From Diphasiastrum complanatum (taxonomy: Eukaryota > Streptophyta > Lycopodiopsida > Lycopodiales > Lycopodiaceae): DNA of 64,000 nt. The position numbers and the translations under genes are program-made. Below the pieces are notes generated by a model, which was given only the letters and a program-made list of their open reading frames with translations, searched no databases and had not been told where the DNA came from. Of the stretch, positions 1-64,000 are shown piece after piece. Every line of letters begins with the position of its first letter. Position 1 is the first letter of the stretch. Location of the stretch: NCBI GenBank assembly GCA_029204225.1, contig CM055097.1:75218773-75282772 (forward strand). The letters are read 5' to 3'.

Positions 1-898
1 GCGTAGCGGGGCTCACGTCAGCTAACTTAAACTAGTCAAAGTCAAAGGAATTACGAACCATCTGTTTACCATCCTACTGCTGGACCAGAAATCGTTCACT
101 GAAAACGAGAAAACAAGCATCCTTACTGCCTTCATCACCAATTTGAGGTGTTCGGTACGAAAATAAAGGCCGATCTGTTTGGCCATAGGCACAACAACCT
201 GATGTGAGAAGGAATTTTGGCTTTTGTAACAATCTACTTGATCCCAAACCAGATTACGACCTTCAAGAGGGTGCATGCTCCACGCTACTCCTCTTGCATC
301 CTTGACAGACCACAAGACGATGGATAAATAGGCCAAAACCAGCATCCATCTTGCCTCCATCACGACCTCCATGTTCCTATTTCACCAATTTTGCAGATCT
401 GAAAGGAGCAGAATCGATCTGCTTCGACATCAAATCCGAAATCGGCAGCAGCATCGATCTGCTTACTGAACACACGAATCAGACATCAAATCTGAAATCC
501 TCGGCAGCAGCATCGATTACTGAACACGCGAACACCCACACAAAATGAAACGTCCACCTACCCTCGCTCCTCCACCTACCCTCGCTCATTTACACCTACC
601 CCCGCTCCGTCCATCTTTCCTTTTATTTCACGAAGAGAGGATCCATTTGCGAATATACCGTTAGTGCCGTTTGACAGCACCTTGGCGTTCGCCGTCATAT
701 CTAGCGGCGATCGCCTTTCCGTCAGACACTTGTCAATCTTCGTACGTCACGGGATTTCGTTTTTGAGTCGGTGGGAGAGTGGCGGTGCACGCTGGGCCTT
801 TAAATCGACGACCGTTGGATATTCCCGACACGTACTCAGATTATGCCACGCTGCATCACATCAATAGTCAGATATTTTTTGTCGCTAAGAGCCACTTT
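1..898. other. Left flank, no convincing gene
   Basis: I see no supportable gene here. A 116-codon minus-strand frame (22-372) starts hydrophobically but matches no family I know. The DNA at about 105-180 resembles 60190-60300, so this may be part of a dispersed repeat rather than a gene. Two local duplications are visible: a 56-bp unit repeated at 426-481 and 482-535, and about three imperfect copies of a CCACCTACCCTCGCTC-like unit at 552-608. Confidence 0.4.
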
Positions 899-2447
899 GA
901 AGCCTCATTTAGGTTCGTGCACGCTGAGGTAGCTAAATCCCAATGACGGGGCAAGCAAAAGCCTCTGAACTAGGTTATTCCAAAGATTAGCTAACATGTT
1001 AATTATAGATGTTGCGCAGAAACACGTTCATATAGTTCCATCATTTTCGTGAATTTCAAAGTATAGTAGAGATTAATTGATGATTGATAGCTTACTGTCC
1101 TACATGAAGGGCACTAAAGTGTATAAGCCACTAGTTCAATTGCTCTACATGAAGGGCATGAACTGTATAGACTCAAAATGGAGCAAAGAGCTGTGTCGTA
1201 ATAGAATCCCTAAGCCACAGTGTTTTGACTTTGATGTAATATATAAACCTAGAATAGTGAGCTGATGCTTTTGAAGCAAAACATACACCTTGATCAAAAG
1301 CCGAGTTTTATAAATGGAATATGCTAACCTTTTAATATAAGATTTGAGAAACAATTGATACCCACCATTCTTTGCAAACATCTTGAGTTACATGCTTCAC
1401 TATATATAACACCAATTCCTTTGTACTTTGTGTCATTCTGGTAAATGCTAAATATGTGAAGGTGTTGACAAGCATCAGAACAATCGGTAAGTGAGTTCCT
1501 TGCCATTTCAAATTGCTTTTTGTTTTCACTTTCATGTCTTGCTAATTGTAGGCAAATATTTTTTTGAAGCTGACATATGCAAATATGCAGTCAAAGAATT
1601 GTTGTTTCTTATTATATTGAGTTCATTTCATGACATTAAAGGCATATGATTTGTCTAACATCTTAACAAAGAAAATGTCTAGAAAATTTACCTTTTTGAA
1701 GTAAATTTTATACTCATCACACATGTGTTTCATATGTCATCGTGTTGTAGCTAAAAAAAAGTTGCATTTTGAAATAGAATAGCAAACAACGAAATAAAAT
1801 AGCATATTATATGTCTCTACTAAAGACATAATTGTCATTGCCAAAAAGAGACATGCAATCAAGTACTTGCTAATTACAAGAAATAGATGTTGATGGTTCT
1901 AAAAAATTTCAGAACACTCAAGACATTCGAGGTGAGCAATAATGTCCAAGCTGAAATAGTTGACAGTTGTTGATATCGTTTAGCTAATTTCGATTGCTAA
2001 TGACAAGGTTGTTCAAGTGAGTCTAAATGTTATTATCGTTGAAGAAATCATTCTTTTCATAAATATAGAATAAACAATCATCGTTTGAAAGAACATTGAA
2101 TGAGCTTTGTAGCATATTTGAGATCTTTCCACAATGTTAGTATTTGTTAAAAAAAGACAATTGTTAGAGAGCCATCTTTTTTATCAAATATAATATGGCA
2201 AAAGAAGTGGTGGCAATTTCCCTCTCAAAATTGTAAACTAGGAGATTTGCCTTTTTCCCAAACGATACTACAATATGAAAAGTGAAATTTGAAGTTGCGA
2301 TTTTCAAATTGCCATGAAATATCTCAACTAATGTACAAAGCTCACTCAGTGTTCTTTCGAACGACGGTTTTTTATTCGATTTTTTTGAAACAAACCGTTA
2401 GTATAGAAGCATAGTAAATTGACAAATTTAGGTCATCTACATACACA
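899..2447 (+). repeat. Left arm of a 27-kb inverted repeat
   Basis: This segment recurs in reverse complement at about 26272-27812. The match starts near the text CCTCATTTAGG and runs to the text GGTCATCTAC. Conceptual translations of the arms differ at only one of 78 residues in the stretch 1145-1381 versus 27326-27562, so the arms are recent or homogenised. No transposase is visible inside the arms. The outer boundary is fuzzy, with weaker similarity continuing 20-30 bp further out. The arms may be long terminal inverted repeats of a very large element or one repeat inserted twice. Confidence 0.85.
2066..2375 (+). mobile_element. Palindromic MITE-like repeat, copy 1
   Basis: A unit of about 310 bp whose ends are inverted repeats of about 35 bp. 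The left end contains CGTTTGAAAGAACATTGA and the right end reads as its reverse complement with few changes. Diverged copies lie at 25364-25652 and 26340-26645. It has no coding capacity. It sits inside the left inverted arm, and the 26340 copy is its counterpart in the right arm. Confidence 0.65.
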
Positions 2448-3005
2448 AATTTAGATAGGCTAGCTAGACAATCAACGGTGACATTTTGTAACGTCTATAT
2501 CAAAAAGTCGAACAAAGTGAAAGACAACATTGAAAATGAGAATGTTGTTGTAGTATCTAAAGAGAAGGATGCAAGGTCATTTAAAACATGGCAAGAAAAT
2601 TCATACATGACTGAATAGAAACTTGTGATTAAAAATTAAAAGTTCTTGAAAAGAGAATAATCTTGATTTTATTAAAAATGATGGGAAAACCCATGATCAA
2701 GCAAAAAGATTAAAGTATCTAAAATAAAATACCATAGAACGGCAAAAATGAAATAAGCTACCTAAAAGCTAAGTAAAACTTAGAATAGAAAACTAATTAC
2801 TTAAAACCAACTGCTCGATTTAAGTCAGAAATTGAATATTAAACTAATTACTCAAAACCAACTGTCTGATGTAAATCACTAACTAAAATAGATCCAATAA
2901 TAGGTAATGCATGAAGCTTTGGAGCAGCCGCTCCTACAAACTGAGCTCGTCGAAGAATGATCGAAGTTGATTGTTACATTTCCCAAAGTCTTAACCATTC
3001 CACCC
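2448..3005. other. AT-rich spacer / 3' remainder of gypsy element
   Basis: No ORF is supported. The last 120 bp before 3006 continue the reading sense of the minus-strand gypsy protease region for a short distance and then decay. No reverse transcriptase follows, so the gypsy element at 3006-6754 is cut here. Confidence 0.4.
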
Positions 3006-3320
3006 CTAGTATATAACATCAATTGGACCCAACTTCACAATATGGGAACTCGTTTTATGAGTATAATCTTCCATGTGTAATTTCACCACTGGGGTGATGT
3101 TATTACAAGGAATGGTTACTCCATTGGCAATCTGGACTCTCATCTTATCACAACGATCCAAAGATGCTAATCCACAGCTTCGTAACGACCTACTATTAAA
3201 GAAGTTATGCGTACTACCACTATCTATTAAGCAAAATACTTTCCTTCCATTAATTAACGCTTGCACATGGAAGGTTTTGTTAGAATGGGATCCATTGAAA
3301 GCATTTAAAGATATGTTCAA
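3006..3320 (-). pseudogene. Ty3/gypsy retropepsin (protease) fragment
   Basis: The translation contains an aspartic protease core: a substrate-flap-like start ALINGRKVFCLIDSGSTHNFF with the catalytic D-S-G triad, followed by hydrophobic segments typical of gypsy proteases (IANG, LHMEDY). In the family this enzyme cleaves the Gag-Pol polyprotein inside virus-like particles. It lies directly downstream, in minus-strand order, of the zinc knuckle (3360-3650) and Gag (3878-4770). All are in different frames or separated by stops, so the polyprotein is broken. No RT or integrase follows, so the element is truncated. Confidence 0.85.
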
Positions 3321-3359
3321 TAGTTCAACTTCCTGATCCCTCCTAATGGATCTTTCCTG

Positions 3360-3650
3360 CTATCCATGGTCTGATTGATGGTTTGGTGATTCCTCATCAG
3401 ATGAGGTGTCTTCCTTTCCTTCATCATTTTGCGGCGGCTGAGTGTCAATGACATTCTCTGAAAAAGTGCTATTATCATCTTCGTCATCTTCAACAATCAG
3501 GGAAATCCCGACAAACTTAGCTTTGTCACACTTATGCCCTGGTTTCCATTTTTGCTTACAAGTGAAACATAAGCCTTGTTGCCGCAGTCGATCTATCTTT
3601 GCTTTTGATCTAACAATCTTCACCTCTGGCTTGGCCTCCATGTTGCTCAC
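3360..3650 (-). pseudogene. Ty3/gypsy Gag zinc-knuckle segment
   Basis: The core reads GLCFTCKQKWKPGHKC, the C-x2-C-...-H-x-C knuckle characteristic of plant chromovirus-type gypsy Gag proteins, which bind genomic RNA. It is preceded by the basic stretch KIDRLRQQ and followed by an acidic serine-rich spacer before the protease. The knuckle cysteines and histidine are intact, unlike the copia knuckles elsewhere in this window. The frame is separated from upstream Gag by stop codons. Confidence 0.85.
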
Positions 3651-3877
3651 TTGTTTCTTACCACTATTCCTCCTATCAGCTTCTTTAACTATCGGGTACT
3701 GGATAATTGTGTTCCTTCCCTTATCATGTCGACGGATATCAGAATTCCGCTCAGTTTCTCATCCGTTAACTTCATATCTGGGTGCTCATGATTTAGTTGA
3801 CCACCTACCAGCATATTTAGGCTCAATTTTAAGAGCCACCCGCATAGCTTGATCGAGATCAGTACAAAAACGTGATG

Positions 3878-4770
3878 CTATATCAGCTCCAATATCCGGC
3901 TGCAGTCCTTGTATATACCTTCGTCTGCATCAAACATTGTGGGTGGTTTAAGAGTTAGACTCCAAAAATCGAAGTTATACTCTTGTATTGAACTCTTCTG
4001 ACCTACCCTTGTCCATCTTTTACAGTTGTCATCATTTTGGAATGGTCTTCTGAAGGTCTCAATACAAGCATTCTTGAATAACGGCCAATTAGTTCGTGCA
4101 TTACATTCTTCCATTGATAACCTATTCTCCCTCCGCTTCCACCACTCATAGGCTGCTTCTTCAAAGTGGATCGTAGCGAAAGTGATTTTATCTCGGTCAT
4201 CTCTATTGAACAGAGTAAAGTAACCATCTAATTTATCCAACCACTCCTCAATGTCAAGGGTCTTAAAGTCACCATTGAATTTTGGAATGGTTATCTTATT
4301 CTTATACTCCCGAGTATCAAAGTGGTTCTGTTGTTCATAAGGTCTCGTGGAGTGTTGCACTCGTTGTTCAGACATGCCCCTATCAGTTTGACTGGGTATT
4401 CAATATTAGTCTGTAATACCTGTTTTCCCTTGTCCATGTCAATTCTTCGTACATCATGAGAAGATGTTACATTTTGTGATGGAGATGGTATTCGGAACGA
4501 TGTAGAAGGCTCATTAGATCTCTGATCAGCTCCCGCTAGTTTGTCTTGCCTATCTACTAGGCTATCAAACAATTTGTCCCATTTCACCTCATCAGCAAGT
4601 CGATTTCTTTTCATTGCTTGCAACATTGTAACTATCAGATCTTGAGTAACTTGCAGTTTACTTGGTATGTTTTCTTGCTGGTTTGAAACCTGCAGTTCTT
4701 CCATTGTTTCATCAGTAGGCAAGTTGTTTTGAGGTGGGTTATTTTTATCCACTCTGTTTTCCTTTACCAC
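3878..4770 (-). pseudogene. Ty3/gypsy Gag (Retrotrans_gag domain)
   Basis: Two overlapping minus-strand frames (4291-4770 and 3878-4375) together cover a Gag protein. The N-terminal part is hydrophilic. The C-terminal part carries the Retrotrans_gag signature: KFNGDFKTLDIEEWLDKLDGYF, then FATIHFEEAAYEWWKRRE and the ETFRRPF helix. Gag forms the particle shell. The change of frame near 4330 shows at least one indel. In minus-strand order it lies between a primer site near 6210 and the zinc knuckle at 3650, the expected order for an LTR element. Confidence 0.85.
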
Positions 4771-5092
4771 CCATTCTAAAGTGTTACAGCATTAATTTGG
4801 ATAGTCTCGGTGAATTTGTCTTATCTTTCTAAACATTTTTTGTTTTTACTTCACTAAATTCCAAGCTTAAATATAAAAGTTTTAAAATTAAATTCAATAA
4901 TTTTTGAAATCCATGAAACATTTTTGTGCTCGTAGAAAAATAAAAAAAATCGTAGGTCACCGACGTACTCAATAGATGCACTCGTAGAGAGAAAAGGGAG
5001 GTAACCGACGGAGAGAGTAATACGTGAAGATAGAGAGAGAAAAACTCAACCGATGGCTTCGTAGAGAGAGAATGGAGGTAGCCGAAGTCGCG

Positions 5093-5139
<47 letters not shown>

Positions 5140-6200
5140 TCAACCGACGGAGGATGGTTGAGCTTCGTGAGGAGGATTCAGATCTTCCTGCCTGTGATCC
5201 GATCCTTGAAGGAGAGATTGATGCTGACAAACAGAGCGTCTTTTGGAATCTGTTCAATCGGGTTCATGCAACCAGTACCAGGAATCCAGCGTTGGAATTT
5301 TGCTTCAGCTGAATTCTGAGAATAGAGGTGTAAAGAATGCCAGAGAAACGTTCCTGTCCGTGATGTAGCCACACGTTAAGCTGATTGGATTTTCCAAATC
5401 AGCTCGTCCCTGTTCTGGTTTGGAGTCTAATGTATACTCCGCGTCTTTCAGATTCGACTTCGCAGCAGGGCGGTGTTGGTTTTTTCTCTGATTTGGAAGA
5501 ATTCGATCAGTCAACTAAGAAGGATACTCTGGCCTGAATGTAATGAGGATGATGAAGAAATGCGTGAAGAAGGAGAGAGAGGAAGCGAGAGAATTAGGTC
5601 GCGTAGGTTAGGGATGTAGGTAGGTAGGATTAGGTTTGGTTTTTTATTTTATATTAAGGTTCAAATTGAAGAAATAAAAAAAAATTACAAAGGACATTAA
5701 ACTTCAGAATTGAAAACTGAAACGGGACGGAAAATTTTGAAGAAATAAAACTAACAAAACTAGAGCTACAAATCAAGATTTGTCATAAGCTTTTCGATAC
5801 CAATCCAAATGACTTGCCATATCGATCAGATCAAAGTAAGACAATGCTCTAAAATCCTATGGGAAGAAACTAGAAATTAAAACTCAGATCAGATCTGAAA
5901 AATTCAAATCAAGTGAAGACAAAATTCTAGTCACCTATTTTGATAGCTTTTGGAAAAAAGTGCAATAACTTTTGCATCTCTTATCCAAATGGCTTGAAAA
6001 ATAGTGCAAATTAAAGCTGAAACAAAGTCTACAAAGCTATGGAATCAAATTAGAAATAAAAAATAAAATTGACTGTCAAAAATTTGTCTGAACATAAATG
6101 AAAAATTCAAAATTAAAAATCAGCAAAAAGAAAGCTACAAAAACAGTAAACTCATGAAATCTAATGGAATCCTCATAGAATCATCATGAATCATGGGTCT
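4771..6200. other. Untranslated leader region of the minus-strand gypsy element
   Basis: This stretch between the primer site and gag has no supported protein. It contains a GA-rich part (4980-5140 and 5560-5640) with short GTAGGTAGGTAGG repeats at 5615-5630. Frames at 5137-5514 look like shadows. It may hold an additional small insertion, since its GA-rich composition differs from the AT-rich sequence at 5650-6200. Confidence 0.4.
5095..5137. repeat. (AG)n microsatellite
   Basis: An uninterrupted AG dinucleotide run of about 43 bp, embedded in a longer GA-rich tract. The minus-strand frame that reads it as serine-leucine repeats is an artefact of the repeat. Confidence 0.95.
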
Positions 6201-6202
6201 AT

Positions 6203-6216
6203 GCTCTGATAGCAAG
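6203..6216 (-). promoter_or_regulatory. Primer-binding site (tRNA-Met-like) of gypsy element
   Basis: Read on the minus strand this is TGCTATCAGAGCAT, close to the TGGTATCAGAGC primer site used by many plant LTR elements (complement of initiator Met tRNA 3' end). It lies a few bases downstream of the LTR end ACATGACA. Confidence 0.65.
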
Positions 6217-6219
6217 TAA

Positions 6220-6754
6220 TGTCATGTGCCAAATCTCAAACAAATAGCAATAACAATGAAGTAAAGCTAAGAGCAAGAAAAATACAAAGCATTCAAGATA
6301 GCATACCCATAGAAAGCTAGAAACAATGAGATCTCAATGGAATCACATTAGTAATGAAAAGAAGAGTACAAACAATGTAAATAAGCATGGATTCATGTAG
6401 GTAGGTCACATGAGACCTAGCAATGGAGGTCCCTATGGCTCACATTCACAAGGAAGCTAGAAGCTCTCACTTGCAAATGAGCCAAAAGATTCACAAAATG
6501 ATGTCTCTTGCCTAGTTATAGACAATGCTCTTACTTAACTAAACATAACTATCTTGAAGGATAGTTAACCCTTAATAAGCATTATTTAGCCTACATTGGT
6601 CCCTTAGTGGCCTATTATCCTTATTTATTACTTGGAAGGGCCTAAAGAGAAAACCGCCTTGTTCTTAAGGCTAATAGCTCCTTTTGGGCCTACAAAGCTT
6701 ACAATGGATATTTTGATGCATTGATGAGCATGGATGTACTAAGAGTACATGACA
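6220..6754 (-). repeat. LTR of gypsy element (535 bp)
   Basis: On the minus strand the segment begins TGTCATGTAC and ends GGCACATGACA, giving an 8-bp terminal inverted repeat TGTCATGT/ACATGACA typical of LTR ends. A primer site follows at 6203-6216, which makes this a 5' LTR for the gag at 3878-4770. On its other side, a purine-rich GCGCAAGGGAT abuts the LTR after an RT/RNase H fragment, so it also looks like the 3' LTR of an upstream copy. A partner LTR was not found. Confidence 0.75.
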
Positions 6755-6817
6755 ATCCCTTGCGCACAATAATACAAAATTTGATTTTCTTGTAGTAATA
6801 ACAACCAACGTGTGATT

Positions 6818-7410
6818 CTACCTGTTGTGCAAGTTTTGTTCACGAGGTACAGTAACGTTTGATGATCTGTGAAAAATACAAAGGGTTTGCCTAGAAGATA
6901 ATGTCAAAACTTCTGGGTGGCATAAATCATATGCCAATGCTTCCCTCTCGGTTGTGGTGTAGTTCATCTCCGCATACGTTAATTGCCTACTAAAGAAACG
7001 AATTGGATAGTCCTTCTTGTACTCTCCTGGTTGAGTTAGCACTCCACCGATGGCAAACTTCGATGCATCAGAGTGGACGTGAAACTCCTTCGTGTAATTT
7101 GGAGCTCGCAAGATAGGAGCAGTAGTCAAGGCGTGTTTAAGTTCTTGGAAGGCCTTTCTCTGTTCATCTGTCCACTTAGGATTTACGATCACTTTGTATA
7201 TCCATCGTGCCTTACTAGCAAAGTCGCGAATATGGCAACGGTAGTGAACCATAAAACAATAAGTGTCTCGGACTGTTTTAGGTTCTAGCCTCTTGACAAT
7301 GACTTTGATCTTCTCCAGGTCGGTGGCAATCCCATTGAGCGATACAATGTGACCAAGTACAACGTCGTGGGTGACCCATATCTAACATTTTTCAAGATTA
7401 AGAAAAATAT
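6818..7410 (-). pseudogene. Ty3/gypsy RT thumb and RNase H fragment
   Basis: The main frame (6818-7252) holds the gypsy RNase H/connection region: KWTDEQRKAFQELKHAL, APILRAPNYTKEFHVHSDAS, FAIGGVLTQ, FFSRQLTYAEMNYTTTEREALA. In another frame upstream (about 7260-7410) the RT end is recognisable by VVLGHIVSLNGIATDLEKIK. The frames are out of register and stops are present, so it is a relic. The fragment is cut at 7422 by a copia LTR. It is followed in minus-strand order by a polypurine-like tract and the LTR at 6754. Confidence 0.85.
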
Positions 7411-7422
7411 CATACCTCTGGC

Positions 7423-7957
7423 TGTTGGATTTATCTCCTCTACTCTCCTAAATCCTATTTTAATTAGCCTCCACTCATGCTGCATTTTTACTCATGTTGT
7501 CGCACAGTTTGCATATTTACATGTAAAATAAGACAGACAAATAAAACGCGACTGTCTGCATATATACAAGTAAATTCTCGCATGCGACACGTGATTTCTC
7601 TCTTCTCTATCTCATTTCATGCTTATACATGGTTCTCTTGGGTTTTGACATCCATTGGTGCACTATCTTGGTGATTGCTTGCAATTCTGTGTAGAATGAT
7701 CTATATTTGCTATTTTTGGATCCACACGTGTGAAATACAGTAGCTTGCTGGTTTTGTACGGACAACAACAATACATAATCATTTCATTCAAGTTTGATCA
7801 AGTTCTATTAGTGTTTGGATCTCAAATCGTGTGTAGATGCTGATTTTTCTAAATTGGTGAAATTCGTAGTGTATTTCTCTTTCTAACCAAAGATCGTTCA
7901 AGTAGATTGGATCGTAAGGATCTAAAATCTTTCACAACACACCCTCTTTCTCCAACA
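7423..7957 (+). repeat. Copia LTR, plus strand (535 bp)
   Basis: Begins TGTTGGATTT and ends TCTCCAACA, so the ends form TGTTGG/CCAACA. It is followed without a gap by the primer site TGGTATCAGAGCT. Related sequences in this window are the 5' ~90 bp of the LTR at 42216, a minus-strand fragment at 9109-9257, and a minus-strand copy at 13205-13600. It interrupts the gypsy RT fragment. Confidence 0.85.
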
Positions 7958-7970
7958 TGGTATCAGAGCT
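7958..7970 (+). promoter_or_regulatory. Primer-binding site, tRNA-iMet type
   Basis: TGGTATCAGAGCT directly follows the CA end of the LTR. This matches the standard plant copia primer site complementary to the 3' end of initiator methionine tRNA. Confidence 0.9.
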
Positions 7971-8111
7971 ATTTTTGTAGTCTGATAAGCTTCCACAATA
8001 CAAGACTCTACTAGCCGATAGAGTAATTGTCTTCTTGTTCTGTAACTCGACGCCAAATTTTCATACTTAAGTCACTAACAGTTTTTCCAATCACTTAGAC
8101 TAATCTTCCTC

Positions 8112-8151
8112 ATGGATTCACAAGGAAAATCCAGTCCCATCTTGATGGAGC
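8112..8151 (+). pseudogene. Truncated start of copia Gag
   Basis: The ATG at 8114 opens MDSQGKSSPILMEL, which is nearly the same as the start of the copia Gag at 43355 (MDSQGKASPIMDKL). The 150-bp leaders before both starts are also homologous. The reading frame is destroyed after about 13 codons because a TRIM begins at 8152. This shows two members of one copia family in the window. Confidence 0.8.
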
Positions 8152-8573
8152 TGTTGGAGGATGCAAGCTACGGACAAAGCGGCAGCATCCGAAAAGGCAC
8201 CAAAAAGAGAGTGCATTCGTCCCATAAGCAAATGGACACTATAACAGAACTCACATATAAGCTCATTGTAGACAATGTACCCTTGTCCCCTAGTACCAGC
8301 CCTTTTGGGGTCAAAGAGAAATGATGGTGGTGGCTAGGCGGTGGGGATGAGATCACGCACGCGACCCGCATGTGCGCACGAAGTGCCACATCGTCTACTG
8401 GACCGCTATCTGCTGCCGACAAAACTCAAAGTCGATATCAGAGCAAGCATTTTGGTCCTGAATGAGCAAGTGGGGGTTTCTTTCGCCCTGTGCTCGCTTG
8501 AGTGGGGGTGTTGTAGGATGCAAGCTACGCACAAAGCAGCTGCGTCCAAAAAGGCACCAAAAAGAGAGTGGTG
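8152..8573 (+). mobile_element. TRIM retroelement, plus copy
   Basis: A terminal-repeat retrotransposon in miniature. An LTR of about 270 bp (8152-8421, TGTTGGAGG to GCCGACA) is followed by a primer-like site GATATCAGAGCAAG (8433-8446), about 60 bp of internal sequence, a polypurine tract TGAGTGGGGG (8499-8508), and the start of a second LTR at 8509. That second LTR is cut at about 8573, where the sequence turns into its own reverse complement. There is no coding sequence. TRIMs depend on proteins of autonomous elements. Confidence 0.8.
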
Positions 8574-9105
8574 ATTCTACAGCTTATATGTGGGTTCTGT
8601 TATAGTCTTCATTTGCTTATGGGACCAATGCACTGTCTTTCTGGGGCCTTTTCGGACGCAGCTGCTTTGTGCGTAGCTTGAATCCTCCAACACGAACTCA
8701 GAGTTTTGTCAACAGTGGAGAGCGGTCTAGTAGACGATGTGGCGCGTCATGCGCACCTGCGGGCCGCGTGCTGGATTCCATCCCCACCGCCTAGCCACCC
8801 GCCATCATTCCCCTTTGATCCCAAAAGGGCTTGTACCAGGGGACAAGAATACATTGTCTACAATGAGCTTATATGTGAATTATGTTATAGTCTCCATTTG
8901 CTTATAGGCCGAATGCACTCTCTTTTTGGTGCCTTTTCGGATGCAGCCGCTTTGTGCGTAGCTTGCATCCTCCAACACCCCCACTCAAGCGAGCACAGGG
9001 CAAAAGAATCCCGCACTTGCTCGTTCAGGACCAAAACACTTGCTCTAATACCGACTTAGAGTTTTGTCGGCAGCGGAGAGCAGTCCAGTAGACGATGTGG
9101 CGCGG
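8574..9105 (-). mobile_element. TRIM retroelement, inverted copies
   Basis: Reverse-oriented sequences of the same TRIM: an LTR fragment (about 8580-8692, ending CCAACA), then a complete minus-strand LTR (8707-8977), its polypurine tract as CCCCCACTCAA (8978-8988), the internal region, a primer site (about 9039-9052), and the beginning of the 5' LTR (9065-9105). Together with the plus copy this makes a large palindrome centred near 8574. Confidence 0.75.
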
Positions 9106-9108
9106 GTG

Positions 9109-9257
9109 CATACATAGTGTCGCGTTTTTTGCCTTTTCTTCGTCTGTGAGAATTTACATGTAAATATGCAGACTGTGCGACAACGTGAATAAAAATGCAG
9201 CATGAATGGAGGCAGATTAAAATGGGATTTTGAAGAGTAGAGGAGATAAATCCATCA
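9109..9257 (-). repeat. Copia 3' LTR fragment, minus strand
   Basis: The reverse complement begins TGGATTTATCTCCTCTACTC and matches the first ~150 bp of the LTR at 7423. It lies next to a purine-rich tract (TTAAGGGGGCGTGA read on minus, about 9256-9270), as expected for the boundary between polypurine tract and 3' LTR. It is interrupted by the inverted TRIM. Confidence 0.75.
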
Positions 9258-9289
9258 CGCCCCCTTAATCTGGATCCGTGAATGCCTTG

Positions 9290-9700
9290 ATTTTCAGACC
9301 GAGTAATGCACAAAATTTGTTGTTGCATTAACACTTAATGCTTTCGTGAATATATCTACAACCATGTCCTGCATTTTGGAGTACGTTAAGCTCACCGCCT
9401 TGTTGAAAACCTTGCCCCTGATGTAGTGATATCTAATTTCAATATGCTTACTCCTAGAGTGAAATCTAGGGTTGGCCGATAAGGCTATAGCACTCTAATT
9501 ATCACAAAATAAAATTGTAGGGCTACTGTACTGATACATATTAATATCTGACATTAAATTTCTCAACCAAAATACTTCATTAATTGATTGAAAAACTATT
9601 AGCAACTGTGCTAACACAGAAGAAAAAAAGAAAAAACTCCCGTGGCATGTGTTTTGTAAGACCACGTATGAGTATTTGTCAATAAACTTCAACCATGGCA
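9290..9700 (-). pseudogene. Copia RNase H C-terminal fragment
   Basis: Minus-strand translation across several frames shows the end of a copia RNase H: EVFWLRNLMSDI, ILFCDN followed by a stop, SAIALSANPRFHSRSKHIEI, then HYIRGKV and MQDMVVDIFTK. These are the standard copia motifs around the catalytic Asp of CDN and the RSKHI/D helix. In the family this domain removes RNA from RNA-DNA hybrids. Stops and frame changes mark it as a relic. It is in the right order before the polypurine tract and LTR at 9257. Confidence 0.85.
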
Positions 9701-9712
9701 TGTGTTTTGTAA

Positions 9713-10396
9713 GTCTATGAGTAGAAGCTTAAATAATAATAAAAAAGCTTAAATTTAGATTTAGAACTTAGACTTAGGAAACTTAAGATTAGAAATATTT
9801 TATCTTAAGTTTTTCTAAGTTAAGAAATTTGAAGTTCTAAATCCTAAGTTAGAAGTTCTAGAAAGGCTAGAAACAGATTAGTCCCATAAGTTAGTAGACA
9901 CGTATGGAAGACCCTCCTTGCCATAAAAGGAGAGGTATTTGCATTGTAAACAACACTCTGAGATTATGCTAAATTCCTCTCTATTGAGATTATCATTCTA
10001 TTTGTTTGTGTTCCCACTGGAAGGTGCATAGCTTGAGAGAAGGTGCTCGGGCCTCCTCTTGCCTCCTTTCATTGGCCTTTAATTGTGGGATGGTTTTATT
10101 TGTTTATTGCTTAGTTTAGCCGCAATTCTTATTATCTCCCTTTGGGTGTTAAGTAGGATTTAGCAATCTTGCTAGTTGAGTTTGCCTTAGCAAGCATTTT
10201 TGTTGTTGTTACTAATTAACTTTCTTTCCGTTTCGGGCACTAGTTGGGTAAGCCTTAGTGCTCTCATTCCTATTGATTCTTTCATATCTCCGTTGAAGCT
10301 TGTTGTAGAAACTTAAAAATTGGACGAATCTCTACATCCCTATACTACACCCGTAAGTAGATCTAGTCATCGCACAAACTAGAAATACTTCCAACA
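9713..10396 (+). repeat. 5' LTR of Athila/Tat-like gypsy element (left end uncertain)
   Basis: The right end is fixed by CTTCCAACA at 10388-10396, directly before a primer site. The left end is uncertain. A duplicated stretch, GTGGCATGTGTTTTGTAAG, occurs at about 9643 and 9694 and may mark the insertion boundary. There is no coding sequence. The 3' LTR was not found; the element is cut near 13205. Confidence 0.5.
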
Positions 10397-10397
10397 T

Positions 10398-10412
10398 TGG
10401 CGTCGTTGCCGA
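10398..10412 (+). promoter_or_regulatory. Primer-binding site (tRNA-Asp type)
   Basis: TGGCGTCGTTGCCGA resembles the TGGCGCCGTTGCCG primer site (complementary to tRNA-Asp) used by Athila and Tat/Ogre-type plant gypsy elements, with one C to T change. Confidence 0.8.
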
Positions 10413-11250
10413 TTTTTAAGTATTTTCTACCTAGCTTCTTCTGCTTTTTCTTTTTGTTTTTTTTACTTCCGTGTTGTATGTTTGCTTCTGTGCTTGTCTC
10501 TATCTACCAACAAATAGCACGCGTCGTCTCTCCAGTCCTACACGAGCTGCGGAGCAACTTCTTCAACCGGGGGGAAGCAACAAAAGAGTCAATTTGGGCA
10601 TTTTCTTCAAAAGAAGTGACCCAAGTGATCTTTTTCACAACCAAAAAGGTATATCAGAATTTGTCAGCCTATCTGCAGCCTTAACAGACCCTGATCTTTC
10701 ATTTTATCACCTCCAGAATTCTAACAACGATCAGATTTTGAGAAAACAGTCTGATATACTGTCAAAATCCCTTATTTCTCACCCAAATCTTTATCCTAGA
10801 ATTCAACAGCTTCACTGAGACTAAATCTCATTAAGATCAGTCCTCCAGCAGCTCGCGAATTCTATCTCAAAGACTTTGCTCGTTTACTGTCAAAACATCA
10901 CATTTTTTTCCATATTTCCTATCTGCCAGTCAAACCTCTCGGTTAGAATTCGCCATCTAGCCTAAGAATTTGTTCTTAAAGAGCACGATTTCCCTGTCCT
11001 ATCCGCGAATTCTAAAACTCCAATTTTTTTTTCAGAAAATCTAAAAAAATCACTATTTAGACATTCAAAACTCCTTTTCAGAATTCGCGAGTATTACAGT
11101 TAGATTTATTTGTCTTTCCATGTTTTCTCAGCATGTCCGCGAATTCTATTACGATCAGAAAGACCAGTTTTTGTCCTACAATATTCATTATGCAAGCAAA
11201 CTGTCCTTTTACCAAGTATAGTACTATCCTGCTCATCTATATTCTACATC
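10413..11250. other. Long untranslated leader of the gypsy element
   Basis: No conserved protein is seen. Frames at 10397-10818 cross it but show no family motifs. Long leaders between primer site and gag are usual in Athila/Tat elements. Several GAATTC-containing phrases (TTCGCGAATTCT-like) recur at about 10855, 10945, 11010, 11085 and 11150. Confidence 0.4.
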
Positions 11251-11712
11251 ATGTCTCGTGATTGTGCTGAATATTCTAATCCAACTCCTCCACGACTAGA
11301 ACGAGGAATTCCACGTATCGATGCACCAAAGTACGATGGTGAATCTGACCCATTCCGATTTCTCCAAGACCTTGATAATGCATGCCGTTTTTATGGAGAT
11401 ACCTCTGAAACTGAAAAGCTTCGTCTATTTTCCATGGTACGCTATGGCACCGCCAAGGAGTGGTACTTGAATCTCGAAGCTCCTGATCTTGCTTCTTCGA
11501 CCACCCTCAAGGACGCTCTCATCAAGCGTTTCAAACCATCCCGATCTAAGCCAGCCGCTCCTGTCTATTCAGTGCAAGTAAAAACGTTACCAATCGAAAC
11601 ACATCCTGTTTGGGTCTTGACTCGGACACAAACCCAACGCCAAGCCCCTACACTTGCACCCAGCAAAACTCAACTACAGGTTGTTCCTCCAGTGATGATT
11701 CAACCTCGATAG
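11251..11712 (+). pseudogene. Gypsy Gag fragment (Retrotrans_gag)
   Basis: From the ATG at 11251 the frame reads MSRDCAEYSN and then a Retrotrans_gag domain: IPRIDAPKYDGESDPFRFLQ, DLDNACRFYGDTSETEKLRLF, GTAKEWYLNL, LKDALIKRF. An upstream in-frame extension to 11110 is open but shows no homology, so I choose 11251. The C-terminal part is Pro/Thr/Gln-rich. The frame stops at 11712, shorter than an intact Gag. It lies downstream of the LTR and primer site of the same strand. Confidence 0.85.
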
Positions 11713-12035
11713 TTTAACGTCACCCGTCTGAAGAAATTCGGCTGCATCATGAGTATCGCCAACAAATTCGCAATGCCGACCAACAATCTTTCTCATCCCA
11801 TAAAGTACCTCCCAAGCCCTTTCAAAGCAAAACCCTTGAAGGTACCGAAGTTTGGGGAGATCTACTACAAGCCAATGTCACTTTTCCCTTCCATGTACTT
11901 TGGAAGCATGTTGGCCAGTGGAAACAACAGATCCAATCCAATACCACCACCATTATTGACGAGTTGCCTGAAATGTCCTTACATCTAACCAATCCACTCA
12001 GCGAACGAGGCAACATCAAAATCCCAGCTACCCAT
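11713..12035 (+). pseudogene. Degenerate gypsy Gag-protease linker
   Basis: Short frames such as 11749-11988 cover this part. They show no clear zinc knuckle. Position and strand place it between Gag and the protease of the same element, so I treat it as decayed polyprotein. Confidence 0.35.
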
Positions 12036-12430
12036 CATCAATCTCGTGAAGTTTTAGCAGTACTCGATGGAGGTTCTGGGCTTAATATCGTTTCCACATC
12101 CCTCATGATGGAATGAAATCTGAACAACAAGCTAGCCAAACCTACTTGTCAGCTTCGGATGGCTGATCAAAGTGTGGTCCGACCTATCGGTTTCCTTCTG
12201 CACATGCTGATCAAACTAGGAGGTCTCAAGTTTTCTGTTGATCTCGTAGTACTTGTAATGCCTATTCTTATGAATTACTACTTGGTCGTCTGTGGCTCAC
12301 CAATGCACGAGTCGTTCATGACTGGAGCAAAGGCCGAATCACTTTTGGCAATCGTGACAGTTCTGTCACCATTGACTCAACGAGTAAACTCAAACCTGCA
12401 CACATCCATGACGAGGGATCCTCAACCACC
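12036..12430 (+). pseudogene. Gypsy retropepsin fragment
   Basis: The plus-strand translation shows AVLDGGSGLNIVSTSLMME, with the D-G-G-S active-site loop typical of Athila/Tat proteases. It continues with CQLRMADQSVVRPIGF, a hydrophobic strand, and in another frame LLGRLWLTNARVVHDWSKG, the conserved C-terminal protease motif. A TGA interrupts the frame after LMME, and one frameshift separates the two halves. Confidence 0.8.
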
Positions 12431-12674
12431 AACTTAGTATTTGAGCCATACCAGTCCAGCCATGAAAAAGGTCATTATGTTAAATCTACTGAAACCATAA
12501 ACTGGAGTCACAGTCTAGCTACCATTGATTGTGTGAATGCCGATTATTGTGCTCAGCATCAGGATAATTGTACCTGTCCACTCCCGATCGATCATGACCA
12601 ATTACCTGATCTAGATACACCTATCATCAATGTCAATTTTATTGATATTCTTCCACACCATGATGAACTGCTAA

Positions 12675-13205
12675 ATGTTGCATGGCTACCTACTAATGAA
12701 CCAGGCGATTAATTCATTGATGATGAGAACGTCTTACAAATTCAGAATTGCCCAGAAGATATGGACATTTCTGATCTTCAGATCCTCAACTATATGGAAG
12801 CACTCCCACCTAGGACCTATCCGCAACATGCTTTCAAGGTGGAACCGTGCCAAGGTTGCAATTGAAGAACCTGAGACAAAATTCTACCGTCCCAAACGCC
12901 CACACTATCCATGGGATCTCTGTGAGGAGGAGACTATCTTTCAAATTGATAACAAGATCCTCCATGACGTACCAACTGTCCCTCATCCACACACATCTCC
13001 ACCACCAAAAACTCGACCACGTGGTCATACTATGAAAGAGAAAATGAAAAAACCACTTCAAATTCAACCGTCGGGTGACCTCACCATTGTTCGAAAAATT
13101 TCTGAAATTGTCTCTAGTCCTACACCAATCCCCAATAAATTCCAAGCCCCATCCCGGCAAGAGAAAGACAAGGCTCCCCTCGAATCTCTAGCCCATGATG
13201 GGTGA
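12675..13205 (+). pseudogene. Gypsy polyprotein fragment, unassigned part
   Basis: A 176-codon frame downstream of the protease on the same strand. It is proline- and lysine-rich in the second half (PTVPHPHTSPPPKTRPRG, MKEKMKKPLQIQPSG) with no RT motif. It probably represents the linker before RT. It ends exactly where an inverted copia LTR copy begins (13205), so the element was cut by that insertion or rearrangement. Confidence 0.4.
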
Positions 13206-13690
13206 AAGATTTCAAATCCTTAACATCCGATCTACTTGAATGATCTTTGGGTAGAAAGAGAAATACACTACCAATCTCATCAATGTAGAAAAATCAGCAT
13301 CTACACACAAATTGAGATGCAAACACCAATAGAACTTGATCAAACTTGAATGAAATGATTATGTACTGTTGTTGTCCGTACAAAACCAGCAAGCTACTGT
13401 ATAACAAATATAGATTGTTCTACACATAGAATTGCAAGCAATCACCAAGATAGTGCACCAATGGATAGTAGAACCCAAGAGAACCATGTATAAGCATGAA
13501 ATGAGGTAGAGAAGAGAGAATATCACTCTCTCCACGAGTTACATCCTTTTATAACAGGTCCAAACCCTATTTGGCCACTTGGCTTTCCCACCAAAATGCT
13601 AACCCTACTAATTTTGGGTTTAGATTCAATGTACCCAACTATTCAAATTGAATCTACTCAAACTCGCATTCTAACTTTCCCACACTTTCA
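13205..13690 (-). repeat. Copia LTR copy, minus strand, truncated
   Basis: The reverse complement of 13205-13520 matches the LTR at about 7600-7940: the shared phrases CATTTCATGCTTATACATGG, ATTGCTTGCAATTC, GTACGGACAACAACA and AAATCTTTCAC appear in order. The 5' part differs from the 7423 copy and carries a TATA-like TGTTATAAAAGG (minus). The 3' end lacks the CCAACA terminus, so it is truncated at 13205. Confidence 0.7.
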
Positions 13691-13749
13691 AAAAGTGTTT
13701 ATTCAGATGAAATTTAGACTAATGAACTTTGAAAAGTCAACTTCTAAGT

Positions 13750-15078
13750 CTAGCAAATCGATTTATCAAATGACATAAGAGAAGTAAGTATGTGATATTC
13801 ACATGAGATATTCTCCTCTTTCCCTTGAAATGTGAGCCACATGGACTCAACCATATTTCTTGAGTTTCTTTTTGGAATTTCAACTTGAGAAGGTCTCTCC
13901 TCCTCAATCCTTGGCACACTTGAACCTTGAGAAGAATTCTCCTCCTCAATCCTTGGCACATTTGAACCTTGAGATGACTCCTTAAGATCCTCTTCATGGT
14001 GCTCCTTTTTGATGGAAATCTGAGACCTCCATGTCTCATAATGATCACAACAAGTATGACCATTCAATATGCACTTCCTATGATTATCAAGAATACTTAT
14101 GCTAGAAACATAAGTCCAAAAATCACCACAACTTGGCATGATTTTTCTAATATTGAAATCAAAAGGCATTTCCATCTCAATAAGGCTAACTACTTGCTTA
14201 TGGATATAAGTGTCCACTTTGGATGCTTCACTTATTCTCATAAGAAGTTTACAACTTGCCTTTAAGATTGAAAACTTACCATTTTCATCTTTATGAATGA
14301 ACACATCATTCATGATCTTATTGAAACCAAAAGATCCTACATTATGAAGATATTTCCATTTCCTTGACTTCATAACTAATGTAAGCTTACAAGAAAAACA
14401 TATTTTGCTATCTTTTAAGGCATCACACTCAACTAGTATTGCCTTAATCCACCTTTGAGATACAAAAATCTCTTCAAAGCAAAATGGTTCTTCATAAGTT
14501 GGCATGATAGCATAAATGAAACTATTTTCATTTTGAGATTGCTCCTTATTCTTGATTAATTTCTCTTGGATAATAACAATAAGTTTGAGCTTATCTAAAG
14601 TTCCAAGCAAACTACTCTCCAAGGACATGAAATAAATCCAAGTTACTTTTAAGAAAGTGCCATATATCTTTGTATCTTGCACCAAATAATGCACTTCCAA
14701 ATGAAAATTTTCAAAAGATTTGACATGTGTTGTGATGGACTCTTGAAGACAAATCTTGCAAGTCCTTGTGAGACTCCAAGCCTCATTCACCTTTCCACAA
14801 AGGAAACACCTTCCCTTGGACTTGTCCTTCTTGTATTTGCATTTCAAACTTGAAGCTCCATCCTTCACCTCGGCCCCGTTGCTTTGGTTCTCCTTGGATG
14901 GATTGATCTTCTTTTTGTAGCATCTTGAGAAAATATATCCTCCCTTGCCACAAAGGTTGTACTTAGGATCCTTTCTTTCCTTCAATAGGATGCCACCTAT
15001 TGATGCCATGTGAATAAAAACCTGTGATATGATTTTACAAATGTAATTTGTGACTTTCAAGAGACTAGATTTGAACAT
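13750..15078 (-). CDS. 442-codon ORF of a non-autonomous LTR element, function unknown
   Basis: The longest open frame in the window (442 codons), preceded in minus-strand order by a primer site (16316-16328) and an LTR (16329-17076). It lacks RT, integrase and protease motifs. Near residues 38-53 it has a decayed CCHC knuckle (KYNLCGKGGYIFSRC) in which the first Cys and the His are both Tyr. A second Cys cluster lies at about residues 88-110 (GRCFLCGK ... TCKIC). Residues 380-410 repeat a SSQGS-VPRIEEE unit. The segment MRISEASKVDTYIHKQVVSLI is shared with a relic at 56809-57096. It could be a derived Gag. I cannot assign a function, and translation is unproven. Confidence 0.5.
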   Translation of the reverse strand: MFKSSLLKVTNYICKIISQVFIHMASIGGILLKERKDPKYNLCGKGGYIFSRCYKKKINPSKENQSNGAEVKDGASSLKCKYKKDKSKGRCFLCGKVNEAWSLTRTCKICLQESITTHVKSFENFHLEVHYLVQDTKIYGTFLKVTWIYFMSLESSLLGTLDKLKLIVIIQEKLIKNKEQSQNENSFIYAIMPTYEEPFCFEEIFVSQRWIKAILVECDALKDSKICFSCKLTLVMKSRKWKYLHNVGSFGFNKIMNDVFIHKDENGKFSILKASCKLLMRISEASKVDTYIHKQVVSLIEMEMPFDFNIRKIMPSCGDFWTYVSSISILDNHRKCILNGHTCCDHYETWRSQISIKKEHHEEDLKESSQGSNVPRIEEENSSQGSSVPRIEEERPSQVEIPKRNSRNMVESMWLTFQGKEENISCEYHILTSLMSFDKSIC

Positions 15079-16315
15079 CTTCGATAATCTAGAATGATCT
15101 ACAAAAGATCTAGCTCACAAACCTAAGAATCAATCTTCATACTAATGACTAGTCACTTGGAAACTTTGCTTTGATCATTGAGACAAAAGCACACAATCTT
15201 TGAATCAAATCACAAAAGAAATCAGATCCAAACTCCTATTGGATTCATCAGATACCAATGACTCTTTCTTTTGAAAGTTGAAATGGATATGAAAAAGATT
15301 TGACACCTGGATTTTTCTTTTCACTTGACTGGTTCTCTCAACACTTGAGATTCTTGAACAAAAGATGGGTTTTGTTTCAAATACAGGAAAATAAAACTTA
15401 ATCACTTATTTTAGACTCACTCTTGACCCAAATAATCTCACACTTGAGATTTAGAATGAATTTGATTTGCTTTGACAACAAACTATACCACCAATTTTTC
15501 ACAAAGCTTAAAAAATTAGACAACTAGAGATTCACAAAGATCTCAACCATGCATGAATACTCAAATATGAACTCTTAGAAAATTGTATCTCTATCTACAC
15601 ATTTGCCATAGACACCTTAATGACTCTTTTCAAACCTCACAAACACTCAAACAAATTGAGTAGGATTGAATAATGTGACTTGGATCTCAATCTCTTCTTT
15701 CAATTGAAGCCAATCTATGTCAAATTCCACAAAAGATTTGCATAGACACTAGAAACTCTCAAAGGTTTCACTTGGAGGACAGATCCGATGATGTTTTCTA
15801 GAAAATTGATGCTTCTAAACTTTACCCTATCACTCTTGAACAAATCTAGAGTGATGGTACAATGGATTTCAACCTCTCACCTTGCATATCACTCAACCTA
15901 TGATTTTTAGCAAAATCTCTCTCAACTTCAACATGCACTCAAAAAATCAGAGATGATCAATTAATGCACCTATTTCAAGCTTCAAATTTAATTTCTTGGC
16001 TGATCTAATCCAAGAACTAATCAAGGGATTAGATTATTTATAGAAAATGCTTGATTTTGCACCAAAAATCTCTCAAATTGGGTGTGTGAGTCAAATTGTA
16101 CAAATTTTTGAATTTTCTCAGCCAAAACCGGAGCTGTACGTACTCACACGTGTGAAAGGAGTTCCTACAGCCCACAACAAATTCTGATCCAAAATTTTTG
16201 ATAATATCTATCAAATCCAACTCGCTACCCAAAATTTGACTAGTTTCCAAAAAATTGCTAATTTTGGCTTTGATTTGGATTAACCCTATCAATTTCAACA
16301 AAACCTCTTGTACTA
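15079..16315. other. Non-coding leader between primer site and the 442-codon ORF
   Basis: No supported gene. In an autonomous copia element this interval would hold the Gag N-terminus, but only short unrelated frames exist. A CACACGTGTG palindrome lies at about 16145. Confidence 0.45.
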
Positions 16316-16328
16316 GGCTTTGATACCA
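16316..16328 (-). promoter_or_regulatory. Primer-binding site (tRNA-Met-like)
   Basis: Read on minus it is TGGTATCAAAGCC, one change from the standard TGGTATCAGAGCC, directly after the LTR end TTTTCACA. Confidence 0.85.
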
Positions 16329-17076
16329 TGTGAAAAAAGTACAAAAAGGACCAAGAGTGGATCCTAATCTGATCCTCAAGAGGGATTGGTTGTCAGATTA
16401 CTTGATCTATCAATCTACTTGAGATTAAGATCAATCTAAATCAATTATAGACACAAAATCCTAACAAGAACAATCATTAATTGAAGGTAGGTGTACTTTC
16501 TGGTTTCACACGTGTGAAAAATTGTCTGAGTATGGACTCCAACCTAAAAATCAAGTACACATTGATAGAACCTCAAAACCATCAAAACAAATGTAGACAA
16601 ATGGAGAGAAACACTCAAAATTGCTTCCAAAACCAATATTGGTGTCTCACACTGATTATGGCCAAATGTGGCTCTATATATACAATAAGTGAGAGCTCAT
16701 GGTACTGATCATCCCTCTGATCCCACTTGTGTGAAGGTGCTTTGTCATATGATGATTCATCATGCAAAACTGACACTTGGACAAAACCTTCTATTTTGAG
16801 CACTTTTGGTCTATTTTCCTTCTATATAAAGATCTACTTGGAAATCTTCTAGAACTCAAAATTCACCTACTTCAGTTTATTCCACATGTGTGAGTTGTTC
16901 TCTACACATGGATATGACACCTAACCAAAGGATGTGGCTCATGCAATCAATAGATTGATGGCATGTGTCATATGTCTAGAAAACTAGTTTTTGGCCTTTT
17001 TAGCCACTAGAACTTGAATTAAATCATATGTACATCCTATATGACTATGTTACATGACAAGTACATTAGTTTCACA
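16329..17076 (-). repeat. LTR (748 bp) of the non-autonomous element
   Basis: On the minus strand it starts TGTGAAACTAATG and ends CTTTTTTCACA, giving TGTGAAA/TTTCACA terminal inverted repeats. A TATA-like TGTATATATAGAG lies at about 16671-16683 (minus). A perfect 16-bp palindrome TTTCACACGTGTGAAA, centred on a G-box, lies at about 16505. The primer site follows on one side, while copia pol lies on the other (17135-18090). Confidence 0.75.
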
Positions 17077-17134
17077 CGTGTGTTTATCTATATACAAGAT
17101 TTTTGGCCTCTACCAAGCTTATTTTTGCATTTTT

Positions 17135-18090
17135 CACACCTTTTACCACTAACCTTGCCTTGTACTTGTTGATAGATCCATCTTGGTTTGTCTTCACCTT
17201 GAAGATCCATTTGCATCCAATAGCTTTCTTGTCCTTAGGCAACTCCACCAATCTCCATGTTCCATTCTTCATAAGAGCTTGATACTTGAGATCCATTGCT
17301 TGGATCCACTCCTCTTCTTTCCCTGCTTGATCTACACTTGTAGGCTCATCCAAAGAGGTTAGGAAAGCAACATAATTTCCAGAAACTACTTGCTTACCCT
17401 TTTGATCATATGTGAGCCTTGGAGGTACTTGTCTTTCTCTTGATGTTCTCCTTGGCTTTTGACTAGATGAAGGTCCATCATCATCACCATCCAAAGTAGG
17501 ATCCTTTTCATCAACATCAAGAATGTTAGATCCATCCACTCTACCATCAATCATGCTTGAAGACACCTTTGTAATATTTCTCTCATAAAAAATGACATCT
17601 CTACCAACAATCACTTTGTTAGTAGAAGGAATGTCAACCTTGTAGGCTTTACTCACCTCACTATATCCAACAAAAATACCTCTTTTTGAAGATGGATCCT
17701 CCTTGGTCCTATCATCAAGAGTAATGTTGACATAGCATGTGCATCCAAAGGTTCTTAGAAAGTTGACACTCGGCCTCCTCTTGAATAGCATCTCAAAAGG
17801 TGTCCTTCCATCCAAAATAGCACTCGGCCACCTATTGCACAAGAAATTGGCACACAACAAAGCTTGATACCAAAATGGTTTGTCAAGATTAGCACTTAAA
17901 CCTCATAGCTTTAGCACTTTCACATAAAGTCCTATTCTTCCTTTCAGCCACTCCATTTTGTTGTGGGGTCCTTGATGTTGTATACTCTCTCTTGATCCCA
18001 TGCTCATCACAAAAGGCCTTGAACTTGTTAGATATGTACTCACCACCATTGTCACCTCTCAAGCACTTCTTCTTTGTGGAAATCACTGTG
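17135..18090 (-). pseudogene. Copia integrase C-terminus to RT N-terminus
   Basis: Two frames (17889-18176 and 17084-17860). The first holds the integrase core end: CLRGDNGGEYISNKF with catalytic Asp, YTTSRTPQQNGVAERKNRT with catalytic Glu. The second continues with LDGRTPFEMLFKRRPSVNFLR, FGCTCYVN, the acidic PRRTSRERQVPPR hinge, and the RT start NGTWRLVELPKDKKAIGCKW and KYKARLVVKG. After KARLVVKG the homology ends abruptly at about 17135, so most of RT and all of RNase H are missing. The integrase N-terminal half is also missing beyond about 18090. Confidence 0.88.
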
Positions 18091-20230
18091 GCAGGTAAAT
18101 CGCACCTCTGTGGCCAGTTGCTCGCTGATCTTCGAAGGAGATTTTTGGAAGATTCAATCGCACTTCTAATTGCCAATTAATCGCACTTCTGTTGAGGTGA
18201 CCATCACTGTTATTAGAGAATCATTATCGGAAAACCATCAAGTCATGTTGCTGCCAGATTGCTACAACCAGTACCCCATCACATTTTCCAGATGAACGAT
18301 ACTTCTAGTCTGTGATCATGTGGAAGAATAAGTGTTGTTGATAGTACACTTCTTTGGTAGTTTTATAGCCATAATCATGAAGAGATAACAACAGCTGCGC
18401 TACTGGCAGGTTGGAAGCATTCAATAAAAAATCCAACGGTAGCGAGACGATCATTAAACGAGCTATTTCTGCTCTGCTGCTGTTGTGGTTACCTACAATT
18501 ACCAAGCAAGATTAGTTCTAGATGAAACTTTTGGTGACATCATCAGCCAAGGAGAACCTTTCGAATCATGATGCTCAGTCCAACAAGTATACATGATAGA
18601 TTCTTTGTTTTGATCTGTAAAAGTTTAAAAATTCTGAACAAATGTTTGCAGTGTTCTGAATCATTCAATAGGAGCTCCACTTGAAAATCACTGAGAATTG
18701 CTTCCGTCGTTACCACAGACAGAGAATTGATTGAGTGTGAATTCTGTTTTGCTGTTCATTCATCGTTGGCAGAGAGCAATTGGATGTAAAGGCTTCTCAT
18801 TCTTCATCGCTTCCAGTTGCTCTCTATCCTTTCCCTTGACTCCATCTCTAGGAGGCCCGGAATTGACAATATCACGGTTTGCCAAAAACTCAAGACTTGG
18901 GGCTATTGCAGCATACTGGCTTTCCCTTTCATGTGAGGTACTATTTTATTTTTAATCTTGTCATATTTCTATAAAAAGCATTTTGGATGCCCTGTTTTGT
19001 ACCTTGATTTTAGCATTGTTGAAAGTGGTGACCCGTAGCGATTTTTTCATTACTAAAACACATGTGAACCGTCTTTGATGCTATTGCATAGAATCAAGTC
19101 ATAATCGAGATTGATCACTGATAAGACATTCTCATTATTGCTCATGGTTTCTTTTTGGGTTCACATCCATTTCAAACAATCCTTATCAATGCATTGTATG
19201 AAGTGTTCGTGACGGGTCGAATTGGTAAACCCGACCTCTTTGAAATACAAGAGCGGGCAGGCAGTCCACCCAACATGCCGAAATACGCCACCTGGGTTAG
19301 GAATCACTAGTCACACCCGTCATCAATACTGTCTAGTGAAATACCTAGACCCGACGGTCGGCGAACATACCACCGCCTATCAAGCAAGGCGATGTGTATA
19401 ACTTGCACCCCACGAGCACATAGGTAGTAAATCGGTTTCAAGCCCATATAGTATTTTTACTAGCTGCAAGCCAAATTCAATGGGAAGAGAGATATTAGTG
19501 AGATCCTAGCGCGAATTAGCAATCGAAAGTTTTTACGTGACCATGACCCTAGAAAGCTCATGAATCATTGCATCGAAAGTACTAGAACCCCCTCCTTACA
19601 GTCATACTTCTGAGAGCCTAGAAAACTCTCATTGGCTCGGGAGCACGGGCTAACAGAGGAAGCTCCTAGGATTGGATGTGGCAGGACCTCTGTTACTCAC
19701 GTAGGGCATAACCAGCATCAGTACTGTTGCCCTCATATGTGTGTTGGTTATGTGTGGGTGTGGTTCTTAACGTTTCTTCATGAAGTTCATAATGAGAAAG
19801 TCTAACTAGTATGGAAGAATTTTTATACATGTTTGTATGTATCATTCCCAATCTCATGTTGAGAGAGCCTTCAAGAGTGAGAATTTCAACCAATACAAGT
19901 ATATGCTTCATGTAGTTTCATTCTTGAAAGATTGCATGAGTGAGAGATCTCTGTTAGGTGTGTGAGGCATGAAGACTGTGTGACAAGTAGGGAGAGATAA
20001 TTTTTAATTTTGTCAATTTTACTTTGGGGGTATTCTTATAGTTATGTCATGAGAAGCAAAAATTCCATTGTAAGGATGTGTTAGTGTCTTTGTGATGAAT
20101 TCACCTTTGTTTGAGAGCTAAAAAACCTTCCTCAGGTGGGAAAAAGTGATGTTCGTTTTCAAAAGACACAAGGATTGTAAGAAGAGAGCCATCGTTGACC
20201 TTGCAACTCTACATCTGAAGTACAATTGAA
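18091..20230. other. Non-coding interval
   Basis: No supported gene. At 18100-18190 an ATCGCACTTCT-like phrase repeats. A 75-codon frame at 18731-18955 ends near a plausible splice donor (GTGAG/GTACTA) but matches nothing I know. The segment 19190-19640 is richer in G and C than its surroundings (phrases such as GACGGGTCGAATTGG and GACCCGACGGTCGGCG) and may have a separate origin. Confidence 0.4.
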
Positions 20231-21005
20231 TGCCAATGTCATAATGGTGGCCCAGTTTCATCGTTGCCTCAATACCAATCAGTAAACATCTCTAAGAGAA
20301 TTCTTCAACCCTCTCATACCAAGATTTGGATATTGCTTGCTTTAGCCCGTATATGGCCTTGTTCAATCTGCACACCAACCCTTCTCCAACCTCAAAGCCT
20401 TATGGCTGGCACATGTATATTTCTTCATGCAGCTCCCCATTCAAGAAAGCAATTTTCACATCCATGTGACAAATTTCAAGATCATTCAATGTTGGCTAGG
20501 CCACTAGAATTATGATGGAAGAGATCCTTGCCACTGGTGCAAAAGTGTCATCATATTCTATCCCATGTATCTGGGAATACCCATTTTCCACTATCCTAGC
20601 TTTGTACTTATTCACATTCCCATCTGCGTCATATTTGATTTTGAACACCCATTTGGACCCTATAGGCTTTTTCCCTTCAGGCAATTTGACCAAATCCCAA
20701 GCATGATTTTTCTCTATTGAATGCATCTCCTTGATCAGTGCTTCCTTCCATTTGTTCCAGTCCATGTTTGCTGCTGGTTCTCTGTAGATGTTGGATTCTT
20801 TTATCATCTCATCTGTTATCAGGAACACCATGTCCCTGAATTTCCTTGGCGTCCTCTTCGTTCTTATAGACCTCTTGGGTTCGACTTCCATTGGCTGCTC
20901 AACTATTAAGTCTTTCCCTTGCTCGGTGATTCCTTTCTCAGCGACCTCAATTCTGTCATTGTGTTCACATGGTTTGGGTGATTCATTTAGCACGAGAATC
21001 TGCAA
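20231..21005 (-). pseudogene. Copia reverse transcriptase N-terminal half
   Basis: The frame 20496-21005 covers the integrase-RT hinge (EPKRSIRTKRTPRKFRDMV) and the RT start: NKWKEALIKEMHSIEKNHAW, LPEGKKPIGSKWVFKIKYDA, YKARIVENGYSQIHGIEYDD, TFAPVAR. Past a frameshift, 20240-20500 still encodes MDVKIAFLNGELHEEIYM and RLNKAIYGLKQA, the copia RT motifs before the YVDD active site. The YVDD box itself is absent, so the copy is truncated near 20230. Confidence 0.88.
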
Positions 21006-21369
21006 TTTTTTATTGTTTCTTTGTTCATTCTCCTTCTCTGCATGTCATGCATCTTCCTCATAGAAAACGACATCCCTGGAGATATAAGCCTCATTTTGAC
21101 CTTGCATGATATATCCTGTAAGCCTTGGCATCATCTGCATATCCAACAAGCATGCATTTGATGGACCTTTGATCTAGCTTTTTCCTGTTCTCAGTTAGTA
21201 TCAGACTAAAAGTTGTACATCCAAATGACCTTAGGTAACTTAGGGTTCTTTGTGTCCATGCCACTCCTCGTATGGTGTCTTTCCCTTCAAAGCTTTTGTT
21301 GGTGACCCGTTTATGGCGTGTACAATAGTGTTGGCAGCCTCTACCTATAGCAATTTTGGTATTTCCCCA

Positions 21370-22392
21370 TCATGTTCCCCATAGTGCAGCATACATATGA
21401 CTTTCTCCATAATCGTTTTGTTTTTTGTGCTCTGCAAGCCCATTTTGTTGTGGCGTGTATGGCATTGTGAACTCCCATTTTATGCCATGAGTGTTGCAAA
21501 AGTCGTCAAATGCATTACTCCTATTTCCCCCGCCATTGTCTGTCCTAAGTTTCTTTACTTTGCATCTTGTATAATTCTCAACAAGTCTCTTGAAATCTTG
21601 GAAAGCATTGAAGGCTTGACTCTTACATTTTAAAAACTCTATAAACACCATCCTAGAGCAATCATCTATAAATATGACATAGTATCTTGCCCCCCCTAAT
21701 GGCGTTACCTCCATAGGCCCACACAAATCAGAATGAACCAGGCCTAACAACTGGTGTTCATGTTTTCCCTCATAACTAGCAAACGGCCCTCTAACTTGTT
21801 TTCCATACAGGCAGACATCATAACTCGCAATATCGGAATTGAAATCAAAGTCAAAATCTCTCACTAAATTCCCTTTTGCTAGACCTCTTGTGCCAAACAT
21901 TATATTTCTTATATTTCTATAGTAGCAACACAGGCAATCTCTCTCTTTTTTGCAAAACCATCTACCTTGTAAAGTCTCCCCTTTCTGTTCCCAATTGCTA
22001 TAGAAAAACCATGAACCATCTACCTTGTAAAGTCCCCCCTTTTTGTTTCCAATTTCTATAGAAAAACCATCAACCATCAGGCTACACTCTTTTTTGCTAA
22101 ACGTGATTTCAATACTAATATATGTTATGTTACTAACTAATACAAGGTTCTTTGCAATGTCAGGCACATGCAATACTTCACTAAGTATAACATGTTTCAC
22201 TTCACTTAACTGTAGACATACAAATCCTATCCCAACAGCAGTAATGACCCCTTTGTTACCCACAATGACCTCCTTACCTCCTGCAATAAGCTCATAGGTG
22301 ACAAAGAAGCCTTTGTTATATGTCATATGGCTGGTGGCCGCAGAATCTAGATACCATGATGGATCCTCGTTGCTTTTGCATCCCCTCAGCAA
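21370..22392 (-). pseudogene. Copia protease, GAG-pre-integrase and integrase
   Basis: A 340-codon frame of the same element. Protease: PSWYLDSAATSHMT near residue 12. Integrase core: HSDLCGPMEVTPLGGARYYV with first Asp, KLRTDNGGGNRSNAFDDF with second Asp, MPYTPQQNGLAEHKKQ with Glu (E of the DDE triad; the usual R after it is H). Between them, the GAG-pre-integrase region is disturbed by a ~60-bp tandem duplication, which repeats a KKGGLYKVDGSWFF-like stretch out of frame and removes the normal HH-CC zinc-binding pattern. The Arg usually found after TDNGGE is also altered. Not functional as it stands. Confidence 0.88.
21957..22078. repeat. ~60-bp tandem duplication inside copia polyprotein
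   Basis: The phrase AACCATCTACCTTGTAAAGT and the following ~40 bp occur twice in a row (from about 21957 and from about 22015), with a few differences such as CTCCCCTTTCTG versus CCCCCCTTTTTG. The copies are diverged by roughly 10 percent, so the duplication is not recent. Confidence 0.8.
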
Positions 22393-22398
22393 GCTCGT

Positions 22399-23000
22399 CT
22401 AGCTAACCTCCCCACAATTATCTGATGAAGAATCAACTGAGGATCCCTTCTCGTTTGTCACTACCATGATGCAACTAGTTTCCTCCCCTTCTTCTTCGAT
22501 GAGCTTGGCTTCAGCAGCAATCCTTTTCTTGATGTCTTCATGCTTCTTGGGACAATGCGGCCTCACAAAATGTCCTACTTGATCATAGTAGTAGCACTTC
22601 ACGTCCTTCTTCTTCTTTAATCCTTCCTTCTTCTGGCTTGAGTCCTTCTAGTGATAACCACTTCCTTGCACTTCATCTTTCTTGATCTTCACGTTCTTGA
22701 ATTCGGTGATGAATGCAACATCTACTTGTTTGCCACTCAACTGTTTCCTCACATCATCCTGTAGCAATCGAGACTGCACACGTAATCGACTGTCAGGCAA
22801 ACTGCCCAAGATCCTAAATACAAGTTGTCTCTCATCAACTAGCGCTCCAGCCTCTTCCAATTGTGTTGCCATAGTCTTGATCTTCTCAAGATGTAGGTTC
22901 ATGCTGCCTCTAGCTTTCATCTTGACATTTGCCAATTGTCTCTACAACAACAGAATGTTGGTGATCCCTTGTGCCTCGTAGCTCTCCTTCAGCTGTTTTA
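22399..23000 (-). pseudogene. Copia Gag with degenerate zinc knuckle
   Basis: 22648-22935 encodes the Gag (UBN2-type) end: MNLHLEKIKTMATQLEEAG, LVDERQLVFRILGSLPDSR. Similarity extends upstream past a stop to about 23000 (QLANVKMKARGSMN). 22399-22602 holds the knuckle KCYYYDQVGHFVRPHC, in which the second Cys of C-x2-C is Tyr and the H-C spacing is one residue too long. The frame continues with an acidic linker towards the protease. It belongs to the same element as 20231-22392. Confidence 0.85.
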
Positions 23001-23049
23001 TTTCTTTCTTGAAAGTCTTTGCATATCTGACTCATCCAATCCCATTACT

Positions 23050-25363
23050 TCCGTCTGTTGGCTGACACTGGTATAAGCCTCAGAATAATATTTTATATAA
23101 TCCTCTTTTTGCAATGCTTATTTCGAGGCTTGTAGCAACATTGATGAAAATTGCACACCTCAGTATAAGCCTTGGTATACAAAATTGATTATGATCATAT
23201 TTTCATAAGAATATGCTTATCGACACTTTGAATTTGATTTTCTATCAACAATATTAGGCCATATATAAAAGTGAAAACCAAAATGTGATATACCATATAA
23301 GAATATCGCGATATCAAATATTTTTTACTCACAAATAACGTATTTTTGTGGCATGCCAGTTAATCAAATAAATATGTAGAGCAATTAATATAATTGATAG
23401 TATAGCAAGTTACAATACATGAATATTTTGTATCATTTATTCATCAGCTATTGCATTGATATCATTTGACAATGTCACAATATCATGCAACAAATATGCC
23501 AAACTAAACAAGTCTATCTCTATCCAGATATTTATTGTGGCTTTGTTATTGATAATTTGATCTTCACTAGTGAATGACAATGGTGACAACAAGATCAATG
23601 ATCGAGGAGGTATATATGTAGTGGGCATTTTCTATCCTACTCTCAACCCTGGATCCAAGCACACAAGCATCAAGGAGGTGAAGCTAGTTGTCACACGGAG
23701 GTTTGTTCCCATGAGAGCGATAACATATTTCATAATCCAACGTGTGCAAATGATTCACATCTAACAGTAAGATCCATTAACACTAATCCACAACAAATGA
23801 TAAAGACTTACTCCTCTCTCTCTCTCCCTTTCTCTCTCACAAAAAGCATAAGTCTTAGAACAATCAATCCCATTAAGCATCAAATCTAACAAATAGCAAA
23901 TCCAAAGAAAACATGAGAGTTAGAGGAGGAGAGATGGAGAGCAGGACATGCCATATCCATTTCATAAGAGGGCCAACATGCTTGTATTGAAATGAAGAGA
24001 ACATGTATAATTGATTCGAAATTACCAATATTGTGAAGTTTTTAGCACGTGTGAACTTCACCACACATCTTACAGGATGTTACTGAGGTGTTGTGATTGA
24101 ACATTAATGATCAATGAACATATTACATGAAAAAACCAAGGCAAGAGCACAATGGCATACCACAAACTCAAAAAACTAACTCCTCACTATGAGAGATAAG
24201 CATCAGAAATAATTCTAAGTGCTCACTATGGGAAAAACAGGCTGCTCTTGGGTAGAGAGAGAAAATGAAGCCAAAAAACTAGGATAGAGAGAGAATGTTG
24301 AAAACCTCATCAAAATCTCAATATTTACAATGTGGCAAACTAGCCAAGAATTCCCTACATCAAGAGGCTCGAGTTTCTAGGTGGATTTCCAAGTGTACAA
24401 TGCTTGATCCACATCATTTAGTTAACTCTACTAACATAGATCCACATCTCAAAGTACATGCATGAGGTGGCAAAAGTTGCATATCTATTTCCTAGACAAA
24501 TTTAGATTTCTCCTAGTTACATTCTTTGCATGCTACCAAACTTTGTGCATGCCAACAAATGTAGATCTACCTAACTCAAACTCGACCTATTCTAGAAGGA
24601 TATGTGCTCAATTCACATTCCTTAATGTACAATAAAACATACAAAGAAACAACATGAGCATAGCCCCCATGGTCAACATAGAGAGATATGTTTTAAAATT
24701 CTTCAATCACCACCACACCCCCTATTGTCTCCACAAACACACTCCCACTCTCCACCGCATCAATCACAACCACCTCTATGCAATCTCCGATGCATTTTTT
24801 TAAATGTCTTTGACGCATCCTTCAACATTGAAGAATTCTCACTTTTACTGTTAAACACGCCACCTACTACCACCACACCATTTCCTACACCCACCACTAT
24901 CGCTACTGCCACCACTTCCACAATACTTTTCACTTCTCCGATCACAACTGTCGTGAGTTAGGCTAAGCCGTCATTTGAGTCAGTTCCTAAGTAGAGAAAC
25001 GAAAGAAGAGCGGATCTTACCCTCGGAATACTCATTCTATGTATGTACTGTCTTCTTAGTATCCATATCCAAGCTAGTTGGGAGAAGCCATAACTCGATC
25101 TAGTTGGAGCCATAGCCGGTGTGGATGCTAAAGACCCAACAAATACTTCTCTTGATCAGTAGCAATAACGATGTTTCTAAATTTTAACTGAATCTAAACT
25201 AGGTATGCTATCGTCATAAGAACATGCTGACAATTATTTTGATGCTCAAAATTTATCAATTTTCAATTCTAAATTTTAACCATGTTTTTTAAGATTTGAA
25301 TTCCATATGCTAATGTGATAAAATCTATTTCTATGCTTCAGATTCGAAAGTTATAGAATAAAG
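23050..25363. other. Non-coding interval
   Basis: No supported gene. It includes a short TC-rich run at 23812-23838 and a low-complexity ACC/CAC-rich stretch at 24705-24960, whose 78-codon frame (Thr/Pro-rich) is compositional. AT-rich sequence with no LTR or terminal repeat that I can define. Confidence 0.4.
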
Positions 25364-25652
25364 AACCATTATTTGAAAGAACACTGAGCGAGCTTTGTAC
25401 ACTATTTGAAATATTTCATGGCAATTTGCAAATCATAATTTTGAATTTCAATTTCATATTGCATTGTCGTTCGGGAGAAAGGCGAATTTTTCAATTTATA
25501 AATTTGAGTAGAAAATCGCTACCTCTTTTTTTGCCAAAAAAATAAAAAAGATGGTTTTCTAACAACTAGCTTTTCTTAGCAAATGCTAACATTGTGAAAA
25601 GATTTCAAATATTCTACAAAGCTCTTTGTGTTTTTTGAAACAATGATTGGTT
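25364..25652 (+). mobile_element. Palindromic MITE-like repeat, copy 2
   Basis: Same organisation as the copies at 2066 and 26340: it starts with ATTTGAAAGAACACTGAG and ends with a diverged inverted version. The middle shows TCGTTCGGGAGAAAGGCGAAT, shared with 26448-26468. More diverged than the other two, so older. Confidence 0.6.
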
Positions 25653-26271
25653 ATTTATAGAATTTTTCTTTTATACTACTTACATGTCGACTTCGGAAAT
25701 CGAACGATATTTAATGCAAAGCCTTGCATAGATATTATTTTATATTCATGAAAACAACCACTTTCTACTTAAAGGTTTGCTTTAGATTCGTATTTGAGTC
25801 ATAGAAAAAATCCATCTCCTACCATAGCCATCTAGTGTACAAACAAGAGTATCTATTGTGGTCACCGAGTCCAAATCGAAATTGATGAATACTTTTGTTT
25901 TCTTAACTTGTTCCCAAACCCTAAATTCTAAACCATGAATGCTCAAGCAGTCTTTTGGTGGAATTTTTAAGCAAGTTAGGTAATTAGTTTATATTGGTCA
26001 TCCATCGATGTGTGATTGGAATAGCTCATAATCAAATCATAAGTCATTATAGTTTCCTTTTTCAAATAATTTGTTGGTGGTAAAAATTGTATAGATATAA
26101 ATTATCTAAAGATTTAGAATAGTCACTAAATGTCTTAAAAGCTTTTTCCATCTTAATGTGCCTTTGGAAGAAACTCTTCTATGATATAGCAAATGTTTAA
26201 GCTCTTTTTACTAAGAACTTTTTGGACAAGTTAGCTGACCATTTTTTATAATTGATATGTGCACTTGTAAA

Positions 26272-27812
26272 AGTGTACATAGATGACCTAAATTTGTCAA
26301 TTTACTATGCTTCTATACTAACAATTTGTTTCAAAAAAATCAAATAAAAAACCGTCGTTTGAAAGAATACTTAGTGAGCTTTGTACATTTTATTCATGGC
26401 AATTTGAAAATCGCAACTTCAAATTTCACTTTTCATATTGCAGTATCGTTTGGGAAAAAGGCGAATCTCCTATTTTACAATTTTGAGAGGGAAATTGTCA
26501 CCTCTTCTTTTGCCATATTATATTTGATCAAAAAGATGGCTCTCTAACAATTGACTTTTTTAACAAATACTAACATTGTGGAAAGATCTCAAATATGCTA
26601 CAAAGCTCATTCAGTGTTCTTTCAAACGATGATTTTTTATTCTATATTATAAAAAGAATTATTTCTTTAACAAGAATAACATTTAGACTCACTTGAACAA
26701 CCTTGTCATTAGCAATCAAAATTAGCTAAACGATATCAACAATTGTCAACTATTTCAGCTTGGACATTATTGCTCACCTCAAATGTCTTGAGTGTTCTGA
26801 AATTTTTTAGAACCATCAACATCTATTTCTTGTAATTACCAAGTACTTGATTGGATGTCTCTTTTTGGCAATGACACTTCTGTCTTTAGTAGAGACAAAG
26901 TATGCTATTTTATTTCGTTGTTTGCTATTTTATTTCAAAATGCAACTTCTTTTTAGCTACAACACGATGACATATGAAACACATGTGTGATGAGTATAAA
27001 ATTTACTTCAAAAAGGTAAATTTTCTAGACATTTTCTTTGTTAAGATGTTAGACAAATCATATGCCTTTAATGTCATGAAATGAACTCAATATAGTAAGA
27101 AACAACAATTCTTTGACTGCATATTTGCATATGTCAGCTTCAAAAAAATATTTGTATACAATTAGCAAGACATGAAAGTGAAAACAGAAAGCAATTTGAA
27201 ATGGCAAGGAACTCACTTACCGATTGTTCTGATGCTTGTCAACACCTTCACATATTTAGCATTTACCACAATGACACAAAGTACAAAGGAATTGGTGTTA
27301 TATCTAGTGAATCATGTAACTCAAGATGTTTGCAAAGAATGGTGGGTATCAATTGTTTCTCAAATCTTATATTAAAAGGTTGGCATATTCCATATATAAA
27401 ACTCGGCTTTTGATCAAGGTGTATGTTTTGCTTCAAAAGCATCAGCTCACTATTCTAGGTTTATATATTACATCAAAGTCAAAACACTGTGGCTTAGGGA
27501 TTCTATTACAACACAGCTCTTTGCTCCATTTTGAGTCTATACAGTTCATGCCCTTCATGTAGAGCAATTGAACTAGTGGCTTATACACTTTAGTGCCCTT
27601 CATGTAGGACAATAATCTATCAATCATCAATTAATCTCTACTATACTTTGAAATTCACGAAAATGATGGAACTATACGAACGTGTTTCTACGCAACATTT
27701 ATAATTGATATGTTAGCTAATCTTTGGAATGACCTAGTTCTGAGGCTTTTGCTTGCTTCGTCATTGGGATTTAGCTACCTCAGCGTGCACAAACCTAAAT
27801 GAGGCTTCATAG
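26272..27812 (-). repeat. Right arm of the 27-kb inverted repeat
   Basis: Reverse complement of 899-2447. Shared landmarks are GGTCATCTA at the inner end and CCTCATTTAGG at the outer end, and a long central stretch is almost identical. Contains MITE copy 3. Confidence 0.85.
26340..26645 (+). mobile_element. Palindromic MITE-like repeat, copy 3
   Basis: Starts with CGTCGTTTGAAAGAATACTTA and ends with GTGTTCTTTCAAACGATGAT, an inverted repeat of about 35 bp. Lies inside the right inverted arm as counterpart of copy 1. Confidence 0.65.
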
Positions 27813-28225
27813 AAGGCAACATAAATATTTAACATTTGGAATAGTCTCACTGAGAGAAAATACCTAGAAATTTTTGAAAATCCACAAATAGATATCGGTT
27901 ATTTAAAAATAGATGTACTCTCATTTTTTGGCATGTGTGCAAGCTGGCGGTTTTATGGAAGATATGGACAATGAGAAATTAGCAGGTGTTTGAGGGGGAG
28001 CTCCCTTCCTTATTGACAACGGCTTGTATTAGACTTGCTATGTTTTTTCTACATACCAGATAAGTTGGTCTACCCTACATGGTATATTAGCTTGGTAGCC
28101 TTTGGGCTTTGTCCGTACATATGGACCTTAGACTGACTTCGGCCTTGAAGATGTTTTTTTGTACTACATGCACAAGAAAATTGTGAGATACGTTAAGCTT
28201 AAGTTTTACCGTGTCGATGCTCCTT

Positions 28226-28330
28226 TTCAACAGTCGAATGTGAAGTGCTCCGCTTTTCTTTGTATTAATTATGGAAGCATTTCGTTAAAGGAATGTTGAT
28301 GTAAATTTTGGGCGGTTTCAAAAGCATTTA
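28226..28330 (+). repeat. Dispersed repeat shared with 60301-60415
   Basis: The sentence GAATGTGAAGTGCTCCGCTTTTC ... TTAATTATGGAAGCATTTCGT ... GTTGATGTAAATTTTGGGCGG recurs at 60311-60412 with minor changes. A second shared block is 29455-29535 versus 61380-61470 (GTGAAGTGTCAAATGATGG, AGTGGCTAGA). Both pairs are on the same strand and keep their order about 1.1-1.2 kb apart. Confidence 0.7.
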
Positions 28331-28599
28331 CTAAAGGCAAAATGTTCATATGTTCATTTAAATTTAGGGCAGAATTCGACACTTCAAGTTATACGATTGG
28401 CAAAATTTACAAGAGGAGCTTTTTTTTTGTTGTAATGCACTTGTGGCAAAACTTGAGTTTATTTCTGTCTCAGACTCTGCATCCATTCCTATTCATAGTC
28501 GTCTACGTCCCTATGTTTTGCTTGGGCAAAGCTGTGAATTTTCTCATGTTGCTCTCGCCCTTGCTCCCTCAGTTTCAGTGATGCCTTCTTCTATTAATA

Positions 28600-29330
28600 T
28601 TTAGGCACTAGAACCCCTTCATCCACATGCCAGTGATACACTTCCTTTGTTTGTGGAAGATTTTCAGCTTGACTTTGATCTACAACTTGCATAAGTTTAT
28701 TTTATTAAAGCTTTCTTCACAGTTCTCGCCTCTCAACTGGCGGGCCTTCAGGAATGGTCTTTGAGCACCTACGTGATTGTTTTTCTCTAGATGATTCTGC
28801 TAGTGTGTCTGATCTTCTTTTCCAGGTGTACTCATGCCTGTGGGTAGATTCCTCCTTCAGCTGCTCATATTTTAGGTGTCGCTCATCTTTTAGCGTTGAA
28901 TAAATCCTCTGGTGGTGTGTGTCCGATTGCGGTGGGTGAATGTCTATATAGGTTGGTTGCTTGTGCCTTTTGTTTCCCATTCCCAAAAGTGTTTCATGCT
29001 CATCTTGTTCCGTTTCAGTTTAAATGTGCTACTCTTGGTGGTTGTGAGACTGTCGTTCATACTTTAAAAGCTATTTTGGATCTTCAATTAGACTCGGTAA
29101 TTTTACAAGTTGATGTTGCTAAATTTGCTTTCAGCTATGTTTCTAGAGTGGCTAATTGGCTATTTTTCAAGAACTTTGTGGTGCTCATGATACACTAGTC
29201 TTGCTCATTCCTTTTGTGTGCTGCTTCTATTGCAGGAGCGGCTACTTCAAAGTTTCTTGCATTACCTATACATAACACTATTCTAGTTACTGATTTACAT
29301 CAAGTAGTTGGTTTTCAGTAATTAATTTAC
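28600..29330 (+). pseudogene. LINE-type reverse transcriptase fragment, plus strand
   Basis: The frame 28896-29198 reads NKSSGGVCPIAVGECLYRLV, QFKCATLGGCETVVHTLKA, LDLQLDSVILQVDVAKFAFS, matching plant non-LTR RT (KPSGGVRPIAVGEVLYRL ... GGCE ... QVDVxNAFNS, where VDVAKFAF replaces the DxxNAF core). Upstream in other frames (28620-28890) the sequence GGPSGMVFEHLRDCFS and DDSASVSDLLFQV also fits. Downstream, PFVCASIAGAATSKF fits the next RT block. The YxDD motif is missing. Stops and frameshifts throughout; a relic. Confidence 0.8.
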
Positions 29331-29751
29331 TATTTTAAGTTTTATTAAGCTTTTCAACTTAATTTCTTTTTGTTGTTCGACATTATCATTCTATATACTT
29401 CATGATCTTTTTGTACATTGATAGGGTTTTCCATCCTTCATTAATAAAAGCAGAGATTTGTCACGTGGTAGCATGATTTTGTGAAGTGTCAAATGATGGT
29501 TGGTCCCTGTAGTCCAAAGTGGCTAGAGGGGCTTTCACACTATAAGTCTCTGGCCGCTTATGTGACAAATGATTTGGCACAGGGGCTACGCCACATAGGG
29601 GGAAGAAGTTGGTGGTGTTTGGGCTAGAGAGAAGTGTCTGGCAACTCTCGCTTCTCCTTCGACAACATGGCTCATATTGAATGTTTTTCGGTGCACTAGC
29701 ACCATCTCTTTTGCACTAGGTCTCTCCCCAAGTTCATCGCCATAGCTATAA

Positions 29752-29853
<102 letters not shown>

Positions 29854-30319
29854 ACATTGCATTCAAAAGCTCATGCCTTATGCCATCGTGAGGATCCTGC
29901 ATGTTGATCAAGTTAAAAGATCTTCCCTCTTCACGGTTTGTGCTAGCAGCTCCTCAACTTATCATAATCAATGTTTTGCATTCGATCACATACATGTTAA
30001 GGAGCTAGATTTTGTAAGTGTTGCTTCCATTCTTGTGATGTTCAATGATTGTTCATTGTTTAAACCAATCAAAACAACAATAATAAATTATTCATTTGAC
30101 TATTGCCCTTCAATTTGTGATTCAAAATAGATAAATAAAATCATGTTGAATTGCATAGCATGCCAGTGTGCCATCTTTGGAGCCTAAAAGGAATATAAAA
30201 TTTCCTAGTTTGGGATTTCATTATTGGATTTTTAACTATGTACCAAACCACAATTCTTAATAATAAACATCAAAATGTAGCATACCATGTGCTATAGTTT
30301 TGTTGAATCATGGCAGGAA

Positions 30320-31125
30320 AGAAACTCGCAAACTCACAAAATGCCAAGGCCCTCATCATAATATTCAGGCCATCCATCTCTTGATAGCTGGCTTTCACAT
30401 CGCTCAATTGCTCTGTAGGACATTTGATGCTTTGTTGTTTTGATGCATGCAGCTACAAACAACAATAACATAACTGCAAAAATTCAAAGTACAGCAAACA
30501 ACAAACTTCAGTCTATATAAGGATACCATAGTAGATTAGAAAATACACCAAATATAGTTACAAGTAAATTCAAAACAAGTAAAGTTCAAATTGAGCTAAC
30601 CATAATTGTGGTTTTTGACAATTAGAATCATCCTATGCATGACATTATAAAAGGAACTTGTCTTTTGTTTGAAATGTCAAATAAATATTGGACAAAATCA
30701 CAAGTAAAAACAAGCCACAATCTAAAAGAAGCATTCATGAACCCAACTGAGTTGTGAAAACCACAAAAAGCTTATCTATGGATTACAAAAGTGCAGTTAC
30801 CAAAACATACCACATCCAGCAATTGACCATACAATAGCCATAAGCACAAAGCAAAGTTCGAAATGTGTCAAATACTGCTCCAAGGCACAAGGACAAAATT
30901 AGATGCATTCCTCTCTGCAATCTGACATATCTACAAGATTATGATTACTTGTGGATTTTGTGTATGCACGAAGAAAAATTATCCACTGAGATCTTGAATC
31001 AACCGAAGTAACTCTCCCAATAGCACTCTCCTCAAAGTCGGCTCTCAAAGCATCATTCTTGCGGATTGGATCATGTACCACTTGGAAGCTTGTTGGCATT
31101 GTGCTCTCTCCCAAGCCTAAAGCCT
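30320..31125 (-). pseudogene. Neutral/alkaline invertase (GH100) gene fragment
   Basis: The minus strand encodes [51 protein letters not shown] (30899-31114). After a one-base shift it continues [20 protein letters not shown] up to a plausible donor at about 30810 (TG/GTATGT). A second exon at 30330-30452, behind an acceptor TTTGTAG, encodes ACIKTTKHQMSYRAIERCES and SRDGWPEYYDEG, ending in a stop. These are consecutive landmarks of plant neutral/alkaline invertases, which hydrolyse sucrose to glucose and fructose in cytosol or organelles. The large middle of the protein is missing, the active-site region after GRR is gone, and a frameshift is present, so this is a relic. Because introns remain, it derives from genomic DNA and not from a processed transcript. 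Confidence 0.8.
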
Positions 31126-31129
31126 AAGA

Positions 31130-32005
31130 GCTTTCAATATAAAATTCTTACGATATTCGACTCATCATTCATGCTAGTGCACTGGAAACAAAATCTCTTA
31201 CAAAAACTTGAAGATTATAGAGTTTAGGATTTCACTTAGCTTGAAAGTCTGCATTAGCTAAATTTTGTCACTTGTGTCAATCAATTTACTTGAGTATTGT
31301 TTGCAAATGATTGGTCTTGTTAATGGTAGAAAAATTCTGACGGGATTTGAATTACATAAAATGCAAAGGACCTTATGGTGTAGTAGCTCGAATCTTATTA
31401 TTAATTAAAAACCATATCATATTTGTGTGTCATATACAAAGTCAATTGATTTTTGATTGATTGACTTTGTATATCAATAGGCATATAACCCAAGAATACT
31501 TGCAACTTGGTCTTCACATATTCAAAGCAACAACAAGAGGTAACAACCATGATTAATAGTTTCTAGGTTATGATGTTTGTTCTCACATATTTTAAGCAAC
31601 AAGAAGAGCTAACAACCATAATTCATGTATGTAATATATTGCATATATTGGGTTACCTAGTTCATTGTATTGTGCGCAATAAAATGCGTAATTGAGTAGG
31701 CTATTGTCATGAACTTTTGGTCTATGCATTTGACCCCAAGTTTAAGATATATAATTATGTATTGGAGATTGGTCTTTTTAGTGACCTTTGCACTTGATAA
31801 GATGGTCATAAAATTATGGCGATGTTGTTAGGTCATGACATAAATGTAATGGCCTCGCCATAATTTTACGGCCGTTGAAACAAGTTTAAAGGTCATCACT
31901 CGAAAAACTTTTAAATTCAGTTGAAAAATATTTTTATTGTCCATAGAATTTTTTTTTTTGCAAAGCTTAACGATACTATTATATATTCACAAATATACAT
32001 GTATA
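31130..32005. other. Non-coding interval
   Basis: No supported gene. An inverted repeat is visible around 31430-31480 (CAAAGTCAATTGATTTTTGA followed by TTGACTTTGTATATCAATA). A second small one surrounds 31800-31890 (AAATTATGGCGATGTTGT versus GCCATAATTTTACGG). Confidence 0.35.
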
Positions 32006-32899
32006 GAAGTTAAACAGCAGTCAAAGGCCCAAACAATAAGCAACCCCTAGAAGGGGGTGCACTATACAAAAAACTATAGGACTCACAGCACGCCATACAA
32101 GGTGGCAGTCCAATATGTCTAAACAACAATAGCAAAATATACAACAAGGTGCAAACAAGCCATCGTCGAAAGAGGTGATGAAGAACCATAAAAAACCTGG
32201 TGATTGTGCACCAACCATATGAGTCATAAAACTGCCAATCTACACAAAAGCCAGAAGTGAAGTAAAGAACATGCCCAAGTAGGTGGATCTCCCAGTAGGA
32301 CAGTGTCAACCGTAAATGGGGCCAAAATGAACCAGCGGTCGAAAAGACGATGGACTTCCAACCACGGGTCTCTGGACAATTGAAAAAAAAGATGTTCAAC
32401 AAACTCCTCTTCGAACTTGCAGAGTGGAGAAAGGTGATCTGGAAGAAAGGGCCATTTAACCATGGAAGGAATTGGTGAGGATGTGGTAGGCTAGGTATAT
32501 GCGCTTACCAATAGGGAGCGAGCAAACAATCTTTAGTCTTTTACGTGACATGGTAGGAGAAACAGAACGTGACCAAGCCTAGTTACAGAAGTCAAAAAAA
32601 AGAGAAGGATGTCGACAAAGGTGAGAAGCTCAATAGCCGAGAAGGGATTGGTCAAGAGAGGGCTCCCACCCATCAGATTTGGAAAAGAAGGGGCAAATCC
32701 AAGGCCCAACATTAGAGGAGTTATAAATCCAAAAGGACCCTTTGTAAATATTCTTTTTATATTTTTTCTCAAAGTTTTCTTACACATGGACCAATCAAAA
32801 CAGTCAAATTTGAAATCTACGTAACGTAGCTCATAAAATTGGAAAAAAAAAAGGTTTTTTTGATAACTCTATGATTCGCCGTCGAAGGCAGCCCGCAAG

Positions 32900-33420
32900 C
32901 ATGCATGACATGCTATCCATAGTATAACATGCAATTTATCATTAAAAAATAGTATAAATTTTTAATCGTAGCTCCAATTGAGACAAAAAAAAATTATATC
33001 GTTGGAAAGTGCTCGACAAGAGCTTTTCAACGGTATCCTAGATGACCTACTTTTGAGCTACCATTTGAAAGTTATAGTAAATCAAAGTTTCTAAAAGAAA
33101 ACTCAATATCGAATCTGTGCAATCATAAGGTACCCTCTCACTAAGAAGGTGCTCTATCCATCCACATAAGTGATATTTGGTTAAAGCGTCCTCTATTTTT
33201 GTGCACAGAAGAGGTATTGGGTCTTTTCAAACTTTTGTCTATAATTTTTAGACAGTTGCTCGGAAGTAGGTCATGTAGGGTGTCGTTAAAAAGCTCTCGT
33301 CAAAGCTCTCGTCGAGCACTTTTTTCAACGATATAATTTTCATCTTAATCGAAGCTATAGTTTATAAGTTATACTATTCTTAATGAACTACAAACTGTAT
33401 ACATAGAATGGTTAAGCATC
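32900..33420. mobile_element. Fold-back / MITE-like element inside the LINE
   Basis: Arms of about 150 bp are inverted copies: 32915-33065 has ATTATATCGTTGGAAAGTGC and ATGACCTACTT, and 33245-33405 reads the same in reverse complement with ATTATATCGTTGAAAAAAGTG and ATGACCTACTT. The right arm carries a 12-bp internal duplication of GCTCTCGTC. No coding capacity. It lies between LINE segments that would otherwise be consecutive. Confidence 0.7.
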
Positions 33421-34360
33421 GAAAATAGTGCGGGAAAAAATGAAAAAGCATTTGGGCAGAAAATGAATTTATCCTGGTAATTTACATTAATAAACTTGTC
33501 AATCTATGTGGCATTCCTTATAGGATTTTTTTTGGATTCAGAATTTCTCTAATGGGCCAAGGACGAGGCAAAATTAAGGAGCAAATAAAGACCTTGAGAA
33601 CTAAAGAGCTGACATAAGGGCACGTGGATGATTTGGCTAAGCGTAAGTAGCCCCTTGCGGTCTAATGAAAGAGAAAATGTGCGATCGAGAAAAAAAAAAG
33701 GGGGAAAAGCTTGGTGAAAGAAAGAGGAGGTCCAGATGGAGTCGTTTGATGGAAGGAGCAGGGGGATTGGTCCAGGAGAGGAGAGGTGAAATTCCAAGAA
33801 AAGAGGCCAAATTTTTGAGGATAAAGGGTTCCTTGAACCTAAAGGAACCACCAAAGGACAGCAGCACAAAGAAAGAAGGAGAAGGTTGTAGAAGGGTGAG
33901 GGTAACTACGGACAAGGCCATGTAGTGAAGGAGAAAGAAATGCCAATGATGAGAGGGCATGACCAGGAAAAAAAAAGCGACGAGGACAAGGGAGTTGTTT
34001 TTAACAGCATCATCATGGATGCCCAGACCACCATCAAGAGGCAAAGTAGTACACACAGACCAAGGAAGAAAGGGGCATTTGACATCAAAGGATTTTAGCC
34101 AAAGAGCTATGGAGAAAGCAGGAGCAAGCAAAAATAGAAAAGAAAAAGGCAGGATAAGTAGGAAGAATATGATGAGCAATTAGAACCCTGGAGGCAAAGG
34201 AAAAAAAGCGGGGGTCCCAAAAGGCCAACTTGGAGGCGAAAGTTTGGAAGAACCAATCAAAACGTTGTCGGGGAGTAAGGGGAAGACCAAAGGGAGAGCT
34301 AAGCAAACGAGTAACCATGCCATGGGGCACCAGACGGATGCCGAGAGCAGAAACCCAAGA

Positions 34361-34377
34361 GAGGGGGGGGGGGGGGA
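34361..34377. repeat. Poly-G run within LINE
   Basis: A run of about 14-15 consecutive G in GAGAGGGGG... disrupts the decayed LINE frames. Such runs are prone to length error in sequencing. Confidence 0.8.
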
Positions 34378-35340
34378 GTAATGAGGATGTGGAGCTCCAA
34401 CTTCTCCTTATTCAAAAGAGAAAAAGAGCAGTAACAAAACTCAAGGAAAACTCGAAGAAGGTGGAGAACATACGACTCTGAAAGGAGGGAGAAAAGTGTG
34501 ATGTCATTAGCAAACAACTGGTGAGAGAGCAATCCCAAAGGACGGTGGACGGGAGCAACCAAAAGAAGGGATGAGGCATGGAAAAGAGCATGAGAAAGAG
34601 GCTCAATAGCGATGGCAAAAAGGAGGGGAGACAATTGACAACCAAGACAAATGCCGCACTTGGGGAAGAATGGAGAGGAGCGACACCCATTGAAAAGGAG
34701 AGTGGAAGAAGAAGACGTGTAGAGGGCTCAAAGAAAAGAGCAAAAGGAATGATAATGGCCCAAGGCTAGGCAACTAGCTAGAATGTAGTCCCAACCAATA
34801 CGATCAAAGGCTTTCTCAGGTCAAAACGAAGGATCAGAACAGGAGTAGAGAAAGCAGTAAGAGAGTTAGCAAAGGACCAAACATTAAGAAGAGAGTCCAT
34901 AATATTATGGCCTTTAATAAAGCCAAACTGCTCAAACGACAAGACAGAAGGCAACAAAGTGGAGAGTCGTAGGTCATGGCTTTAGCAAGAATCTTGAAAG
35001 AGGTAAGCAGCATGGTAAACAAGTGAAATTCCTCTAAGGTAAGCGGAAGAAGCTTCTTAGGAAATAAGCTTAATGAGCCCCTCCAAGACATTGCGACAAA
35101 GGGCTCTCTCAACCGAAGCCTGGTGGGCCAAACGAAAAGTTTGGGCCCCAACTCAGGCCAAAAGTTGATTAAAAAAACTGAGGGATAGCACCGTTAGGGC
35201 CAGAATTCTTCCCAAGTAGTTGAAAATAAAGAAGAGCCTAGTGTAGTTCTTGTAGTAAAAAAGGGACATCCAACAAGCCAAGACTGTTGGAAATGAGGTG
35301 CATAATGGGTCGATAGATCGAAGTGTGATGAGACACTACT

Positions 35341-35790
35341 TGTTACGTCCATGTCCTATATAAGGGAATCAAAATAATTCCTGATGTAGATAGCCGGTCA
35401 CTCCAGGTGTATATGGTTATTGGTTATGCCTCGTCATTCCGGGCTTGGCCTGTAAAGTAATTAATAATCATATGAGGGCCCAGACCTATAATTGGACATA
35501 GGAGCACATGCATAGTGAATGAATGCTTTAATGCAAGAATAGGAGGTCAATAGCTCAATATAGGTTGCATGGAAATCCTAGGAGAATATTCTCTCTCTCT
35601 TGAGAAGAATATGTCCATTGGAAACTCGCCCATCCTCCTATTGGAAATTCAGTTTCTTGAGCTAGTTTCTCCTCATCTCTCTTAGGTTCTTCACTGTGGC
35701 TTGGGGGCTAGGTCTAGGAGGGATCTAGGTTTGGATGGGTGGTTTTGCTCCACAGGTGTCCTTTTAGTTGATTTGCAACAATATCTAGTC
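35341..35790 (+). repeat. LTR-like repeat, plus copy
   Basis: Begins TGTTACGTCCATGTC and contains ATAGCCGGTCACTCCAG, GGACATAGGAGCAC, CACTGTGGCTTGGGGG and TGCTCCACAGGTGTC. The same sequence lies inverted at 36505-36974. The TG start fits an LTR. Primer site and coding region on this side are not clear. Confidence 0.7.
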
Positions 35791-36473
35791 AGATCTTCAT
35801 ATGCTGATCCTTACACTACCGACCTGTCGGTAGGTGCTTGCAGAAGATTAGTGAAATTAGAGCACCATGTTTATATCTCCTGTCACAATAGATCCAGAAT
35901 TACCACAAAATTAGTCCAAAAATCATCAAAAGACCATGTTTTTTGACCAATTTTGACCAAAATTTGTGGGTCAAATCCACAAATAAATGCAATTAGATCC
36001 AAATTCCTATAAATCCATTACATGAAAGCCCTAAAAGTTCTGATTTCAGTCAACTATGGATTCTATAGCCCATTTCTAGTCCAAAAATCCCAATTTTTGG
36101 TCAAAAATTACTATCTTAGCATCATTTTGACTACTCAACCCACATGCAATCATTAGATCCAATCATTAATGACTGTAAAATAGCAAGTGAAATCTGGAAA
36201 ATGTACTAGATCAGTAGCTATGATCAATTCTATGCAAAAGACTTGAATTATAGGTGAAAAATCACAAAAACCATAAAAAATCTAGTGATTTCCATCAAAA
36301 TCTATGGAGAAAATCCATAATCATGATCTGTAGGCTAAAAGTACAACAAGGATCTAAGAGTCCACCTACTTGGAGGTAAATTCCACCATCTGGAATCAAA
36401 AGCAAAGAGATCCACCCAAAAAGCTGCAAAATCCAAGATCCTCAAGCCCCACCTCCTGATTGATGTGATTCAA

Positions 36474-36974
36474 GCTCTGATAACTCTATAACGATCGCCA
36501 AGTGAAGATCTTCAAGAATTCTATCACATGCAAACCAAAAAGACACCTGTGGAGCATAAACCACCCAACCAACATGAAAGGGCTAGTCAATACCCTAACC
36601 AATTCACCCCCAAGCCACAGTGAATGAATACAAGAGAGGAGAGGATCATGGCTCATGAATCTAACATTCCAATAGGGAGATGGGTGAGTTTCCATGGTAT
36701 ATATTCTCTCCAAGAGGAGAGAATAATTCCCTTAGGATCCCCATGCAATCCTATAATAAGCTATTGACCTCCTATTTTTTCATTATAGCAATCAATCACC
36801 ATGCAAGTGCTCCTATGTCCAAATATAGGTATGGGCCTTCATATGATTATTAATTACTTTATCGACCATGCCCGAAATGACATAGCATAACTAATAACCA
36901 CATACAACTGGAGTGACCGGCTATCCATGCCAGAGATTATTCTGAATCCCTCATACTTGACATGGACATAACAA
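36474..36974 (-). repeat. LTR-like repeat with primer site, minus copy
   Basis: Reverse complement begins TGTTATGTCCATGTC and follows the 35341 copy to about 36505, then GAGTTATCAGAGCTTGAA (36470-36490, minus), a plausible diverged Met-type primer site. The interval 35791-36473 between the copies is AT-rich and non-coding. The pair points toward each other, which is unusual for LTRs of one element. Confidence 0.65.
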
Positions 36975-37077
36975 CTGGCTTGGGACAATACAGGTGAGAA
37001 CCATAGGGTAGATGCTCAGATCTTCGAGATCGGTAGATTTCTTCTATCCTTAATCTTCCTTCAATTGCCAATCTCCA

Positions 37078-37209
37078 ATCTCTCTTTCTCTCTCTCTCAC
37101 ACTCTTTCATATCTCCTTTTTATTTGTTACACACTCTTTTGTTTCTATTTCTCTCTCTCTCTCACTCTCTCACTCTCTCACACATCACACACACACACAC
37201 ACACACACA
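37078..37209. repeat. (CT)n and (CA)n microsatellites
   Basis: CT-rich run at 37078-37100, another at 37150-37180, then an uninterrupted CA run at about 37185-37208. Directly upstream of the possible gene at 37218. Confidence 0.9.
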
Positions 37210-37217
37210 AATACTCA

Positions 37218-38286
37218 TGTCTACTAGCGGTAGCGTCAAGGAGGAGGCCAAGATCCTCTTCCGGTGGAAGAGGACAATCCTCGGGATCGGATTACGATCG
37301 AGTGCGAAGTTTTTATACTATGTAATCTCCTTAGGAAAGACAAAGGATGAAATCTCTTTGTGTTTCTGAAGGAGAATCTGATCAACAAGATCGTGGATTC
37401 GTTTCGACAGAGATGTTGTCGGAAGAATCCATGAATGTTTTCTATGACCTTGATGAGGACGGTTCCATCATCATGGACATTAGAGGTAAGGTCATTTTAA
37501 CCCTTGGGAGCAACAAAACCAAGGGGACAAAGACAAGATACTTGATATATTATACCGTGAGCTTCCACAACCAAATTGATTTAATGACAAATTCGTGAAG
37601 ATGAGTATGTGTACGCATATTTGTCATAAGCGCCGATCATTAAGACGTTTATGTAGTAAAGGCAAGAAGAGGCCGGGATGGGCATCTAAAAAAGATTGGG
37701 AAAAAATTATTTATGAATCCAAGCGTCCTAATCCCAAGCGCTTTAAGCAACAAAGAGAGGTAATCTTTTAGACCAATCTCACCTTGGATCGGGAGGCAAG
37801 GCTAATATGCACGCCCAATTTGTAAGAATTCTCCTTTAGCTAATTGCATTTGATATGTTTTCGTTTATCAATTTTTTTTTTGTTCTTTTCTAATCGTTTG
37901 ATTTGTGTTGATGTAGGTTGTAGATTATGGGCGCAAATATACAAATGGTGAGTATTATATTGGATATCACCTTGGTTGATCATCTTGCAGCACAAGGCGT
38001 ACATCCAAGGGTAAATTTTTGCTGCATAATTTGTATTTCTCATATTTTTTATACATAATTTTCATTTCATTTCATTTTTATGACATCTGTTGGCTACTAA
38101 TCATTCATTTGTTTTGTGAATGTGTATGTAGAGGGCATCTGCTTCCTTTGTGGAAGAAAGTACGAGAGGAATCCAAGGAAAAGAAGGGAATGAAGATGGA
38201 GGAGACGAAAGCGAAGATGAAGGACAAGATTCGGCTTCAAACGACGATGAGGGAGAAGAGAGCGAAGACTAAGAAGCCTATAATTA
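37218..38286 (+). CDS. Possible intron-containing gene, function unknown
   Basis: Several open segments joined by good splice signals. The frame from 37347 (KSLCVSEGESDQQDRGF ... DLDEDGSIIMDIRG) ends at the donor AGAG/GTAAGG (about 37486). About 37610-37755 encodes a basic stretch (KRRSLRRLCSKGKKRPGW ... NPKRFKQQREV). A segment at 37919-37950 can be spliced past GTGAGT...TTGCAG to CACAAGGCGTACATCC. A final exon (about 38131-38270) behind GTATGTAG is open and very acidic (EDGGDESEDEGQDSASNDDE), ending in TAA. Basic middle plus acidic tail suggests a nuclear protein or a transposon-derived protein. I recognise no family, and the exon model is inference. Confidence 0.3.
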
Positions 38287-39174
38287 CTTCTTAGATTTGA
38301 TGTATTTTTATTATTTGCAAAAGTAAAAAAAAGGTATTAAGATCAAAGCCCTTTTTAAGAATTAGATGCGAATACACTTTTTTGGATTATGAATATAAGC
38401 TTTTGTATTTGATTATCTCTATCTCATTATCTCTAAAATGAGATAATTTTTTGTACTAATTTCTTAATTTGCTAATTACAGAATATTGTCTATTTTTTAA
38501 TTATATTCACATTTATAAAAACAACAAAATAAATTTCAATAGCATAACTATATATTGTATTTTTTAAGTATCAAGCAAACATACTTTTTATATCAAACTA
38601 TCTTATTGGTATATTCAAATTTAACTATATTTGTAACTTGGTCAACAAATAGATACAAAATATATTCAAATTTAATGATAATAATAAACCATGTGATCAT
38701 CTTCATGCAAGACATTTTTCATTTAATATCACATAACTTCAAAAATTCACATGGAATATACATTTTTAAAAGACATTGAAAATCTTTAATATCCAAAAAA
38801 AATTTCAACAAATTGAAAGATAATTGAAACTATATCAAAAAATATAAATATTGTCAAGTTCTATCTAGGAAAATAACTTTCAAAATTGAAGCACACTTTC
38901 AAAGATTTCTTTAACCAAATACAAACTTTCTAACAAATTCAAGTAACACAAGCTTTACAAAACTTAAGTATATTGTAAATCAATGTTTCTGCATAGATGA
39001 ATTTTAACTGCATAGTGTAATTATCTCTTTAACTTCAATATTTATATGTCTAATAGCTGATTTATACGGGGGCTAACCAATTTTTCTTTTGAGATTAACT
39101 CTATAATTTGCTTTTGCTCACTGAAAAATACACCAGAACTTAACAGGAAGCCTGACAAAGTTGTCTCTTCTTTC

Positions 39175-39951
39175 TTAGATAATGGCTTTTTTTTCAATCT
39201 CAATGAGATTTTTATTTATTGGGGAGAAAACTTTTTTTCTTGGTGGTTTTGACTTTGAAATTTCCAAATTTCCAGTTGCCATGACAACTTTCAGCTTGCT
39301 AGGATCAAACTCCTTTTCCTCTTCCTTATGCAACCTTATCTTTGTGGGTACGACATGCAATTTCTTGGTCAGCTCAACCTCTGATGCCTTCGACTTTTTA
39401 CGGGTATCCTCCTTTTCAAAGACAATCTCCTTGCATATAAAAGAAAATAAACTGATAATCATGTTTGTTGATTGTTCGAACTTTTCTGATAATAATAGTT
39501 GGTAGCAAAGATCGCTTCGACAAAGCTTTTCATTGACGACCATAAGCCTCTTTGGAGACTTCTCATTGTTCACATCCTCGACAATTATGATGACGATGTC
39601 AAGGTTATCCTCCCCTTCATAGTCAATCCATGTTACAATTCTGCAGCATTTGACATCTTTTATGACAAGTTCGATATCTAGTTTCGTGCAAATGAATAAT
39701 TTAAGGCCACTCCCTTGGGAATATCTAAGTGCCCAGTGGTAAGAAACGCACTTGGATTTAGACGGTCTGTTTATATTGGGAGGAACATCTATAGTGTTTG
39801 CGGCTGGTATATTAGGATGAGTAGTCTCGTCCTTTCTCGGCATTTCAAAGTAATTAAGAATCAACTTAGACTTTGGCTTTGTCGTTTGTATGATGTTGGC
39901 TTCTATCTTTTGAAAACCCAAAACAGATAGAAACCAAGATGAAAAAATCAA
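39175..39951 (-). CDS. 258-codon ORF, unrecognised
   Basis: A continuous minus-strand frame of 258 codons in AT-rich surroundings, which is longer than expected by chance there. The protein is Lys/Glu/Ile-rich. Its middle has strand-like hydrophobic stretches (LDIVIIIVEDV) and its C-terminal third is highly charged (KEDTRKKSKASEVELTKK, KPPRKKVFSPINK). No zinc finger, RT or protease motif is visible. It ends with TAA just after IEKKAII. It may be a transposon-encoded accessory protein or a decayed exon set. No function is proposed. Confidence 0.35.
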   Translation of the reverse strand: MIFSSWFLSVLGFQKIEANIIQTTKPKSKLILNYFEMPRKDETTHPNIPAANTIDVPPNINRPSKSKCVSYHWALRYSQGSGLKLFICTKLDIELVIKDVKCCRIVTWIDYEGEDNLDIVIIIVEDVNNEKSPKRLMVVNEKLCRSDLCYQLLLSEKFEQSTNMIISLFSFICKEIVFEKEDTRKKSKASEVELTKKLHVVPTKIRLHKEEEKEFDPSKLKVVMATGNLEISKSKPPRKKVFSPINKNLIEIEKKAII

Positions 39952-40254
39952 TAAGAATTTTGTAATTTATTGAGACTTTTAAGCACAAAAATATGACAAC
40001 TTTATTTAAAAAAAAAAAAAAGCTAGATAGCATTTACAAATTGAGTAAAAAGATTGCAGAAAAATATGGAAAAAAAGTCAAATACATCAAACAATTTGTA
40101 AATTTTGTAACAAAATTCGAATATTCTAAGAAATAATCGCCACAATGGAAAGAAAATAACTTTGATTATCAGATTTTCATACAAAGTATTGAAAAATAAG
40201 ATTACAACTAACGAGAAAGTCATACGTTATTGAATTCGTTAAAGTTCATTGTGA

Positions 40255-40795
40255 AAGCAATTGCTTCAAACATAAATTCGATACGGCGTATCAAAATTTG
40301 TGTTAAACATAATCAAAATCAAAAATACTTCTCATATAATGACAGGTGTAATCGAATTTTTGATACACCCGTATCAAAATGTCATTTAACATTTCTAAAT
40401 TAAGGTCACCCTAAAAGAATTCAACAGAAAACTTAATACATTGTGTTAAAATTTGATACACTGTGTCAATCTTCCTTTTGAATTTTTAGATTTTTTTAAA
40501 AAAAAATTCTGATGCACCGTATCGAGTTGGACACACCAACTCGATACAACTTTTTTTTTTTAACTAATTTTTGGTAATAATTTATAGTAATAATTTAAAA
40601 TTTTATAATAATAATTATTATTATTTTTATTATTATAAAATCTAATGCACTGGATCGAGTTGGACACACAAACTTGATGCACTACATCAAGTTGGTGCTT
40701 CAACTGATACATTGTATAGAGTTGGGGCACCAACTAGATACAATGTCTCTAGTTGATGCTCCAACTCGATACATTGCATCGAGTTGAAACATCTT
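40255..40795. repeat. Palindrome-containing ~31-bp minisatellite
   Basis: From 40643 to 40793 a unit of about 31 bp repeats four to five times: forms of CTCGATACATTGTATCGAGTT followed by GGTGCTCCAA. One earlier unit lies at 40510-40550, separated by an AT-rich run. Each unit contains the inverted repeat TCGATAC/GTATCGA around a short spacer. Looser GATAC...GTATC palindromes recur upstream at about 40278, 40365 and 40455. Confidence 0.75.
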
Positions 40796-40799
40796 CTCC

Positions 40800-42215
40800 C
40801 ATGGTTTCTATAGGAAATTTTAGGTAGTCTATGTATTTTATCGAGATATCAGTCAATTTAGCATCATGTTTACATTCTAATGGCGTTAGCATTTGGAATG
40901 GTTGAGCTACTGAAGGTACCTTTGATTAATTTGTCAATTCATATTGTTTTTTTTGAAAAGTTTAGATTATAGCTAGAGGAAGTGTTATCATTTACTAATG
41001 ATCAGAACTAACGGATCTATTACTGATAATGCATAGTATTCTAGAAAATCCTATCTAAGAAGGCCAGCAAATTGGCTGTAGAAGAGACTGCATCTTGTTA
41101 TGTCCTCTTGGCAAATAAATAGGATATGACAGTAACGTTGTTGTCCAGATCCAAATATATTCCAAACTTCTATTTGCAGAGTCTTGTATTTACTATTATC
41201 TGTTTTGCTCTAGTAATCTAAATATTTAGCACACGTCTACAACTTTTTGCAACAAAGAAAAATAGGAGTGAACTCACGTTTACAACTTTTTGTGGCAAAG
41301 AAAAATAGGAAAATTATATTTCTATGCAATTGAAGATAATACAAAGATTTCATAAGATCGAAACGTTACACTTGTCTAGGCTGTGACCGTTCAAAAACAT
41401 ATTTGAAAATATTACATATAATGCATAGTTGGTACATATTTTTATGCCCATTTTTTCGACTACTTAACAAGCAGAATGGGTGGAGACCCACTGTTTTCGA
41501 CATAACCATTTCTACGACATCTTCAGGATCTGCTTCGTGGTTCACGGGGGATACAGATGGCTACGAGAGTGACTACACTTTTCATAATTCAAGTGTTGCA
41601 TGGCTCTGCCACAAATTTTTTTGCATAAAAATCTATGAGCATGGCCTAAAAGGTGTCATATAGTGAGTGGTTTGTCAAAAAGACAAATTATGGTACTAAA
41701 AAAGTGATTTGACCATTGTTTTATAAATTTGTTTTGAAGGAGATAAATAAGGAGTGACAAGACTTTTTTTTTCATGAATTTTTAAGGACAAAGCATTGAG
41801 TGATATGACATATTTTGGGTACAAGAGGACCATGTTTTCTTTGAAGATTTTGATGAGTTTTAAAAAAGGACAAATGAGTATTAATTATATTTTGATTTTA
41901 AATAAGACAAGTAGATGATTTGATATGGTTGGTACAAAATGACCATGTGTTTAAAAGAATTTTGTGATTTATAAAAAATGACAAATGTAAATATGTGGTT
42001 TGATGTTGCATATAAGTTTTGGACATTATTAGTTTATAAATTCTTAAGTGATTTATTATATATATATATGTCCCTTAGAAACCTGTTCCGACCATTTTGG
42101 GTCGGAACGTTTCTTAAAAATAAAATAACATGTATTAAATTGGCCACAATCTTCCTTCTTCTTTTGTGTAATACACTGAGGGACACTAGATATACTGCTA
42201 CTTCCACAAAGTATG
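40800..42215. other. Non-coding interval
   Basis: No supported gene. An ORF at 41403-41663 matches nothing I know. At 41640-42000 short imperfect repeats of GTGATTTGACCATG-like and GACAAATGAGTA-like phrases suggest old tandem structure. Confidence 0.35.
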
Positions 42216-43198
42216 TGTTGGATTTATTTCCTCTAGTCACCTAAATCCCATTTTAATCTGCCTCCATTCATGCTGCATATTTACTCGCGTTGTCGCGCAA
42301 TCTGCATATTAACATGCAAATTCTCACAGGCGATGAAAAAATGAAAAGCAAAGGCTGACGTCACACCCTCTTCACGCTCACCCCATGCAGCTGCGCTAAT
42401 AGACTGGACAACGACTGCAGCCACCCACGATCTCCTACATACAGCACATCCACCATGTACTTTCTTCATTTGCACACCTGTAACATTATGTATATATGAA
42501 TACCATTTGTGTATTCATTAGTGAGAGAGAATGAAGAAGAGAAGCTTATCAGAGATAGACAAAAGTAGATGCTCTGTGCATTGATTCTTTATTTTGTTAG
42601 TAATAAGGTTCCATTCCTTTACAATTTGAATTAGCTTCGTAAAACATGCGGTTTTGCCCGCTATTGTCTTGTGCTCTACCACATTGTCAACATGTATATT
42701 TGATATACTTAATTTGATAGCAGCTTTTTGTTTAGCGTTCAGATATGTGTCAATAATGGTATGCTTATCATTATTCATTCTGTTTGATTTTTCTAGTTGC
42801 TCAATTTGGTAATATGTTTTTAGCATGACTAATATTTAGTCTTGTCTTTCGCAAATAATTCACGACCGATTGTCAGTCGAGCACAATCTAGCTCTTTGCA
42901 AATCATTTACGACACATAATTTGTCTTGCTATTCACGACAAATTATTCTTCTGGCGCTTCATTTATTAATGTTTGGCTACGTAATCAAGAACAATCATGA
43001 TTTCCATCACTAACGTTCTGTTCGTTCTGAGAGAGTCGTATAGCTCGTTCCGTTGCGCACGAAGGCTTTCTGTTCGAGTTCGTTTCTCATTCACGTTTCG
43101 TTTCTCGTTCGTGTTTGTCTTACCCCCTTTGAGCTAAATTTTTCGTTTCTAACATACGACACCTTTCTCAACTCTCGTTCATCTCCCTCTCTCCATCA
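42216..43198 (+). repeat. 5' LTR of copia element (983 bp)
   Basis: Begins TGTTGGATTT, homologous over about 90 bp to the LTR at 7423, and ends CCCTCTCTCCATCA directly before the primer site. Its last ~590 bp (from 42606) match 46141-46763, the truncated 3' LTR. The U3 region has CAATCTGCATATTAACATG, also shared with 7505-7530. Confidence 0.8.
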
Positions 43199-43210
43199 TG
43201 GTATAAGAGC
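43199..43210 (+). promoter_or_regulatory. Primer-binding site
   Basis: TGGTATAAGAGC, one change from TGGTATCAGAGC, directly after the CA end of the 5' LTR. The following 150-bp leader matches that after the LTR at 7957. Confidence 0.85.
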
Positions 43211-43354
43211 TATTTTCATAGCTTGATAAGCTTCCACAGTACAAGACTCTACTAGCCGATAGAGTAATTGTTTTCTTGTTCTGTATTTTCAACATCAGAT
43301 TTTTATACTTAAGTCACTGATAGTTTCTCCTATCACTTAGACTAACTCCTCCAC

Positions 43355-44098
43355 ATGGATTCCCAAGGGAAAGCCAGTCCTATCATGGACAAGCTTGATG
43401 GAGCCAATTACCATCTGTGGAAATTTAAGATAAAAACTGTACTAATGGCTAAAGAATTGTATGACGTTGTTACAGGTGTAGAAGGGAAACCCGATGCAGA
43501 TGACGCAACAATCGCCAGATGGAAGCTGAAGGATGGAAAGGCTTTCGCGTTGATCATCCTCAACATCACAGATACCCAAATCGACCATTTATCCGAGGCT
43601 CAGACATCGAAAGAAGTCTGGGACATCTTGAGCACACTATATGAAGTGCGAGATATACCTTCCAAGCTAGATCTCAGGAAGAAATTCTACTCCCTCAAGA
43701 TGACGAATGGTGATTCTCTACAAAATCACATTAATCAATTCAAGAACCTGCTAAGACAAATGGCCACTATCGGATCTGTCATTGACAATCAAGACATAGT
43801 GATGCAATTGCTTACAAGCTTGCCAAGCTCTTATGACAGCTGGATGATGATCATCACGACTCATCTAGAATTGACTCTTTCGAGAGTCATTACTATGTTG
43901 TTGCAGGAACACACGCGGAGGAATGAAGCCTCAAGTTCTTCAGCTGATTCTCACGCTTTATACACCAACAAGAGCATGACTAAGCAGAAGAAGAAGAAAG
44001 TCCCGAAGCAATCCAAGCCAGACCATAAACCAGCACACCACAAAGAAGAGTCGAATCCGCAGACGAAGAAGAAGCTGTTCTGCAGATACTACAAGTGA
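43355..44098 (+). pseudogene. Copia Gag (UBN2 type)
   Basis: Opens MDSQGKASPIMDKLDGANYH with the LDGxNYxxWK entry motif of copia Gag, then the UBN2 helices (AKELYDVVTG, SKEVWDILSTLYE, LDLRKKFYSLKM, QFKNLLRQM, VMQLLTSLPSSYDSW). A basic region (KQKKKKVPKQSKPDHK) leads to the knuckle CRYYK-stop-NNHEIQDC, where the second Cys is Tyr and a TGA falls inside the motif. In intact relatives Gag continues into protease without this stop. Forms the particle shell; here it is interrupted at its end. Confidence 0.92.
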
Positions 44099-44167
44099 AA
44101 CAACCACGAAATTCAAGACTGTCGGATACTACAAACAACGAACAACAACAAGGGGAAGTCAAATCAA

Positions 44168-45125
44168 GTGGCAAATGTAGCTGCAGAAGCTCCACATCCT
44201 ATTCAAGAAGCGGATCATGATGCCTTCATGACCAACCATCAAGGAGCATCTGGCGACAGTTCTTGGTTCCTGGATTCCGGAGCCACTCAGCATATGACTA
44301 GCCTCATTGGCTGTTTCGAGTCCTATACACCTTATAGTACCCAGAAATATGTCCACCTTGGTGACAATAGCACATAGGCTATTAAAGGTGAAGGCACTTT
44401 AAGATTAAGCTTTGCCAATGATCAGTCCAGGCTACTTTCTAAAGTCCTTTATGTACCAAATTTATCTACGAATCTACTCTCTGTAAGCATAATCACAGAT
44501 CTATGACACAGAGTAGAATTCGAATGTGATCAGTGTAAAGTAGTTGATAGGACAGGCAAGATCCTAGCCCTGGGAAAGAAGCATGGATACTTGTACAAAT
44601 TGAGTCATTGTTTTTCTGACTCTAGTCAGGCTCTCAGTACTTCAATTCATTCAAATAAAGATTTACTTTGGCATTATAGACTTGGTCATTTAAATCATGT
44701 TGTTGTACAACGAATGTCTAGACAATCTATTGTTTTTTATCTCGACTATCCTCGCGAAAGAGTCAAGTTATCTGTCTGTCAAGACTGTCTATTGTTAAAC
44801 AGACTAGGAAACCTTTTAAATCAAGCCATTAGCACATTGCTAGAGGATTGCTAGATGTTGTACATTCAGATTTTGTGGCCGGATGAAAAATCCTTCGCTG
44901 AAGGATGCCAAGTATTTTATAACCTTTATTGATGAATTTTCCAGAAGGACCATGGTGTATTTTATAAAGAAGAAATCAAAAGCCTTCAACTGCTTCAGAA
45001 TCTTCAAGGAGCACGCAAAGAAGGAGACTGGAAGGACGATTAAGGCCCTCAGGTCAGACAACGGTGGAGAATATATCTCTATTGAGTTTAAGGAGTACTG
45101 CCAAAGCCAAGACATTGAGCAGTAA
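44168..45125 (+). pseudogene. Copia protease and integrase core
   Basis: Frames 44168-44377, 44591-44854 and 44883-45125. Protease: WFLDSGATQHMT. GAG-pre-integrase: DLLWHYRLGHLNHVVVQRM and CQDCLL (HH-CC zinc pattern). Integrase core: AKYFITFIDEFSRRTMVYF, ALRSDNGGEYISIEFKEYC with second Asp. In-frame stops occur after NST (44375), near 44503, near 44854 and after DIEQ (45123). The region around the first catalytic Asp (VHSDF at about 44862) is out of frame. The stops are mostly single-base changes, so the copy is only moderately old. Confidence 0.9.
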
Positions 45126-45128
45126 TTC

Positions 45129-46140
45129 ATCACTTCTTGCAGTCCTCAGTCTAATGGCTTAGCCGAGAGGAAGAACCGTACTCTGGTTGAATCTGCCAAA
45201 TGTATGCTATCACATGCATCGTTGCCTAAGAGATTCTGGGCTGAAGCTGTCTCCACTGCAGCTTACGTCAATAACGGATGTTCAACCAAGGCCCTCTCAG
45301 ACAAGACACCCCACGAGGTGTGGACAAGTTCTAAGCCTTCTTTGAAGAACCTAAGAGTGTTTGGGTGCATTGCTTACGCGCAGATCCCAAAAGACACGAG
45401 GAAGAAATTGGACTTCCAAGGTCTCAAGACCATCCTAATCGGATGTACTTCATTTGATAATACTTATAAGCTATGTGACCCTGATACCCAACAAGTATTG
45501 TATAGCCGAGATACAGTCTTCATCGAGGATCAGTTCGTCGACCTCAAAGGCAAGGATGTTGCTCAAGAAGAACCCTCATCACTTGTCGTTGACACGACAG
45601 TCCGAGCTTCTGGCTCAGGCGTGTCTATTGTCGACCCACTTCGAGACAGCAAATCAGACGAAGATGTTGCTGCTACCCAGCAACAAATCCCAGGAGCGGT
45701 TCTTCAGTCGAATCCTCCCAGAAGATCAAGCCGAGTGCGCACACAGCCCACAAGATATACTCATGAGTCTATCTGTCTCTTGATACAGGAACCGATGATA
45801 GTCGAAGAGGCACTCAGCCAACCAGACTCTGATCTCTAGAGAGAAGCCATGGACAGAGAGTATTCCTCTCTGATTAAGAACCAGACATGGTCATTAGTCG
45901 AAGCTCCTATTGGCTGCAATATCATTGATTGCAAATGGATCTTTAAGATCAAATACAATGCCAACGGAGCAATTGATCGAAGGAAGACAAGACTGGTAGC
46001 ACGAGGATTCACCCAAATCCCGAATGTCGACTACAGTGAGACTTTTAGTCCAGTCATCAAACATTCATCGATCCGAATGCTCCTGTCTTATGTTGCGGCT
46101 GTTGATCTCGAAGTGCATCAACTCGATGTACTCAGTAAAA
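45129..46140 (+). pseudogene. Copia integrase C-terminus and RT N-terminus
   Basis: After the stop at 45123 the frame continues SPQSNGLAERKNRTLVESAK (catalytic Glu), KRFWAEAVSTAAYVNN, KTPHEVWTSSKPSLKNLRVF, GCIAYAQIPKDTRKKLDFQG, the hinge PPRRSSRVRTQPTRYTHES, a TAG at 45838, then the RT start MDREYSSLIKNQTWSLVEAP, CKWIFKIKYNANGAIDRRKT, RLVARGFTQIPNVDYSETFS, PVIKHSSIRMLLSYVAA, VHQLDV. Homology ends at 46140, where the 3' LTR begins abruptly. The RT active site and RNase H are deleted. Confidence 0.92.
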
Positions 46141-46763
46141 AGGTTTCATTCCTTTACAGTTTGAATTAGCTTCGTAGATCACACGGTTTCGTCCGCTATT
46201 GTCTTGTGCTCTACCACATTGTCGACATGTATATTTGATATACTCAATCTGATAACAACTTTTTATTTTGTGTTCAGATTTGTGTCAATAATGTTATGCT
46301 TATCATTATTCATTATGTCTGATTTTTCTAGTTGCTCAATTTGGTAATCTGTTTTTAGCACGACTAATATTTAGTCTTGTCTTTCGTGAATAATTCGCGA
46401 CTGATTATTAGCTGAGCACCGCGACTCATTCGCGACACATAATTTGTCTTGCTATTCGTGACAAATTATTCTTCTAGCGTTTCATTTATTAATACTTGGC
46501 TACGTAATCAAGAACGACTGTGATTTCCATCACTAACGTTCTGTTCGTTCTAATAGACATAGTCATGCTTACGGAGAGAGACGTATAGCTTGTTCCATTG
46601 CGAATGAACATACTTTCTGTTCGAGTTCGTTTCTCGTTCACGTTTCATTTCTCGTTCATGTTTTGTTTCTCGTTCGTGTTCGTCTTACCCCCTTTGAGCT
46701 AAATTTTCCGTTTCTAACATACGACACCTTTCTCAACTCTCGTTCATCTCCCTCTCTCCATCA
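46141..46763 (+). repeat. Truncated 3' LTR of copia element
   Basis: Homologous to 42606-43198 and ending CTCTCTCCATCA. It lacks the first ~390 bp of the LTR. An insertion of about 23 bp (ACATAGTCATGCTTACGG-like, near 46560) and an extra TTCATTTCTCGTTCATG unit distinguish it from the 5' copy. The deletion that removed the RT end also removed the LTR start. Confidence 0.85.
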
Positions 46764-46848
46764 TTATGGTACCAAGGAGATAGATTTTGAGGAAAATGGT
46801 TGTGTGTTGTGCGATTGAAGGCAATTGAAAGAAGATTAAGGATAGATC

Positions 46849-46850
<2 letters not shown>

Positions 46851-46913
<63 letters not shown>

Positions 46914-46922
46914 TATATATTA
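46851..46922. repeat. (GT)n-(AT)n compound microsatellite
   Basis: GT run at 46851-46904 followed by an AT run at about 46908-46922. Confidence 0.97.
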
Positions 46923-47519
46923 TTTATTTACAATTCAAATTCCAAAGAACTCCCACTAAGTCCTCTCAACTTAGTGCTTGAAATATTATCAAGAATTTTT
47001 TTTTTTCAGCTGAAGAAGTTGACGACCCATCTTTCTCATTAGAGTCTACTAGCAAGTTCTCATCCGAGCCGACATCCAATGTTGAGAGAAAATTTTGTTA
47101 TGTGGCTTTGCTACGTTGAAGCCGAGTCAAAGATGATGGTTGTGCTCTTAAATCCAAGACGTTCTTGCAAAATAGATATTGTTGACTTTCATAACATTAC
47201 AGGAGTTCCAAGGCCCAAAAGGGCTGTCTAAGAAATGCCACGTAAGAGAGAGAAAATCGTCAGATTTTAAAACTTCGATCGAGTTTTTGGTCTGCCTGCA
47301 CAAATCCGATGACTTGACCTCACTAGTAACGTATGTAGTTAACTGGAAGTTGGGTAGCCGCAATGCGTGGGGTCCATACTTCAAGATTCTATTTTCTACC
47401 ATTAACTAACATAACTTCTCATGTAAATGCAAATCGTATTGCACATCAAAGTTTTCTTTCCATCTACACAAAGCGTTCACATCAATGAAAAACAGTCTTA
47501 TCGATCTGAAAATCATGGC

Positions 47520-47800
47520 AAGAAACTTTGAATATTTTGGATCACAATGAGCGCCAACGTGAATCTAAATTTTTGCAATTCTGAAAATACAGAGTGTGTT
47601 GGATCAAATTGAGCGGTAAGGTTATTTCAAACTTTTGCAATTCAAAAATTTGCGATTTCAACACACATCTATTGAAAAACTATTTTGCTTATTTTGCTCA
47701 TAACCGCGAAGCATTGATTTTGCATATCAAGCAAGAAATATGGAGTGTGATGGATCAAAAAGAGCACCAAGGTCATTTCAAACTTTTCCAATTAATTTTT
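47520..47800. repeat. Short imperfect tandem repeats
   Basis: Three related phrases of the form TTGGATCAAATTGAGCG...TTTCAAACTTTTGCAATT occur at about 47538, 47598 and 47750. They are spaced about 60-150 bp apart and resemble decayed satellite monomers. Confidence 0.5.
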
Positions 47801-47883
47801 TTTTTTAATTAAGATGAGTTTTAATAGCTTACAAGATATATAACAAGTTGGTTTTCTACTAGATTAATCTATCGATTATTAAG

Positions 47884-50128
47884 ATGTCTAAATATCATCT
47901 CCATATTGATCTTCCCACAAAATATGCTCCACTGTCGAGAAAAAATCTGAAAGGATCCACCTTACCAGCTCACCAAAGGACGGAAGACAGGAAACATTGT
48001 GATCTATGGGTTGATGAAAGTTAGTAAAATGCAACATCCAAATTTTAGATTGGTCACACAACTCATACTGTTTTTGTGTGAAGAGTACAATGGTCTATTG
48101 GGTTATTGTGAAAGATTGAAAAGTTATGGCATTAGTAATTCAATGAAAAAAATCCATTGTTTGGAAAATATGTTGAATGGTTTGCTTACTGACTATTGAG
48201 AAAGAGAAACTATTTTTTTGCAAACAAAAGAAGAGAATGAAATCTTGAAGATAGATAATTCTCATTTGCAAGATATTATATTAAACCTTAACCAAGAAAC
48301 TGACAATATGAAACTAATTGTACAAACATTGCATACCTCATATTGTCAAATATATGTAGAAGTAAACACATTACGGAAGAAAATACTAAACAATAAGCGA
48401 AAAAGAGTTATTTTAAAAAGTATTGACGAGCTTTCAACAAGTGGGGGTCAACGGAAAAAAAGAATATATGCTTTCAAGTAAGATTATGTTTTAAACTATT
48501 CATGTGTTTTGTTTCATCTAGCACTCAATGGTTGTGAATTGTTTTTTTTCTAAATCTTATTTTTCTTTTGCAGATCAGCTTTAGTCACCAATGAAAATCT
48601 GAAAGACAAGGACATGATTGGAAAGTCTTTGAGTGCAGTACTTACAGCCAAGTCAACAACGAGTCTACTTGGAAATCAACGATATTCTCGAATCAAGTCC
48701 AAGATTGCAGAGGCCCTTATGGGCGAAGTCGGCAAGATCATTGACCGAAAATTGATACAGGGGAGTCCGAAAATAATATTTGGTGGTTGGCAGCTTTCCA
48801 GGTTTAAATCTATTCTATTGAGTACTAGCAACTAATTCATTTCAAGAATTAATGGTTTTGTGTTTTAAGCTAATATTGGTTTGTTATTATAGGTCTGAAT
48901 TCAATTCTCCTAAAATAGTTCATGATTTTGTGTTTCAAACAGGTTTTAAAAGAAGATCATGACATTCTATTTTGGATTTTTAGTAAAACAGAATATCCAG
49001 AGATAATTAAGAATCATATGAGCGACACACCACTCAATGTTCCTGGAATAAGTGATTTTAAGGTGGAATGGCATTTGGCTGGAGACCTGAAGTCGTTGAA
49101 GTGCATGTTCAACATCTCACGTGGAGCAAATTCAAAACATCCATGCCTCTATTGCATGAAAACTACACATGACATGTCGAAGAGCATGAGAGTTTCAAGG
49201 GATATAGAAGATCCGACTTGGAAACCAGTATTACCGATTCCGCTTAAAAATGTTCACATTTGTACACTACATGGAGATGTTAGAATTATCGAAAAATTGA
49301 TATACCTTCATATTTGGCTTGCTTGGAATACTAAGCTAGAGTCATTAGCTAAAAAGGCAATAGGTCGATTGGAAGAAGTTTTATCAAAAGCGGGACTTCA
49401 TAAAGGACACGTTAAAATACAAAAGGACGAGAAGCTTTCAGGAAAAACGGGAAACATCCCATGCAAACCAAGTATAGGAGGATCCAAAGCTCGTCGTTTC
49501 TTATCAAATCATTCCGAAAAACCAACTAAAATCCAGTACTCAATTTGATAGATGTACTCAATGCCACAAAGGATTTTGAAGAAAAAGGAACAACGAGGAT
49601 TAAAAAAGTTGAAGTCTGGACAAAGCTTGACAACATGGTCAAATTGCTCAGAAAAGATAAACTATCCGATACTGATGTCCTACTAATTGAGAAATCAACA
49701 ATTGAGTTTGTGGATGCAGTTAAAGACGCCTGGGGTGAAGATCATATTATGCATTATATGGTAAATGTCTTTTCAATGTAACTAACTCTTCGATTTATAA
49801 TCTCATTGCACATATGCTAAATTTAAAATGATTAATATGACAATATTTGTATCTCTGATATTGCAGCACATTCTATGACATCATGCATCATTTTTTGCAA
49901 AAGCTTACGGCAGTCTAAGTATTTGGTCATCACAAGGAATGGAGAAATCGCATTGGCAAGCCAGAGCAGCATTTCATCGAAATACACAACACTCTAGAAC
50001 ATCTCAAAAAAATAGTTACATCATCCAGCTATTTCAATGGTTCTACAGGCGTATTCAAATCCGATATAAAACTAGACAACAAATTATCAGAAATTCAGAA
50101 AGACGTGCAAATTTATAGACGAAAATAA
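47884..50128 (+). pseudogene. Transposase-like gene of a conserved uncharacterised eukaryotic family
   Basis: Plus-strand exons. 48218-48478 is coiled-coil (EENEILKIDNSHLQDIILNL) and splices in frame over GTAAGATT...TTTTGCAG to 48575-48800 (GKSLSAVLTAKSTTSLLGNQ, IKSKIAEALMGEVGKIIDR, FGGWQLSR). 48944-49540 carries DFKVEWHLAGDLKSLKCMFN, GANSKHPCLYC (Cys pair), PIPLKNVHICTLHGDVRIIEK and KPSIGGSKARRF. 49545-49760 continues to HIMHYM/GTAAAT. The last exon from 49867 reads YGSLSIWSSQGMEKSHWQAR and QLFQWFYRR. From memory this order matches large uncharacterised eukaryotic proteins; the conserved GDLK Asp and GMEKSH Glu suggest a DDE-like fold, which is inference. Stops at 48199 and about 49877, and a missing block near 48800-48940, indicate a decayed or internally deleted copy. 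Confidence 0.6.
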
Positions 50129-50546
50129 TATTGATGCAAGACTCAACCCATAGTAATTTTCATGATATCAGACGAAAAGAGTATATGTATTATATGGCAT
50201 CATTTCAAGTACAATGCAAGGCAAAATCATTGTTTCTCCTTGTCTTTAACGATCAGCTTTGTTGTGTGGTCAAGAAGAATTTTTTTTCTATCATATGGAT
50301 CTAGAAAATCAATGGTCTTCTTTTGCTCAAGTTGATGTATCCGGAGAAAATAGCTTAGGAAAAAGACCTTTTAGGAACTTCCTCAGATACATAGCCAAAT
50401 ACTTTAATGACAATGTCTCTCTTCGCAAAAATAATTTTATATGTATTTTGAGGGTATTTATGCCCGTTCGAGAAATAGGATAATGCTTTAATTGCCATTA
50501 TTATTGTCGCAACATCTGAAGAAAATTTGCTATGATGAATGCAAAT

Positions 50547-51822
50547 CTATTTATTTACAAAGCACTTCAAATAATTGGACAGGGATGAAATCCTTTGTCG
50601 TGATCCCTGGCCTTCCCTCAAATATCTCTGCCTTGTTACAAAGGCATCCACCTCAACAGTAGCCTATAAAATACGAGCAAAGGTCACATGTCTTGTAAAA
50701 CAAAATGACTATATTTGAATAAAAATATCATTAAGATAAAACCAGATTTACCTACTAGATCACGCTCATCAGCTTCAATAAGTGCAGCAGTATGTAGATC
50801 ATGACCAGCAACAATGGTCGTCAAAGCATTAGATGGACTAGTTTCCGAAGACTGTGACACATATCTGCTCCAGATTTTCAGAAATTCCTCCTCACCGGGC
50901 AAATTTGCCTGGTATGCCCTGCTTTCAGACATGATTGACTGCAGTGCTTCAGTCCCATCCATCCATTCATCTTCGTCTTTGTAATCAATAGAAGCACTTA
51001 GATCATCATCACCGTCGAGATCTATGAAGTCCTCGAATTCTTTGATGAAATTAGACAAAATTGATAATATTTCATCCTCCCTCAAATCAAAAACATCTCC
51101 AACATCATTCAGTGAGAGGTATGCGACACTATTCATGTAATACACTAGCAAATCGAGGAGAGTCTTGGTTTTGTCATATGGATTCACGTCAGATAAGGAA
51201 GAAATGGACAATGCACGAGACTTGGTTGGGTCGTACATTGAAACCAATCTTGCCTCCTTGTCAGCACCCCAGACGTCATCAACAATAGCTGACTCTGATA
51301 TCACAGAATCAGTTGATGATGAGGCACCCTCAATGTTAAGCCTCGAAGTTCTTGTCTCATTAGGAATAAGAAAAAAAAGATAAAACACAAAGCCCATGCC
51401 TTCCTGCAAAAAACGACATGATCGATTGTGCTGGTCACAATGGACCACACGTTTAAGATCACTCACGATTTTCGTGAATCGTTGGTTGTGGCTTTGCTTT
51501 GAAGATGGTTGGGCAAGTACCAGGTCATGGAAATGGATAAATCGTAGATTATCCATGATCAACATAGACTGATTCAGACTATCATAATACTCCTTATACA
51601 ACACTGAAAAATATGATTTATATTCTGATTCAAACCTCTCAATATCAAAAGACATATTAAATACGTCTTATAATGACCTATGTAGTTACCAACATCGGAT
51701 TCAACGAGGAAGGCGTGCAAAGCAGAATCAAAAGTATTAGAGGATGAAGCGGCCATCTCGAAAGTATGACCAATATGGCCGAGTATCGCTACGACGCGGG
51801 GTGGCATGGAGTCAGAAGACAA
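50547..51822 (-). CDS. Acidic protein of unknown function, divergent partner gene
   Basis: Minus strand. Exon A 51694-51822 (ATG opens SSDSMPPRVVAILGHIG), candidate intron 51638-51693, exon B 50752-51637 (RFESEYKSYFSVLYKEYYDS ... FIDLDGDDDLSASIDYKDED ... GEEEFLKIWSRYV), and a candidate exon C 50547-50663 (ATVEVDAFVTRQRYLREGQG, then stop) behind TATTTTATAG. Exon B is open for about 300 codons in an AT-rich setting, which supports coding. The protein is acidic and helical-looking, with no motif I recognise. It is transcribed away from the H3-like gene from a shared promoter, with a TATA box at 52022-52029. The splice sites of introns 1 and 2 are not ideal, so the model is approximate. Confidence 0.5.
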
Positions 51823-51936
51823 TCATGACTTCCTCACGTGATGGCGATATTGGCGAATGACCTGATATCGGAACGACGCGAGGGATCTTAGATCGTCTAG
51901 AATCTCTGAAAGATTCTCACATGGTAGCGATACTGC
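51784..51936 (-). promoter_or_regulatory. Leader stem-loop motifs of the minus-strand gene
   Basis: Four copies of a ~19-bp motif (consensus TATCGCYAYSACGCGAG) at 51917-51935, 51864-51882, 51833-51850 and 51784-51801. Read in the direction of the minus gene they run forward, reverse, forward, reverse with starts about 0, 53, 85 and 135 bp apart. Adjacent forward/reverse copies can pair. The last copy encodes the start PRVVAIL of the protein. Confidence 0.65.
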
Positions 51937-52021
51937 AAAGAAATAGAACTGTTCACACACAATGAGATATAGGGAGTGAAAATCCAAAACTTAGCGAAAT
52001 GTTTTAACTGATCAAACAACA

Positions 52022-52487
52022 TTTATATAGCTAAAACCAAGAAAATCCAAGCCGTACACTCATCGATCCAACAACGGAATCAGATCTATGGCGCGTAGTA
52101 CAACCGTCCACACGTGCGAGACCACACGTGCTACAATACGCGTCAATCTGCCATTCGCCCACGTGCCCACACGTGCCAGAACACACGTCACTAAACCATT
52201 GGACCACGTGGACACACGTGCAAGTTTCACACGTGCAAATACATAGGTGTAGGTCCCACATGTCAGGTACTGATTGGGCCACGTGACCACACGTGCGAGC
52301 CTATACGTGCGAGAACACACGTCACTGATCCATTCGGCCACGTGTCCCCACGTGGGATCCCACACGTGTTGATCCAGATGTGCAGTTTTACATGTGCGTG
52401 TACAGACGTATGGTTCCACATGTCAGCTATTGACTGGGCCACATGTCGCTGGTATTCACACGTGCCAATTTTTCTCCCCTATATAAG
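52022..52487. promoter_or_regulatory. Bidirectional promoter with 13-site G-box array
   Basis: TATA boxes stand at both edges: TATATAAA on minus (52022-52029) and TATATAAG on plus (52480-52487). Between them CACGTG cores start at 52111, 52125, 52160, 52170, 52205, 52215, 52230, 52280, 52290, 52339, 52349, 52363 and 52459. Four pairs are exactly 10 bp apart (52160/52170, 52205/52215, 52280/52290, 52339/52349), one helical turn. Near-miss cores (CACGTC, TACGTG, CATGTG) fill the gaps. Longer phrases also repeat (GAACACACGTCACT at about 52178 and 52312; CCACATGTCAG at about 52256 and 52416), so the array grew by tandem duplication. In plants CACGTG is bound by bZIP and bHLH factors (for example ABA- and light-response regulators). 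Confidence 0.75.
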
Positions 52488-52563
52488 TCCATTCCCGGGG
52501 ATTATACAGGTTTTCGCATGATTTGCTAGCACGTTTGATTGCATCCATACGAAATGCATTCGT

Positions 52564-52779
52564 GATATCGCCATCATGCGAGCGACCTCCTCCCCATGCC
52601 TATTCCTTACACCCTCTTGCGTCATAGCAATATTAGCTTGACTTCCCCAGTATCGCCATCACGCGAGTCCCTGTCTCTCCCCGCCTGACTCTGCCACTCT
52701 CTCGCGTCGTAGTGATATCATGGTTAGAGTTCTCAGTGTCTCTTCTGCTGTGTCTCTGTCCTCGCGTAGTATAGATATT
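52564..52779 (+). promoter_or_regulatory. Leader stem-loop motifs of the H3-like gene
   Basis: Five copies of the same ~19-bp motif as on the minus side: GATATCGCCATCATGCGAG at 52564 (forward), 52615 (reverse), 52650 (forward), 52700 (reverse) and 52761 (reverse, ending 9 bp before the ATG at 52788). Starts are about 0, 51, 86, 136 and 197 bp apart, close to the spacing in the minus leader. They lie in the expected 5' untranslated region, about 80-300 nt after the TATA box. Confidence 0.65.
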
Positions 52780-52787
52780 CGGCCTCA

Positions 52788-53203
52788 ATGGCTCGGACGA
52801 AGCAAACCGCTAGGCTTACCAGTTTCGTTCAACCGTCCCGTCCCCAGACATCTGAACCCGTACGTCCGCAAAGATGCGGTAGACCTAGCCGTCCATGGTT
52901 GAGGGACATCATGGCCTTGCAGAGGAGCACCAAACTTCTGATCCCGAAAGTAGCCTTCTACCGGGCTGTGAGAGAAGTTACACAAGACATGACCACCCAT
53001 CTGCCCTATGCAGTGAGGTGGAATATCACTGCATTGGAGGCCCTCCATACTACATACGAGGATTTCCAGACAAAATTGTTTGAGGATTTGATGTTGTGCT
53101 CCATTCATGGCAAGAGGGTGACACTGATGCCCAAGGACATGCTTCTTGTCATGAGGCTTCGAAACACCTATGACAACATTTTTAACTGGATTCACACAGA
53201 GGC
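52788..53203 (+). CDS. Histone H3/CENH3-like domain
   Basis: From the ATG at 52788 the protein opens MARTKQTAR, identical to canonical H3, then diverges (LTSFVQPSRPQTSEPVRPQR), losing K9, K14, K18, K23, K27 and K36; the only tail Lys is K4. The histone fold follows: WLRDIMALQRSTKLLIPKVA, FYRAVREVTQDM, a long loop 1 (TTHLPYAVRW), ALEALHTTYEDFQTKLFEDL, MLCSIHGKRVTLMPKD, MLLVMRLRN. LLIP and the RW before helix 2 resemble CENH3; loop 1 is about 4 residues longer than in canonical H3. In chromatin H3 pairs with H4. The frame stays open to 53282, but H3 homology ends near RLRN; a basic linker and a protease domain follow in another frame. Leader motifs and a TATA box lie upstream. Confidence 0.75.
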
Positions 53204-53385
53204 AAGTTCGTGGAAAGGGGCCTGTCCCACCCCGCAAAAAGAGAAAGCAAGCACAACCCAAGCGTTCGCAACCCAAGCCTAGGTCTCCCAGCTCTTCACC
53301 CTGACCTCCTCCCATTAGAAAAGATCTGGCTAGTACATCCGCAATTCCACTGGTTGAGAGTCCTCCCGTAACCCCTGATCTTCAA
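53204..53385 (+). pseudogene. Basic linker between H3-like and protease domains
   Basis: In the frame shifted by one base this encodes TQRQVRGKGPVPPRKKRKQA, QPKRSQPKPRSPSSSP, a TGA, then PPPIRKDLASTSAIPLVESP and PVTPDLQ running directly into the protease exon at 53386. KKRK-type clusters fit a nuclear localisation signal. So the H3-like and protease parts look like one protein broken by a frameshift and a stop. An intron could bypass both: AG/GCAAGT at 53203 (GC-AG type) or TC/GTGGAA, with the acceptor CATTAG at about 53316. Phase fits the second donor better. Confidence 0.5.
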
Positions 53386-54643
53386 GTGCACGATTCTCCT
53401 TCTATACATGAGGATGACCTAAATACAGTGGTAGACATGATTGTTTCTGATTTTGATGCAACTGATAAAGAGTTGCACATCAGACTTCCAAATGAACCTA
53501 AAGACACATTTTTTGATTATGAGAGGTACATTGATTTTGACCTGTATATAGCCAAGAAAATAAATGATCTCGAAGCGGAGTTTATGTTTTGTATAGACGA
53601 TATTAATTTTGCAATGCATATCAAAGACCCACATTGTAGGGAGCTAAAAGAGAAGACCTCATATATCTCAGACACAGTAGTTGAATCTGCTTGTGCATAC
53701 TATGTACATAAATATACATATACAATCACGAAGGAGATTTTTGTTGTATCTCCATTTTTTGGGCATCTGTTGAATAAAGAGAGGAAAGCCAGAAGGCTCT
53801 TCAGGCACACCAACAAAGAGGCATCAATGTTCATCATTCCATATTGTTCAAAGTAAGATAGTTTCTTCTTGTAATATCTGTATTCTGTAAGATTTTTCTT
53901 TTGGAAACTCTTATAGATTCTAGTAATTCATTGCTTGTCTCTTTCTGACAGCAAACATTGGAGTGTGCACGCCATATTCATGAAAGTGGATTCAATTGGA
54001 AGCTGCACACTTGTGTGCATGACAATGAATTCTTTGCATGCCACCCATTCCATGATTAAATCCATGTACAAAAGGATGGTGGAGCTCTTCCCCAGGCCGT
54101 ATGGGTTGGTTGTAAATACTAACATAGAGGTTGTTGATGCAAAGGTAAAAGGAATCTTTTTACGTATTTTATTTGCATGATGGCATGTAGTTTAGAATTA
54201 TATTGAATTATAATCTAACAAATTTTCGCTGTGATTTCTCAGTCTTCGCAACAAGACGATGCTTTCAACTGCGGATGGTATTCAATCTGGAATGTTAAAT
54301 CGTTCTTGGATTTGTATATGGTGCAACCTCCAGATGCTAGTATCCGTGAGGTATTTTTTTCAATGTGGTAGTATCATGATGATATATTGTTAACTTTGTG
54401 AATTTATATATTTTAAAACATTGGCTAATACATACATACAGTCGATATTTTTTTTTGCAGTTCCAATGTCCTGAGGTATCAACAAATGCGATTCATCAGT
54501 ATCGGCATGAAATGTTGGAAATTTTACTATCATGTGCAAGGCCCTACAAGCATGAAGGTGCCTCGGATGAACCTGCCAGGAGATCTGTGGATGAGGTTAC
54601 AGTGCTCGAGGATATGCCTCAGGCACCTTTGATTGAAATGTAA
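53386..54643 (+). CDS. C48 (Ulp1/SUMO-protease-like) cysteine protease domain, four exons
   Basis: Exons about 53386-53852, 53952-54144, 54243-54350 and 54461-54643, joined by GT-AG introns (GTAAGATA...CTGACAG; GTAAAAGG...TTTCTCAG; GTATTTTT...TTTTGCAG) that keep one frame. Exon 1 ends FIIPYCS, exon 2 begins KHWSVHAIF with the catalytic-His motif, exon 3 has SSQQDDAFNCGWYSIWNVKS with the Gln-x5-Cys pair (Cys codon at 54270), exon 4 holds the C-terminal helices. Ulp1-type enzymes cut SUMO or similar modifiers; in plants such domains also occur in DNA transposons. The catalytic Asp is uncertain: MNSL stands where YDSL is expected, though an Asp occurs earlier (KVDS). It probably forms one protein with the upstream H3-like domain. 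Confidence 0.75.
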
Positions 54644-54854
54644 ATATAGTTCCGACAGACACATAGAAATATATCATCACATGATGATCCATAGAACAAT
54701 AGATAGGCAAATAGAAAGTGGGCTATTACTGAATGCCACAAATATATTATATCGATTTCAAAAAGAATGTACATTTTTCAAAATACTAAATACAAATTGC
54801 TTGATGAAATCTTGAAGTCATTTGAGACTTCTTTGTATTCCTTTTTTTTTTTAG

Positions 54855-55227
54855 AAGTACATTGATGTTGCTCGTCTATCATCCCAATTTATAAGGATGA
54901 TGAGCGTGTATTTGGAGAGGTTTCTCAAGGAAAAGGAGCGATCATGAGAATGAGTGAGTCCTTCAAGGAGAAGGTGAATAATTTTTGCATTCTTAACAGC
55001 GAAGAAATGCAAAAGTGGATTTTGAGATACAAAGAGGCCAAGGCTCATAAACAAACCGCTCGAGCCACTTTCAAGAGAGGGCATAGAAGACACCGCCTGA
55101 CCTCGCCCTTCTACCCAAGGACATGACACTTCATTGGCTACGTGATGCCCTTAGAGAAGCCTCAACAAACAACGAGGAAGTAGTAGAGAGAGCGAGAATC
55201 TTGCAAGGCGGTACGATTTTCATGTAA
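54855..55227 (+). pseudogene. 3' exon of the protease gene, frameshifted
   Basis: Behind an acceptor with a long T tract (54841-54854) the frame reads KYIDVARLSSQFIRMMSVYL and ERFLKEKERS, then in neighbouring frames SESFKEKVNNFCILNSEEMQ, FKRGHRRHRLTSPFYPRT and LHWLRDALREASTNNEEVVE, RARILQGGTIFM, stop. The helical, charged character and the smooth continuation suggest the C-terminus of the same protein, with two or three small indels. Homology is not known to me. Confidence 0.45.
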
Positions 55228-55489
55228 GATATGTACATCATTCACATGTTAAGCTATTTGTACGTGTAATTTTCTACATGTTTGTTATATCCCTAACACA
55301 TTTTGTTCTTTTTAATCTTCATCCACTTTTTATCCAGTTCTGGAGTTTTATTTGTGTTTCTACAAAGTCTGCAAAAATACTCGAGAATCACTCAACAAGT
55401 GGCTTTGACATATCGGACATCATCCGACATATCGATGTCCCCGACAAAAGACTTCGGCCATATCGATGAAAGACACTTATTGTTCCACT

Positions 55490-56173
55490 TGTTATGAAGC
55501 TAAAGACTTGCCCTAACTGTTTTGCAAGTAAATTTCTGGGAAGTCCTAACTGGATGGATGCCAACGCATATGGCCAATTGGCTATTGCGATCAGTGACCT
55601 AATAGTTGTCCTATTGGATACCGTTAATTGCTTAGTATAAATAGATGATCATCAAAGACTTCTATAACTCTCTTTCTCCTTAAAAAGTTTTTTTCAGAGT
55701 TCATTAGAGTACTGTTATTCATGCTTATTGCTTATCAGCGAGACTGAGTTTTTAGTTACATAGAGATAGCTTAGAGTACGTTGCTTCTATCCGTAATTGT
55801 TTTGTGCTCTCATCATCTGATTTGTACATGCTACTTACTGAATCATGCTCACAAGAATGATTGCTTCTTTGTTCAATATTGATAGGCGTAGTCAAGAATG
55901 TATGCTTCTCTGTGATAATTTGTAACTGATAAATCTCTTGTTGTCTTGTCTAGTATATTTAGTACTTCATTGTTTGGCTACAAAATCGGTTTAGTGCTAA
56001 CGATTTCAAAGTTGGTTACTAAAAGATTGAACGTGACTTGTCATTATGCTTTGTTCAATATTGATAGGCGTAGTCATGCATTAGGAAAGAAGGCTAAATT
56101 TCGCTGCGCTCAATAAGTCGCTCACACTCTTCGACTTGTTGAATCGACTCACTTCACCTCCCTCTTTCCAACA
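55490..56173 (+). repeat. LTR-like sequence, possibly solo LTR
   Basis: Starts TGTTATGAAGC and ends CCTCTTTCCAACA, so TGTT/AACA termini. Internal phrases (TTGTTTTGTGCTCTCATC, TTGTCTTGTCTAGTATATTT, CTTCATTGTTTGGCTAC) resemble the R/U5 part of the copia LTR at 42660-42980. No matching target duplication was found (CCACT versus CATCA). A phrase TTGTTCAATATTGATAGGCGTAGTCA is repeated inside (about 55871 and 56051). Confidence 0.6.
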
Positions 56174-56573
56174 CATCATGTTGCTCAATGTTGATCCAAC
56201 CTCCAACCGTGTGCTCAACCATGTGCACTCCCTCGAGCTATATATGTGTATCATGTGTCAAAAATTCAAATTTTTGAACCTTGCAAAGATCTACCACGAC
56301 CTACATGCAGGTTGCACACTACCAAATTACTCTCAATCTACTCGGATTTGATGAGCTATGAAACACAATTTGGAAATAGGCAAGAGCTCTTGTACACAAA
56401 AAGTAATCTAAGGCATGAATTGGCTAATGCAAATAGGCCTGCTACTCACTCGTGGGAACATGCTCCACACATGTGTGCTTTACATATGTACATTAAAACG
56501 TAAAATGATCAAGCTGAATTTTGCATATTTTTCACACATATAGCTTGATAAGTGTGCTAGTTCTCTCCAAATG

Positions 56574-57096
56574 TTAAGTAGCCAAGAATAGCTTTTCAAG
56601 TGGATCCTTTGGCATGCATTTGTTGAGAAAACCAACCAATAAACTTGAGATTGCAACAAGATCACCGTAGCCATGACAAGACTTCCTTGACTGAGAACCA
56701 TTTCCAAGTACCAAGAAGAGCTTTCCACCATTTGAGCTCTTTTTCCATTGATTTCTTTTATCCTTGAAGAACATGATTGATCCCAAAGCTCCTCCTCCTT
56801 GAAAATAGCTACAACTCCATGAGAAAATCAAGAGTCCTTCTTGACTCATAAGGATCACAAAGATCCATCATCATGTTACCAAGATCTTGAGAATTAGACA
56901 TATCGAGATTGGCAAGACTATGTATGCTAAAATGGCAAAGAGTTTGCATAATATCTTTATGCTTGATTTTCATGCTAATCTCAAATCTAATGAGGCTAAA
57001 TACATCATTATGAATATGTGTGTCCTTAAAGGAAGATTCACTTATTCTCATAATGTGTTTACGAATTGCCTCACAACATGTAAAAACAACCATCAT
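56574..57096 (-). pseudogene. Relic related to the 442-codon ORF
   Basis: The frame 56809-57096 contains HIMRISESSFKDTHIHNDVF, SLIRFEISMK, which aligns with LLMRISEASKVDTYIHKQVV, SLIEMEM in the ORF at 13750-15078. The following minus-strand sequence (56574-56808) has several frames without known motifs. It indicates a second, more decayed member of the same non-autonomous family near the LTR-like sequence at 55490. Confidence 0.55.
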
Positions 57097-57099
57097 CCC

Positions 57100-59394
57100 A
57101 CAAAATTGACATACCTAAGGAGAGGAAAATTCAATGCTACTCGACTAAACAATGACACAACATCAAAAAATGTATTAATGAGTTGAGCATTTGCTAGTGA
57201 AAAAGATAAACAAATATCATGCATAGCTTGATGAGGTTTTATGAGGGATATCCTTTGAAAATGAGGAGTCGTTTGGATAATTAAAATTACATTTTTTTGT
57301 CTAAGTGCACCCATTCTTACCACCCAAGGCCAAGTCCACCATTGTTTAAAAGTTGGGAATGTTTTAAGGGTGGGAATGCTACTTAGTGTCCTCGATTTAA
57401 GAGCTCAACGTCAAAGGAGAAACCACCGTTATTTAGTCATTCATTTTTTACTAGCTCCTAGAAGATGTACTTAAACACGACAATAGTATCAAACTTGCTT
57501 TTAATTTTTTGACATTATGTAAATTTTCATGGAAACAAATCTTTGATGGATTTGTGATGATGTACCTCTAATAGAATGCAAGCCAATGTCACAAAACCAA
57601 TGATAGCACACTTTCAAATGATTTATGAGCTATCAAAGTGACATTAAGTACATTCATCTACTTATTGCCAAACAAATGACAAGGAACATATTGTCATTCA
57701 TTTGATTCAAAAAGTGTACATGCAGAGAAGACCAAGACTATTATAAACAAAGAGGGATTGTTGATATTGGGTGATTGAGGAGTTGAACCTCAACTAAGAC
57801 AATAATCTTCTCTTCCAAGTCACCCATCGATTTCAAAGAGCTGACCTATTGACACTCTTTGTATCAGCAGACAAACATTACATAGAGAGGTAGCATAGCA
57901 GAAGCCATAACATTGTTTTTGTCTTTATTCAACAATGACCTTCTAAATAATGAAAGTTCACTAGACTCAATGTAAAGTGAAACCCAATACTATAGGGAAC
58001 TAGCATATGAAACGCCATAATATTGTTCTTATGTCTTAGTTCAGCAAAAAATTCCTCACAAATGAATTAGTTACGATTGAAATGAACTTGACATGATTTT
58101 AAGGTAAAAACATTATCGATCCCTTGCACACAATATATCTTATGAAAACCCTTGCATGGGTCCACTCCCAAATGTTTTCAGGAGTTTAGTTGCCTGTTTC
58201 AAAAGAAACTCAGCTTCTCATTGTTTTGCCATGAAAAACCAATTTTGATCATGTGAGCCATTTCACAACTATATGGACATTTCTCTCCAATATGTGCCCC
58301 CTGTTAAAGTAAGTAATTTCATTCCATTCAGACCCATCAAGGGATGCCCAGGAGAGAGAAAATTTACATGAAAACTTTAAAACCTACTAATAAATTGCCA
58401 GAGTTCATCCTTACATGTCCACAACAACAAATAGAAAAAGCCAGAATCACTTTGTTGACGATACACCACCACTCTATAAATAAAGGCATCGTCCTGCATT
58501 AAGTTTATAATTATGAACACTCAATAGGTCGGGCTTTTATAATTGTATTGAACTAGACAAAGTTTAGCCAACTATTCTGAAGAATGAACATCCAAAAAGT
58601 TAAAACGTGCAATTTCTCAACGTTCATTCCCTTTAAAGCGCACACAAACTCCGTACACCAGATTGTAAACTAGCCACACTTTTAAGTCACAATCTTAATA
58701 CCAATGATTTCCATAAAGTATCACTTGATGTTATCAGGAGCTACCTGAGAAAGAAAGTTTTGAGCGCTAAAAACACGTATATTTGACTAATACAAAGCAC
58801 CGACCAATGATGTAATATGTTCACAAGATTGTAATTACATTTGGGATAGAAAATAAAACTGATTTCAGTTCTCAAAAAAATAGGTAGAAACTAAATGAAG
58901 TCTACTTTATATTCTTCCTTGACTATGATCTATAACCTCACTAATGTCAATTCAAATAGAGGTCAATTTTCCAAAATTTAGGAAGTCCATGTTCTGGAAA
59001 ACAAAATGGGGACATGACTGAAATATAAATATAAATATAAACGGAAAGGGCTTGTGGGAAATTATAGATTAGCTTGGAGATGGCCTTGAGGCACATGAGG
59101 TACCACGCTGCCTGTGCCAAATAGGTGAACTAGCGCAGAATTTTTAAGCCTGGGAGAAGTGCCTGATATCAACTGGTCTACCTCCCTGGAAAGTGGCTCA
59201 TATGCGTCGTCTACACCAAGTCGCAGTTCCCACTAGCTCTGCCTCAGAGTTTTGATTAGGAAGTTATCAATACCAGTGGTAGCTGGGAGGCTAAATCAGG
59301 TGCGCAAACCAGACAGTGGATGAAGTGGGTTATTGCACGCATTTCATAAGCTGTACTTAATACTTCCTATCTTGCAGGTGAATGTGATCTGGGG
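57100..59394. other. Non-coding interval
   Basis: No supported gene on either strand. AT-rich sequence without terminal repeats or RT motifs that I can define. Repeated phrases around AGCATAGCAGAAGCCATAACATTG (57888) and TAGCATATGAAACGCCATAATATTG (58000) suggest a diverged duplication. Confidence 0.4.
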
Positions 59395-59628
59395 GAGATA
59401 TCAGTAAGCTTCACACCTTCACGTCTGCTGGTGCAAACTTTTTAACTCCACCCTTTCTTCCATCAAAGTCTGTTCTTTGATATGTTCGTTTCATTTCTTC
59501 AGCTGAATAGGAGATATCGGGTAAGCTTTCACAACTTCACGTCTGCAGGGTGCAAGCTTCTTAACTCCACTTTTCTTCCATCAAAGTCTGTTCTTTGATA
59601 TGTTCGTTTCATTTATTCAGCTGAATAG
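59395..59628. repeat. ~117-bp tandem duplication
   Basis: Two adjacent copies, 59395-59510 and 59511-59628, share GAGATATC, CTTCACGTCTGC, CTTCCATCAAAGTCTGTTC and end CAGCTGAATAG. They differ at a few positions only. Confidence 0.9.
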
Positions 59629-60300
59629 GCGTCTCCGCTGTTCAGCAGCATCTCAATCCGCCACTTGAGTTTGTAATCTAGATCTTTGCCAAGGCACTTA
59701 AATATAGCAGTCAGTTACGACTAGGGAGCCACTTACTCGTACTGTGTTGAAAGCATTGTTCTGAGATTTTTTATTTTGATCGCTTTGAAGACACCCTCAA
59801 GGAGACGCAAGGAACTTATCGTCTTCTCCCTCAACACACATGTACCAAGTTTCAAAAATCACTTATTACTTTAGATACCCGCAAATATATGTGATAGACC
59901 TGCGGAAAGAATCACCTACGAGGTAGGCTAGCAAACGGACAGGCAGGCCAAAAAACATGTGCACTGGCCTTGGTTGGGATAAGTGCCTGGTAAGTGGTTG
60001 GTGCATTTAGAAAAAGATCCATTCTAACAAGCAGAAACTACAGATATGCGCGAAATAACAAGGGGGGGGTCGCTTCTGCTTAGGTAACAAAATTAAACGG
60101 AGGTAGTAGCACAAGAAGCGGATCCAGTTTCTTTATCATGCTCCTGCTGCTACTCCCAAATCGTAACCAAACCAGCTATCACCACATCATCAGAGAAAAC
60201 ACCCCAGATCCTTGTTGCCTCATCACCAACTTTGAATGGTGTGTGTGCTACAAGGGAGGGCGAGCGATCTGCTCCGCTATGCACAAGAAAACAAATTGCG

Positions 60301-60475
60301 AGAGAGTTTTAAGAACAGCTGAATGTGGAGCGCTCCGCTTTTTTTTGTGGTTAATTATTATGGAAGCATTTCATTTCGTAAAGGCAAAATGTTGATGTAA
60401 ATTTAGGGCGGTTCGAGAGTAGAGTGCTCTCACGCGTTAGCATGAACTTGTTTAATGTTCAAGGCCTTAAAGGGG
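60301..60475 (+). repeat. Dispersed repeat, second copy
   Basis: Matches 28226-28330 in its first ~110 bp. The phrase GAGAGTAGAGTGCTCTCACG (60416-60435) recurs at 61380-61400, the latter followed by the block shared with 29460-29530. Confidence 0.7.
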
Positions 60476-61379
60476 CTTCCCCAACACGTAAAGCAAGTTA
60501 AAAAAGATTTCTCCTCCTCTAGATTTACCGCGCCCTTCGCCTCCTTCAAGATTTTTACTGCTGGCTTAGCTATGGCGCCGATCTGCTAGTTCTGAATTGC
60601 TTGTGCGCTTCATGCTGGGATGGGCGTGGCAATAGAACTACTTACTCTTGTCCTCCTTTATGTCTGCGTACTGTCTCTTTCTTTTGTTCTATTGCCAATT
60701 TCTGAGGTCTTGACCTCCTGGGCTAGCAAACATATACGAATCCATTCAATATGTTTGTCATGCTTTCCGAGAAGTGCATTTGGAGCTGATTGATCGTTAT
60801 ATCAGTTCAGGTTGTTGTGGCTCTAATAATTTTTGGGTCAACTACGGAGTTTAGATTTTCTGGGCTTCTAGGGTTTTTCAGCTCATCCATCAAGCATATG
60901 TTATGATGGACTTTGAGACCTACAAGTTTATCTCCATAGGTCTGTTGAGTTATAGATTCACTTTTGATAGACTTTTCCGTTTGGAACTTGCTGTGAAACT
61001 TAGGCCTTCTTTTCAAGATTCTACCTCTGTTGATAGAGACTAGAACAGGCTTACATATTTTGAACCAATTTCCAAGTCAAAAGCATAGCATCTCATCTAT
61101 TTTTTACTATGGGTAAAAGTTTGTTACATAAGGTAATAATTTTTTGGTTACCATAAGTGAAATTGTTTTACATCAGGTAATTATTTTTTCCTATTGGTAA
61201 AAAACATGTGTCATTTTTTACCTCTGATAAAAGAAATTTTCAAGAGGAACCTTAACCTTACAGAGTGTAAGGTTCCTCTGATGTGTAAGGTTCCTCTGAT
61301 GTGTGAAGTTGTTACAGCTGTCAAATTCTGCCAATTAAGGGTGCTTCTAAATACACAGCAAATTTTTTTAAAGTGCGTT
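60476..61379. other. Non-coding interval with short repeats
   Basis: No supported gene. GGTAATAATTTTTTGGTTAC-like phrases repeat at 61130-61200. AAGGTTCCTCTGATGTGT is duplicated head to tail at about 61268-61303. Confidence 0.4.
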
Positions 61380-61470
61380 ATGAGAGTAGAGCGCTCTCAC
61401 GCTAACGTTATTATGAACTTGTGAAGTGTCCAATGATGGCTATAGTTCATATAGTTTAAAGTGGCTAGAC

Positions 61471-64000
61471 CGGACCAGCCTCTTCTTTCTTGATTCGGTG
61501 AGACTAGCAATTTTGAGTTTCAAACACGCCCTTCGCACTGCTCGAGGTTTACTTCCACCGCTTGTACAACCTTTTGTGCCTCCCTTTGAATCTTTGGTGA
61601 CAAATCAACGAATGGTTTTTCAGAAGACAAGTTATGGAGCATCTTCACTCTATTCCTTCAGCCATCTCCTTTGGATGCAATTCGAGCTCGTCTTCTATCA
61701 TGTGTTGCTCCGATTTTTGAATTGAATTTCAGTAGTTTGAAGGGATGGCTAAGAATGTCACTCTTGTAATAAGAGACCTTTCTATTGCTAGCCCCCCGAC
61801 AGTGATACACTAATATTCACTCCGAAGACTCTAAAAAGGTTGATATCAGTGTGCATGCCCAGAAGGCAACTACAGTTTGTTTGTAGTGCCCAATATGGGG
61901 GGGGGCAAAGTTGCTGAACCTAAGTTCCAGGTTTTTCTCCACAGCACTCAGGTTTATTGTACTAGCATTGCACTTGGTGTCAGATCTTTGTTGTGGAATA
62001 TAAAAGAATGACTTGTGAATCTACATTTCCAACTCTTGTTATTGAGTTTTGTGATTGTACTTTATGGGTAGAGGCTTGTTTGCCTGTTGTTGTATGATTG
62101 TGTATTGTGAAATTTTAATCAGTTCAATCTAGAGCTATTTGCAGTGAATGCTCAAATATTGCTAGGGATGTCCTTCATGCATTCTTTGTGAAGGGCTTGC
62201 TAGGGATGTTCATCATGCGTTTTGATATGCAAGCAGGATAGACAAGTGAATTCTTTTTGAAATTAACGGCTGTAACATGACGGACCCTTATTAGTATTCA
62301 GGATAGAGTTAAAGACACGAATCAAACACCTTTGGGCAACATGGAGACTGCAACTATGCCAACTCCAATATGACAACGCCTGTGAAGAATCAAGTTCCAT
62401 AGAACTCTCAGAATCTTGGACAAGTATTTCAGAAAAGTGGAAGTTTGCATGTGCCTCCAAAGTTTCGGCACTACAGCTTGGTCAATTTTCGATACCCCTT
62501 TGTTTGTTTCTGTTTTATCTTTAATCTAATCTGATCTGAATTTGAGGATTTTGTCAAAAAAAATGCATTGCAGCTCAATGTCTCATTTAAGCCTGACCAG
62601 CCTATACTCAAAGAAAGTTAAGGGTTGTCCATAAGCTTCCCGTTCAGTCATATTGCTACAATAAGTAAAGTTGGGACCTTACTTCAATGTTCTTTTGACT
62701 GTTTGCAGTGATCTATTTATTCTCTGCAGAGAATTTAACCTCTTTTCGTCTTGCATTTTGGGGAAGTTTAAAGGTTCTGGTACAGAAGTTGATAATTCAG
62801 GTGGGAAGCTACAATGTGGCCGGGTAAAGCCTACCCCACGATAATTTGTTTGGAGTTTGGGGTAGTTATACCGTTTCCTGCAAGCCTTACGGATGAAATA
62901 ATGCTTCTTTGGTATTTCAACCAGTGGCATCCACAAAGAATCAAACCTTTTTTTTGTTTATAGACGTCGGTGTGAGGGACTCAAAGAGGCAGCTTAGTCG
63001 GAAGCAATCCCTCCACTATGCAGAAGTGCGAGATGATTGCAATGGGTGTGCCCACCTTACGTAGTCCCCTCTGCACCATTTGCACCATTGCCCAGAATGA
63101 GCGCAAATACGACAAAGTGACCAGGTTTGATTCCCGCTGTCCTGCCCTACTTGGATTTATTGCCCATAGAGACTTCTGTGCTGCCGTTAAATGTGGTCCA
63201 TGTAATATGAAGTCACGGTGCTTCATAAGGAATGACTTTGAAAGTCTTCTTCAGGTACCATTTTCTGAGTAGTTTGTGACAGTATTCACATATGTTTTGG
63301 CATGCACTTTTAGGATCTGCTATCTGATGATTTGCTACTTCTAATATGGTCAAACTTCAAAGCATCAGCTGCTTGAGAGCGGATGGTTCATGTAGATTTT
63401 TGGAAGATCTTTGTACTCTGTATGTATTTTCGGTCCATTCTCTGCAGATTTTTTTTATAGCTACGTTTGGAAGAAGTTGGTAAGCAGAACCACCAGCTTG
63501 TCTGTAGTAATATTTGATTACCTTTTTTAAGTTTATTTGCAATGTGTAATGCAATCTTCCTTCATATTACGTTCCACTGGTAGGTTTGCTGAAAGGTTGA
63601 AGATAGTGGGAGAAAGAAAAGCCATTGGAGTCTTATGGCCTTCTAAGTGGAAGGATGTGCTTCTAAGTCGTCCACTACTTTTGGTTGGTTTATTTCATAC
63701 TCGATATCATCTTAGCTCCTCAAATTGTTGCATGCAAAAAACAAAAAAAAAATGGGGCTTGATGATACGCCGAAGCATGTGCTTAGGGTTTCAATAAACT
63801 CACCAGTGTATATCTTAGCACGTATCAGTGTAAGTAGTTGAGATGGGTTATAAATTCAAGAGTAACTTGCAATTCTGTTGAAGAAGGTGATTAGTTCTGA
63901 AGTCTCTGGCATAATATTTTTTAAATGGGAAATTCTTGAAGTCCTGTTGAATTAAAAATGTCATGCTTTTACACTTTTATATGTAGAATTGCATGATCTT
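61471..64000. other. Right end, no recognised gene
   Basis: Frames at 61426-61725, 63018-63272 and 63537-63797 are open for 84-99 codons but match nothing I recognise. The 63018 frame is Cys-rich (LCTICTIAQNERKYDK, CPALLGF, CGPCNMKSRC), with Cys pairs that could bind metal, but the pattern fits no family I can name. A stretch of G (61894-61903) and several poly-A/T runs occur. Confidence 0.35.

Follow-up and report, generated by a model that had tools for sequence, protein, structure and literature searches.

A Histone H3–Protease Fusion Carried by a High-Copy Mobile Element of Diphasiastrum complanatum

Comparison of many genomic copies supports the existence in Diphasiastrum complanatum of one gene that joins a histone H3 domain to a C48-like cysteine protease. 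The gene lies on what looks, by its ends, like a high-copy DNA transposon of approximately 10 kb. We analyzed a window of 64,000 nucleotides (positions 75,218,773 to 75,282,772 of contig CM055097.1, assembly GCA_029204225.1), which is the whole stretch examined and the frame for all coordinates below that are not assigned to another copy. The initial annotation had described an H3-like domain joined to a Ulp1-type protease. The fusion proved to be real, but it is not a single plant gene, being instead the cargo of a mobile element. The H3 part has at least 150 matches in its own 1.74-Gb genome, all with at least 72% identity among the best 150 of 6946 candidates, and the window sequence is one copy of a high-copy repeat.

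The H3-family histone domain spans positions 52788 to 53180 on the plus strand. The open reading frame (ORF) to which it belongs (52788-53282, plus strand) matches the Pfam Histone family PF00125 with an E value of 1.5e-21 (score 77.3 bits; family cut-off 26.4), and its best matches in the PDB are H3 chains (E 7e-22 to 5e-21, with residues 10-126 aligned). These matches bear out the H3 fold with a MARTKQTAR start that the initial annotation had read from the window. A profile built from 13 copies of the H3 part reached an E value of 7e-24 against the PDB, where the next hits in the ranking were the CENP-A chain cnp1 and H3.3. AlphaFold models were of low confidence (pLDDT 35 for exon 1 and 49 for the H3 part) and were left unused.

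Most of the residues through which an H3-family protein would be expected to contact DNA, H4 and a second H3 are conserved, with R63, K53 and K56 as exceptions. In the four copies compared, using H3 numbering and reference contact positions, the DNA-side residues R40, R42, R49, R52, K64, R72, R83, K115, R116 and T118 are conserved in all four, as are F104, D106, C110, H113, D123, L126 and R129 on the side facing H3 and H4. R69 and K122 are conserved in three copies and altered in the fourth, and R63, K53 and K56 are altered in every copy. The tail is more heavily changed. K4 is conserved in 39 of 41 copies; in all four copies compared, K9 is replaced by Leu, and K14, K18, K23, K27 and K36 are replaced or gapped.

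The placement of this domain between H3 and CENH3 is mixed. Compared with three plant CENH3 sequences, it carries the CENH3-type residues P63, T75, W84, L89, S107, L119 and L130, and its loop 1 is four residues longer than that of H3. It also carries the H3-type residues K64, Q76 and D77, with P121 in two of three copies, and at sites that separate Arabidopsis CENH3 from H3.1 the H3-type residues are about as numerous as the CENH3-type ones (9-10 versus 10-11). The fold of copy L013 is identical to Arabidopsis CENH3 at 45 of 92 aligned sites and to H3.1 at 45 of 90. In a tree with five reference sequences, the transposon branch is 1.0 substitutions per site long and forms a split with Arabidopsis CENH3 at a support of 71. 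The transposon protein resembles plant CENH3 and canonical H3 in its histone fold and its H4 and DNA contact residues, and resembles H3 in its MARTKQTAR start, but differs from both in its shortened tail without K9 and K27, its longer loop 1, its C-terminal fusion and its carriage by a mobile element.

Downstream of the histone domain, the gene continues through a Lys/Arg/Pro linker (53181-53304), which reads PRKKRKQAQPKRSQPKPRS in other copies, and through the remainder of exon 1, which is predicted to encode the N-terminal part of the protease (53305-53852). The complete exon map is 52788-53852, 53952-54144, 54243-54350 and 54461-54643, all on the plus strand, with introns bounded by GT and AG. 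Exon 2 carries the putative catalytic His (in KHW) and the Asn, exon 3 carries the Gln-x5-Cys pair, and exon 4 runs to a TAA stop codon. The splice sites are conserved in most aligned copies, with one site lost in each of several (for example L003, L010, L015, L016 and L017). The spliced second half presents KHW, MNSL and QQDDAFNC, which is the motif order of Ulp1 proteases. This exon map and these motifs agree with the initial annotation, which had reported a Lys/Arg/Pro linker and an intron-containing protease with a Gln-x5-Cys pair (QDDAFNC).

Assignment of this half to C48 is based on one Pfam match and the order of the motifs, since a profile of the protease half found nothing significant in the PDB. 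One of six spliced copies scores above the cut-off for Pfam Peptidase_C48 (27.1 versus 20.7 bits, E 4.6e-6), and the other five gave no match to that family. The protein is like the Ulp1/SENP SUMO proteases of family C48 in its HW...N...Q-x5-C order and in the one copy above the Pfam cut-off; it differs in having Asn in place of the catalytic Asp and a histone at its N-terminus. The catalytic residues are otherwise largely conserved, with His present in 36, Gln in 34 and Cys in 27 of 38 copies. However, Asn stands in place of the Ulp1 Asp wherever the site can be read (37 of 37 copies). Eleven of 38 copies have lost the Cys; eight of these have Tyr instead, among them three of the six readable members of the divergent set L054-L060. 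Both the Asn and the loss of Cys make protease activity uncertain. Methylation sites of the CTG (CHG) type frequently decay from G to A in plant repeats, and the TGC-to-TAC changes sit in this context, so they may reflect the decay of silent copies.

In the window itself, the two halves are out of register. The initial annotation placed the H3 part off-frame relative to the protease and noted one TGA, and this is what the alignment gives: two linker gaps, one of 2 nt and one of 3 nt (a net 5 nt), separate the H3 frame from the protease frame, and an in-frame TGA lies at 53302-53304. Neither gap occurs in 13 other aligned copies, save for a larger deletion in L014. The histone-protease gene of the window is, by its predicted reading frame, dead.

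Other copies retain a single frame. We searched with the 357-residue first exon of L013 and obtained 118 matches from 114 of 9197 candidates scored. Stop codons were read through, and some matches are not independent, being two fragments of a single copy or one stretch that occurs on two contigs. Fifty-six of the 118 extend from residue 1-2 to residue 349-357, and nine of those 56, the query included, are free of stops. With looser limits, 108 matches begin no later than residue 95 and end no earlier than residue 240, and 82 satisfy the stricter bounds of residues 60 and 300. The latter figure answers a test fixed in advance, namely whether relatives carry the H3-like ORF adjoining a C48 domain, because these 82 of 118 matches join both parts in one frame. 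In L012 the whole spliced frame is open for 512 amino acids, although this copy has a 5-residue gap in its histone fold and its catalytic HW reads HQ. Because the parts share one frame elsewhere in the family, the simplest reading is that the family began with the fusion, and the frame offset of the window copy would be damage.

Derivatives with only the H3 part seem to exist on contig C3. Twenty-seven of the best 150 matches to the H3 part end at residue 130-131 and fall in two blocks of this contig (18.5-21.7 and 29.9-30.1 Mb). Of the C3 places, we read L018, L019 and L021, which overlap in part; a satellite-like repeat rich in GCCATGTAGGC comes after the H3 part of L018 and of L019. Such copies suggest a capacity of the H3 part to spread as a passenger or in the absence of the protease. 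The C3 blocks could represent a centromere or pericentromere, or local amplification.

Patterns of substitution indicate that the fused gene has been maintained. Using parsimony, we assigned substitutions to the branches of copy trees and compared nonsynonymous (N) and synonymous (S) changes with the same mutation types placed at random. For exon 1 we used 41 copies, which are 44 less one member of each of three near-identical pairs. On internal branches the H3 part has an omega of 0.34 (53 N and 70 S where 83 and 37 are expected; p 2e-9), and the rest of exon 1 in the same 41 copies has an omega of 0.48 (p 9e-6). Earlier versions of the analysis gave internal values of 0.57 with 37 copies and, with 44 copies, 0.38 on long and 0.61 on short internal branches. 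Because every copy was recruited through its protein similarity, the omega estimates are biased toward low values; terminal branches share this bias and lie clearly above the internal ones, yet still below 1 (0.90 for the H3 part and 0.77 for the remainder of exon 1). Among the five other frames of the whole exon, both forward frames and two of the antisense frames give internal values of 1.28-1.49 (1.08-1.78 by region). The third antisense frame gives 0.51, which we attribute to third positions that coincide with those of the true frame. An antisense ORF at 52785-53381 was considered as a gene and rejected, as two antisense frames have an omega of 1.28-1.30 and the 0.51 of the third reflects these coinciding positions.

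The case is weaker for the exons that carry the catalytic residues. Before filtering, exons 2-4 of 39 copies gave an internal omega of 0.79 (p 0.054). After 12 badly aligned copies were dropped, by a filter that was chosen after the first result, the 27 remaining copies gave internal values of 0.39 for exons 2-3 (p 0.005) and 0.39 for exon 4 (p 0.008), with the other forward frames of exons 2-4 at 1.0-2.4. It therefore appears that source elements held the H3 and protease parts jointly under purifying selection, with less certainty for the catalytic exons.

The element that carries the gene is represented in the window by a remnant at 47195-54888, on the plus strand, which retains its left end and has lost its right end after position 54888. 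Position 54888 was itself considered as the end of the element and rejected, since other copies run on with sequence that is missing from the window. The left terminal inverted repeat, CATTACAGGAGTT, occupies 47195-47207 on the plus strand. Six copies with unrelated flanks have the left end CATTA-N-AGGAGTTCCAAGGCCCAAAAGGG in common (three of the six depart from it by one or two changes), and the right ends in L009, L010 and L063 read AACTCCTCTAATG, that is, CAAAACTCCTCTAATG. Together, the left and right sequences define 13-bp inverted ends, CATTAGAGGAGTT. Both ends are in place in one copy, which runs from 17887388 to 17897366 on contig C8 (9979 bp). No target duplication is evident in this single two-ended copy, whose flanks, ...ATATCAAA and CATATTCC..., lack a shared 3-bp repeat. 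With no transposase recognized by profiles and no sign of a target duplication, the element is classed by its ends.

From the left, the element contains pieces of a plus-strand gene, a minus-strand ORF, an array of CACGTG motifs and the H3-Ulp1 gene. The upstream gene, a candidate for the transposase, lies in pieces at 47957-49781 on the plus strand (fragment ...HLAGDLKSLKCMFN...HPCLYC..., with the match at 47957-48478). It occurs within 12 kb of 40 of the 118 H3-Ulp1 matches, and in 38 of these 40 it is 5′ of the H3 gene and on the same strand, 23 of them at a distance of 4.4-5.6 kb; the remaining two correspond to L015 and L016. This count keeps duplicates and uses 150 of 151 upstream-gene matches from 9952 candidates. 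Searches with the ORF pieces gave no match of note in Pfam, NCBIfam or the PDB, nor did a typed composite against Pfam. The layout of this gene may resemble that of RAG1/Transib/CMC.

The divergent ORF (50684-51667, minus strand, 327 amino acids) is common to L012, L013, L016 and L020, and has no significant match in Pfam, NCBIfam or the PDB. It includes an acidic stretch, DLDGDDDL...YKDEDEWMDGTEAL, and its relatives were found inside the family only. Acidic stretches are typical of histone chaperones. Other copies contain an additional minus-strand gene to the right of the H3-Ulp1 gene, which is absent from the window. In L009 this right-end gene is present in pieces (6552-7857, minus strand), and no convincing family match was obtained for it.

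Between the divergent genes, at 51991-52480, CACGTG occurs 13 times in 490 bp, compared with a mean of 0.1 in 1000 shuffles, and a TATA-like box, TATATAA, follows at 52480-52486 on the plus strand. Across 48 upstream loci, a few of which are the same place, the 850 bp that precede the H3 start contain a median of nine CACGTG motifs, with none in four loci, and TATATAA is retained in 36. The array may act as a promoter (through G-boxes) or as an address of the kind used by VANC proteins.

Several other features of the window were recorded. To the left of the element, at 42599-46764, is a copia-type long terminal repeat (LTR) retrotransposon with a gag match (E 3e-39) and LTR-like direct repeats about 3.5 kb apart. 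An 845-bp sequence at 32710-33554 has ends similar to those of the histone-carrying element (CATTAGAGGAGTT ... AATTTCTCTAATG) and may be a short, non-autonomous member of its transposon group. Copy L020 (G000:C6:71318500-71327500) is 99.8% identical to window positions 50668-59672 over 9 kb; the likeness includes sequence to the right of the element, and the copy is on the same contig at a distance of about 4 Mb, so that either a recent segmental duplication or an assembly duplicate is involved. A 118-bp tandem duplication with 90% matches is present at 59394-59629. Rfam and tRNA scans of the window returned nothing, and 60 pattern matches among viral contigs yielded no confirmed case.

Ulp1 domains are known to recur in plant transposons (PMC13317346, PMC2528002). 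The KIU (Kaonashi) Ulp1 genes reside in VANDAL MULEs of Arabidopsis and have relatives in melon, rice and grapevine, and the same 2026 review gives the function of Ulp1 domains in plant transposons as unknown (PMC13317346). In VANDAL elements, the VANC proteins bind to short motifs that recur in the non-coding DNA of their own element, and they induce a loss of DNA methylation there (PMC5735166). Among CACTA-ULP elements are five grapevine Cactavine families, and rice has Tnp2-ULP1 proteins (PMC2528002).

The new element shares features with both groups. Like the VANDAL elements with KIU and VANC, it is a multi-gene element with short motifs repeated in non-coding DNA (PMC5735166, PMC13317346), and like the KIU genes and the VANC genes that bear a Ulp1 domain, it has an accessory gene in which a Ulp1 domain is joined to a second domain (PMC5735166, PMC13317346). 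It differs from KIU and the VANDAL non-TIR MULEs in the H3-fold partner and the 13-bp inverted ends. Like CACTA-ULP elements (PMC2528002), it would be a DNA transposon with a ULP1-like region. It differs from CACTA (En/Spm) elements in having CATTA rather than CACTA termini, in its histone domain and in the absence of a 3-bp target duplication from the one two-ended copy. Pfam found no MULE transposase in the ORF pieces or the composite and no TNP2-type transposase, although with fragments as the only queries these are weak tests. By the transposase and terminus tests, then, the element is neither VANDAL/KIU nor CACTA. We found no report of a histone within a Ulp1 transposon gene in the open-access literature searched, and the word "histone" occurs 0 times in the accessible part of PMC13317346.

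What might such a protein do? Our favored proposal, which we hold tentatively although it could well be correct, is that the element encodes a protein of about 517 amino acids, consisting of an H3 variant, a basic linker and a Ulp1-type protease, that acts on the chromatin of the element itself, probably against silencing. The basic linker resembles a nuclear localization signal and would give nuclear entry, and the histone part would pair with H4 and so bring the protein into or onto nucleosomes. There its tail would retain K4 and lack K9, K14, K18, K23, K27 and K36; with K9 and K27 lost, we propose that H3K9me and H3K27me, which are silencing marks, could not be placed on it. The protease, tethered in this way, would strip SUMO-like modifiers from nearby silencing or deposition factors. 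The net effect would be that the chromatin of the element stays expressible, an outcome that VANC proteins of VANDAL elements reach by another route, and the CACGTG array is a possible address. The earlier idea of a product that is incorporated like H3 and cuts SUMO-like modifiers would fit the residues and the selection. A fuller version is more doubtful: nucleosomes of the element would resist silencing because they contain its own H3 variant, with K4 kept and K9 and K27 unmethylatable, and the tethered protease would remove SUMO from silencing factors.

Alternatively, the histone part may tether the transposition machinery to chosen chromatin, such as CENH3 chromatin or nucleosomes with free H3 sites, and so provide a safe landing, with the protease trimming a SUMOylated host factor. 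The CENH3-like loop 1, together with P63, T75, W84, L89, S107, L119 and L130, speaks for such targeting, as does the dense clustering of H3 matches in the two C3 blocks (18.5-21.7 and 29.9-30.1 Mb). However, the C3 copies that we read are H3-only pieces beside a satellite-like repeat and may have arisen by local amplification, and matches to the whole of exon 1 are scattered over many contigs with no single centromere-like block. We consider targeting unlikely.

It is similarly improbable that the protein is a decoy, which would soak up H4 or a chaperone of H3 or CENH3, and thereby disturb the deposition of silent histones, without forming a stable nucleosome. Retention of the H4-facing residues alongside a tail that is mostly gone would suit a decoy, and a fused domain of about 380 amino acids may hinder nucleosome packing. 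Nevertheless, the DNA-contact arginines and the MARTKQTAR start have also been retained, and both would be superfluous for a pure decoy.

Another possibility to which we give little weight is that the H3 fold serves as a DNA-binding module in an accessory transposition protein, with the protease reduced to an inactive scaffold. Asn at the position of the catalytic Asp (37 of 37 copies), loss of Cys in 11 of 38 copies and recognition of C48 by Pfam in one of six spliced copies all point in this direction. Against it, His, Gln and Cys persist in 36, 34 and 27 of 38 copies that are for the most part decayed, the TGC-to-TAC change falls in the CTG (CHG) context that is often mutated in methylated plant repeats, and exons 2-3 appear to be under selection after filtering. 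Chance capture of a histone fragment as a functionless passenger is very improbable and was already disfavored: useless gene pieces are frequent in transposons, most copies are decayed and terminal omega is 0.77-0.90, but internal omega in the true frame is 0.34-0.48 and the splice sites and contact residues are mostly retained.

The histone H3–protease fusion on this mobile element is, as judged from its sequence, real, selected and odd, and we infer its function. Placing a Ulp1-like domain and a selected histone in one protein points to chromatin as the substrate and gives a protein that can be tested. It suggests an unfamiliar way for mobile DNA to act on host chromatin. An H3 without K9 and K27 that is joined to an enzyme could also serve as a chromatin-writing tool at chosen repeats. 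If the proposal of action on the chromatin of the element is true, a selfish element bringing along a histone of its own would represent a new kind of chromatin conflict.
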